From contig JACPQZ010000045.1 in the NCBI GenBank assembly GCA_016190205.1, positions 1 through 33,922 on the forward strand: DNA of 33,922 nucleotides, in the 5' to 3' direction. Of this stretch, positions 1-33,922 are shown piece by piece; within the stretch, counting starts at the first letter, position 1, and the number at the start of each line of letters is the position of its first letter. This DNA comes from Candidatus Omnitrophota bacterium (GTDB lineage Bacteria > Omnitrophota > JACPQZ01). The notes under the pieces were generated by a model. It saw nothing but the letters and a program-made list of their open reading frames with translations. It was not told the origin of the DNA and searched no databases. The translations under genes and the position numbers were made by a program.

Positions 1-1
1 C

Positions 2-637
2 TACGCCTTCGGCTCGCTCCTTGAAAAAACCGGCTCCTCGGACACCTCTTTCCGCTTCACGGGCCGGGACTGGGATGCCGAAAGCGGCCTCTACCACCTG
101 CGGGCCAGGGCGTATGACGCCCGGGTGGGGCGGTTTCTTCAGCAAGACCCCTGGCCGAGGACGCCGGGGGATCCCAGGCTCATGGCACTGCGGTACCTTT
201 CTGGGCTGGCTGATGCGAAACACCCATTGCCAGGCGCAGCACCGATTATGCTGTCAACCGATCTATTTGAAGACATCTTCACTGCCCAGTTCCAATTTTT
301 CCTCAACCCTTTGGCGTTGAATCACTATTCCTATGTTTATAATAGTCCTTTGCTCTTCAAAGATCCACTCGGGTTAGAGAGAAGCCGAGGACGCGGTTTT
401 GAAGACGCTGCCGAAATCTTCGCGCGATGGAGAGCGGCTGAGGCTATCTCATTAACGGGAATCGGTTTTGAAGCCGGCGCCATCGCTCTTCATAGAATTC
501 CTCACCCTGCGGCACAGCTACTCGCCTTTATCTTAGACCTAGCAGCTGTTGGAATGGAAGCGACAGCTGTTGACATAGCTCCTGGCATGGATTTGCCCAT
601 CGTTCCAGATGGCGATCCTGGTGACAGAAACCGGTAG
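2..637 (+). CDS. RHS/YD-repeat protein, C-terminal part (cassette 1), 5' end outside window
   Basis: The frame is open from base 2, so the N-terminal core lies off the left edge. It encodes the end of the RHS shell (YAFGSLLEKTG, then RDWDAESGLYHLRAR, then RFLQQDPWPRTP), a linker of about 50 residues, the closing motif YVYNSPLLFKDPLGLE, and a tip of about 85 residues rich in hydrophobic helix. RHS proteins build a hollow beta shell around a C-terminal toxin that starts just after the DPxG motif, so the tip from about base 375 is the candidate effector. I do not recognise its fold; its hydrophobicity would suit a membrane-acting toxin. Bases 1-175 are nearly identical to copies at 2250, 3815 and 5349. 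RGYDA reads RAYDA here through a two-base swap. Confidence 0.8.
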   Translation, partial: YAFGSLLEKTGSSDTSFRFTGRDWDAESGLYHLRARAYDARVGRFLQQDPWPRTPGDPRLMALRYLSGLADAKHPLPGAAPIMLSTDLFEDIFTAQFQFFLNPLALNHYSYVYNSPLLFKDPLGLERSRGRGFEDAAEIFARWRAAEAISLTGIGFEAGAIALHRIPHPAAQLLAFILDLAAVGMEATAVDIAPGMDLPIVPDGDPGDRNR

Positions 638-642
638 GGTTT

Positions 643-1023
643 ATGCAATATAAAACACCAAGTTATATTATGAAATATATGCTGGTGACCACTATTGTTG
701 GTGTCGTGGTCATTAGCCTTGGTTTTCGAATTTCTGTCGCAACCTCCGTTTACCTATTAATTTTTTGCCTTTCGATCAACAGTCTCCCACTGCTATGGTT
801 GTTTAAACACCATAAAGAAATAACTTCCACAAAAGATTTTTTTCGACAACTGCGCCAGACCTTCACGCCCGGACGTGTTGTTGCACTTATAACAGTTTTC
901 TTTTCTATCCCACTTGCGGGCGTTTTGTTGAGAAGCATTACTGCTCTCCCAGATAACATCCTGTCACCGATAGTGTTACTTTCGTTTGTTGCAGCATTAT
1001 ATTGCATTTTTCTCAGGAAATAG
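643..1023 (+). CDS. Four-TM hypothetical protein, candidate immunity protein for RHS cassette 1
   Basis: Starts 5 nt after the RHS stop, the usual place for an RHS immunity gene. The 126-aa product has about four hydrophobic segments (residues 12-32, 33-53, 77-97 and 104-123) with a basic loop between the second and third. It is clearly AT-richer than the RHS core, as expected for a horizontally exchanged tip/immunity pair. No family was recognised. An immunity role is inferred from position and from the hydrophobic nature of the adjoining tip. A related cassette at 5349-5699 appears to have lost this gene while keeping sequence resembling its stop-codon region. Confidence 0.55.
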   Translation: MQYKTPSYIMKYMLVTTIVGVVVISLGFRISVATSVYLLIFCLSINSLPLLWLFKHHKEITSTKDFFRQLRQTFTPGRVVALITVFFSIPLAGVLLRSITALPDNILSPIVLLSFVAALYCIFLRK

Positions 1024-1035
1024 CCGTCAGTGTAA

Positions 1036-1065
1036 GTATAAGCGGTATAAGCGGTATAAGCGGTA
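1036..1065. repeat. Short tandem repeat, 9-bp unit, three copies
   Basis: The unit GTATAAGCG is repeated exactly at 1036-1044, 1045-1053 and 1054-1062, followed by GTA. It sits between the cassette 1 partner gene and the left end of the transposase element, and its last copy runs into the CGGTACC end motif of that element. Confidence 0.8.
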
Positions 1066-1774
1066 CCTGTTCTAAACGTGCCAGGTTCACATCGTCTCAA
1101 GTGCTTCCCCCACCCAATCCTCATACGGGTCATGCAGTTTCAAAAACTCCTGATAGCGCTGTTGTCGTTCCAAGTGAGTGGAGCCTAACTCGGCATAGTA
1201 AAGATTCTCAGTTAAGACAGGATCCGGCCTTCCTAACCCATAGTAGCGAGCGCTGGACCAGGGGTAGTCCGTGGGCTGGGTGACGAGGTGAGCCTTAAGA
1301 GGATTGCGCTCGATATACCGGCCGCAATGGAGGTAGTAGCTTTCCGCCTCGATCCGGGGGCTTTTGTAACGCCCTTGAAAGAGATGGCCCATCACGTGGT
1401 ACTTTTTCTTGTACCATCTTACATATCCGAGCTGCACCGCATGCATGAACCGGACGAGGTCCGGCGCCTTCCGGATCTGCATCAAGAGGTGGTAGTGATT
1501 GCCCATGAGGCAGTAGTGAAAGATATCCGTCTTTAAGTGATCCCGGGCTTGAGTTAAGAGGGTATGGAATTGCTCAAAGTCCTCGGGGTCTTTGAAGATC
1601 TGCGTCCGGTTGTTGCCCCGGTTAAAGATATGGTAGACTCCTTCATCGGTTAATTCACGGCTCTTTCGTGGCATCGGGTATCCTCCTTTAAAGGGGGACA
1701 GTGACCCCCACCCATATAGATGCCGAAATGAGCTTCGCGATTGCATGAACCTGGCACTTTTGTAGACGGTACCG
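1061..1774. mobile_element. RAYT (Y1 transposase) element with imperfect terminal inverted repeat
   Basis: The transposase gene is bracketed by complementary ends. Left end: CGGTACC (1061-1067), 10 nt, then GTGCCAGGTTCA (1078-1089). Right end: TGAACCTGGCAC (1746-1757), 10 nt, then GGTACCG (1768-1774). The two conserved blocks match perfectly as inverted repeats at identical spacing, and the 10-nt middles match partly. No target duplication is seen, as is usual for HUH/Y1 elements. The left inverted repeat overlaps the stop codon of the transposase; the right one runs into the truncated RHS frame. Confidence 0.65.
1087..1674 (-). CDS. REP-associated tyrosine transposase (Y1_Tnp / TnpA-REP family)
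   Basis: The 195-aa product has the HUH metal site as HYH at residues 60-62 (context LMGNHYHLL) and a probable nucleophilic Tyr84 in GYVRWYKKKY, followed by the family motif GHLFQGRYKS and the ending YIERNPLKA..YPWSSARYY. These are single-strand DNA transposases of the IS200/RAYT group that act on palindromic REP-like ends. The start at 1674 is fixed by a strong Shine-Dalgarno sequence (TAAAGGAGGA on the minus strand, 1681-1690); the frame continues upstream to 1929, but that part overlaps RHS coding sequence and has no such site. The gene looks intact. Confidence 0.88.
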   Translation of the reverse strand: MPRKSRELTDEGVYHIFNRGNNRTQIFKDPEDFEQFHTLLTQARDHLKTDIFHYCLMGNHYHLLMQIRKAPDLVRFMHAVQLGYVRWYKKKYHVMGHLFQGRYKSPRIEAESYYLHCGRYIERNPLKAHLVTQPTDYPWSSARYYGLGRPDPVLTENLYYAELGSTHLERQQRYQEFLKLHDPYEDWVGEALETM

Positions 1775-2871
1775 TAACTTCTCCCAAACCTCAAGCCCTG
1801 CCCGTGGCCGATTCCCTTGCTCCCTTGGTGCAAGGTACCGACTATGACGAGGTGCTTGAGTGGAATCCGGGGACAGGCGAGTATCAACCTGCTGCAAACC
1901 TGGTGCCCGGCCAGGCCTACTGGCTCCATACCCTACGCCCCACGGACCTGGTCCTTACGCCTCCCGCCCAGCACGCGATTACGTACTCCTACAACGGGGA
2001 CGGGCTGCGAGTAGCCAAGACGGTGCAGGGCGTGACTACCCGGTACCTCCACGATGGCTTGGAGGTCCTGGGGGAGATCAATGGAGTGGGAACGCTTATC
2101 CAAAGCTACGTCCACGGCCCCCGGCTGGATGAAGTCCTGGCCTCCCGGGAGGCTTCAACCGGAAAGACCCTCAACCCCTTGATCGACCCCCTGGGCTCGG
2201 TGATCGCCCTGGTGGACGAAAGCCAAACCGTCCAGGCCACTTTCACCTACTACGCCTTCGGCTCGCTCCTTGAAAAAACCGGCTCCTCGGACACCTCTTT
2301 CCGCTTCACGGGCCGGGACTGGGATGCCGAAAGCGGCCTCTACCACCTGCGGGCCAGGGGCTATGACGCCCGGGTGGGGCGGTTTCTCCAGCAAGACCCC
2401 TGGCCGCGCACTCCCGCTGACCCCCGTTTGATCGCGTTACGTTACCTGGCCGGCCTGACAGCTGCCCGGCATCCGGTGCCGGGGGCAGCACGAGGCGCCT
2501 TACCAGCAAAGCACACAACCGCTCTTTCCATTGCCCAGACCGGTTTCCTCCTCAACCCCCTGGGCCTAAACGCATACCCCTATGTCACCAATAATCCTCT
2601 GAGATGGCTCGATCCGTTTGGCCTAGAGGGTAGTGCAAATACTCCGGGAGATAACGGGGACAAAGGTTATTATGCTAGTGAAGATGGAGGATTTGGAGAA
2701 GGTCACCCTGGGAGCGGAGGCGACTACGGTGGTGAGGGTGGAGGATTTGGGGGAGGGCCTGGAGGGCATGCCGGCGGAGGTGATTACGGTGGCGGGGGCG
2801 GAGGATTTGGAGAAGGTCACCCTGGGAGCGGAGGCGGCTACAGCGGTGGAGGTGGAGGATTTGGAGTATAA
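1741..2871 (+). CDS. RHS/YD-repeat protein fragment (cassette 2) with glycine-rich tip, 5' truncated
   Basis: The frame opens at 1732 inside the right end of the RAYT element. The only early start is TTG 1741 without a ribosome site, so this is probably a headless RHS gene rather than a complete one. Residues about 1-80 are a segment of unclear origin (EWNPGTGEYQP, PGQAYWLHTL). YD-repeat core follows (SYNGDGLRVAKTVQG to RGYDARVGRFLQQDP), then a linker of about 50 residues and YVTNNPLRWLDPFGLEG. The last 80 residues are a Gly-rich tail with repeated GGFGEGHPGSGG units, unlike a typical enzyme toxin. It may be a structural tip or may have expanded from a short repeat. The core from 2107 matches cassette 3 from 3672. 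Confidence 0.72.
   Translation: MHEPGTFVDGTVTSPKPQALPVADSLAPLVQGTDYDEVLEWNPGTGEYQPAANLVPGQAYWLHTLRPTDLVLTPPAQHAITYSYNGDGLRVAKTVQGVTTRYLHDGLEVLGEINGVGTLIQSYVHGPRLDEVLASREASTGKTLNPLIDPLGSVIALVDESQTVQATFTYYAFGSLLEKTGSSDTSFRFTGRDWDAESGLYHLRARGYDARVGRFLQQDPWPRTPADPRLIALRYLAGLTAARHPVPGAARGALPAKHTTALSIAQTGFLLNPLGLNAYPYVTNNPLRWLDPFGLEGSANTPGDNGDKGYYASEDGGFGEGHPGSGGDYGGEGGGFGGGPGGHAGGGDYGGGGGGFGEGHPGSGGGYSGGGGGFGV
2686..2852. repeat. Internal direct repeat encoding the glycine-rich RHS tail
   Basis: A stretch of about 50 bp beginning GGAGGATTTGGAGAAGGTCA occurs at 2686 and again at 2800, exactly 114 bp (38 codons) apart, with shorter related GGAGG/GGCGG units between. It encodes the GGFGEGHPGSGG repeats. 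The in-frame spacing suggests expansion by slippage or unequal exchange. Confidence 0.75.
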
Positions 2872-2883
2872 TACCGAATAGAT

Positions 2884-3633
2884 ATGTGGTGCCCACGCTG
2901 CCAAAAGCCAGTCATCTATTATGCTGAGCAATCTCAAGGTATGAAGGTGATCTATTGTCAGGAATGCCTTTACTCATTGTTTGCTGAACCCCTTGAGGCT
3001 GTTGAAGAATCCGCCCCTGACAAAAGTGGGTTAGAGTACATCTACTATAAAATACAAGGCGCTTCATTTAGCGAGTTAAAACAAGACATTTTCGATCGCC
3101 GGGGGCCTTTAACGTCCAATGGGCAGAGAGTCTCCTTCTACACGTGCTTCCATCTTCGGTGGAAATACGATTCCACGTATACATTGAAGCTTCAAGACAG
3201 CGATGACACAGTGGTTCTTGCTGTCGCATTCAAAAATATCGTTATTTCCATATCCCACAAGACGACCGCACCAGTTCTTGGCGATGCCGTAAAACTGCCT
3301 TCCCGAGATCTAGATTTGTGGCAGAGATATTTTGACAAGCTAAAACAACACGAGCTTGATCACGTTAGCATTTCCTCGGATTCGAAGACATTAGAGGTTC
3401 TGAAAACAGAGGTCGCCTCGATAAAGGAGGTTAAATTTGGATTTAACAATCTGCCCCCAAGGAGCAAGTCTCTGGCGGGAGATATTATCGCTTTAGCAGT
3501 TAACACTGTTGGTAACAAGTACACCTCACTGATCCAGAAGCGATATGAATTGTTTGATGAGCTGACGAAAAACGGTGAGGAAGATTACAATAAAGATGAG
3601 GTTATAAGGAAAGTGTTCGAAGCGACTATATAG
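2884..3633 (+). CDS. Zinc-ribbon protein with DUF922-like putative metalloprotease domain
   Basis: This 249-aa product starts 12 nt after the cassette 2 RHS stop, in the partner-gene slot. An N-terminal zinc ribbon has Cys pairs C3/C6 and C25/C28. The rest resembles DUF922, a predicted zinc-dependent protease family: an IYYKIQGASFSEL opening, a GP motif, the W-Y stretch LRWKYD, and a metal-binding-like HELDH at residues 156-160 following WQRYFDKLKQ. No signal peptide or TM segment is seen. Codon use is AT-richer than the RHS core. It could be a companion effector, a processing protease or an immunity protein; the sequence does not decide. DUF922 is assigned by pattern only. Confidence 0.6.
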   Translation: MWCPRCQKPVIYYAEQSQGMKVIYCQECLYSLFAEPLEAVEESAPDKSGLEYIYYKIQGASFSELKQDIFDRRGPLTSNGQRVSFYTCFHLRWKYDSTYTLKLQDSDDTVVLAVAFKNIVISISHKTTAPVLGDAVKLPSRDLDLWQRYFDKLKQHELDHVSISSDSKTLEVLKTEVASIKEVKFGFNNLPPRSKSLAGDIIALAVNTVGNKYTSLIQKRYELFDELTKNGEEDYNKDEVIRKVFEATI

Positions 3634-3634
3634 A

Positions 3635-3645
3635 GTGCCGGGCAC
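3635..3645. repeat. Short REP-like palindrome ahead of RHS cassette 3
   Basis: GTGCC-G-GGCAC is a perfect 5-bp-arm palindrome directly after the DUF922 gene and 27 nt before RHS homology resumes. It shares its GTGCC start with the ends of the RAYT element at 1061-1774 and could be a REP-type target or end remnant. Weak on its own. Confidence 0.35.
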
Positions 3646-3671
3646 CCAGGGGACAGGTCACTCTTCACACT

Positions 3672-4613
3672 TACGTCCACGGCCCCCGGCTGGATGAGGT
3701 CCTGGCCTCCCGGGAGGCTTCAACCGGGGAAACCCTCTACCCCTTGACCGACCCCCTGGGTTCGGTGATCGCCCTGGTGGACGAAAGCCAAACCGTCCAG
3801 GCCACTTTCACCTACTACGCCTTCGGCTCGCTCCTTGAAAAAACCGGCTCCGCCGACACCTCCTTCCGCTTCACGGGCCGGGACTGGGATCTCGAAAGCG
3901 GCCTCTATCACTTGCGGGCCAGGGGCTATGACGCCCGGGTGGGGAGGTTTCTCCAGCAGGACCCCTGGCCGAGGACGCCGGGGGATCCGAGGATGATCGG
4001 CTTACGTTACCTGGCCGGCCTGGCCCAAGCCCGGCACCCGGTGCCGGGGACATCGCACTTATTATTACCGGCTAGCTTGCCTTTGGTGAATGTCCACATG
4101 CAAAGAGCTTTCTTACAACGCCCCCTGGGGCTCAATTCATATCCTTTGGTCTACAATAACCCACTTAATGCTGTCGATCCTTTAGGAACAAATGGAATCG
4201 TGGTAGTAGGGGGAGGGAGTGCAGAGGCGGGGGTGGGGCCAGGGTATAGCGCGGGCGCTTACCAAAGTGGCGGTATAGGTTTTATTGGCCGTAATGTTAG
4301 GACGGCTGGGCTTTTCGGGTCTTCGGGAAGCTTTTTGAGCAATGCCCTAAGTGGCTCAGCAGGTGCGTTTGGGGGTGTGTCAGTGGGCCTTGGCTACACC
4401 ACAGCTAACTCTGTATCAGATCTAGGGGGAGCTGGCACAACGTACACACTCAACGCCTCTGCAGGGGTCTACGGCCTGACTATTCAGGTGACGGTTGGTA
4501 ATAACGGCGTAACGACGGTGACTGTATCTCCGGTCGGTATGGGTTTTGGAGTCAGCTACAGCGAAGTGCGCATCGAAACAAGCACGGTATCTTTATTTGA
4601 AAGGAAAAAATAA
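3672..4613 (+). pseudogene. Orphan RHS C-terminal cassette 3 (core end plus Gly/Ser-rich tip), no start
   Basis: Homology to cassette 2 starts abruptly at TACGTCCACGGC (3672; 2107 in cassette 2) and stays in register, with YAFGSLLEKTG 143 bp further on in both. The frame is open throughout, but only a TTG at 3744 could start it and nothing supports that, so this is a displaced RHS C-terminus. Such orphan ends are known to act as donors that swap tips by recombination with a full RHS gene. After YNNPLNAVDPLG comes a tip of about 140 residues rich in Gly, Ser, Ala and Thr with alternating hydrophobics (GGVSVGLGYTTANS, TIQVTVGNNGVTTVTVSPV), which looks like beta-rich, perhaps membrane-interacting, protein. 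No family was recognised. Confidence 0.72.
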
Positions 4614-4616
4614 AAC

Positions 4617-5309
4617 GTGGTTGAAAATTTTCCTCGATCTACCTTCATCTTTATTGTGTCGGTCGTCGGTTGTATCGTCTGGTTTTACCAATTATTGCGC
4701 GGACAGGGAACTTTTCGCTATTATGACCGCTTTAGGACCTTGTACAAGATCGAACAAGGGCAAGTAAGGATTTGCATATTACTCAAGTTTTGCATACAAA
4801 GAATCAATATATCTGACATCCAGGAAATCAAGTATTTTTCAGCGGTCCCGAACAAATTCGCAACTTGGCTTGATGCGGACCACTTGGAAAATGGGTTGTG
4901 GAGGCCCGTTGTCTACATCAAGGCGCTGGTAGGCAAGAGACGAAAACCCCGAATCTTTCTCATGACCCCTGTCGCCTTGGACATTGATGATTTCATTGAG
5001 ACCGTGAGAGAGCAAAAGCAAACCGGCAACTTCACCAATCCGGGTTGTTACAAAGCCACTTTGCCGTATCGGGAGGATATGCAACGAATTGCAGACAGAA
5101 ACGGCATATTTAAAACGATAGCTTTTCTTGTGCCGTATGGTGCAACGAGTTTAGAATTACTTTTGGCCATGTTTGCGCTAGCGGCTAGGGGAGAGATAGT
5201 CTGGTTATTGATTCCTTTCTTTTTTCTCATATCCTTTGGATCCAACTTCATAGAACTGTCTTTACAATGGCACTATCTTTTGGGAAAAAGACGTCTTGGC
5301 CATTCTTAG
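4617..5309 (+). CDS. Membrane protein of unknown family, candidate partner of RHS tip 3
   Basis: GTG start 3 nt after the cassette 3 stop, with AGGA about 11 nt upstream, so the two are coupled. The 230-aa product has one N-terminal TM segment (about residues 8-26), a soluble middle of about 130 residues with a beta-rich look reminiscent of small PH-like membrane domains, and two C-terminal TM segments (about 165-215). Position next to a beta-rich RHS tip suggests an immunity protein anchored in the inner membrane. Like the other partner genes it is AT-richer than the core. Confidence 0.5.
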   Translation: MVENFPRSTFIFIVSVVGCIVWFYQLLRGQGTFRYYDRFRTLYKIEQGQVRICILLKFCIQRINISDIQEIKYFSAVPNKFATWLDADHLENGLWRPVVYIKALVGKRRKPRIFLMTPVALDIDDFIETVREQKQTGNFTNPGCYKATLPYREDMQRIADRNGIFKTIAFLVPYGATSLELLLAMFALAARGEIVWLLIPFFFLISFGSNFIELSLQWHYLLGKRRLGHS

Positions 5310-5348
5310 CATACAGTAAAAACGAGGGCGGTTCTACGTTCTCCGACG

Positions 5349-5699
5349 CCGCCTTCGGCTCGCTCCTTGAAAAAACCGGCTCCGCCGACACCTCCTTCCG
5401 CTTCACGAGCCGGGACTGGGATGCCGAAAGCGGCCTCTACCACCTGCGGGCCAGGGGCTATGACGCCCGGGTGGGGCGGTTTCTCCAGCAAGACCCCTGG
5501 CCGAGGACGCAGAATTGGAGATGCCGTCGAAATCTATGCGCGATGGAGAGCGGCTGAGGCTATCTCATTAACGGGAATCGGTTTTGAGGCTGGTGCAATC
5601 GCGCTACATAGAATTCCTCACCCCACGGCGCAGCTACTCGCCTTTTTCCTAGACGTAGCAGCTGTTGGATCGGGAAATAGCCGCAGTGTTAATATTTAA
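5349..5699 (+). pseudogene. Degraded RHS cassette 4, frameshifted relative of cassette 1
   Basis: Core homology runs from about 5349 to 5510 and the tip resumes at once at 5511 with sequence homologous to the cassette 1 tip (ARWRAAEAISLTGIGFEAGA). The join falls at GCCGAGGACGC, an 11-mer that cassette 1 has twice, at 154-164 and 384-394. Loss of the 230 bp between them explains the structure and the frameshift (230 is not a multiple of 3). After GCTGTTGGA (5661-5669) the sequence jumps to GGAAATAGCCG (5673), which in cassette 1 is the stop region of the partner gene (1016), so that gene is gone too. No functional product is expected. Confidence 0.8.
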
Positions 5700-5763
5700 A
5701 CTGCCAAGTGCATACTGATAAGCACTGGGCATCCGGTTACCGCGGAGACAGGGCTTGTCTTAG

Positions 5764-5940
5764 TACTGCTTGGGGGCAGGGCTTGAATTGTTTGCGGCCG
5801 ATCTCGTCACCGGAGGCAAAGTGATCGGCCTGGCTCCTTACGCCAATGCCCGCACGCGAGAACCTATCATTCTACGAAGCGGCAAGACTCTCCCGCGGAT
5901 TCCATCACCTTACACCGACCCGCGTGGATGGAGGATATGA
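5764..5940 (+). pseudogene. Open tail fragment of unknown protein, possibly another RHS tip remnant
   Basis: A 58-codon stretch is open from just after an in-frame TAG (5761) to TGA at 5938-5940. It reads FAADLVTGGKVIGLAPYANA, then TREPIILRSG, and ends TDPRGWRI. It has no convincing start and overlaps the next gene start. Its place after the cassette array and directly before a membrane-protein gene is where an RHS tip tail would lie, but no homology was recognised. Confidence 0.35.
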
Positions 5941-6779
5941 AGCATAAAGAACCTTTATTGGCTGTCTTGCTGTCCGTGATTTTGCCAGGATTAGGGCAAA
6001 TCTATGCAAGTAAGATGGGCCGTGGTGTAGTTCTTATGAGTATCAGCACAATCATTCCCACTGCGCTCATCGCGTATATCCTTCATCCCGACACTAGGTT
6101 TCACGTCTTTCAATTTCTTCTTATCCCGATTGCTATTGGGTTTGCTTTCATGGTTCCCATCGATGCTTATCGATCAGCCAAATCTTGGAATATGGGTCAC
6201 AATCTTGAGCGGAAGATAACAACAGCAAAGAAGACAATTATGATCCTCAGCATATTATTCGTCCTTTTCATTTTCAATCCGATGGAAATCGTAGCGCTCG
6301 CCGTTACATACCACATAAGAGCCAATATTGCTCAGCCGTACAAAATGGCATCCGATAGCATGTGTCCTGCTTTGATGAAGGGAGACAGGTTTTTCGTTAA
6401 TAAGGCCATTTACCGCCGGTTGGAACCGCAACGTGGGGATATTGTCGTCTTCGATTATCCCGTCGACCCGAAAAGAACCTTTATCGAAAGACTTGTTGGC
6501 TTGCCTGGGGAAACTGTTGAGCTAAGAGACGGTCGTGTGGTGGTCAATGGCGTTGTCAAAACAGAGGGCAGCCTAAGCCAGTTTTATTACTACAATCAGG
6601 CGCCCTACGCTGATGAAGGACAGTTTACAACTGTTCCAGCCGATAGTTATTTCGTATTGGGGGACAACAGTGGCAACAGCATGGACAGCAGGTCCTGGGG
6701 TTTTGTTCCGAAAAAGAACCTAACGGGAAAGGCGTACAAGATTTATTGGCCGCTGGATCGGTCGGGGCCATTAGAATAA
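5928..6779 (+). CDS. lepB: Signal peptidase I homologue with multi-TM N-terminus and Glu in place of catalytic Lys
   Basis: The 283-aa product has four hydrophobic segments in residues 10-125, opening with SVILPGLGQIYASKMGRG as in small membrane domains often fused to signal peptidases. An S26 peptidase domain follows. The nucleophile motif is present (SDSMCPAL, Ser144), as are VGLPGETVELRDGRVVVNG and GDNSGNSMDSRSWG. Signal peptidase I normally uses a Ser/Lys dyad with the Lys just before the R of KRxxGLPG; here the residue is Glu187 (FIERLVGLPG, codon GAA 6486-6488). It may be inactive or use another base. Start: ATG 5928, or ATG 5937, which has GGAGG at 5930-5934 only 2 nt upstream. It sits in a partner slot of the cassette region, so it is probably not the cell's main LepB. 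Confidence 0.78.
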   Translation: MEDMKHKEPLLAVLLSVILPGLGQIYASKMGRGVVLMSISTIIPTALIAYILHPDTRFHVFQFLLIPIAIGFAFMVPIDAYRSAKSWNMGHNLERKITTAKKTIMILSILFVLFIFNPMEIVALAVTYHIRANIAQPYKMASDSMCPALMKGDRFFVNKAIYRRLEPQRGDIVVFDYPVDPKRTFIERLVGLPGETVELRDGRVVVNGVVKTEGSLSQFYYYNQAPYADEGQFTTVPADSYFVLGDNSGNSMDSRSWGFVPKKNLTGKAYKIYWPLDRSGPLE

Positions 6780-6855
6780 GGAATGCGCTGTTCCAGGTAC
6801 GCCGGTGCCGAGTTCAGTCTCCACCGAAAACACACCTTTTACGTAAGGAGTATTC

Positions 6856-6963
6856 ATGGCCCAAGCTTATTGGACAACAGGCAGAAAAACAAGGCGGCGT
6901 GGGCGCGCCTGGGCTTCCGCGCTTGGGTTTGGGGTAGGTTATGATATAATCGTATCGCTATGA
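6856..6963 (+). CDS. Possible 35-aa leader peptide coupled to the next gene
   Basis: ATG 6856 follows AAGGAG (6845-6850) at ideal spacing. The frame runs 35 codons and ends in TGA 6961-6963, overlapping the next ATG (6960) as ATGA. The peptide is basic in the middle (GRKTRRRGRAW) with no known family. It could couple translation of the downstream pair, or be a chance frame, since a good -10 box lies inside it. Confidence 0.3.
   Translation: MAQAYWTTGRKTRRRGRAWASALGFGVGYDIIVSL
6923..6950 (+). promoter_or_regulatory. Putative promoter of the retropepsin pair
   Basis: TTGGGT (6923-6928), 16 bp, TATAAT (6945-6950). Transcription would start near 6957, giving an almost leaderless message for ATG 6960. 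The -10 is perfect; the -35 is only partly matched. Confidence 0.4.
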
Positions 6964-7187
6964 AGTCTCGATCAATAGATCAGATACGACGGCGGTTTCA
7001 TCACGAATGGTTGTTGATTGCCGTAGACGAGATGGATCGGGCAACTACGACTCCTAAGCGCGGCCGTCTCTTGGCTCACAGCCCCAACCGTGATGAGGTG
7101 TATCAAGCCATGCTCCGCCACAAGAAACTGACCCTCGTGACCTATTCAGATGATCGGCTCCCCGCCGGCTACGCCGTAGCTTTCTAA
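6960..7187 (+). CDS. Small conserved hypothetical protein, partner of retropepsin-like protease
   Basis: This 75-aa soluble protein carries EWLLIAVDEMD, RGRLLAHSPNRDEVY and the ending LPAGYAVAF. The pattern is that of a short protein commonly found directly ahead of a bacterial retropepsin-like aspartyl protease gene, as here (4 nt gap). Its function is unknown; a dedicated substrate, chaperone or antitoxin-like role for the protease is possible. No ribosome site is clear, which fits leaderless translation or coupling to the 35-codon frame upstream. Confidence 0.65.
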   Translation: MKSRSIDQIRRRFHHEWLLIAVDEMDRATTTPKRGRLLAHSPNRDEVYQAMLRHKKLTLVTYSDDRLPAGYAVAF

Positions 7188-7190
7188 ACA

Positions 7191-7583
7191 GTGCCACGTT
7201 CCGTACGTCTACAACCGCTTTCCTTACTGATTGCTCACGTCCTGCTCAAGGGGCCAAGCAGCCTCAAGATTATTCGCATGGTGGTGGATACAGGTGCAAC
7301 CACTACGATTATCCCTCCGCAAATAGCGGTCGCCATTGGGTGCGATCCTGCGAAGAGAAGCGGGCGCACCGCAATCATTACAGCCAGCGGATTAGAGTAT
7401 CTTCCCGTTGTCACCATCCCACTGGTCGAGTGCCTTGGGTATCGTGTCCGCTCGCTTAAAGCGGCTTGCCACGATCTGCCGCCACAAAGTATGGTAGACG
7501 GTCTCCTTGGACTTGACTTTTTGAGTCATGTGCCGTCTTTTCGCCGATTTCACAATGAAATTCACCGCCTCACTCAAGAGTAA
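7191..7583 (+). CDS. Retropepsin-like aspartyl protease
   Basis: The 130-aa product has the single-lobe aspartyl protease signature: catalytic DTGA at residues 33-36 (context MVVDTGATTTIIPP) and the second conserved hydrophobic-Gly motif VDGLLGLDFL near residues 101-110. Single-lobe retropepsins work as homodimers, each giving one Asp. GTG start 4 nt downstream of the preceding gene, so the two form one unit. No signal peptide is apparent, so it is likely cytoplasmic. Substrate unknown. Confidence 0.82.
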   Translation: MPRSVRLQPLSLLIAHVLLKGPSSLKIIRMVVDTGATTTIIPPQIAVAIGCDPAKRSGRTAIITASGLEYLPVVTIPLVECLGYRVRSLKAACHDLPPQSMVDGLLGLDFLSHVPSFRRFHNEIHRLTQE

Positions 7584-7626
7584 CAGTTACATTCCCTTAA
7601 CCTAGTCTTCTGGAGCCGCCCGCTCC

Positions 7627-7758
7627 GACCCCCAAGACTTAAACCGCTACGCTTACGCCCGCAATAACCGCTCAACCTGCACCGACCCCACCGGGTATGG
7701 GTGGTTTAAGAAGCTCTTCAATATGGGGGTGTTCAATCGGGACGTGCGATTAAGCTGA
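7627..7758 (+). pseudogene. RHS C-terminal stub A (second RHS family), internally deleted
   Basis: It encodes DPQDLNRYAYARNN, then TDPTGYGWFKKLFNMGV, and ends at TGA 7756. This is the shell-closing end of an RHS protein from a different family than the array at 1-5700 (that one reads RFLQQDPWPRT). Compared with stub B, the piece from the ARYYDPSLGRF block to DPQDL is missing, and the local PLTY reads STCT. There is no start and no upstream core. It ends 2 nt from the stop codon of the convergent DUF2283 gene. Confidence 0.8.
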
Positions 7759-7759
7759 T

Positions 7760-7966
7760 CTAAGCAGTTTTTGACGCGATGACTTTTTTTGCGGCATTTA
7801 GAACGGTGAGTCCCACGATTCGGCCTTTGCGTAGGCGCACGACAACACCCTCATCGGTTACATCGCTGTCGTCTGCCGGGCGGGGTCTACCGAATGAAAT
7901 ATAGAGGACGTCGGCTGCCGGGTCGTAGGATAACTTGGTTTGCTTGATTAGGGACGTTTTTGCCAT
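7760..7966 (-). CDS. DUF2283 family protein, putative antitoxin
   Basis: The 68-aa product matches the DUF2283 pattern: YDPAADVLYISFGR, a short acidic linker, DEGVVVRLRKGRIVGLTVLNAAKK. These small proteins often sit beside RelE/BECR-like toxin genes and are taken as antitoxins. Its first 19 nt overlap the end of the upstream minus-strand gene (7948-8292), so the two are translationally coupled with the toxin-like gene first. Ribosome signals for it lie inside that gene. Confidence 0.8.
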   Translation of the reverse strand: MAKTSLIKQTKLSYDPAADVLYISFGRPRPADDSDVTDEGVVVRLRKGRIVGLTVLNAAKKVIASKTA

Positions 7967-8292
7967 TGAAGAGGCCTCCGTAATAGTTTACCATATCTTG
8001 AAATAAAGAATGCGGTGATTACAAAGCCTAAGGGATCCGCTGCGCGGTACACGACACAAAGATATTTTGGGCTTTGAGGAGCCCCCTCACACCATCTCAG
8101 GCTCAAAAATTCTCCTTCCCATCCTTCGACGATAAAGTCCGGATCCTCTACAGCTAAGCGGAGCTCGCTAACGTATCCCGAAGCTATGCTAAATTCCGGA
8201 TGACTCACCAAAATTTTGCTGTGCCAAGCAGCTTCGGAAAGCCTTACTTGTTGCCCCAAGGGTGTCTTGGCAATCCAGAGGTTAGTAGTCAC
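7948..8292 (-). CDS. PBECR-like (phage-barnase-EndoU-ColicinE5/D-RelE) putative nuclease toxin
   Basis: The 114-aa product follows the layout of small BECR-fold nucleases: WHSKILVSHPEF, then a helix with LRLAVEDPDFIVEG, a central strand pair (YLCVVYRAADPLGFVITAFFISR), and a basic tail. Such proteins cleave RNA and pair with antitoxins such as DUF2283. Start is GTG (8292 downward), with a purine stretch about 7 nt upstream. A likely promoter lies at 8299-8327. The family call rests on the pattern of conserved residues, not on a search. Confidence 0.6.
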   Translation of the reverse strand: MTTNLWIAKTPLGQQVRLSEAAWHSKILVSHPEFSIASGYVSELRLAVEDPDFIVEGWEGEFLSLRWCEGAPQSPKYLCVVYRAADPLGFVITAFFISRYGKLLRRPLQWQKRP

Positions 8293-8298
8293 AGGCTC

Positions 8299-8327
8299 AC
8301 CCTAGCACGGGAGAATACAATCGTCAA
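8299..8327 (-). promoter_or_regulatory. Putative promoter of the PBECR/DUF2283 pair
   Basis: On the minus strand: TTGACG (8327-8322), 17 bp, TAGGGT (8304-8299). The -35 is strong and the -10 is poor. Transcription would start close to the GTG at 8292. Confidence 0.3.
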
Positions 8328-8349
8328 GGATCGCCAGCGTGACCCTTAA

Positions 8350-8508
8350 CTCGCCCGCTACTACGACCCCTCCCTCGGCCGCTTCCTCACCGCAGACCCC
8401 ACCGTCCAGCACCCTGAAGACCCCCAAGACTTAAACCGCTACGCCTTTGCGAGAAATAACCCCTTAACCTACACCGACCCCACTGGCTACGGGTGGATCG
8501 TGATATAA
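8350..8508 (+). pseudogene. RHS C-terminal stub B (second RHS family)
   Basis: Open from just after an in-frame TAA (8347) to TAA 8506-8508. It encodes ARYYDPSLGRFLTADPTVQH, then DPQDLNRYAFARNNPLTYTD and PTGYGW, the closing end of an RHS shell cut off exactly where the tip would begin. There is no start codon. Its last codons overlap a perfect TATAAT (8504-8509) that may serve the following DUF2442 gene. Confidence 0.82.
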
Positions 8509-8557
8509 TAATCGGGTCCGAAGACCATCGGACTTGGTTTAAGGAAATGCCCAGATA

Positions 8558-8836
8558 ATGTTCAAGCCCGTAGAAATCAAGGCGTTGCCGAAATATAAGT
8601 TGTGGATTCGATTTGAGGATGGAGTAAACGGGGAAGTGGACCTCTCACACCTTGTCGGCAAGGGTGTGTTTTCTGTTTGGAAAGATGAGATCACTTTCAA
8701 AAAGGTCCGCATCGGCGAAAGGGGAGAGCTTGTTTGGGGAGCCGATATAGCGTTATGTCCCGACTCTAGTTATATACAAATCAGCGGCAGATTGCCAGAA
8801 CAAGTTTTTCCAAATCTTCAAAAGCGCAGTGCCTGA
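8558..8836 (+). CDS. DUF2442 domain protein
   Basis: The 92-aa product follows the DUF2442 pattern: PKYKLWIRFEDGVNGEVDLS, then GVFSVWKDEITFKKV, a GELVWGADIALCPDS turn, and a Tyr-Ile strand. DUF2442 proteins are usually paired with DUF4160 and treated as toxin-antitoxin partners; no DUF4160 gene is present, so this one is solitary or pairs with the next gene. A TATAAT box lies at 8504-8509 and a 6-bp hairpin (GTCCGA/TCGGAC, 8516-8533) in the leader. Confidence 0.8.
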   Translation: MFKPVEIKALPKYKLWIRFEDGVNGEVDLSHLVGKGVFSVWKDEITFKKVRIGERGELVWGADIALCPDSSYIQISGRLPEQVFPNLQKRSA

Positions 8837-8893
8837 AATAAGCCGATTTTACGGTATCGTCATAAAGATGTTTTTTGAGGAGAGCACTGCCCG

Positions 8894-9085
8894 ATGAAGC
8901 CGTTAGATATGACCCATATAACCTGGAAATACCGGGGAATCTTCGTAGTCTTGAGTCCAGATCGAAAAAGGGTTATTGCGAAAGGTCATACCCTGAAGGA
9001 AGCGCTGGATAGCGCAAAGAAGAAAGGCTGTAAAAATTCCATTTGTGCCAAGATCCCCGAGGAAAATAAGACTTACCTTCTGTGA
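8894..9085 (+). CDS. DUF5678 domain protein
   Basis: The 63-aa product has the DUF5678 layout: WKYRGIFVVLSPDRKRVIAK, then GHTLKEALDSAKKKG, ending in an IPEEN strand. These short proteins are frequent in mobile gene clusters, often next to the small aspartyl protease pair type seen at 6960-7583, and have no established activity. GAGGAG lies about 12 nt upstream of the ATG. It lies 57 nt after the DUF2442 gene and is probably co-transcribed with it. Confidence 0.72.
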   Translation: MKPLDMTHITWKYRGIFVVLSPDRKRVIAKGHTLKEALDSAKKKGCKNSICAKIPEENKTYLL

Positions 9086-9117
9086 AAGCCTTCCGCTTCC
9101 CGTACGTCCGTTTTGCC

Positions 9118-9231
9118 ATCACCGCCGACCCCACCGTCCAGCACCCTTCCGATCCCCAGGACTTAAACCGCTACGCCTACGCCCGCAATAACCCCTTAAC
9201 CTACACCGACCCCACCTGGTATGGTGGCTGA
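9118..9231 (+). pseudogene. RHS C-terminal stub C (second RHS family), frameshifted at its end
   Basis: It encodes ITADPTVQHPSDPQDLNRYA, then YARNNPLTYTDPT, and stops at TGA 9229. Beyond that, the DNA still resembles stub A: inserting one base after GGTATGG restores a reading of GYGWLKKLFKE, matching GYGWFKKLFN in stub A. The stub is therefore a frameshifted remnant whose original tip began with the same residues. It starts about 32 nt after the DUF5678 gene. Confidence 0.78.
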
Positions 9232-9266
9232 AGAAACTATTCAAGGAGAGGTTACAGGGCTTGTCC

Positions 9267-9296
9267 TTGACAAATGGGCTTAAATTATGTCATAAT
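9267..9296 (+). promoter_or_regulatory. Promoter of the AbiE-type operon
   Basis: TTGACA (9267-9272), 18 bp, CATAAT (9291-9296). Transcription would start near 9303. The -10 lies within the palindrome at 9287-9305, so the promoter is placed for repression by a dimeric DNA-binding protein. Confidence 0.55.
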
Positions 9297-9305
9297 ATAT
9301 GACAT
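9287..9305. promoter_or_regulatory. 19-bp perfect operator palindrome over the -10 box
   Basis: ATGTCATA-ATA-TATGACAT has 8-bp perfect arms and a 3-bp spacer. It covers the -10 box and the presumed transcription start of the HTH antitoxin/nucleotidyltransferase operon, as expected for antitoxin autoregulation. Confidence 0.6.
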
Positions 9306-9813
9306 GGAAATGAAATGGAATCTGCTTGGGGTGGGGCCCTGTCTCCAAACGCTCGTATACGAAAGCGGCGGTGAGCAAAAAAAGGTGTCCGTCCGTCCCA
9401 TCTATACGGTGGTGGATGTGTGCCACCGCCTGCGTAAGTCGCGGCGTCAGGTCTACCGCTACATGCGCAGCGGACGATTGAAGCCCTGTGCGCAGATTTT
9501 GGGCCAGTGGCTTTTTTCAAAGAGGGAACTTGAGCATTTTGAGCAGGGCCGTATGCCCGTGTGGTTAAAATCCCTCTTCTGGGATGCCCGCATTTCAGAT
9601 CTCTCCGTGGGCCATCACAGCGATTTTATCCTGGCGAGGGCTTTTGAATACGGGGATCGCAAGGCCCTGCGCTGGGTATTCCGCACTTATCCTATCAGCA
9701 CCATTACCCGTTTCCTCGATGGCCGGGGAAGGGACGTGCTTTCCACGCGGACGTGGCATTTCTGGGCTCTCCAAACAGACCTGCACAGGCGGCGCAGCAA
9801 GGTGAGAAAATGA
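9304..9813 (+). CDS. HTH plus DUF6922-like antitoxin of an AbiE-type pair
   Basis: A DNA-binding segment reads VCHRLRKSRRQVYRYMRSGR, then GQWLFSKRELEHF, an excisionase/MerR-like helix-turn-helix. It is followed by LFWDARI, HSDFILARAFEYGDRKALRW and VFRTYP, the layout of DUF6922. Such proteins precede AbiEii-type nucleotidyltransferases and act as their antitoxin and repressor. The frame is open from ATG 9274, but that codon lies upstream of the likely transcription start. ATG 9304 or 9310, or a later GTG, is more credible; the first 30-40 residues fit no domain. The stop overlaps the toxin start. Confidence 0.72.
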   Translation: MEMKWNLLGVGPCLQTLVYESGGEQKKVSVRPIYTVVDVCHRLRKSRRQVYRYMRSGRLKPCAQILGQWLFSKRELEHFEQGRMPVWLKSLFWDARISDLSVGHHSDFILARAFEYGDRKALRWVFRTYPISTITRFLDGRGRDVLSTRTWHFWALQTDLHRRRSKVRK

Positions 9814-10505
9814 AACGTGGCATCCACGCAGTACCTGAGTCTCTACAGGTTCTGATCGAGCAGATGGCTCACGCAGGTTTGATGCGGGACTTTTACTTAG
9901 CCGGAGGTACAGGCCTGGCCCTCTTGTTAAACCACCGCCGGTCTATTGATATTGATTTATTCTCTGGGACGAACCGTCTTGACTTTGACGGCCGCCGGGA
10001 TCTTTTCTCGCGTTTAAGGCGTCTATCCGGGTGGGCGCTGATTGAAGCGAAAGACGGGACCGTGCACGGCCGTTTGAAAAAGGTGCGGACGAGCTTCTTT
10101 TGGTATCCCGAGCCGCTCTTGAAACCTACAGTTAAAAGGGGAGGCGTCCGGATCGCCTCCGTGACCGATATCGGTCTCATGAAATTAGCCGCTATTATTG
10201 GGCGCGGATCCCGGAAGGATTTCGTCGATCTTTATGCGATCTGCCGAGAGTTACCCTTATCCCGCCTGCTTAAGCTGGGCGGGAAGAAGTTTAAACACTC
10301 CGGGGATTTTCCCTTACAGGCCTTGAAAGCCCTTGTTTACTTTGAAGACGCCGAGAAAGATCCACCCGCCATTACGCCACAACCTCTCTCCTGGACAAAC
10401 GTCAAGGCATTCTTCATCCGTGAGGTGCGTACCTTGACCCGGCAATCCATTTCGGGTATCAAGCCCTTCAAGAGATCTCAAAAAACCTTCACGCGCTATC
10501 CGTGA
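9810..10505 (+). CDS. AbiEii/AbiGii-type nucleotidyltransferase toxin
   Basis: The 231-aa product has the DUF1814-type nucleotidyltransferase signature: FYLAGGTGLALLLNHRRSID (GGT at residues 32-34) followed by the metal-binding Asp pair in SIDIDLFS (Asp47/Asp49), then VTDIGLMKLAAIIGRGSRKD and FVDLYAI. AbiEii toxins transfer nucleotides to tRNA or other targets and give phage-induced growth arrest. ATG 9810 overlaps the antitoxin TGA (ATGA), so the pair is coupled with the antitoxin first, the type IV AbiE order. It looks intact. Confidence 0.85.
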   Translation: MKRGIHAVPESLQVLIEQMAHAGLMRDFYLAGGTGLALLLNHRRSIDIDLFSGTNRLDFDGRRDLFSRLRRLSGWALIEAKDGTVHGRLKKVRTSFFWYPEPLLKPTVKRGGVRIASVTDIGLMKLAAIIGRGSRKDFVDLYAICRELPLSRLLKLGGKKFKHSGDFPLQALKALVYFEDAEKDPPAITPQPLSWTNVKAFFIREVRTLTRQSISGIKPFKRSQKTFTRYP

Positions 10506-10539
10506 CTGTCCGGGACTGTCCAGGGTATCGGCGATAACT

Positions 10540-10568
10540 TTGACACGCGGGTAGTTTCGTGGTAGTCT
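10540..10568 (+). promoter_or_regulatory. Putative promoter of the secreted protein gene
   Basis: TTGACA (10540-10545), 17 bp, TAGTCT (10563-10568). The leader of about 80 nt contains a 6-bp inverted pair GGCCGT/ACGGCC (10597-10602, 10619-10624) ahead of a strong ribosome site. Confidence 0.45.
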
Positions 10569-10655
10569 ACCGCTTCATGTCCCGAGGCGGGGTGGGGGCC
10601 GTCCGAACGGGCGTGAAAACGGCCTCAAACGAGGCATTTAAGGAGGAAAGATAGC

Positions 10656-11057
10656 ATGAGTAAGTTTGCAGTGTTAGTGGCAGTTGCGCTATTGTGCGCA
10701 GGGTCCTTGGCGCACGCGGCTGCTATTCAGGATTTGGATGGAATGACGTTTGCAGGCGAGCTGGGTGAAGAAGGGCAGACCGAAGGTCAAGCCGACACGT
10801 TCATTTTCGAAAACGGCCTCTTTGAATCCACAGCATGCACACCCTTTGGTTTTAGCGAGGCTCCTTACACCAGCGCGGCCCAGGGCGACGATATTGCGTT
10901 CAATGCCCAGACTGCAAGCCCGACAGACGGCAACATGGTCTGGCAGGGCACGGTGGACGGCGATGAGGTGGAAGGCACGGTGATCTGGACCAAGGCTGGA
11001 CAGGCCACGAACTACTGGTTCCGCGGCGAGATTGAAGAGGAAAGCGCTTCGCAGTAA
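10656..11057 (+). CDS. Small secreted protein of unknown function
   Basis: A clear signal peptide (hydrophobic residues 4-20, probable cleavage after AHA near residue 22) leads a mature domain of about 110 residues. It is acidic and beta-rich: LDGMTFAGELGEEG, DTFIFENGLFESTAC, DNMVWQGTVDGDEVEGT-like strands and a YWFRGEI ending. The alternation of TxxG and W motifs resembles small lipocalin-like or PepSY-free beta barrels, but no family was recognised. AAGGAGGAA lies just upstream of the ATG. It is monocistronic: own promoter before, strong terminator after. Confidence 0.72.
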   Translation: MSKFAVLVAVALLCAGSLAHAAAIQDLDGMTFAGELGEEGQTEGQADTFIFENGLFESTACTPFGFSEAPYTSAAQGDDIAFNAQTASPTDGNMVWQGTVDGDEVEGTVIWTKAGQATNYWFRGEIEEESASQ

Positions 11058-11086
11058 GACGTTACGGAAGCATAACATTTGTTAGC

Positions 11087-11117
11087 AAAAATGCCCAGTT
11101 GACAGCTGGGCATTTTT
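11087..11117 (+). terminator. Rho-independent terminator after the secreted protein gene
   Basis: AAAAATGCCCAG (11087-11098) pairs perfectly with CTGGGCATTTTT (11106-11117) around a 7-nt loop. It is A-rich before and T-rich after the GC core, so it can work in both directions. Confidence 0.88.
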
Positions 11118-11127
11118 CTGTCATAAT
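11099..11127 (+). promoter_or_regulatory. Promoter of the riboflavin operon embedded in the upstream terminator
   Basis: TTGACA (11099-11104) forms most of the terminator loop; 17 bp later comes CATAAT (11122-11127). The spacer is the descending arm and T tract of the hairpin. Transcription would start near 11134, leaving a leader of about 45 nt, too short for an FMN riboswitch. Confidence 0.62.
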
Positions 11128-11179
11128 ACAATGATTCTGCTCGCTTTAAACAGTTTCGTAGACCCCACATAGAAGCCAT

Positions 11180-12367
11180 ATGTTTAATACAATGCAAGAG
11201 GTATTGGAAGCCGTCAAGGCCGGTGAGCTTGTGATCGTGATCGACGACGAAGATCGCGAAAACGAGGGCGACTTGATCTGCGCGGCCGCGAAGGTTACCC
11301 CGGAGCTTATCAACAAGATGACCACTATCGGGAGGGGCTTGATCTGTGTTCCTTTGGAAGGCAGGCGCTGTGATGAGCTGGGCCTAAGCCCCATGGTCCA
11401 TGACTCTGCCGACAGCATGCGGACTGCCTACACGGTGAGCGTCGACAGCGCGGCGGGGATCACCACCGGCATCAGCGCCTTTGACCGGGCACATACGATT
11501 TTAAGACTCATCGATCCCGCTGCCGGCAAAGAGGATCTGACCTCGCCCGGGCACGTCTTCCCCCTTAGGGCCAAACCCGGCGGGGTGCTCGAGCGGGCCG
11601 GGCATACCGAGGCCGCGGTGGATTTGGCACGGCTTGCGGGTCTTTACCCCGCGGGGGTAATCTGCGAGGTTTTAAATCCCGATGGCCGTATGGCGCGCAC
11701 TCCGGATCTCGTAAAGCTCGCCCGCCGGGAAGGCTTTAAAATTTGCACGATCGCAGACCTCATCCGCTACCGGCGCCTCAAAGAAAAGCTCGTGCGCCTG
11801 GCAGTCAAAACCATTCTTCCGAATAAATACGGCACCTGGCAGCTTTATGACTACGAATCCATTTTAGACGGGAAACACCACCTCGCCCTCGTTTTAGGCG
11901 AGATTGGTTCCGAGCCGGTCCTCGTGCGGGCGCACTCGGAATGCCTGACGGGAGATGTCCTGGGCTCGGCGCGCTGTGACTGCGGGGAACAGCTCGAGGC
12001 CTCCATGCAGCAGATTCGGGACGAAGGGCGCGGGGTAGTGCTTTATATGAGGCAGGAAGGAAGGGGCATTGGTCTAGCGCACAAGCTCAAGGCCTATGCC
12101 CTGCAAGACGAAGGCCTGGACACCGTGGAGGCCAATGAGCGCCTGGGTCTCGCCGCCGACTTGCGCGACTATGGGCTTGGGGCGCAGATTTTGGTCGACT
12201 TAGGTATCAAAGAGATCCGGCTTCTTACCAACAACCCCAAGAAGGTGGTGGGGCTGGAAGCCTATGGGCTGGCCATTAAAGAACGCGTGCCTATTCGCAT
12301 CGCTCCCAATCCGCACAACGAGCGCTACTTGAGGACCAAGAAGGAGAAATTGGGACACGATGCCTGA
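11180..12367 (+). CDS. ribBA: Bifunctional 3,4-dihydroxy-2-butanone-4-phosphate synthase / GTP cyclohydrolase II
   Basis: Residues 1-200 are the RibB domain, which makes the four-carbon riboflavin precursor from ribulose 5-phosphate: [11 protein letters not shown] (22-32), [27 protein letters not shown]. Residues about 205-395 are the RibA domain, which opens GTP: zinc ligands in [18 protein letters not shown], the active-site stretch RQEGRGIGL, then [12 protein letters not shown]. Both sets of catalytic motifs are intact. It is the first gene of the operon, and its end overlaps ribH by 8 nt. The ribosome site before ATG 11180 is weak (AGAAG). Confidence 0.95.
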
Positions 12368-12902
12368 AGCGATTGAGGCTAAAATGGAAGCCCGGGGCCG
12401 TTCCTTCGCCATTGTGGTGAGCCGTTTTAACGAATATATCACCCAGCACCTTTTGGAAGGTGCCATCAAAGAGCTGTCTCAATACGGGGTTCGCGATTCG
12501 GACATTGCCGTCACATGGGTACCGGGTGCTTTTGAGATCCCGCTCACTGTTTTAAATCTCGCCGAAACCAGGCGTTATTCCGCCGTTATCGCGCTGGGCG
12601 CCATTATCCGCGGCTCTACTCCGCATTTCGAATATCTCTCACAAGCCGTCAGCCGGGGGCTGGCGGAGGTCCAGGTGCGCACCCAGACTCCCGTTGCCTT
12701 TGGCGTGATTACCACAGATACCCTCGAGCAGGCCATCGAGCGGGCGGGCACCAAGCACGGGAACAAGGGGCGCGAGGCCGCGCGCGTCGCCATAGAGATG
12801 GCGGGCCTTGCAGAGGCGATTAAGGCGGGCGGGGCTTCCAGCCCTTCGACTCCGCTCAAGGCTGATGGTGAGCGCAGTCGAACCACCAGCCGCACGGCAT
12901 GA
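12360..12902 (+). CDS. ribH: 6,7-dimethyl-8-ribityllumazine synthase with repeat-derived C-terminal tail
   Basis: It joins the RibB product to the pyrimidine intermediate to give the lumazine. Motifs: [53 protein letters not shown] and a glycine turn before [11 protein letters not shown]. The family normally ends near that helix, about residue 158. Here about 22 more residues ([18 protein letters not shown]...) come from a hairpin-forming element at 12845-12882. Lumazine synthases form pentamers or 60-mers with the C-terminus on the surface, so a tail may be tolerated. Overlaps nusB by ATGA. Confidence 0.93.
12845..12882. repeat. REP-like palindrome inside the 3' end of ribH
   Basis: TTCGACTCCGCTCA (12845-12858) and TGAGCGCAGTCGAA (12869-12882) form a 14-bp stem with one mismatch and a 10-nt loop. 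The TTCGACT..GCTCA word is of a type widely dispersed as intergenic palindromes in bacterial genomes. Here it is in frame and translated as the tail of RibH. Confidence 0.65.
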
Positions 12903-13327
12903 GGAAGAGGACACGTGCACGGGAGCTCGCGCTCCAGATCCTCTATCAAATGGACATCCGGCAGGGTGACGTGAATGAAATCCTCGCCGATTTCTGGGCG
13001 CACAACGAAGTTCCCAAGGACGTGCACGATTTTAGCGAAAAACTCGCACAGGGAGTTCTCACCCATCAGAAGCTCATCGACAAGATCATCCGCGACTACG
13101 CCGAAAACTGGTCACTCAACCGGATGGCGGTGATTGATCGCAACATCATCCGGATGGCCGCCTTCGAGCTCCTTTATATGGACGACATACCGCCTAAGGT
13201 TTCCATTAATGAGGCGGTCGACCTGGCCAAGAAATTCGGGGACGAGCAATCGGGGTCTTTTGTGAACGGAATTCTGGACAAGATTTTTACGGCCGAGGTC
13301 AAGGGTGCCAAACAACGGGGGGGCTGA
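12899..13327 (+). CDS. nusB: Transcription antitermination factor NusB
   Basis: The 142-aa all-helical protein opens with RTRARELALQILYQMDI and ends with the conserved IDRNIIRMAAFELLYM, PPKVSINEAVDLAKKFG, SGSFVNGILDKI. NusB with NusE binds boxA RNA in antitermination of rRNA transcription. It is often next to ribH, as here: its ATG overlaps the ribH stop, and its end overlaps the next gene by 23 nt. Standard length, no missing motif. Confidence 0.94.
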   Translation: MRKRTRARELALQILYQMDIRQGDVNEILADFWAHNEVPKDVHDFSEKLAQGVLTHQKLIDKIIRDYAENWSLNRMAVIDRNIIRMAAFELLYMDDIPPKVSINEAVDLAKKFGDEQSGSFVNGILDKIFTAEVKGAKQRGG

Positions 13328-14129
13328 CTTACACTGCCACACCTTGTATTCGGACGGCACCTTTAGCCCGGCTCAGGTCTTCGAGCGCGCGCGGGACGAG
13401 GGTCTTGAGGCCGTAGCCATCACCGATCATGACTCGACGGAGGGGCTTTACGAGGCGGATCAAGCGGCCCGGCACTTAGGTCTTGGGCTCATCGCGGGGG
13501 TCGAGATCACAGGCTACGAAGACGGCAGTGAGGTGCACATCCTGGGTCTATTCGTAGACGCGCGGCACAAGCCGCTGGGAAAAAAACTGTTAGAGAGGCG
13601 GACGGCCCGCGTCGAGCGTCTGAAAAAAATGATTCAAAAACTCCGGGAAGAGGGCCACGAAGTGGCGGTCCCGGATGTCCTGGATTTTGTGGGCCCGGGC
13701 GCCGTAGGAAGGCTCCACCTGGCGCGCTTTTTGGTAGAGAAGGGGATTGTCAAAGACGTCACCGCGGCCTTTAAAAGGTTTCTGGCGACCGGGGCCGCGT
13801 GCTATGTCCCCAACGCCGGTTTTCCGGCCGAAGACGCGATCAGGCTTATTCATGAGGCGGGGGGGATTTCCATTCTGGCGCATCCGGGCTTAAATCACCG
13901 GGACGATTTGATCGCACCTCTAAAAGAGATGGGTTTGATGGGGATAGAAGTCTATCATACGGGGCACGACTCAAGGACCGAGGCGCGATATCTAAAGCTC
14001 GCGAGGCAGCTGGGGCTCGCCGTAAGTGCCGGCTCCGACTGCCATGGGCTGGCCAAGGGCAGGCCCGTTTTGGGGACCAAGCGCATCTCCATGCACGAAC
14101 TGGAAAACTTAAGGGCTCACTGTGGCTAG
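13305..14129 (+). CDS. PHP-domain phosphoesterase (YciV/RnaAM-like)
   Basis: The 274-aa product has the full PHP metal set: DLHCHTLYSDG near the N-terminus, ITDHDSTEG, the Glu of AGVEITG, ISILAHPG and AGSDCHG at the C-terminus. The insert between strands (GRLHLARFLVEKG) is that of the YciV group, which removes phosphates from 3',5'-nucleoside bisphosphates or trims RNA 5' ends. GTG start inside the nusB end, with GAGGT upstream; the end overlaps ribD by 8 nt. Its place in a riboflavin operon may reflect nothing more than transcriptional packing. Confidence 0.85.
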   Translation: MPNNGGADLHCHTLYSDGTFSPAQVFERARDEGLEAVAITDHDSTEGLYEADQAARHLGLGLIAGVEITGYEDGSEVHILGLFVDARHKPLGKKLLERRTARVERLKKMIQKLREEGHEVAVPDVLDFVGPGAVGRLHLARFLVEKGIVKDVTAAFKRFLATGAACYVPNAGFPAEDAIRLIHEAGGISILAHPGLNHRDDLIAPLKEMGLMGIEVYHTGHDSRTEARYLKLARQLGLAVSAGSDCHGLAKGRPVLGTKRISMHELENLRAHCG

Positions 14130-15306
14130 ATTAAAACACGCGTCATTTGAAGAAGATTTCTTATTTATGCAAAAGTCCCTGGGGCTTGCTCGGAAAAGCC
14201 TGGGGCACACGAGTCCCAATCCGGCCGTCGGCGCCCTCGTAGCCCGCGGCGGACGTGTGCTCGGGCAGGGTTACCACAAGGCCGCAGGCGAGGCCCACGC
14301 GGAGCGGGAGGCCCTCGCGGCCGCGGGCAAGAAGGCCCAGGGGGGCACGCTCTATGTGACCTTGGAGCCCTGTTCCTCGTGGGGGCGCACCCCTCCCTGT
14401 ACAGATGCCATCATTGAGGCGGGCATTCGCAGGGTCGTATATGCGGCGCGCGATCCGAATCCCCAAAACCGCGGGAAGGCGGCGGCCATCTTGAAGAAGC
14501 GCGGGATTCAAGTGACAGAGGGCGTTTGCGAAGCAGAGGCCGTACTCCTCATAGAAGCGTTTGTTAAATTTATTAAAACAGGGAGGCCCTTTGTTATTAT
14601 AAAGGTCGCCCAGAGCCTGGACGGACGCCTCGCTACCCGCACCGGAGACTCCAAATGGATCTCAGATGAGGAGGCCCGCCGTTATGGGCATATATTAAGG
14701 AGCCGGGCCGACGCGGTTCTGGTGGGCGTTAACACCGTTTTAAAAGACAATCCCCGCCTTAACGCGCGCTTAAACGAGGAGTCCGGGCCCCATCCGCGGC
14801 GCATCATTTTGGATTCCACGCTTCGCATCCCGCTCAACGCGGCCGTGGTTTCAGGCGAGTTTGCCAAAACCACGATCGTCGCGACCACCAAGCAAGCCTC
14901 TTTTGAAAAGGCCCGCACGCTGATAGAACACGGCGTCAAGGTCCTGACCATCGATTCGGATAACGGCAAGATTGATCTCAAAGCCCTCCTGGGGGTCTTG
15001 GGGGCGCTTGAGATCACACACATCTTGGTAGAGGGCGGGCCCGAAGTCATCACCTCGTTTCTGGAAGAGGGCCTGGCAGACAAGGTGGTGGTAATCCTTG
15101 CTCCCATCCTTATCGGCGGCCAAGGTGCGCCGCACCTTTGGCAGGGACAGGGTGTAGAGCGCGTCGATGAGGCCGTGCATCTTCAATCCGTCCGGCAGCA
15201 CATGATCGGGCGTGACCTGGTGATCGAGGGCTATCCTGTGTATCCTTCGCTAAAACCCCGCAGGGCGGGCTCCCCCTCGCCCGGGGCAAGGAAGGCTCAT
15301 GTTTAG
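14122..15306 (+). CDS. ribD: Bifunctional diaminohydroxyphosphoribosylaminopyrimidine deaminase / reductase
   Basis: The N-terminal zinc deaminase domain has TSPNPAVGALV, GEAHAEREAL and PCSSWGRTPPCTDAI (residues about 30-110). The C-terminal reductase (from about 150) has KVAQSLDGRLATRTGDSKWI, RSRADAVLVGVNTVLKDNP and HILVEGGPEVITSFLEEGLADK. Together they carry out steps two and three of the pyrimidine branch. GTG start within the PHP gene end. The last 20 residues are a loose basic tail (KPRRAGSPSPGARKAHV) that spans the ribE ribosome site. Confidence 0.94.
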   Translation: MARLKHASFEEDFLFMQKSLGLARKSLGHTSPNPAVGALVARGGRVLGQGYHKAAGEAHAEREALAAAGKKAQGGTLYVTLEPCSSWGRTPPCTDAIIEAGIRRVVYAARDPNPQNRGKAAAILKKRGIQVTEGVCEAEAVLLIEAFVKFIKTGRPFVIIKVAQSLDGRLATRTGDSKWISDEEARRYGHILRSRADAVLVGVNTVLKDNPRLNARLNEESGPHPRRIILDSTLRIPLNAAVVSGEFAKTTIVATTKQASFEKARTLIEHGVKVLTIDSDNGKIDLKALLGVLGALEITHILVEGGPEVITSFLEEGLADKVVVILAPILIGGQGAPHLWQGQGVERVDEAVHLQSVRQHMIGRDLVIEGYPVYPSLKPRRAGSPSPGARKAHV

Positions 15307-15955
15307 CGGAATCGTCCGGACGGTCGGCACTGTGGATTCCCTGATGCGGATAGGAAGGTCGGGCGCGGAGTTGGCTGTTAAGGTCTACGGAACGAACCCT
15401 TTTCCGGAGCTTGAGTGCGGGGAGAGCATTGCTGTGAATGGAGCATGCCTTACGGTTGCGGCCATCAAAGGCGAAGTCCTCCATTTGGACTTGATGGCGC
15501 CAACCCTTGAAAAGACCAACTTGGGCTGTCTTAACCCGGGGGACCTCGTCAATCTGGAACCGGCGCTTCGGGTGGGGGACCCCCTGGGCGGGCATTTCGT
15601 CAGCGGCCACATCGACGGAACGAGTGAGATACGCGAGATCCGGAAAGAAGGGGAAACGACCTACCTGGATTTGACGGCCGGGGGCCAACTGCTGGACGGC
15701 CTTATCCCGCAGGGCTCCGTGGCCATTGATGGGGTGAGTCTGACGGTGGCCTCCCTTGAGCCGGAAGGGTTTACCGTGGGCCTTATTCCTTTCACTCTTG
15801 CCCGAACCACTCTATCTTTCAAGAAGGCCGGAGAAGTGCTCAATATCGAACTCGACATGATCGGCAAATACCTTCGGCAGTTCGCCGCCCGCCAGTCTTC
15901 CGGAACCAGTCCCATCACCCCCGAGTTTTTGAAGGAACACGGTTTTCTAACATGA
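15299..15955 (+). CDS. ribE: Riboflavin synthase alpha chain
   Basis: The 218-aa product contains the two tandem lumazine-binding domains: MFSGIV start, CGESIAVNGACLTV, LEKTNLGCLNPGDLVNLEPA and GGHFVSGHIDG in the first; IDGVSLTVASL, LARTTLSFKKAGEVLNIELD in the second. It dismutates two lumazines to riboflavin, the last step of the operon's pathway. The ATG overlaps the ribD stop. The operon thus contains every dedicated riboflavin enzyme except the phosphatase, which is commonly encoded elsewhere; FMN/FAD kinase genes are absent from the window. Confidence 0.94.
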   Translation: MFSGIVRTVGTVDSLMRIGRSGAELAVKVYGTNPFPELECGESIAVNGACLTVAAIKGEVLHLDLMAPTLEKTNLGCLNPGDLVNLEPALRVGDPLGGHFVSGHIDGTSEIREIRKEGETTYLDLTAGGQLLDGLIPQGSVAIDGVSLTVASLEPEGFTVGLIPFTLARTTLSFKKAGEVLNIELDMIGKYLRQFAARQSSGTSPITPEFLKEHGFLT

Positions 15956-15982
15956 CTTTTTAACAGGAGGAACAAACCGTCC

Positions 15983-17959
15983 ATGTGGATACCTCTGTAT
16001 TCAAGCCTCATCGCCCTGGGAACTTTGGTTATACTCGCCCTGATTGTTCTAAGACAGGACCCCGGCAACCGCACCATGCAGGATATCTCCCGCCGCATCG
16101 AGAGGGGGGCGATGGCCTTTCTGAGGCGGGAATACGGAACCATTTGTATAGCCGCGCTCATCGTTTTCACGCTGCTCCTTTTTGTCAAGGTTCAGACGGC
16201 TGTCGCCTTCATATTGGGGTCGAGCGCGAGCGGGCTCGCAGGTTTCATCGGCATGTGGATGGCGACCAAGAGCAATGCCCGCACAACCCAGGCGGCCACA
16301 CGGTCGACGGACCAGGCCCTGTTCGTTGCCTTTACGGGGGGGTCGGTTATGGGGATGGCGGTGGTGGGGCTCGCCCTCCTTGGGATTTACATAGTATTCA
16401 CCCGCCTGAACCCTGAGAGCCTCACCGGCTACGCCCTGGGCGCCTCCTTCATTGCCCTTTTTGCACGTGTAGGCGGGGGGATCTACACCAAATCCGCCGA
16501 CATGGGCGCGGACTTGGTGGGAAAGGTGGAAAAAGATCTTCCTGAAGATGATCCGCGCAACCCCGCTGCGATCGCCGACAACGTGGGCGACAACGTGGGC
16601 GACGTGGCCGGGCTTGGGGCCGATATCCTGGAATCTTTTGTGGGCTCGGTAGTCGCGGGCATCATCCTCATGGTAGGCATCAGCATGGAGCTCATGCGGA
16701 TTCCGCTTATGATTGCAGGTGCGGGAATCATCGCGTCCATCATCGGGATTTTTGCGGTTCAGGTCATGCGGGGTATCTCGGCTCAAAAGCAGCTTATGAC
16801 CGGATCCCTCTTGGCTACGGTGCTAACGGCGGTGGCCTCTTATTTTATTTTCCGTAACTTTGGCGTGGAGTTTATGGGGTTTAAGGGCATTTATGGACCT
16901 TATATCGCCCTCATGACGGGTCTCGTTTCCGGAGTGGTCGTAGGCTTCACGAGTGAGTTCTACACCTCGAACCGCTACGCCCCGACGCGGAAACTTGCGG
17001 AGAGTTGTCAATCAGGTGCGATGGTGGCTGTCGTAAATGGTCTCGCCGTAGGGATGGCCTCCACGGCCATCCCTATTGTTACGATCGGCGTATCCATTCT
17101 CGTTTCGTATCACTACTCCGGCCTTTACGGGGTGGCCATGGCGGCCCTGGGGATGCTGGCCGTAACGGGATTTACCGTCTCCATGGATGCCTACGGTCCT
17201 ATCGCGGACAATGCCGCCGGAATCAGCGAGATGAGCAAGCTGGATAAGGAGGTACGGACCAGAGTGAGCGCACTGGACGCAGTCGGAAACACGACCGCCG
17301 CCATAGGAAAAGGCTTCGCTATCGGAAGCGCTGCCTTCGCCACATTGGGCCTATTTGCCGCCTATACCCAGACAGCCCGGCTCGGAACGATCGACGTCTT
17401 AAACCCGGTGGTCATCGTGGGAATTTGCATCGGGGCCATGCTGCCCTATCTTATCAGCTCGGTCCTCTTCGCAGGCGTCTCGGGCGGCGCATACGAGATG
17501 GTTAAAGAAGTCCAGCGGCAGTTTAAGGAAAGGCCCGGAATCCTGAAAGGCGGCGAAGAGCCCGATTCGGACCGGTGCATTGATATCAGCACGCGGGCGG
17601 CTTTGAAATCCATGCTCAAACCCGGTCTTATCGTGGTCATGTCCCCGGTCATCATGGGTTTTGTCTTAGGGTCGGCGGCCCTGGCAGGCTTCCTTTTGGG
17701 CGCCCTCTCCACAGGCATCCCGCTCGCGCTGCAGATGGGTAATTCGGGCGGCTCCATGGATAATGCCAAGAAATACATCGAGGAGGGCCATTTCGGGGGC
17801 AAGGGCTCCGACGCGCATCACGCGGCCGTCGTGGGGGACTGCGTGGGGGACCCCTTGAAAGACACCGTAGGCCCGTCCATCAACATACTGCTTAAACTCA
17901 TGAGTATCATCTCCCTCGTCCTCGCGGCGCACTTTCCGGCCAATGGACTGTTTCATTAA
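15983..17959 (+). CDS. hppA: Membrane-bound ion-pumping pyrophosphatase, K+-dependent type
   Basis: The 658-aa polytopic protein hydrolyses pyrophosphate to pump H+ or Na+. Substrate motifs: GGGIYTKSADMGADLVGKVE, DDPRNPAAIADNVGDNVGD, MDAYGPIADNAAGISEM and the C-terminal SDAHHAAVVGDCVGDPLKDT. GNTTAAIGKGFA has Ala where K+-independent enzymes have Lys, so this is a K+-dependent type; the pumped ion cannot be told from the motifs. AGGAGG lies about 12 nt before the ATG. It follows ribE by 27 nt and may be in the same transcript. About 16 TM segments, usual length. Confidence 0.94.
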   Translation: MWIPLYSSLIALGTLVILALIVLRQDPGNRTMQDISRRIERGAMAFLRREYGTICIAALIVFTLLLFVKVQTAVAFILGSSASGLAGFIGMWMATKSNARTTQAATRSTDQALFVAFTGGSVMGMAVVGLALLGIYIVFTRLNPESLTGYALGASFIALFARVGGGIYTKSADMGADLVGKVEKDLPEDDPRNPAAIADNVGDNVGDVAGLGADILESFVGSVVAGIILMVGISMELMRIPLMIAGAGIIASIIGIFAVQVMRGISAQKQLMTGSLLATVLTAVASYFIFRNFGVEFMGFKGIYGPYIALMTGLVSGVVVGFTSEFYTSNRYAPTRKLAESCQSGAMVAVVNGLAVGMASTAIPIVTIGVSILVSYHYSGLYGVAMAALGMLAVTGFTVSMDAYGPIADNAAGISEMSKLDKEVRTRVSALDAVGNTTAAIGKGFAIGSAAFATLGLFAAYTQTARLGTIDVLNPVVIVGICIGAMLPYLISSVLFAGVSGGAYEMVKEVQRQFKERPGILKGGEEPDSDRCIDISTRAALKSMLKPGLIVVMSPVIMGFVLGSAALAGFLLGALSTGIPLALQMGNSGGSMDNAKKYIEEGHFGGKGSDAHHAAVVGDCVGDPLKDTVGPSINILLKLMSIISLVLAAHFPANGLFH

Positions 17960-17971
17960 CCGTCTCATTCC

Positions 17972-18604
17972 ATGCTCTTATTGTTAGCACGTCACGGAGA
18001 GACCGACTGGCTTCCTGAATACAGGTATCAGGGCTCTACGGATGTTCCCCTCAATGAAAAGGGGAGGCATCAGACCCAATGTCTTGTGCGGCATCTCGCC
18101 TCGTTTGCCCCCGCCGCAGTTTACACATCGCCCAAATCTCGGACGCGCGACGCGGCCCAGGGACTTGCAAGCCTGGCAGGCATCCCGTTAAAAATCGACG
18201 AGCGGCTTGTCGAGCGGCACTTTGGGGAGTGGGAAGGTTTGACCTGGGATGAGATTCAGGCCCGCTATCCGCAGGAGGTGGGCCGTTACCGGGACGGAGC
18301 GGCGGAATTTTCTCCACAAGGGGGAGAGACGCTTAAGCAAGTCTTGTCTCGCTGGCAGTCCTTCTTAAAAGATCTCATTGCCGGGCATCAGGAAGAGACC
18401 GTGGCTGTCATGTCTCACGGAGGATTCATCCGTGTGGCTATCCTGGATGTGCTGCGGTCGCCCCTGACCACCTTTCACAAAATACAGCAGGACCCGGGTG
18501 CCGTAAACGTCATCCGGGGGGACGAGGCTTTCCTGCGCGTCATGCTCTTAAACTCAACCGGCCACTTGGTGGAAAACGGCGTCTCATGGCGGAGCCAGTT
18601 TTAA
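17972..18604 (+). CDS. Histidine phosphatase family protein (phosphoglycerate mutase / alpha-ribazole phosphatase-like)
   Basis: The 210-aa product has the phosphorylated His motif LARHGETDW (residues 6-14), the second Arg region SPKSRTRDAAQGLA, the acidic ERHFGEWEGLTWDEI and the second His in AVMSHGGFIRVAIL. The pattern is that of small-molecule phosphatases such as CobC or PhoE rather than a glycolytic mutase. It follows hppA by 12 nt and overlaps the ferredoxin gene. In other genomes a CobC-like enzyme beside a [2Fe-2S] ferredoxin hints at corrinoid metabolism, but no other cobalamin gene is here. Confidence 0.85.
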   Translation: MLLLLARHGETDWLPEYRYQGSTDVPLNEKGRHQTQCLVRHLASFAPAAVYTSPKSRTRDAAQGLASLAGIPLKIDERLVERHFGEWEGLTWDEIQARYPQEVGRYRDGAAEFSPQGGETLKQVLSRWQSFLKDLIAGHQEETVAVMSHGGFIRVAILDVLRSPLTTFHKIQQDPGAVNVIRGDEAFLRVMLLNSTGHLVENGVSWRSQF

Positions 18605-18909
18605 AACCGTACCGAAAGCAGATCCTCGTCTGCACGGGCCCCCGTTGTGCCCCGGACACGTCCCCCGAACTCTATCAGTATCTTAAGAAAAGGCTGATCG
18701 AGAAAGGTCTCTACCATGAGGACGATAAGCGCGTAGCGCGCGTCCAGTGTAACTGTTTTGGGGTTTGTACGGGAGGGCCGATTCTCGCCGTTCAACCCGA
18801 TGGGATCTGGTATCACGGTGTCACGAAAGAAAAGCTCGAAGAAATTCTGGCGCGCCACATTGAACAGGGGGAACCGGTAGAAAAATACATATTTCATCGA
18901 GCTAGCTAA
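18586..18909 (+). CDS. Thioredoxin-like [2Fe-2S] ferredoxin
   Basis: The 107-aa product has four Cys arranged for a [2Fe-2S] cluster in a thioredoxin fold: CTGPRC near the N-terminus and CNCFGVCTGGP in the middle, followed by the usual PILAVQPDGIWYHGVTKEKL strand and helix and EILARHI. Proteins of this family (Shethna-type, NuoE-like) carry single electrons or serve assembly roles. The ATG lies 19 nt inside the phosphatase gene, so the two are coupled. An extra Cys (CNC) adjoins the third ligand. Confidence 0.87.
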   Translation: MAEPVLKPYRKQILVCTGPRCAPDTSPELYQYLKKRLIEKGLYHEDDKRVARVQCNCFGVCTGGPILAVQPDGIWYHGVTKEKLEEILARHIEQGEPVEKYIFHRAS

Positions 18910-19001
18910 CGTAACCTATTGTAAATACAGATGATAAAACATAGCAAAAGTTTGCTAAAAGCCAACGCAGAGGGCATACTTGTTTGGAAGGAGACCCTGC
19001 T

Positions 19002-19109
19002 ATGCGAAAGGCTTTGTTGTATCTTCTGCTACTCATCGGCTTTAGATTTAGTGCCAGGAAGGTGATTCGCACCCTCGGTGATAACTTTCCGGTTTTCCCC
19101 AAGCTCTAG
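19002..19109 (+). CDS. Putative 35-aa peptide with hydrophobic N-terminus
   Basis: ATG 19002 is preceded at 8 nt by AAGGAG (18988-18993), a better ribosome site than many genes here have. The peptide begins MRKALLYLLLLIGFRF and continues with a basic stretch (SARKVIRTLG), so it could be a one-segment membrane peptide or a leader. Upstream lies a palindrome TAGCAAA-AG-TTTGCTA (18942-18957). A promoter and terminator-like hairpin follow at 19124-19180. No family was recognised; the rest of 18910-19214 holds no other gene. Confidence 0.38.
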   Translation: MRKALLYLLLLIGFRFSARKVIRTLGDNFPVFPKL

Positions 19110-19123
19110 ATTCTCGGTTAACA

Positions 19124-19152
19124 TTGAGAGTATAAGGAAAGCCTAATATAAT
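19124..19152 (+). promoter_or_regulatory. Promoter of the zinc-ribbon membrane protein gene
   Basis: TTGAGA (19124-19129), 17 bp, perfect TATAAT (19147-19152). Transcription would start near 19159, at the end of the left arm of the hairpin at 19153-19174. Confidence 0.6.
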
Positions 19153-19180
19153 ATCCCCCGAGTCTAAGGGGGATTTGTTT
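19153..19180 (+). terminator. Terminator-like hairpin overlapping the downstream promoter
   Basis: ATCCCCC (19153-19159) pairs with GGGGGAT (19168-19174) around an 8-nt loop, followed by TTGTTTTG. Read-through transcripts from upstream form the whole stem. Transcripts from the promoter at 19124-19152 start after most of the left arm and would escape it. Confidence 0.6.
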
Positions 19181-19214
19181 TGCCTGCTTTCTTCTCCTTA
19201 AGTGAGGTGCGTTC

Positions 19215-19949
19215 ATGAAAAAATGCCCGTTTTGCGCTGAAGATATCCAGGACGCGGCTTTAGTTTGTAAACACTGCGGCAGAGACTTGAACCGCACGAC
19301 TACAGGCACAGGGCGGGGACTCCAGGCCGTGCTTTATGCAGGGGTCCTGGCCGCATTTCTCTCGTTCTTTTTGCCTTTGGCCTCGTTCCGCCTGCCGGTA
19401 GTGGGGCCCCTTCCAGTTACAGCCTTCGGTATCATCCGCGAGCTTGTTTCCGCACGGGGGACTCCACCGCACGAGGACACGAGGGCAAGTCGCGAGACAC
19501 AGAAAAAAGGCGAGGGGGCGGGGATCCGGGACATCAAGGACATGCTGGCGCGCGAGGTGCGCGGCATCCCCAAGCGCACGGCTCATCCCAAATACCTCCT
19601 CATTCCGCCGAGTTTGATCGCGGGGGCGGTAGCCCATGCACTCATACCGCTTTTACTCATTTCCATTCTCTTGCGCGCCGATCGCCTGACCCAGACCCTG
19701 GCCCTGTGCGCGTGCCTTTTCACGGGCTTTCTCTGGGTGGGAATTTTCTTGATAGGAGACTTGCTTCAACTTTCCCTAGACACAGCCCTGGGGGAGCTCA
19801 AGGAGCAGCCCCTCTTCGGCCTGGCGCAGGTCTTTACGCAGAAAATAACTGTTGAGCCCGGGGCGGCCCTCAAAGTGCTCCTCGGGGCCACGGCCTTCAT
19901 CCTTGTGGGGAGCTGGGTCAGGCGCCGGTTTTTAGCCTCCCGCTCGTGA
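19215..19949 (+). CDS. Zinc-ribbon membrane protein of unknown function
   Basis: The N-terminus is a compact zinc ribbon with two CxxC pairs ([20 protein letters not shown], residues 2-21). A TM segment follows (about 37-57), then a charged, probably extramembrane stretch of about 75 residues, two or three TM segments (about 135-185) and a final TM before a basic end (RRRFLASRS). Such ribbon-plus-TM proteins are common in uncultured lineages without assigned function. It is preceded by its own promoter and hairpin, with GTGAGGTG upstream of the ATG. Confidence 0.7.
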
Positions 19950-19976
19950 GTTCGCCGCTCAAGCTTCTTCTATTCC

Positions 19977-20324
19977 ATGTCACCTATAGCCCTCTCGCTC
20001 GTTGAGCGCGGCTGGCAGGGGCCGCGCGAGCATGCCTTGAAGCTGGCCGCGAGCGGAACCCCTGTGCTCCTCCTGGTCAAAGGGTATGTGGGAAATGAAA
20101 TCCGCGACCTGATTCAAAAATACGATGGCATCCGCGTCGTATTTGTCCATCACGCGCTCTTTCGCCTGGCCGCGTGGGGGCGTGTTGCCTGGTACTCTTT
20201 CACGGGCCGGCTTAAGATATTAACGGTAACGCGGGAGCGCGCCCTCCGCGAATTCACTCTGTGGTGCCGGCTTTTTCGCGTCGAGACCCACTTCATCCGA
20301 AATGAAAATCGCGTTCGTTTTTGA
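19977..20324 (+). CDS. Hypothetical protein at the head of a glycosyltransferase cluster
   Basis: The 115-aa product has alternating hydrophobic strands and helices (TPVLLLVKGYVGNEIRDLI, GIRVVFVHHALFRLA) like one Rossmann half, so it may be a truncated or split glycosyltransferase N-domain. The start ATG 19977 has no good ribosome site. A GTG at 19946 begins a different short frame (LKLLLFHVTYSPLAR) that resembles a glycosyltransferase start and soon stops, so a frameshift near the start is possible. Its end overlaps the next gene by 23 nt. Confidence 0.5.
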   Translation: MSPIALSLVERGWQGPREHALKLAASGTPVLLLVKGYVGNEIRDLIQKYDGIRVVFVHHALFRLAAWGRVAWYSFTGRLKILTVTRERALREFTLWCRLFRVETHFIRNENRVRF

Positions 20325-21129
20325 CTGGTATCACCGTGACACGGTAGGCAGCTATCTCTTGCGCGCGGCGAAGGCCCTGGGACATGAGGCGGAGCACTTC
20401 TGGCTAAGGAATGCACGGCAAATCCCGCCTGGATTCGATCTTTACCTGCGCGTCGATTTCGGCGACTATACGGAGAAGGACCTTGCCACTTCTCTAAACC
20501 CCGCCGCATTCTACGCGATTGATTCGCACATTCCCAAATCATGGCAAAAGATACTGCGCCTTGCCCCGCGGTATGGAATGGTCTTTTGCGCCCAACGCTG
20601 GGCGGCGGAGCGTCTTCCGAACGGGCGCTGGCTTCCCCTAGGCTGTGACGCGGAACTTCACGCCGGCGAGCCCGCAGAACCCGAATACGACGTGGCCTTC
20701 GTGGGGAGCGACGGGGGGGTGCCGCGGAAATTCATCCTCCAGGCCCTGCGCGAGCGCTATCCCAAAAGCCGGATCGGTCCGGCCCCCCACACCGAGATCG
20801 CTTCTTTATACAACCGCGCGCGAGTGGTCTTTAATTACTCCATCGCAGATGATGTGAATATGCGCGTATTTGAGGCCCTGGCCGCCGGCGCGTGCCTGGT
20901 CACGAACGCGCTCTCACATGACGACCTGAAATGCCTGGGGCTCAAAGAAGAAGAACACCTCGTTTTGTATCGCAGCCCCCGGGAGATTTTTGCTAAGATC
21001 GATGACCTCCTGGCCCAGCCGGAGCGCCGATTAAAGATCGGACGGGCGGGACAGGAGGTTGTCATGAACAAACACACATACGTCCAGAGGATCGAGGAGA
21101 TCGTAAGAATTGCCTGCGCCCCCTTGTGA
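20302..21129 (+). CDS. CgeB-like glycosyltransferase (GT-B fold)
   Basis: The 275-aa product begins MKIAFVFDWYHRDTVGSYLL and has PDxYL/DS-type turns in FYAIDSHIPKSW and FCAQRWAAERLPNG. The C-terminal donor-binding half reads VAFVGSDGGVPRKFILQ, ASLYNRARVVFNYSIADDVN, then MRVFEALAAGACLVTNALSH. The last is the E-containing loop that binds the nucleotide-sugar in CgeB/DUF3880 glycosyltransferases. It probably adds a sugar to a surface glycan. It overlaps its neighbours on both sides, so all four genes of the cluster form one unit. Confidence 0.8.
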   Translation: MKIAFVFDWYHRDTVGSYLLRAAKALGHEAEHFWLRNARQIPPGFDLYLRVDFGDYTEKDLATSLNPAAFYAIDSHIPKSWQKILRLAPRYGMVFCAQRWAAERLPNGRWLPLGCDAELHAGEPAEPEYDVAFVGSDGGVPRKFILQALRERYPKSRIGPAPHTEIASLYNRARVVFNYSIADDVNMRVFEALAAGACLVTNALSHDDLKCLGLKEEEHLVLYRSPREIFAKIDDLLAQPERRLKIGRAGQEVVMNKHTYVQRIEEIVRIACAPL

Positions 21130-22243
21130 CCTCATCCTGTTGAGCTGGAATAAGCTTGAGCTGACGCGCAAGTGTCTCGAAAGCCTTTTCCAGGAGACGG
21201 ACACCCCGGCCAAGCTCATTATCGTGGACAACGCGAGCGAGCCGCCCGTGCGGGCGTTCCTGGCCTCCGTCAAGCCCCGGGGCGCCATCGTGGACGTGGA
21301 GCTCATTCAGAACGAGAGAAACTCAGGCTATTCGGGAGGCATGAACGCCGGGCTCAAGCGCTCCGGGGCACCCCTCCTGTGCCTGCTGAACAACGATCTT
21401 GTTTTCACGCAGGGCTGGCTCGGCGAACTGATTGCCGTGGCGGAGTCAAATCCTCAAATCGGAATCGTAAACCCCTCCAGCAACTCGGTGGGAATCCTGC
21501 CCCCTTCAGGCATGGCCCTGCCGCAGTTTGGCCGGACCCTGTCCGGCCTCAAAGGAATTTTCACTGAAGTGGGCATGTGCATCGGATTCTGCATGCTCAT
21601 CAAGCGAAAGGTGCTCGACGCAGTCGGATTTTTGACCGAGGAGAACGAGGGATTCTTCTTCGAAGACGAAGATTACTCCGTGCGCGCGCAGCAGGCGGGA
21701 TTTCAGTGCGTGGTTGCGGAAGGCGCGTATGTTTACCATGATGAGCACAAAACCTTCAGACCCGGACGCGAACGGGACATTCTTTTTACGCGCAACCGGA
21801 AAAAGTGCAACGAGAAATGGGGCCGCAGGGTACGCATCGCCTGGCCGCGGTTTCAGGCCCCGCCGGGCGCGGATGAACTGAGGCACTGGTTTTCCAAACT
21901 CATTTACTGGGCGAGGAGGCGCGCTTTCGTCAGCACGTTTTATCCGGGTGGACACCCGGCAGGTCACCTGACAGGTCACAAAGAGCTGTTCCGTTCGCTC
22001 GGACTTGTCCCGCACGGGGATGTCCAATGGAACCCAATCCCCCGGAGACTCGCGCCCTGGTTTGCCTTCTTTAGAATTCTCAAGCGCAGGAAGAAACCCT
22101 ATGATATCATTGTGGCCCCCTCCGCCCGGTGGGGCCGGTGCATGCAAATCTTTAAGTTCATCCATGGGGCCGACGTGGTCCAGGAAGGGGATGAACGACT
22201 TCTGGAAACCCGTTGGAAGGCACGGAGAGCGATCGCCTCTTAA
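21110..22243 (+). CDS. GT2 family glycosyltransferase with C-terminal extension
   Basis: The first 260 residues are a GT-A domain: CDLILLSWNKLELTRKCLES, IIVDNASEPP, the NERNSGYSGGMNAGLKRS loop, LLNNDLVFTQGW for the metal-binding DxD-like site, and EGFFFEDEDYSVRAQQAGF for the catalytic base region. These are hallmarks of rhamnosyltransferase-like GT2 enzymes. The last 120 residues are basic and tryptophan-rich with no recognised domain. Start is TTG 21110 with GAGGAGA about 10 nt before, inside the previous gene. Confidence 0.85.
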   Translation: MPAPPCDLILLSWNKLELTRKCLESLFQETDTPAKLIIVDNASEPPVRAFLASVKPRGAIVDVELIQNERNSGYSGGMNAGLKRSGAPLLCLLNNDLVFTQGWLGELIAVAESNPQIGIVNPSSNSVGILPPSGMALPQFGRTLSGLKGIFTEVGMCIGFCMLIKRKVLDAVGFLTEENEGFFFEDEDYSVRAQQAGFQCVVAEGAYVYHDEHKTFRPGRERDILFTRNRKKCNEKWGRRVRIAWPRFQAPPGADELRHWFSKLIYWARRRAFVSTFYPGGHPAGHLTGHKELFRSLGLVPHGDVQWNPIPRRLAPWFAFFRILKRRKKPYDIIVAPSARWGRCMQIFKFIHGADVVQEGDERLLETRWKARRAIAS

Positions 22244-22245
22244 AC

Positions 22246-23385
22246 ATGACACAACCGCTTCGGATCGCCATTAACTGCAGGCCTTTCTTAAGAAAAGACT
22301 TTACGGGCATCGGACGCTATACGCACGATCTCGTCCACACCCTCCTAAAGATAGACGAAAAAAACAGGTACTTGTGGCACGTCCCCATCCGCTTGTTTGA
22401 CAGGCGGCGTAAATTCCCGCGCCCCGTAAGCGGCCAGGTCACCTTGAAACGCGACTGGAGGGGGCTGGGGGTCGAACGGATGTTTCAGGACGTGGATATC
22501 TATCACGCGCCCAGTCCTGAAGAAGTAAACTGCCGGCGGGCTAAGGTGGTGGTCACCGTGCACGACCTCATCTTCAAAGTCCTTCCGGTGGTTCATACGG
22601 ACGACGCCATCCAGGAGAGCGAGAAAAAGCTATCCTCATCCCTTGAACGGGCCGACCGAGTCATCTGCGTCTCCGACACCACCCGTGCGGATCTCTTGAA
22701 ATACTATCCGGTTCCGCCGCAGAAAGTGGAGCGTGTCTATAACGGGATAGACGAGGGAATTTTTTACCGGATGGGCACCGCCGATCTGGACCGGGCCCGG
22801 CACACCCTGGAAAAACGCGGGATTAAAGACCCGTATCTTTTGTTCGTCAGCACCATCGAGCCCCGCAAAAACCTAAAAACCCTGCTCAAGGCCCTGGCCC
22901 TCCTCAAAGAGAGAGGCCGTTTCAGCGGCCAGCTCGTCGTCTGCGGGATGCGCGGCTGGATGACTGAAGACACGGAAGACGTTGTGGAAAAGCTCGGGCT
23001 GAAGGCGTGCGTCATCTTCACGGGCCATATGGCCGGCGCGGACCTGCGCCAGTTCTACAATCTGGCACGGGCCCTGATTTATCCGTCTTTTTACGAGGGC
23101 TTCGGTCTTCCTATCGTCGAAGCGTTTGCCTGCGGGACGCCGGTCATTACCTCGCATAATTCCTCCTGCAAGGAAATCGCAGGCCCTGCGGCTCTTACCG
23201 TGGACCCTCTCGACGAGGACGAGCTCGCCCAGGCCATCCATCGCATCCTCAATGACAAGGCCTGCGCTCAAGGCCTGGTTCAAGAAGGGCTCATGAGGGC
23301 CCAACGCTTCACCCTCACCACTTGCGCACGGGAGGCCCTCCAGGTTTACGAGCACTTGGGCGCTTCATTGAGTTGCAATAAGTAG
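22246..23385 (+). CDS. GT4 family glycosyltransferase (mannosyltransferase-like)
   Basis: The 379-aa GT-B enzyme begins MTQPLRIAINCRPFLRKDFT with GIGRYTHDLV, has VVTVHDLIFKVLP and VICVSDTTRADLLKYYPVPP in the acceptor half, and in the donor half KDPYLLFVSTIEPRKNLKTL, VFTGHM-type strand, and the EX7E loop SFYEGFGLPIVEAFACGTPV. This is typical of GT4 mannosyl- or rhamnosyltransferases. ATG 22246 is chosen 2 nt after the previous stop; the frame extends to TTG 22213 but those codons lie inside the GT2 gene. About 230 bp without a gene follow. Confidence 0.88.
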   Translation: MTQPLRIAINCRPFLRKDFTGIGRYTHDLVHTLLKIDEKNRYLWHVPIRLFDRRRKFPRPVSGQVTLKRDWRGLGVERMFQDVDIYHAPSPEEVNCRRAKVVVTVHDLIFKVLPVVHTDDAIQESEKKLSSSLERADRVICVSDTTRADLLKYYPVPPQKVERVYNGIDEGIFYRMGTADLDRARHTLEKRGIKDPYLLFVSTIEPRKNLKTLLKALALLKERGRFSGQLVVCGMRGWMTEDTEDVVEKLGLKACVIFTGHMAGADLRQFYNLARALIYPSFYEGFGLPIVEAFACGTPVITSHNSSCKEIAGPAALTVDPLDEDELAQAIHRILNDKACAQGLVQEGLMRAQRFTLTTCAREALQVYEHLGASLSCNK

Positions 23386-23613
23386 CCTTCCGTACCCTCC
23401 AGGCGCCGCGCATCTAAGAAAATATAAATTTTTATGGCCGCCCCAAATGTGCGATTTTGTGACACCCTCCAGCACAGGTATGTGCGCCATTTATAGAAAG
23501 AAAGCTTTTAATTGTTGCATGTATGCTACACACAAGTCGTGTTTTATAAATTTGCATCTTTTTGGGAGGGGAGGGCATACTTGGAGTAGAAATTCGAAAG
23601 GGGGGGAGAGCCC

Positions 23614-23982
23614 ATGATTAAGATGCTGGTCGTAGATGACGAAATCGAGATCTGCGATTTCCTCAAAAACTTTTTTAGCGAGAAGCAGTATGAAGTGGTC
23701 ACTGCCCTGAATGGACAGGACGCCATCAAGAAGATCCAGGACATTAACCCGGAACTTATGCTCCTCGACGTGCGCATGCCCGGTCTTTCCGGGATCGAGG
23801 TCTTGAGAAAGGTCCGAGACCATAACAAGAGCGTAAAGATCATCATGGTGACGGCCGTAGAGAACCAGGACCTCATGCGCCTGGCCCGGGAGCTGGGGGC
23901 AAACGATTACATCACGAAGCCCTTCAGCTTGGACTACCTGGAAAACAACGTGATGGAAAAGGTCGCAGGGCTCGCAGCTTAA
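23614..23982 (+). CDS. Single-domain response regulator (CheY-like)
   Basis: The 122-aa receiver domain has Asp8/Asp9, the phospho-acceptor Asp52 (LLDVRMPG), Thr80 (MVTA) and Lys102 (TKPF). There is no output domain. It is 16 nt before the HD-GYP gene, so it probably controls or works with c-di-GMP breakdown. A G-rich ribosome site (GGGGGGAGAG) precedes the ATG. The 228 bp upstream are AT-rich in part (TTTTATAAATTTG near 23542) but show no clean promoter pair. Confidence 0.92.
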   Translation: MIKMLVVDDEIEICDFLKNFFSEKQYEVVTALNGQDAIKKIQDINPELMLLDVRMPGLSGIEVLRKVRDHNKSVKIIMVTAVENQDLMRLARELGANDYITKPFSLDYLENNVMEKVAGLAA

Positions 23983-23998
23983 GGCAAGGAACGAGAAC

Positions 23999-25336
23999 AT
24001 GCCCGCATATCTCATTTGGTTTACGGGGGCAGGTCTGGCCGCCCTGGCCGGCCTGGGGGTCTGGAACACCGTTCAGGCGCAAGCGGCCAAGACCCGCAGG
24101 GATCACCAGGACGCCGCCGACCGTTACAAGCACAGCCTCTCCTTGGCAAGCGAGGGCATGGTTCAGATTTCGGATCCCGTGCAACTCGCGAAACTCATCG
24201 CCCGCTACATCCAATCCCACTTTGACGTAGACCACGTGGATATTCTGCTCAAAGATCCGCAAAAAGGCTCGTTTGTCTTTAAGGCGACGAGGGGTGAGGG
24301 CCGCGTTCCTCAAGGGCTTGTCAAGATGGATAAGGCCAGCATCTTCGTGCGCTGGTTTTCACACACCGGCAACGCCGGGCGCGAAGACTCCCGTCACCTC
24401 ACGTTTGCGGAGGTGCGCTCCTGGGCACAGGACGAGGCCAGGCGCCGCGAAAACCCTGAGGGGTTCCGGGTGATTCAGGAGCTTTACCAGGAAATGAGGC
24501 GCTTTCATGCCTCGGTCGTCACGCCCAGCCTTTTCAAAAATGAACTGATGGCGATCCTCCTCTTGGGAACAAAGACATCCCGCGCAGCCTATGTGCCGGA
24601 GGATCTCACGCTGCTCGCGACCCTGGCCAATGACGTTGCGATCACAGTCCGAAACTCTATGCTCTTTGTCAACTTGAAGCGCACGAACCGCAGGCTGGAA
24701 AGCCGTGTCAGGCAGGTGGAGAATTTGCGCCAAAAAGAGCGGGAGAACATGCTGCAGGCCGTGAAATCCTTGGCAGAGACGGTGGATGCCAAGGATCAAT
24801 ATACCGGGGGGCACTTGGACAGCGTGGCGGAAATAGGGATGCGCTTCGGCGAGGTGGCCTTCGAAAAACTAGGCCTGCCGCTGGACGAAAAAAGACGGGA
24901 TATGCTCCTCACCGCCCTCCAGCTTCATGACGTGGGCAAGGTGGGCATCCCCGATGCGATTCTGACCAAACCGGGAAAACTCACGCCGGAAGAGTGGGTG
25001 ATCATGAGGGAACACGCCAATATCGGTGCGCGGATCCTGGCCCCCTTAGAATACTTTAAAGACGCGGCCTATGTTATCCAGCACCATCATGAGAACTGGG
25101 ACGGCACCGGGTATCCGCACCACTTAAGGGGGGAGGAGATCCCCCTGGAGGCCCGCCTCGTGGCCATCGTGGACGCGTTCCACGCCATGACCTCGGACCG
25201 CCCCTACCGGAAGGGGCTGGGTGCGGAAGAGGCCGTCCGCAGGCTGCGCGCCGCATCCGGGGTGCAGTTTGATCCCATCCTCACGGACATCTTCATCGAG
25301 ATGGTGCAAGCCCACGTTCTGGACATCGCCGCCTGA
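23999..25336 (+). CDS. GAF plus HD-GYP domain c-di-GMP phosphodiesterase, membrane-anchored
   Basis: The 445-aa product has an N-terminal TM segment (about residues 5-24), a GAF-like sensor region (about 45-225) and a coiled stretch (NLKRTNRRLESRVRQVENLR). The HD-GYP domain (about 255-440) has TGGHLDSVAEIG, ALQLHDVGKVGIPDAILTKP, EHANIGARIL, HHHENWDGTGYPHHLRGEEI and VDAFHAMTSDRPYR. All metal and GYP residues are present, so it should cleave c-di-GMP. The upstream response regulator is likely its signalling partner. Followed by a 7-bp-period repeat and a convergent regulator gene. Confidence 0.93.
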   Translation: MPAYLIWFTGAGLAALAGLGVWNTVQAQAAKTRRDHQDAADRYKHSLSLASEGMVQISDPVQLAKLIARYIQSHFDVDHVDILLKDPQKGSFVFKATRGEGRVPQGLVKMDKASIFVRWFSHTGNAGREDSRHLTFAEVRSWAQDEARRRENPEGFRVIQELYQEMRRFHASVVTPSLFKNELMAILLLGTKTSRAAYVPEDLTLLATLANDVAITVRNSMLFVNLKRTNRRLESRVRQVENLRQKERENMLQAVKSLAETVDAKDQYTGGHLDSVAEIGMRFGEVAFEKLGLPLDEKRRDMLLTALQLHDVGKVGIPDAILTKPGKLTPEEWVIMREHANIGARILAPLEYFKDAAYVIQHHHENWDGTGYPHHLRGEEIPLEARLVAIVDAFHAMTSDRPYRKGLGAEEAVRRLRAASGVQFDPILTDIFIEMVQAHVLDIAA

Positions 25337-25360
25337 TCGCTTGGAAATGAACACGATACT

Positions 25361-25388
25361 TACTGCGTACAGCGTTCTGCGTACTGCG
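25361..25388. repeat. Heptad repeat array, four units
   Basis: TACTGCG, TACAGCG, TTCTGCG, TACTGCG follow each other without gaps. It lies between the convergent ends of the HD-GYP and XRE regulator genes. The same words occur in the larger array at 27731-28002. Confidence 0.75.
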
Positions 25389-25395
25389 CCAAGAC

Positions 25396-25878
25396 TCACA
25401 GACTCAAAATACCCCAGACATGCAACACCTTTGCAGGAATGTGCCCCCTGTTCAGGAAGAGCAAAGCCCTCTCGCCTTTAAAGCTCAAGGAATTTCCCTT
25501 TAGAAGCCGATACACGCCGCGACCCAACTTGACCCTGACTTCTCCCTCCAGACACCAGACGAGGCGCTCGGTCCCTCTCCCGGTCTTTTGGATCTCGCCC
25601 TCTTCTCCAGGGGCCAGAGGCACGCACTCATGGTGCAAACGGTATACGGGTCCTTTGGAACAGGATGGAACCCTTTGTCCAGCGAATTCCTGGTACAAAT
25701 CGCCCAGCCCCAGCCTTAAGGCCCGCGCAATCTTGACGTGGGATTCCAAAGTCCCTGTCATGCGCTGGTTTTCAAGCCGGGAAAGCGTGGCCAGGTCCAC
25801 CCGCGCCTTTCGGGAAAGCTCCTGAAGCGTCATCCCCATCTGCTTCCTGACCTTGCGGATCCTATGACCTATTTTCAC
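25396..25878 (-). CDS. XRE-family transcriptional regulator with cupin-like C-terminus
   Basis: The N-terminal 60 residues form a helix-turn-helix: VKIGHRIRKVRKQMGMTLQE, LSRKARVDLATLSRLENQ. The C-terminal half (about 85-160) is a small beta-barrel of the cupin_2 type (LAPGEEGEIQ, WCLEGEVRVKLG, LLKGNSLSFKG, LHVWGIL) that could sense a ligand. The frame reaches GTG 25908, but that codon sits at or before the predicted transcription start (-10 at 25914-25909). GTG 25878, with GGGAG about 10 nt upstream, is the better start (160 aa). Confidence 0.85.
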   Translation of the reverse strand: MKIGHRIRKVRKQMGMTLQELSRKARVDLATLSRLENQRMTGTLESHVKIARALRLGLGDLYQEFAGQRVPSCSKGPVYRLHHECVPLAPGEEGEIQKTGRGTERLVWCLEGEVRVKLGRGVYRLLKGNSLSFKGERALLFLNRGHIPAKVLHVWGILSL

Positions 25879-25908
25879 GATAGAGGGCTCCCGGTAAAGA
25901 AACACCAC

Positions 25909-25937
25909 AATATATACCGTCTAGACGATTTAGTCAA
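25909..25937 (-). promoter_or_regulatory. Promoter of the XRE regulator with operator-like palindrome in the spacer
   Basis: On the minus strand: TTGACT (25937-25932), 17 bp, TATATT (25914-25909). The spacer contains the perfect 10-bp palindrome CGTCTAGACG at 25918-25927, a natural place for autorepression. Confidence 0.6.
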
Positions 25938-25972
25938 AGAGCAAACTAATTTACAGAATCAGCAAATATCTG

Positions 25973-26002
25973 TTGATTCAAAAGCCATGCTCCTGTTAAG
26001 AT
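25973..26002 (+). promoter_or_regulatory. Possible promoter of the beta-propeller gene
   Basis: TTGATT (25973-25978), 18 bp, TAAGAT (25997-26002). Moderate match only; the leader of about 70 nt ends in AAGAGGT before ATG 26078. Confidence 0.3.
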
Positions 26003-26077
26003 ACCCGTCGCCTTCCCTGATGTGCAGCCCTAGTTAATCGACTGTCCGCAGTTTAACTCCCCAAGAGGTACCTTAAG

Positions 26078-27721
26078 ATGAGAATCCCAATCCATTTAAA
26101 GATTTCCCTGGCCATGCTGCTCGCCGGGTCCCTGGCCAGGCCCTCCGGTCTTGCGGCGGGTCCCGCGTGGGAAGATAGAACAGAAGGGCTTTTTCAAGCC
26201 GACACGACCGCCGTGGCTATAGGATCGGACGAAAACCCCGCCGTTTACGCCGCCACCGCAGACGGCTCCCTGTACCAAACGACAGGCGCAGGGCCTTGGA
26301 GGCGTGTAGCCTTGGAAATACCTGCCGGGACCCGCGTTTATAAACTCAAGCTCGACCCCGCGCTGCCCGGAACACTCTATGCTGCAACCGGACATGGCCT
26401 TTATGCCGTTACGGAAAACCGGGCTCGTCAAGTCTTTGCGGGACCGCCCGGCGAGGATGCGGTTACCGCGGTAGCATTAAACCATGCGGGTGAGACAAGG
26501 CGCATCTACGCGGGGACCTCCCGGGGGCTCTACATCCTTGATTCCGATGAGCGTATGTGGAGAAGGAGCGGAGGCGAGTTGGGCGAAAGGCCCATCGGGG
26601 ATATCGCCGTGCACCCCCTCAATCCCAGGACCGTGCTCGTCGCCACGGACCATGAACTGTGGAGGAGCGTGGATCGGGGACTTCATTGGGAGAAGAGGTT
26701 TGCCATGACGCAGGACCACGAGCGGGAGGAAACTCGCGCTGATGCGGCAGACGAAGCGGCGGCGGATGCCGATGCGCTTCAGCCCCGGATTCACACCATC
26801 CTCTTCTGGACCTCGGACCCCGACCGGGTCTACCTGGGCACAGAAAAAGGCGTATTCTTCTCTCAAGACCTGGGCGAAACCTGGGAACATATCCCCGAAC
26901 AAGGGCTCCTCGACCGCAACGTAAAGACTTTAACGACACTGCCGCAGAGCGATGACCGGATGCTGGCCGGTACGGAGGCGGGAGTTTTTGCAGGAGATGC
27001 CAGGCTGGGTTCCTGGAGGGAATTTTACAAGGGGATGACGGCGCGCGACATACGAGGTCTTGCGGTGACCCGGATAGGTCCAACCCGCGTCTGGGCCGCC
27101 ACCGAGAACGGTGTCTTCCTATATGATCCGGAGACCGATCTTGAGCGGCTGAATCTCTATCACGAGATAAAACCGGTCCAGCTCGGCCTGGGTGCGGACG
27201 AGCTTTTGGATGCCTTTTCGTTTGAACCCGAAATCCAAGAGGTGCAGGAGGCTGCCATCCGGTATGCGGAGGTACACCCCGATAAAATCCTCCATTGGCG
27301 CCGGAGGGCTCGCCTGGCGGCCTTCATGCCGGAGCTGGGGCTGGGCTGGGACCGGACGCGCACCGTTGAGATCGACCGCGGCGGGACCAACGACCCGGAC
27401 ACCTTTATTCTGGGTCCGGAGGAGAAGGGGGTTGACGTGAGCTTTAGCTGGGACATAGCCAAGCTCATCTGGAACGACGACGAGACATCCATCGACACGC
27501 GCTCAAAACTTATGGTCCAGCTGCGCGACGACATCCTGGATGAGGTCAACCGCGTCTATTTCGAGCGCCGGAGGATTCAGACGGAGGTCTACTTAAGTCC
27601 TGCCCAGGATGTCCAGGAGGAGGTGGACCGGCGCCTGCGCGTGGAAGAGCTTACCGCACAGTTGGACGGCTTAACAGGGGGCTATTTCACCGGCACTGTA
27701 GAAAGAAATGTGAGAAATTAA
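26078..27721 (+). CDS. Secreted beta-propeller (BNR/sortilin-like) protein with conserved C-terminal domain
   Basis: A signal peptide (residues 1-27) leads about 330 residues of propeller blades with repeated strand patterns: VYAATADGSLYQT, LYAATGHGLYAV, IYAGTSRGLYIL, VLVATDHELWRSVDRGLHWEK, VYLGTEKGVFFSQDLGETWEH, MLAGTEAGVFAG, VWAATENGVFLYD. These include Asp-box-like turns. An acidic Ala-rich loop interrupts the middle. The C-terminal 170 residues form a separate domain (AIRYAEVHPDKILHWRRRAR, VSFSWDIAKLIWNDDETSID, LRDDILDEVNRVYFERRRIQ) that looks helical and envelope-associated. I know no function for it. Located at the cell surface or periplasm. Confidence 0.75.
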   Translation: MRIPIHLKISLAMLLAGSLARPSGLAAGPAWEDRTEGLFQADTTAVAIGSDENPAVYAATADGSLYQTTGAGPWRRVALEIPAGTRVYKLKLDPALPGTLYAATGHGLYAVTENRARQVFAGPPGEDAVTAVALNHAGETRRIYAGTSRGLYILDSDERMWRRSGGELGERPIGDIAVHPLNPRTVLVATDHELWRSVDRGLHWEKRFAMTQDHEREETRADAADEAAADADALQPRIHTILFWTSDPDRVYLGTEKGVFFSQDLGETWEHIPEQGLLDRNVKTLTTLPQSDDRMLAGTEAGVFAGDARLGSWREFYKGMTARDIRGLAVTRIGPTRVWAATENGVFLYDPETDLERLNLYHEIKPVQLGLGADELLDAFSFEPEIQEVQEAAIRYAEVHPDKILHWRRRARLAAFMPELGLGWDRTRTVEIDRGGTNDPDTFILGPEEKGVDVSFSWDIAKLIWNDDETSIDTRSKLMVQLRDDILDEVNRVYFERRRIQTEVYLSPAQDVQEEVDRRLRVEELTAQLDGLTGGYFTGTVERNVRN

Positions 27722-27730
27722 ACGATCGTA

Positions 27731-28002
27731 CAGCGTACTGCGTACTGCGTACAGCGTGGAACGTGAAGCGTGGAGCGGATAGCATTTAGCGAATAGCGTT
27801 TAGCGGATAGCGTGTAGCGTATAGAATAACCCCCCCTTTTTTCCTATACGCTCTCCGCTCTACGCTATACGCTAATCGTTGCACGCCTAACGCTGTAAGA
27901 ATCCTGCTCGCCCCGACGTGACGCAGTACGCACGACGCAGTACGCTGTACGAATCTTGCTCGCCCCGACGTGACGCTGTACGCACGACGCAGTACGCAGT
28001 AC
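27731..28002. repeat. Large heptad repeat region forming inverted arms, with a 52-bp tandem duplication
   Basis: This fills the 316 bp without a gene between 27722 and 28037. From 27731, thirteen consecutive 7-bp units follow nnGCGnn (CAGCGTA, CTGCGTA, AAGCGTG, TAGCGTT, TAGCGTA and variants) to 27821. After a spacer with a C run and a T run, complementary units (CTACGCT, ATACGCT, nACGCnn) run from 27844. The arms nearest the spacer pair closely (AGCGTATAG / CTATACGCT). A 52-bp segment at 27899-27950 is repeated with a few changes at 27951-28002. The RNA would form a long hairpin, perhaps ending transcription of the propeller gene. Confidence 0.8.
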
Positions 28003-28037
28003 GAGCATTGATGATCTCCGTATGTTAAAATACGCGC

Positions 28038-29243
28038 ATGCGGCAGAAATTATTCTGTCTGTGGGTGGTGACCGCGGCCATCGCCTGCGCTGGGCTGGCG
28101 GCATATCTCACCGCCCACTATTATTTTGTCCTCAAGGGCACCCTCTTCACCGGAGGCCCCTGTTCGGACCGCGGAATCTTCGACTGCAGTTCCGTTGCCT
28201 TTAGTGAGGCCGGCTCCCTCTGGGGTCTGCCCATCGCGCTCTATGGGCTGATGCTGTACTTAGGGGTTGCCATCCTGGGACTCCTGGCCCTCGGTTCCGG
28301 GGAAGACTTAAGGCGCGCGGCCCTGTCCCTCGTATGCGCGGTCGCCGCCTGCATGACCGTTTACGATGCGTACCTATTGTGGGTCATGTTCTTTAAGATC
28401 AAGGCGATCTGCATATTTTGCTTAGCGACCCACGCGTTAAATCTCGCCCTGCTGATTTCCCTTTTGGTCTTCCTCCGGCCTGTCCGTCTCGGACGATTTC
28501 TGAGCGACGGAATCGGCCTCTTCCGGTTCCGAATAGGGGCGGGGGGAATGGGCCTTGCCTGGCTTATCACTGGCTTTGCATTGGCCATGCTTACCCTGGG
28601 CGTGGGCGGAGGAATCCTGACCCGAGGGCTCATACTGGGAGACACAGATGAGATGCGGGCTTTCTTCGAACACCAGCTTAAACAGCAGACCCCCGTAGTG
28701 ACCGCGAAGGGGGACAATCCCAGCAAGGGGGCAACTCAACCGCGGATCGAGATCGTCAAATTCAGCGACTTCGAATGCCCTTCCTGCAGGCGCGCCTCGC
28801 GTTACTTAAAACTCGTCCAGGCCCGCTATCCGAACGAGGTATCCATCACCTACAAGAATTTCCCCCTCGATTCATCCTGCAACGCGTTTGTCAGGAACCG
28901 CGTCCATCTGCGGGCCTGCCGTCTGGCGCTCATGGGAGAGTGCGCCTTCAAGCAAAACCGCTTTTGGGAGTATCATGACACGGTATTTAGACTGGGGGCG
29001 GATTCCCCGGTTGACAAAATAGAAGGGGAACTGAAAAAGGCAGGATTAAATGTGATAGAGCTTAAGTCATGCGCTGAAGGCCGCGAGGCCTGGCAAGCCC
29101 TTCAGTCAGACGTCCAGGAGGCCGCGGCGCTTGCGGTTGACACGACGCCCACACTCATTATTAATGGATATCATTTTCAAGGAGACCTCCCTCCCTGGTC
29201 TCTGGAAATACTCATGCAACTTTTGCTGGAAAAAAAGACCTAG
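28038..29243 (+). CDS. VKOR-DsbA fusion, disulfide bond-forming oxidoreductase
   Basis: The N-terminal VKOR domain (residues 1-150, four or five TM) has the loop cysteines C42 and C50, the LWGLPIALYGLM turn and the active-site CIFC (125-128), which reduces quinone. A linker TM (about 175-195) leads to a periplasmic thioredoxin/DsbA domain with CPSC (247-250, SDFECPSCRRAS) and the cis-Pro region DTTPTLIINGYHF. The fusion both oxidises and recycles, replacing separate DsbA and DsbB. ATG 28038 follows the repeat region with no ribosome site; translation may be leaderless. Confidence 0.92.
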   Translation: MRQKLFCLWVVTAAIACAGLAAYLTAHYYFVLKGTLFTGGPCSDRGIFDCSSVAFSEAGSLWGLPIALYGLMLYLGVAILGLLALGSGEDLRRAALSLVCAVAACMTVYDAYLLWVMFFKIKAICIFCLATHALNLALLISLLVFLRPVRLGRFLSDGIGLFRFRIGAGGMGLAWLITGFALAMLTLGVGGGILTRGLILGDTDEMRAFFEHQLKQQTPVVTAKGDNPSKGATQPRIEIVKFSDFECPSCRRASRYLKLVQARYPNEVSITYKNFPLDSSCNAFVRNRVHLRACRLALMGECAFKQNRFWEYHDTVFRLGADSPVDKIEGELKKAGLNVIELKSCAEGREAWQALQSDVQEAAALAVDTTPTLIINGYHFQGDLPPWSLEILMQLLLEKKT

Positions 29244-29244
29244 G

Positions 29245-29796
29245 CTAAGAAGCGCCTCTCATGGTTTGAGCCGCCCCGAAGAAAAGCCCGCCCATCAGGG
29301 CCGCAAGTCCCACGATGATGGCTACCATAATAAGCCACCCGATGACGACCACCGCGACAGCGCGTCCGGTGCTCGTGTAGTCCAAGGTTTGCCGGACGGC
29401 AACCACCATGCTGACGATCATCCAGATAGTGGCCGCGAGTCCCACAAGGACCCGAAGTGGCGGGATGACCCCCAGCACCCGTATGACTCCCGGTGAGCTG
29501 GCAAATCCTAAGGTGCGGAGCATCTCACTGAAGTTTGCTTTTGTCTGCGGGGTGGCAAGGAAGCGAGTGCCTACAAAATAAGTAAGGAAGGCCCAGACAA
29601 ACCACCCGATGAGGGCGCCGACTGCGCTCGTTAAGATTCCCACTACGCCCAGGGTGCTAAACATCCCAATACCAGCCGCGGCGCTTGATATAAGCACGGC
29701 GAGCATCGCCTGTCCCATCGCGGATGTATCCTGTTCTACTTCCTCATAAAGCTGAACATCGAGTCTCGCAGCACGCAGCATGCGCTGGATGAGCAC
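29245..29796 (-). CDS. Yip1-family membrane protein
   Basis: The 183-aa product has a short amphipathic start (LIQRMLRAARLDVQLYEEVE) and five hydrophobic segments (about 28-48, 50-78, 108-128 and two between 140 and 178). WFVWAFLTYFVGTRFL and the charged QTKANFSEMLRTLGFASSPG between segments are typical of the bacterial YIP1 family, whose function is unknown. GTG start at 29796 is confirmed by GGGAGG six nt upstream. A perfect -10 TATAAT lies at 29843-29838 on this strand. Convergent with the VKOR-DsbA gene, with one base between their stops. Confidence 0.8.
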   Translation of the reverse strand: MLIQRMLRAARLDVQLYEEVEQDTSAMGQAMLAVLISSAAAGIGMFSTLGVVGILTSAVGALIGWFVWAFLTYFVGTRFLATPQTKANFSEMLRTLGFASSPGVIRVLGVIPPLRVLVGLAATIWMIVSMVVAVRQTLDYTSTGRAVAVVVIGWLIMVAIIVGLAALMGGLFFGAAQTMRGAS

Positions 29797-29879
29797 TGTC
29801 CACCTCCCTTTGGTTTGACCGGTTCCTGCGGATACCCATTATAACCGAACGGCTGGAGAAAAAGGAAGCATCAGGCATA

Positions 29880-30266
29880 TCATTTTTTCGGTTGGTGAAC
29901 GCCGCATGTTCCCTCCGGGCACTCCTTCGCGTTGAGCCTGTAACGGTTCCGGGCCACCAGGCGGTAGGCCCCGTTTGAAATCTGCCTGACTGCCGGCAGA
30001 TAGTATGCCCAGACCAAAAACCTTAGCAGGGCGTGGTCATGGATTGCCCGCACGACCGCTTCCATCCCGCCCGATATACGGCCATCAGGCTCAACCAGCT
30101 TGAGCTCCCGCATGCATTCTTCAAAGGTAAGCTTCGGAAACCGGTCCAAAGCGCCCTTTTCCTGAAAGGAGACCAGTTCGATCCCAGGTCCCGCGAGCCG
30201 GGAGATTTTCCCGGCCTGGGCGCGGCAAAAGGGGCAGTGTCCGTCATAAAGCAAAAATCCTTTCAA
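29880..30266 (-). CDS. Thiol-disulfide oxidoreductase of the DCC (DUF393) family
   Basis: The 128-aa product opens with FLLYDGHCPFC (CPFC at residues 11-14), the DxxCxxC signature of the family, and continues with GIELVSFQE, MRELKLVEPDGRISGGMEAV, LVWAYYLPAVRQISNGAYRL and a final CPEGTCG that adds two Cys. TTG start at 30266 has AGGAGGG 5-6 nt upstream; no ATG fits. These proteins are assumed to handle thiols or bind membranes. Together with VKOR-DsbA it makes a small redox neighbourhood. Divergent from the gene at 30335. Confidence 0.88.
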   Translation of the reverse strand: MKGFLLYDGHCPFCRAQAGKISRLAGPGIELVSFQEKGALDRFPKLTFEECMRELKLVEPDGRISGGMEAVVRAIHDHALLRFLVWAYYLPAVRQISNGAYRLVARNRYRLNAKECPEGTCGVHQPKK

Positions 30267-30289
30267 ATCACCCTCCTTGTGAGAACGCC

Positions 30290-30320
30290 TTTATTCTATC
30301 ATAGGGAGATGCTAGAATAA
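30290..30320. promoter_or_regulatory. Overlapping divergent promoters on an inverted repeat
   Basis: TTATTCTA (30291-30298) and TAGAATAA (30313-30320) are perfect inverted copies 14 bp apart. Each contains TAGAAT as a -10 facing outward: plus strand 30313-30318, with TTTATT 17 bp upstream; minus strand 30298-30293. Each -35 lies on the other promoter's -10, so the two should exclude one another. Confidence 0.42.
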
Positions 30321-30334
30321 TTCGCGGAGGATCC

Positions 30335-31348
30335 GTGAAACTCAAACAAAAGTATCGTTACGAATTGGATCCCTTGAACCGGCTGGTCATACGATCACCG
30401 CGGGCCCCGGGCTCGCCTTTAAGACCGGTGCACATCGTAGACGGGACTTATGAGATCGGCCCGGGCAATACGCTCGCCTGGCAAGCCAGCACCCGTGAGG
30501 GCACGCCGCTTCATAGGGTGATTTTCACAGGGACCTGGTCTCTCACCCGGCGCCATGAGCTCGCGCTCACCTTGGAACGCTCTAAAACACAAGTCTTCGG
30601 CGACACCCTGGTCTTTAAAGGGGAGGTGGGGGAACCGGAGGCACAGGGCCTCGCGTTTACCGCGCGAGGGGGAATAGCCCCAGGCGGGCAAAAAAAGCAG
30701 GTACTCCGGCTTGAGGGAACCTGGCAGGCCGATCCGCGCAACCGGCTGGTTTTTCTCGCGCAAAGGGGAGGGGAGCGGGGCCCGCATCCCATCACCCTGG
30801 AAGGGACCTGGGAAATAGGAGCCGGACACCAAATTCTTTACCGTTATGAGACTTCTAAAGCCGGGCGTCGGGAAGAGAGGACGATCCAGTTTGCGGGAAG
30901 CTGGTCCCTCACCCAAGAGAACCGCCTCGACTATCTGCTCGAAAAATCCGGCCGCTCCGCATTCCGCTTCCGCGCAAAGCTTGAACATGCCCCGCTGATG
31001 GCCCATGTCCACACCATCCCCTTTGCGGTCTCGATCGAGCTCAAAAACGGGCGGAGGGTCAGAAGACGAGTGTCGCTTACCGGCCAGTGGAAGGTGAGGC
31101 CGGCATTTGACGTCACTTTTGAGCTGGACTATGGGGGCGGCCGTATAGAGACCCTGCGCTTTGCGAGCTCCATACGCCTGAACACGAAGGATCAAATCGT
31201 TTTGGAACTAAAGGCCCAACGCGGCGAGCCCGTTGGGATAGAGCTTGCTTTTCTGCGCCGGTTTTGGCGGGATGCGGAGTTCTTCGTTAAACTGCGGCGG
31301 GAAGCAGACAACACCGCAGTCGAAGCAGGGGCAAGGGTACCTTTTTAA
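30335..31348 (+). CDS. Repetitive beta-strand protein of unknown function
   Basis: The 337-aa product is built of about seven related units with the core G-(T/S)-(W/Y)-x(5-8)-L-x-(Y/F/L): VDGTYEIGPGNTLAWQ, FTGTWSLTRRHELALTLE, LEGTWQADPRNRLVFLA, LEGTWEIGAGHQILYRYE, FAGSWSLTQENRLDYLLE, LTGQWKVRPAFDVTFELD and a worn seventh. Each gives a beta hairpin, which suggests a beta solenoid, sheet or barrel. No signal peptide is seen and the protein is basic. GTG start with GGAGG (30326-30330) 4 nt upstream. Followed by a heptad repeat region. Confidence 0.7.
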   Translation: MKLKQKYRYELDPLNRLVIRSPRAPGSPLRPVHIVDGTYEIGPGNTLAWQASTREGTPLHRVIFTGTWSLTRRHELALTLERSKTQVFGDTLVFKGEVGEPEAQGLAFTARGGIAPGGQKKQVLRLEGTWQADPRNRLVFLAQRGGERGPHPITLEGTWEIGAGHQILYRYETSKAGRREERTIQFAGSWSLTQENRLDYLLEKSGRSAFRFRAKLEHAPLMAHVHTIPFAVSIELKNGRRVRRRVSLTGQWKVRPAFDVTFELDYGGGRIETLRFASSIRLNTKDQIVLELKAQRGEPVGIELAFLRRFWRDAEFFVKLRREADNTAVEAGARVPF

Positions 31349-31355
31349 ATAAGTA

Positions 31356-31525
31356 ACCAGATACCAGTAACCAGTTACCAGATAGATACCAGAAACCAGA
31401 TGCCAGGGCCATGCGTTTAGCAAATTGTTTTTCAGGTGTTAACCTTTCTTCAGCTTCTTGCTTTGACCTTTTTCTGGTTTCTGGTATCTGGTATCTTCTG
31501 GTTTCTGGTCACTGGTTTCTGGTAT
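31356..31525. repeat. Heptad repeat pair forming an inverted repeat (ACCAGNN / CTGGTNN)
   Basis: The left array at 31356-31406 has units ACCAGAT, ACCAGTA, ACCAGTT, ACCAGAT, a 4-nt break, ACCAGAA, ACCAGAT, GCCAG. The right array at 31474-31525 has the complementary CTGGTTT, CTGGTAT, CTGGTAT, a 3-nt break, CTGGTTT, CTGGTCA, CTGGTTT, CTGGTAT. About 67 bp lie between. The RNA would fold into a long imperfect hairpin between the repeat-protein gene and the zf-HC2 gene. Confidence 0.82.
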
Positions 31526-31545
31526 CTTTAGTAATGAGGTGAATG

Positions 31546-31689
31546 ATGCACCCGAGCGAAAATGAACTTAAGGACTATTTTGAAGGAAGGCTCAAGGGCG
31601 AACCCTTTCGCAGGGTGGACGACCATATTCAATCTTGTCCGGATTGCCAGGACACCCTGGCCTCCCTCCAACAGCTTCCGCCGGACTAA
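31546..31689 (+). CDS. 47-aa putative zinc-finger (zf-HC2) protein
   Basis: ATG 31546 has GAGGTG (31535-31540) as ribosome site and ends at TAA 31687. The product carries the zf-HC2 signature H27-x3-C31-x2-C34 (DDHIQSCPDC) after ELKDYFEGRL, as in the zinc-binding head of anti-sigma factors. There is no membrane or sigma-binding tail; it is only the head domain. It lies 8 nt before the GH1 start at 31698. It may regulate, or be a remnant of a larger anti-sigma or kinase protein. Confidence 0.6.
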   Translation: MHPSENELKDYFEGRLKGEPFRRVDDHIQSCPDCQDTLASLQQLPPD

Positions 31690-31697
31690 GAAGACCA

Positions 31698-32924
31698 GTG
31701 CCTTTTCCGCCGGACTTTCTCTGGGGATCAGCCACTTCCGCCCACCAGGTTGAGGGCAATAATACCTCTTCAGACTGGTGGGCGTGGGAGCAGGAAGGGC
31801 GTGTCCCCTTCAAATCCGGCCTGGCCTGCGATCATTTCAATCGCTACGACGAGGATTTTGATCTCGCCCGCGACTTCGGCCAAAACGCCCACCGCTTTTC
31901 CATCGAATGGGCCCGGATAGAACCGCAGGAAGGCTGTTTTTCCGACGAGGCCATCCGGCACTATACGCAGGTGATCGCCTCTTTAAGGAGGCGGGGGCTG
32001 GAACCCTTCGTCACCCTTCACCACTTTACCAATCCCAAATGGTTTCAGGAGAGGGGCGGCTGGGTACACCGCCGCGCGCCCTTTTTTTTCAAACGCTACG
32101 CGGCGCAGATGGCTCAGTCCTTCAAAGGCCAAGTCCGCTTCTGGATCACGATCAACGAGCCTCTCGTCTACGTTTACCAGTCTTATCTTGCCCGCATATG
32201 GCCTGCCGATCAAGTGGGCATACGTGCCGCCTTGTCCGCGCTATTCCATTTTGAAGAGGCACACAGGGCCGCCTTTGATCTATTACATCAGGTTCAAATG
32301 AAAGGCGGGGGAGGGGAATCCGTTCAGGTGGGCGTCGCGCAAGCCATCCGGCTTTCATCCCCTTGCAAAGAAAGTTGGCTTCCGGACCGTGCGGCCTCGT
32401 ATTTGAGGGATTATGCCTTTAATACGCTTTTTTTGGACCGTCTCACGCGCCGACGAGCACTTGACTTTATCGGGATCAATTATTACACCCGGGACTTCGT
32501 TCATTGGGGGGGGAAGGGGCTGCTCTCCTTGTTCGGGGAGGTTTGTCCCAATGCCCATGCGCACACCCGCACGCCGCGCAGCGCCTTGGGCTGGGAAGTA
32601 TACCCCGAAGGTCTATATAAAACTCTTTTGCGGCTCAAGAAATACCACCTGCCTCTCTACGTCACTGAAAACGGATTCGCAACCGACGACGACGCCGAGC
32701 GCGAGGAGTTTATTAAGGACCACCTGACTTCAGTGCGCAGGGCACTGGAGGCAGGGACTCCGGTCAAAGGGTATTTCTACTGGTCTCTATTGGATAACTT
32801 TGAATGGGCGGAGGGGACACGCCCTCGTTTCGGCTTGGTGGAAGTGGATTTTCAGTCCTTAAGGCGCGCGGCGCGCCCCAGTGCGCGACGGCTTAGGGAG
32901 ATTATATTGACAGAAATTGGATGA
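31698..32924 (+). CDS. GH1 family glycoside hydrolase (beta-glucosidase-like)
   Basis: The product opens PFPPDFLWGSATSAHQVEGN and has the acid/base Glu154 in TINEPLVY and the nucleophile Glu324 in YVTENGFA (numbered from GTG 31698), plus ALDFIGINYYTRDFV and GYFYWSLLDNFEWAEG for the sugar site. GH1 retaining enzymes cleave beta-glucosides or galactosides. At 408 aa it is shorter than the usual 440-480, with a reduced middle. GTG 31698 starts just at the conserved N-terminus; the frame runs back to TTG 31635 inside the zf-HC2 gene. No signal peptide, so it is cytoplasmic. Confidence 0.9.
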   Translation: MPFPPDFLWGSATSAHQVEGNNTSSDWWAWEQEGRVPFKSGLACDHFNRYDEDFDLARDFGQNAHRFSIEWARIEPQEGCFSDEAIRHYTQVIASLRRRGLEPFVTLHHFTNPKWFQERGGWVHRRAPFFFKRYAAQMAQSFKGQVRFWITINEPLVYVYQSYLARIWPADQVGIRAALSALFHFEEAHRAAFDLLHQVQMKGGGGESVQVGVAQAIRLSSPCKESWLPDRAASYLRDYAFNTLFLDRLTRRRALDFIGINYYTRDFVHWGGKGLLSLFGEVCPNAHAHTRTPRSALGWEVYPEGLYKTLLRLKKYHLPLYVTENGFATDDDAEREEFIKDHLTSVRRALEAGTPVKGYFYWSLLDNFEWAEGTRPRFGLVEVDFQSLRRAARPSARRLREIILTEIG

Positions 32925-32935
32925 TGCGATATACT
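32907..32935 (+). promoter_or_regulatory. Promoter of the ferredoxin-rhodanese pair inside the GH1 3' end
   Basis: TTGACA (32907-32912), 17 bp, TATACT (32930-32935). Transcription would start near 32942, giving a leader of about 45 nt that ends in GGAGGGGG before ATG 32987. Confidence 0.68.
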
Positions 32936-32986
32936 AGGTTTCAGCTCTGGACTATGATTGTAACTTCAATAAATGGAGGGGGTTAG

Positions 32987-33298
32987 ATGGCCTACGTTAT
33001 TACAGATAAATGCCTGGGCGAGCGCTACGCCACCTGTGTCGCAAGCTGCCCGGTGGAATGCATTCATCCCGGCGAATACCAGGGGCAGGTATTTATGGTG
33101 ATTCATCCGGAGACCTGCATCGATTGCGGCGCGTGCCTTCCGGAATGCCCCATCGGCGCCATCGTTGAGAACACCGATCAGTCCCCGGATTGGGCCAAGG
33201 TAAACGCAGAGCTCGCTTCCACTTGGAAGGACAACCCGCCCGTGCCGGAGCGGCCCCGCAACGATCCCCCTAAGAAACCGACGAACAAACTGGTCTAA
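32987..33298 (+). CDS. Ferredoxin with two iron-sulfur clusters (7Fe/8Fe type)
   Basis: Residues 1-60 carry two cluster motifs. The first has C9, C17, C21 and C25 (CLGERYATCVASCPVECIH), the arrangement of FdI-type ferredoxins with a [3Fe-4S] or [4Fe-4S] centre. The second has C44, C47, C50 and C54 (CIDCGACLPECP), a standard [4Fe-4S] site. The C-terminal 40 residues form the usual charged, Pro-rich tail. It is a soluble electron carrier. Own promoter at 32907-32935, strong ribosome site, and the rhodanese gene 24 nt downstream. Confidence 0.92.
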   Translation: MAYVITDKCLGERYATCVASCPVECIHPGEYQGQVFMVIHPETCIDCGACLPECPIGAIVENTDQSPDWAKVNAELASTWKDNPPVPERPRNDPPKKPTNKLV

Positions 33299-33322
33299 CC
33301 CTAAAACAAAGAGGACGTTCCC

Positions 33323-33856
33323 TTGAGCCTTCCAGAGCTAACGAAGATGATGACGATGGAAAAGGTTCTTGAGCTTTATCCGGCTGCGCAACGAGCCCTT
33401 TTTCAGAAATACCACATCGGGGGCTGTTCCAGCTGCGGTTTTAGTCCGCAGGACACCCTCGAGACGGTCTGCCAAAACCATGACCAGAATCCCGAGGAGG
33501 TCATCGAGCATCTCAAGAAAAGTTATGAACTGGACGAGGAGCTTCAGATTGCGCCGGTTCAGGCGCGGGATCGCTTGACTGCTGGGAACGGGGCGCGGTT
33601 CATCGACGTCCGGGACGAGCATGAGCACGCGCTTGCCCGGATCGAGGGTTCGAAACTCGCTACACAGGAGCTCGTTGAGGAGATGATGCGGAGCTGGCCC
33701 AAGGACACCCTGATCATTGTTTACTGCCATTATGGAAACCGGAGTCTGGATGCCGCGGCCTACCTCATTGGGCATGGCTTTAAGAACGTGAAGAGCCTGA
33801 AGGGCGGGATCGATGCCTGGTCCCGGGAGGTGGATCCCAAGGTGCCGCGCTACTAG
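33323..33856 (+). CDS. DUF1858-like plus rhodanese domain protein
   Basis: Residues 1-75 are a DUF1858-like helical domain: TMEKVLELYPAAQRALFQKY, then HIGGCSSCGFS with a CxxC, then TLETVCQNH. Residues 80-177 are a rhodanese domain: ARFIDVRDEHEHALARIEGS, and the active Cys in IVYCHYGNRSLDAAAYL, then VKSLKGGIDAW. Rhodaneses carry sulfur as a Cys persulfide. The pairing with a ferredoxin suggests sulfur relay or iron-sulfur maintenance. TTG start with GAGG 8 nt upstream; ATG codons at 33347 and 33350 are alternatives. Confidence 0.88.
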   Translation: MSLPELTKMMTMEKVLELYPAAQRALFQKYHIGGCSSCGFSPQDTLETVCQNHDQNPEEVIEHLKKSYELDEELQIAPVQARDRLTAGNGARFIDVRDEHEHALARIEGSKLATQELVEEMMRSWPKDTLIIVYCHYGNRSLDAAAYLIGHGFKNVKSLKGGIDAWSREVDPKVPRY

Positions 33857-33879
33857 AAATCACGCGCCCTCACTAAAAT

Positions 33880-33922
33880 CCAAGTACCCACTCGCAAATA
33901 AGCACCAAATTCCAAGCACCAA
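33880..33922. repeat. Heptad-type repeat (CCAANNN) at the window end
   Basis: CCAAGTA at 33880-33886, then after 18 nt the consecutive units CCAAATT (33905-33911), CCAAGCA (33912-33918) and CCAA, which runs off the window. It has the same 7-bp period as the arrays at 25361, 27731 and 31356. Confidence 0.55.

Follow-up and report, generated by a model that had tools for sequence, protein, structure and literature searches.

Why one contig should carry the end of the same rhs gene four times in a row is the question raised by this locus. The stretch of DNA analyzed here (the window, 33,922 nt) makes up the left end of a 127,966-nt contig in an Omnitrophota genome of 1.65 Mb, assembled in 76 contigs and about 93% complete. 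We consider it very probable that the window holds the downstream stretch of an rhs locus, in which orphan tip/partner cassettes follow one another, each with a 3' fragment of the same core and a partner that is most likely an immunity gene. The Rhs core end was found at positions 1 to 157, 2107 to 2406, 3672 to 3971, and 5336 to 5503 (BLAST E values of 1e-157 to 1e-71, far beyond chance), and all four copies scored above the cutoff of the Rhs-associated core model TIGR03696. Over the 153 nt common to the four copies, identity is 98.0% between copies 1 and 2, 97.4% between 2 and 4, 95.4% both between 1 and 4 and between 3 and 4, 94.1% between 2 and 3, and 92.2% between 1 and 3. The fourfold recurrence reported by the first-pass annotation is real, with copies 92 to 98% identical, and so is the AT-rich partner directly after the stop in three of the cassettes (Table 1). 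The core has a GC content of 65%, compared with 39 to 44% in the partner genes. Copies 1 to 3 lead into unrelated tips, each with its partner open reading frame 5, 12, and 3 nt past the tip stop, respectively, and the reading frames of these copies and of all three partners are intact. Farther along, at 7.6 to 9.2 kb, a second Rhs core is represented by three remnants with almost no tip.

Table 1. Features of the rhs cassette array at the left end of the window
Feature	Position	Strand	Remarks
Rhs core end, copy 1	1..157	+	Shares 98% identity with copy 2 (100% over the first 110 nt); cut by contig edge
Copy 1 open frame (core end and tip 1)	2..637	+	Rhs_assc_core E 4.4e-18; tip from about 371, 88 aa
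11-nt direct repeats GCCGAGGACGC in cassette 1	154-164 (core end) and 384-394 (tip start)	+	Delimit the 230 nt that copy 4 lacks
Partner 1	643..1023	+	126 aa, several membrane stretches; 5 nt past tip 1 stop; 39% GC
Transposase element	1061..1774	-	Y1/REP-type transposase gene at 1087-1674, flanked by imperfect inverted repeats of 29 nt
Copy 2 open frame (core fragment, repeat part 2107-2406, and tip 2)	1732..2871	+	Tip from 2626, 81 aa
Partner 2	2884..3633	+	249 aa; two CxxC pairs and DUF922 with HELDH; 12 nt past tip 2 stop
Copy 3 open frame (core fragment, repeat part 3672-3971, and tip 3)	3600..4613	+	Tip from 4185, 142 aa
Partner 3	4617..5309	+	230 aa, about three membrane stretches; 3 nt past tip 3 stop; 44% GC
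Copy 4 (cassette 1 duplicate, dead)	5336..5700	+	Core end (5336-5503), then out-of-frame remnant of tip 1 to 5669 and trace of partner 1 stop to about 5695

The core gives way to the tip farther downstream than the DNA repeat alone indicates. The DPLGL (DPxG) motif is the usual border between Rhs core and tip, and strong DNA identity fades past QQDPWPRT, ending 135 to 220 nt before that border. In copies 1 to 3, the protein alignment runs on via "..LRYLAGLA.A.HPVPGA.." to "YVYNNPL...DPLGL". The DPxG motif, past the end of strong DNA identity, is therefore the true core/tip border here, and the true tips are 88, 81, and 142 aa long in copies 1, 2, and 3, respectively. None of the three matched a Pfam, NCBIfam, PHROG, or PADLOC family or contained a known toxin domain. 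Tip 2 is glycine-rich, repetitive, and of low complexity, and it may be no toxin. Tip 1 had no relative in 384 genomes of the same phylum, and tip 3 had weak relatives only. Tip 3, also glycine-rich, is similar in composition to two tips from a different genome of the phylum, with which it aligns at 28 and 37% identity over low-complexity sequence. Small membrane proteins come after both of those tips, as one does after tip 3, and a membrane-protein partner would suit a membrane-acting toxin for tip 3 and its look-alikes. The predicted structure of tip 3 (pLDDT of 38) was too poor to use.

How many tips the array contains is answered by copy 4. Positions 5500 to 5669 are 88% identical to tip 1 at positions 384 to 553. 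Copy 4 keeps one of the two direct repeats GCCGAGGACGC of cassette 1 and lacks the 230 nt between them, a deletion that puts the tip 1 remnant out of frame. Copy 4 then jumps to TCGGGAAATAGCCG-CAGTGT, which matches the last part of partner 1 and its stop (score of 31, versus a best score of 23 among 2,000 shuffles), and a second deletion took out most of the counterpart of partner 1. Copy 4 is what is left of a duplicated cassette 1, and therefore the array has three tips, not the four first proposed, with cassette 1 intact at its head and dead at its tail. The dead duplicate documents how a cassette decays, in this case by deletion between short direct repeats.

The duplicated cassette also offers a comparison of core and tip. 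Between tip 1 and its relic there are 12 synonymous changes (about 40 sites) and 7 nonsynonymous ones (about 113 sites), a low nonsynonymous share which indicates that both evolved under constraint. In the cores of cassettes 1 and 4, about 39 synonymous sites show 4 changes, and synonymous divergence is lower in core than in tip, by a weak test (4/39 versus 12/40; Fisher P = 0.048). When all sites are taken, the difference gives a P value of 0.017, again in a weak test and one to which constraint on the core could contribute. Thus, core and tip appear to have unequal histories, as expected under core exchange or homogenization, insofar as so weak a test can indicate. Copies 2 and 3 also differ mainly at synonymous sites (10/77, versus 6/223 nonsynonymous), a bias that may predate their becoming orphans.

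Where each core fragment begins bears on how the cassettes were assembled. The first-pass annotation had the homology begin at fixed points, but in the window the start points of copies 2, 3, and 4 differ. Relative to the GRF motif, the core of copy 3 starts at -270 nt and that of copy 4 at about -138 nt; the core of copy 2 reaches further upstream than either, and copy 1 is truncated by the end of the contig. Moreover, no ATG precedes the core in either copy 3 or copy 4, which bears out the earlier remark that these two have no start, and copy 2 likewise has no credible one. Like other orphan fragments, these copies are without a translation start and an export part. Its frame opens at position 1732, inside the right end of the transposase element and near the inverted repeat. 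That element sits at the 5' end of copy 2 and is present once in the genome; its gene matched Y1_Tnp with an E value of 3.4e-13 and the REP model with 65 bits, below the cutoff of 80 for that model. A site-specific cassette mechanism was considered because start points recur within some relatives' arrays, and it was rejected for the window, in which start points differ and share no common flanking motif. A search for an RNA element or a tRNA that might serve as an integration site found none.

Arrays of this kind have been described before. Strings of dissociated rhs tips, with core fragments that differ in length, were reported by Jackson et al. (2009; PMC2935791), who suggested that tips are displaced when the core undergoes homologous recombination. 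Poole et al. (2011; PMC3150448) showed that orphan modules encode functional toxin/immunity pairs, some of which are broken by transposable elements, and Koskiniemi et al. (2014; PMC3967940) presented evidence that in Salmonella a main gene had fused to an orphan through 522 bp at 95% identity. Zhang et al. (2012; PMC3482391) generalized cassette exchange and included HExxH domains among the toxins listed. The window resembles the arrays of Jackson et al. in its same-strand string, variable core fragments, unrelated tips, and AT-rich follower genes, and the cores are alike. It differs in that the main gene is not visible, owing to the contig edge, in that the lineage lies outside the Enterobacteriaceae, in that DNA identity stops well short of DPxG, and in that one cassette is present twice, the second time dead. 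Like the orphan modules of Poole et al. and Koskiniemi et al., the window combines startless tip fragments with a small partner gene and has a transposable element among its orphans. The homologous stretches are also of similar order, about 300 to 380 nt at 91 to 95% identity here versus 522 bp at 95% in Salmonella (PMC3967940). As in the polymorphic toxin systems of Zhang et al. (PMC3482391), putative toxin cassettes that stand alone are paired with predicted immunity genes, an arrangement in which a single recombination event can replace the two together. Toxicity, immunity, and fusion of main gene to orphan have been demonstrated for rhs-CT/rhsI and cdiA-CT/cdiI modules, whereas in the window they are putative and the tips fall in no known family. 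We conclude that the window fits an already described kind of array, one of dissociated tips or orphan modules, as its anatomy matches save for a visible main gene.

Relatives in the phylum support that conclusion. The Rhs core occurs in 106 of 368 sampled genomes of the phylum, several of which have long orphan arrays. At 10 loci inspected closely, long rhs frames (1,092 to 1,756 aa) are followed by orphan frames; their core DNA shares 75 to 100% identity with the main gene and in most cases stops near DPxG. For 28 of 29 rhs frames examined, an AT-rich open reading frame begins between -40 and +58 nt from the stop. Thus, the layout of the window is usual for such loci in the phylum, and the array of orphan tip/partner cassettes first proposed is supported both by its own anatomy and by same-phylum arrays downstream of full-length rhs genes. 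Several relatives' arrays contain shared orphan start points (three near -279, three near -459, two near -139, and two near -217 relative to GRF), and these could be junctions that travelled with entire cassettes as they recombined between cores. A scan of named genomes returned distant Rhs cores only (23 to 38% identical), and the exact core pattern was absent from viral contigs. We found no report of arrays in a search of the literature on such systems in Omnitrophota; tip-displacement arrays like those of Enterobacteriaceae are seen here with their complete layout in a phylum for which we found none reported.

How the array arose may be explained by displacement. A new tip would be brought in when the conserved core end undergoes homologous recombination, and the tip already in place, with its partner, would be pushed downstream, left without a start, and then decay. 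We infer that displacement produced the array, that the partners confer immunity, and that the whole serves competition between bacteria. The first-pass annotation had tied its proposal to a full-length rhs gene with the same core. None is present in the 76 contigs of the assembly, nor is a further copy of the same core or another YD repeat, and taken formally that result speaks against the proposal. It is not decisive, however, as the contig begins exactly where copy 1 starts a 110-nt perfect match to copy 2, and all remaining exact matches between copies are at most 95 nt. We read the left edge as a repeat-induced assembly break beyond which an upstream main gene may lie unassembled, and because the contig starts in a perfect repeat, absence of the full-length gene neither supports nor refutes the array. 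Copy 1, which runs off the contig edge, is probably the end of a full-length gene or else the first orphan. The same edge could be taken to mean that the assembler created or misjoined the repeats, the other outcome against which the proposal had been set. We find that scarcely credible, since the copies diverge by 2 to 8% and have different flanks; moreover, tips, partners, and start points all differ, and the same kind of layout occurs in genomes of the phylum, two of them in 10 or fewer contigs.

Whether the displaced cassettes are still in use is less certain. The first-pass annotation saw a working tip library, and it is possible, but on balance doubtful, that silent tips are still reloaded onto a main gene here. 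We give close to an even chance to the reading that the cassettes are only fossils of past displacement, out of use, in a locus decaying by deletions and transposon insertion. The want of credible starts in copies 2 to 4, the two deletions and frameshift of copy 4, the transposase element at the 5' end of copy 2, and the three second-core remnants downstream are what such decay would leave, but the frames of copies 1 to 3 and all three partners remain intact. The synonymous bias between copies 2 and 3 also argues against disuse, unless it dates from before they became orphans, and about 300 nt of homologous core at 95% identity is still usable for recombination.

What partner 2 does is a separate question, as its combination of a zinc ribbon with DUF922 and an HExxH motif is the unusual part of the array and the sole element that could surprise a specialist. 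The DUF922 match reached 45.9 bits (cutoff of 27; E value of 7.9e-12) over profile positions 2 to 101 of 153. HELDH lies at residue 156 and aligns with HEDGH and HERGH of two DUF922 proteins of the phylum; the protein carries two CxxC pairs and has no membrane stretch and no export signal. Thus, the putative zinc protease of the first-pass annotation is a reasonable prediction from domain match and motif. No relative of partner 2 was found among solved structures by phmmer or in the 384 genomes of the phylum, one weak partial match came from plasmids, and the predicted structure (pLDDT of 44) was too poor to test for a zincin fold. Perhaps partner 2 is a separate effector or passenger and not an immunity gene, in a cassette that no longer has a working toxin. 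HExxH metallopeptidases are listed among polymorphic toxin domains (PMC3482391), whereas here the motif sits in the partner, and tip 2 has no recognizable toxin domain. In addition, both strong DUF922 matches in the phylum start with hydrophobic stretches resembling export signals, and no rhs gene adjoins the DUF922 matches within the stretches covered. The position, AT-richness, and missing export signal of partner 2, however, are those of an ordinary cytosolic partner gene, and we regard a separate effector or passenger as unlikely. More improbable still, indeed by our estimate a long shot, is that partner 2 is a cytosolic zinc-ribbon/DUF922 metalloprotease that cuts the incoming glycine-rich tip and so provides an enzymatic, proteolytic form of immunity within an Rhs cassette.

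The window holds a second Rhs relic array downstream of the main one. It is nearly without tips and consists of three remnants of a second Rhs core end, which alternate with small genes for DUF2283, DUF2442, and DUF5678 proteins. The core end of these remnants (..TADPTVQHPEDPQDLNRYAYARNNPLTYTDPTGYGW; three in the window) differs from the Rhs core of the main array. Directly downstream of the relics lie an HTH_17/DUF6922 gene and an AbiEii-type nucleotidyltransferase gene, possibly a toxin-antitoxin pair. The signal peptidase I gene immediately follows the dead cassette, the decayed fourth copy of the main array, and may have no relation to that array. Within the main array, the transposase element sits where cassette 1 meets copy 2, and a search of the genome found it in a single copy.

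Features between the Rhs cassettes and downstream of the main array
Feature	Coordinates	Evidence or remark
Y1/REP-type transposase gene inside imperfect 29-nt inverted repeats	1061-1774	Y1_Tnp match; REP model below its cut-off; inverted repeats
Signal peptidase I gene, intact	5928-6779	Peptidase_S26, E 4.8e-44
Small retropepsin-like aspartyl protease ORF	7191-7580	gag-asp_proteas, E 7.2e-14
Second Rhs core end, remnant	7595-7721	Ends shortly past DPTG
Second Rhs core end, remnant	8350-8510	Ends shortly past DPTG
Second Rhs core end, remnant	9119-9244	Ends shortly past DPTG
HTH_17/DUF6922 gene, overlapping AbiEii-type nucleotidyltransferase gene	9274-10505	

In four Rhs loci of the same phylum (L112, L113, L115, and L122), orphan core fragments within one array often begin at the same core position, give or take a few nucleotides, and the upstream flanks of such same-start cores are unrelated. 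The shared start may mark a preferred break point, or else the junctions may have been inherited. No recurring start position is present in the window's own array. L112 (genome G118, contig C2) is among the richest arrays of the same-phylum sample: its 1622-aa frame has five or more orphan frames after it, and the genome has 13 Rhs core matches.

Follow-up and report, generated by a model that had tools for sequence, protein, structure and literature searches.

The window, a whole stretch of 33,922 bp from a Candidatus Omnitrophota genome, carries arrays of degenerate 7-bp repeats at four intergenic sites between positions 25361 and 33922. The arrays have different words and one period, which raises the question of what they are and why the period is 7.

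Period-7 arrays in the window and its genome

The four arrays named in the initial annotation were all present in the window at the positions given there. Maximal-segment scoring of the window found six period-7 segments, while the other periods from 4 to 30 gave at most two segments each (harmonics and phase-shifted multiples of the period-7 arrays being set aside). Five Markov shuffles of the window gave no segments at periods 5–10. In a 363-kb sample of the same genome, chosen without regard to repeats and 87% coding by gene calls, period 7 gave 89 arrays and every other base period six or fewer. Inverted pairs accounted for 37 of the 89 period-7 arrays and 21 of the 68 arrays of the harmonic period 14; no mirrored arrays were found in this sample at periods 5, 6, 8–13, and 15. 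The shuffles and the comparison of periods ruled out a chance origin. With a score cut-off of 12, the sample held 78 period-7 segments, and 66 of these lay mostly outside called genes; the excess of period 7 therefore extended beyond the window, as the earlier proposal of a common process demanded. The arms and loops in the window are as follows.

25361..25388, no strand: single four-heptad arm (TACTGCG, TACAGCG, TTCTGCG, TACTGCG) between convergent genes
27727..27757, + strand: outer left GTACWGC arm, at the left end of the 27727–27824 period-7 segment
27787..27817, + strand: inner left arm, four TAGCGNN heptads and TAG
27844..27874, − strand: inner right arm, 31 bp, reverse complement of TAGCGNN heptads
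27921..27951, − strand: ACGCWGT arm, 31 bp, first copy of a 52-bp direct repeat, mirroring the outer left arm
27973..28003, − strand: ACGCWGT arm, 31 bp, second copy of the 52-bp direct repeat
31353..31406, + strand: left (11-type) arm of the CCAG element, four ACCAGWW heptads, an 11-base step, and three heptads
31407..31473, no strand: loop of the CCAG element, 67 nt
31474..31526, − strand: right (10-type) arm of the CCAG element
33880..33922, + strand: start of a CAAATNN/CCAANNN array that continues beyond the window end

The arm at 25361–25388 was under the maximal-segment score cut-off, yet was detected by TRF (score 42). It is flanked by an ORF ending at 25336, which we take to be HD-GYP-like, and by a minus-strand ORF ending at 25396, presumably XRE-like. 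The site at 27727–28004 is nested: the outer GTACWGC/ACGCWGT pair, whose left arm begins 5 bp past the stop codon at 27721, encloses the inner TAGCGNN pair, and its right side is doubled as the 52-bp direct repeat (27890–28004). The CCAG element (31353–31526) follows a gene that ends at 31348, and the RNA fold of 31340–31545 was predicted at −91.1 kcal/mol (z −11.3). By eye, a mirrored ATTTGNN array could be read in the 100 bp of contig that follow position 33922. Mirrored arms, initially reported for two sites, do exist, but at three of the four, because the array at 33880–33922 has this partner beyond the window end; 25361–25388 is a single arm. Rfam covariance models gave no match in the window at the gathering score, and a known Rfam RNA was ruled out as the identity of the arrays.

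Arm architecture and the CCAG family

Arm lengths peaked at 30–33 bp, equal to four heptads plus three bases, in the window's own genome (56/160 arms), in other Omnitrophota (64/151), and in a set of mixed phyla (48/191). Each heptad consists of a nearly fixed 5-bp core and two free bases, and the arms are usually paired and mirrored across a short loop, down to 6 bp. Several different words coexist in the genome; here, and at three junctions of relatives described below, the claim of several words with one period and one paired layout was borne out. The words ACCAGWW, TAGCGNN, CGTGAWT, and TTCGNNT contain no G-tracts of three or more; a few others do (e.g., CGTGGGA). As the main words are without G-tracts, G-quadruplexes were ruled out as a general explanation.

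The CCAG element occurred in 23 complete copies, in both orientations, in the stretches examined, and 44 CCAG arms followed the step pattern 7,7,7,10 or 11,7,7. The core letters differed at 8 of 1380 positions, a conservation biased upward since the arm parser needed exact CCAG seeds; the WW positions departed from the column consensus at 174 of 690. No CTGG or GTAG was found within the CCAG arm profiles. One pair of oppositely oriented copies, separated by about 2 kb, shared 93% identity over 142 bp, stopping at the arms; a second pair shared 93% identity over 255 bp, nested CGTG arms included. One arm length, a fixed CCAG pattern, and homology ending at the arms argue for the copying of a defined element. 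The sequences showed that each element is copied whole, with defined ends and in either of the two orientations, and that one element can lie nested in the loop of another. A hand count of orientation relative to transcription gave nine B-arm-first and three A-arm-first elements, too few for a conclusion. In viral contigs, the CCAG word was seen in only 22 stretches.

Continuous complementarity of the free bases, the initial expectation, was ruled out, as these bases mismatch. Because the copies share ancestry, the following statistics overstate independence: facing free dinucleotides matched at 62 of 182 positions vs. about 94 by shuffling; in 18 TAGCG pairs from eight genomes, the middle units were identical in 1 of 36 cases vs. 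6.6 expected (P about 0.009); and the orientation-aware 10/11 CCAG set gave a modest signal (38/104 matches vs. 45.5 expected, P 0.019). The inner three units showed no mismatch excess (75/128 match). A general in-register test over all words gave no consistent sign, with 24 up and 33 down in the own genome, 17 and 30 in other Omnitrophota, and 26 and 17 in the mixed phyla. Arms in Thermoanaerobaculia were mostly fully complementary; the pairs of L128, L166, and L190 had 26–30 complementary positions out of 30. Since the cores pair and the two free bases tend not to, the folded strand would form a ladder, with 5–6-bp rungs of facing cores and mismatches every 7 nt.

Stop codons and operon junctions

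Most arrays directly followed a stop codon and had codirectional genes on either side. Of the codirectional CCAG elements, 13 of 20 began at most 8 nt from the upstream stop, which supported the suggested location at gene ends, and in many cases the next start was only a few bases downstream. TAGCG elements themselves supply the TAG stop. At the EF-G/yebC junction, some genomes had no spacer and others had an element of differing words, and the queA/tgt and infB/trpS junctions were likewise empty in some genomes and filled with differing words in others (TAGCG, TAGTG, TCGTT, TAAGT, CAGC, and CGTAT across the three junctions). The empty sites come from another Omnitrophota family, not from the window's own loci. 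The queA/tgt table left 7 of 23 genomes unscored (start unrecognised or wrong match); for infB/trpS, a match was present in 26 genomes, of which 22 were examined and two of the 22 then dropped.

These comparisons showed that the elements persist mainly in operons, in the gap from one gene's stop codon to the start codon of the next. Relatives keep the same design at the same spots while the 7-base words differ, and the three junctions showed an unchanged architecture whose core word varies from family to family and from genome to genome. This combination suggests that recognition or selection acts on the folded shape, not on one particular sequence.

Origin of the elements and their relation to known repeats

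The arrays are probably the arms of short, dispersed, palindromic foldback elements, copied as units independently of the word, REP-like in position, and recognised or selected for their folded shape. In such an element, a short loop would typically separate two arms that mirror each other, each some 31 bp in length (four heptads and 3 further bases). Its shape may be read as single-stranded DNA during copying or as RNA behind the stop codon, where a terminating ribosome would meet a REP-like stem-loop separating formerly abutting genes. A mobilising enzyme, of which none was found, would move the elements.

Alternatively, the elements could be MITEs derived from a conventional DDE insertion sequence, with iterated transposase sites that lie by chance inside the terminal inverted repeats; they would then correspond in prokaryotes to the foldback elements of eukaryotes. 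Like MITEs, they have defined ends and terminal inverted repeats, occur in both orientations, vary in their loops, and are present in copies in the genome; the complete CCAG copies are short, non-coding, and numerous. When the filled EF-G/yebC junction of G303 was compared by eye with the empty one of a congeneric genome, it read TA-G...C-TA, compatible with TA target use. The MITE reading is nevertheless somewhat unlikely: the target-site duplication of a classical transposon was ruled out for the CCAG family (mean 1.39 vs. 1.34 for shuffled pairs, p 0.46), and four heptads shared by unrelated words and loops down to 6 bp are left unexplained. Polymerase slippage, combined with template switching to create the inverted partners and with a period set by polymerase geometry (a hypothesis attributed to Mrazek 2007 in PMC4692102), would fit the excess of heptameric SSRs that this paper describes for many bacteria, the long uniform runs in some genomes, and the drift of words along some arrays (e.g., L022 4860–4972). 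Tandem intergenic 7-bp units were also present, as in heptameric SSRs and STRRs. However, the clustered arm lengths, the fixed two-block CCAG pattern at scattered loci, the homology ending at the arms, and the placing of substitutions at the two free positions make slippage an unlikely origin. They do not support the view that the arrays arose chiefly by slippage on a hairpin template, and the length peak and fixed CCAG steps show no free variation in whole-unit copy number. Slippage probably lengthens some arrays elsewhere, in Clostridium bovifaecis and a Bacteroidales genome, where runs gave more than 10 overlapping matches.

A long-stemmed REPIN variant of REP-type elements moved by a Y1 (RAYT) transposase would agree with the location behind stop codons, with four Y1 homologues in the own genome (one full length in the window), and with Y1_Tnp in 232 of 285 Omnitrophota genomes. 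GTAG REP ends, as described in PMC3733652, often supply a TAG stop as the TAGCG elements do. This reading was considered rather improbable, since the arms do not form palindromes on their own and a GTAG foot is absent from those of the CCAG family. The Y1 genes showed no consistent adjacency to heptad arrays at the four own-genome loci: one was followed by a CGTCC array, one had a heptad array about 1.1 kb off, and two had none. G209 has 28 TAGCG matches, yet is absent from the genomes with a Y1 match; with the unlinked loci, this ruled out Y1/RAYT as a required partner. As far as PMC3733652 and PMC12306157 describe them, REP/REPIN and RAYT systems resemble the present elements as intergenic, many-copy palindromes close to stop codons; REPs are 20–40-bp palindromes with a GTAG or CGTC tag, whereas the Omnitrophota arms are non-palindromic, heptad-periodic, and at least 31 bp long, and the CCAG arms are untagged. 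Intrinsic terminators or attenuators at gene ends would account for the strong predicted hairpins directly after stop codons, but are very improbable: a run of at least five T in the 14 nt downstream was found in only 1 of 20 elements, a terminator scan found none at the arrays, and many arrays are flanked by codirectional genes, with the downstream start close by. On the missing U-tract and the empty scan, gene-end terminators were ruled out.

As cited in PMC4692102, heptamers have been known to be over-represented in bacteria since 2007; polymerase slippage and G-quadruplexes are the explanations that have been offered. The closest known system is the GGGAATC heptamers of Xanthomonas, with a single word and the same anatomy. 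According to the account of Rehm et al. 2015 (PMC4692102), the GGGAATC and GGGGA(C/T)T heptamers of Xanthomonas and Nostoc, explained by G-quadruplexes, have mostly four units, form paired convergent arrays (70 and 75 cases), are 89–93% intergenic, and are closer to the ORF upstream of them (mean 28 nt); the flanking genes are mostly codirectional. The present arrays share the fixed and free positions, four units, pairing, intergenic location, closeness to the upstream ORF, and codirectional genes. Unlike that one G-rich word per genus, most Omnitrophota words are without a G-tract, several occur per genome, and related genomes put different words at the same junction. The contrast first drawn with known heptamers of one sequence is not sharp, because those of Xanthomonas, as reported there, are also degenerate. 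Cyanobacterial STRRs and the TAACTGA repeats of Beggiatoaceae, as described in PMC4679880, are likewise many-copy intergenic tandem heptamers; the TAACTGA repeats differ in being mostly direct, upstream of starts, and of one word. No description of mirrored degenerate heptads with changing words was found in the open-licence literature searched.

A broad superfamily of shape-defined mobile hairpins is a tentative extension: four 5-bp rungs per arm, a 7-nt pitch, unpaired facing spacer bases, and a replaceable word, with architecture and stop-codon insertion site kept. The Xanthomonas heptamers, and perhaps the cyanobacterial ones, would then be special cases. The data point to one architectural class that changes words, inserts at stop codons, and separates abutting operon genes. 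Such a class would explain, in a way open to testing, why the period is 7 and why an arm has four units; it also predicts that the shape, not the sequence, is read by an enzyme or an RNA-binding factor.

The elements also resemble Rickettsia palindromic elements and bacterial MITEs as short dispersed palindromes; as described in PMC10969869, these have no heptad-built arms. Short heptad tracts were present in QueA loops, and may be likened to the in-frame insertion into genes known for the Rickettsia elements (PMC10969869).

Period-7 arrays and their words

The window is 33,922 bases long and opens a contig of 127,966 bases, part of a 1.65-Mb genome (92.8% complete); relatives in the comparison were at phylum level at closest (58 genomes, own included). 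The four intergenic 7-bp arrays claimed in the initial annotation were real and correctly placed. A first period scan of the window plus 20 stretches (281 kb) gave 62 period-7 segments and no more than five for each of periods 4-6, 8-13 and 15-20; most remaining peaks fell at a multiple of 7, or 3 or 4 bases above one. The second scan covered 363 kb of the source genome, picked without regard to repeats and 87% coding. At score 11, 89 period-7 arrays were found, 37 with an inverted partner at most 250 bp away; periods 5, 6, 8-13 and 15 gave six arrays or fewer and no inverted partner, and harmonic period 14 gave 68 arrays, 21 with a partner. At score 12, 66 of the 78 period-7 segments lay mostly outside called genes.

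Word families of this genome included ACCAGWW, GTACWGC, TAGCGNN, CGTGAWT, TTCGNNT, CGTGGGA and AGACCCG. Phylum-wide searches of 285 Omnitrophota genomes found TAGCGNN arrays in 69; the seven inspected had 31-bp arms, (TAGCGNN)x4 followed by TAG, often mirrored, and 18 pairs parsed from 8 genomes had loops of 6-119 nt. Arrays of 30-33 bp made up 56 of 160 in the source genome, 64 of 151 in other Omnitrophota and 48 of 191 at mixed-phyla loci, a length cluster well above the shortest detected lengths (18-24). Three sub-arms of the window had such a length:

27844-27874, 31-bp sub-arm
27921-27951, 31-bp sub-arm
27973-28003, 31-bp sub-arm

Structure and copies of the CCAG element

The CCAG element consists of two mirrored arms of tandem ACCAGWW heptads around a loop. 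Each arm has four units at 7 bp, one step of 10 or 11 bp and three further units at 7 bp, and may be viewed as two blocks, of 31 bp and 24 bp. Parsing of 472 kb of the source genome gave 29 arms with the exact 10-step pattern and 9 with the 11-step pattern; with extended arms cut to their first six steps, the totals were 33 and 11. Core letters deviated at 8 of 1380 positions (parser seeds favour conserved cores), and the two W positions deviated from the column consensus at 174 of 690. The 23 complete elements had loops of 9-365 nt; 13 combined one 10-type with one 11-type arm, in both orientations. The window copy (31353-31526) folded at -91.1 kcal/mol (z -11.3), into short helices interrupted by mismatches at intervals of roughly 7 nt.

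A pair of oppositely oriented copies, some 2 kb from each other, shared 93% identity over 142 bp, and a pair with common nested outer CGTG arms shared 93% over 255 bp. Homology between copies stopped at the arms, and no target-site duplication was found at CCAG elements. The left arms at loci L259 (3969-5684) and L260 had about 140 bp in common, including the loop start and a near-identical flank; to judge from the sequence, this is a local segmental duplication.

The two-block arm pattern occurred in one of the 285 genomes, the source genome (35 matches), and its reversed control gave no match in the 285. The looser ACCAGWW pattern was present in 27 of 285 and in many other phyla (at least 80 loci); 39 of the 80 loci listed also held arrays outside the CCAG-word filter, nearly all of other heptad words.

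Arms that were plain inverted copies of each other would match at their free dinucleotides (two variable positions per heptad beside the nearly fixed 5-bp core). Outer free positions of CCAG elements matched at 62 of 182, where shuffling gave about 94; complete dinucleotides were identical in 6 of 91 (23.6 expected). Free positions in the oriented 10/11 subset matched at 38 of 104 versus 45.5 (P 0.019), and the two middle units of the 18 TAGCG pairs were identical in 1 of 36 versus 6.6 expected (P about 0.009); these P values are optimistic because the copies have common ancestry. Inner CCAG units gave no such mismatch signal (75 of 128 matched), ACCAGAA arms of Thermoanaerobaculia showed mostly full complementarity, and the test across all words had no consistent direction.

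Position relative to genes and shared junctions

Twenty of the 23 CCAG elements lay between codirectional genes, a common setting here that applies to 94 of 104 spacers longer than 120 bp. In 13 of these 20, the element began no more than 8 nt from the stop codon upstream. The first TAG of a TAGCG arm was often the neighbouring gene's stop (3 of 5 in genome G260, 3 of 4 in G188). Three junctions were compared in f5, a related Omnitrophota family; their gene names (EF-G, yebC, queA, tgt, infB, trpS) are presumed from the protein sequences.

Sequences at three gene junctions of family f5 (G-numbers are genomes)
EF-G/yebC (23 genomes): mirrored heptads, TAGCG in G260, TAGTG in G303, TCGTT in G188; mirrored insert of 9-bp period (by eye) in G308; other inserts in G298 and G108; gene order not kept in G082; in the remaining 16, stop within 18 nt of start, often overlapping
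queA/tgt (16 scored out of 23): mirrored, TAGCG in G260, AAGTT in G309, CAGC in G012; partial in G188 (TAGTG plus nested element) and G026; period 9 in G284; other upstream sequence in three; seven empty
infB/trpS (20 scored out of 22 examined): TAGCG in G260, TAAGT in G309, CGTAT with nested arrays in G188; 13 empty; four with other upstream sequence

Site and layout recur at these junctions while the word differs. G129 and G302, of the same genus as G303, were empty at EF-G/yebC. The mirrored 9-bp-period inserts, upstream of yebC in L310 (G308) and of tgt in L341 (G284), show that 7 is not the sole period of the layout.

In G188 (L296 6195-6430 and 12260-12482; L353), a palindromic repeat of the GTCATTGCGAGCGAAG... 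type lay in TAGCG-arm loops, one palindrome thus being nested in another, and also beside a TAGTG array. In L382 (G284), the trpS reading frame opened directly with ACGAAGG heptads, unlike the other loci, where the heptads occupy the spacer. Within the QueA coding region (L333-L362), several f5 genomes had short in-frame heptad tracts of differing words in two variable loops, reminiscent of Rickettsia palindromic elements.

Relation to known repeats and neighbouring genes

Sequence comparison shows that the elements have defined ends, are copied in either orientation, nest in one another and sit behind stop codons, and that one layout recurs with different words. Xanthomonas GGGAATC repeats, interpreted as G-quadruplexes (PMC4692102), are similar in their mostly four units, free positions and convergent pairs, and in their location, which is intergenic, close to the ORF upstream and flanked by codirectional genes. 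Unlike those repeats, the present words mostly lack G-tracts, which rules out the G-quadruplex as a general explanation. Ribosome stalling has been reported for REPs that lie no more than 15 nt from a stop codon (PMC12306157), and the TAG stop is often contributed by the end of a GTAG REP (PMC3733652). Heptad elements would work most like these, although they differ from REPs in the defining features. Their folded shape may be recognised, and they may have a REP-like action on translation termination.

The elements may also be mobilised by an enzyme. Y1 transposases were present in 232 of 285 genomes, too common to discriminate, and Y1 genes had no consistent adjacency to heptad arrays. A period-9 array, GTATAAGCG, was located at window 1036-1065, just beyond the end of a full-length Y1 transposase gene (1090-1794, minus strand).

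Window positions 2-5600 contained repeated C-terminal core fragments (GSLLEKTG..FRFTGRDWD..GLYHLRARGYDARVGRFLQQDPWPRT), which we take to be of RHS/YD type, identified from ORFs:

2-637, core fragment
1741-2871, core fragment
3744-4613, core fragment
5267-5557, core fragment

Most of them then carried a differing tail, and the region resembles a series of C-terminal Rhs tips that have been displaced.
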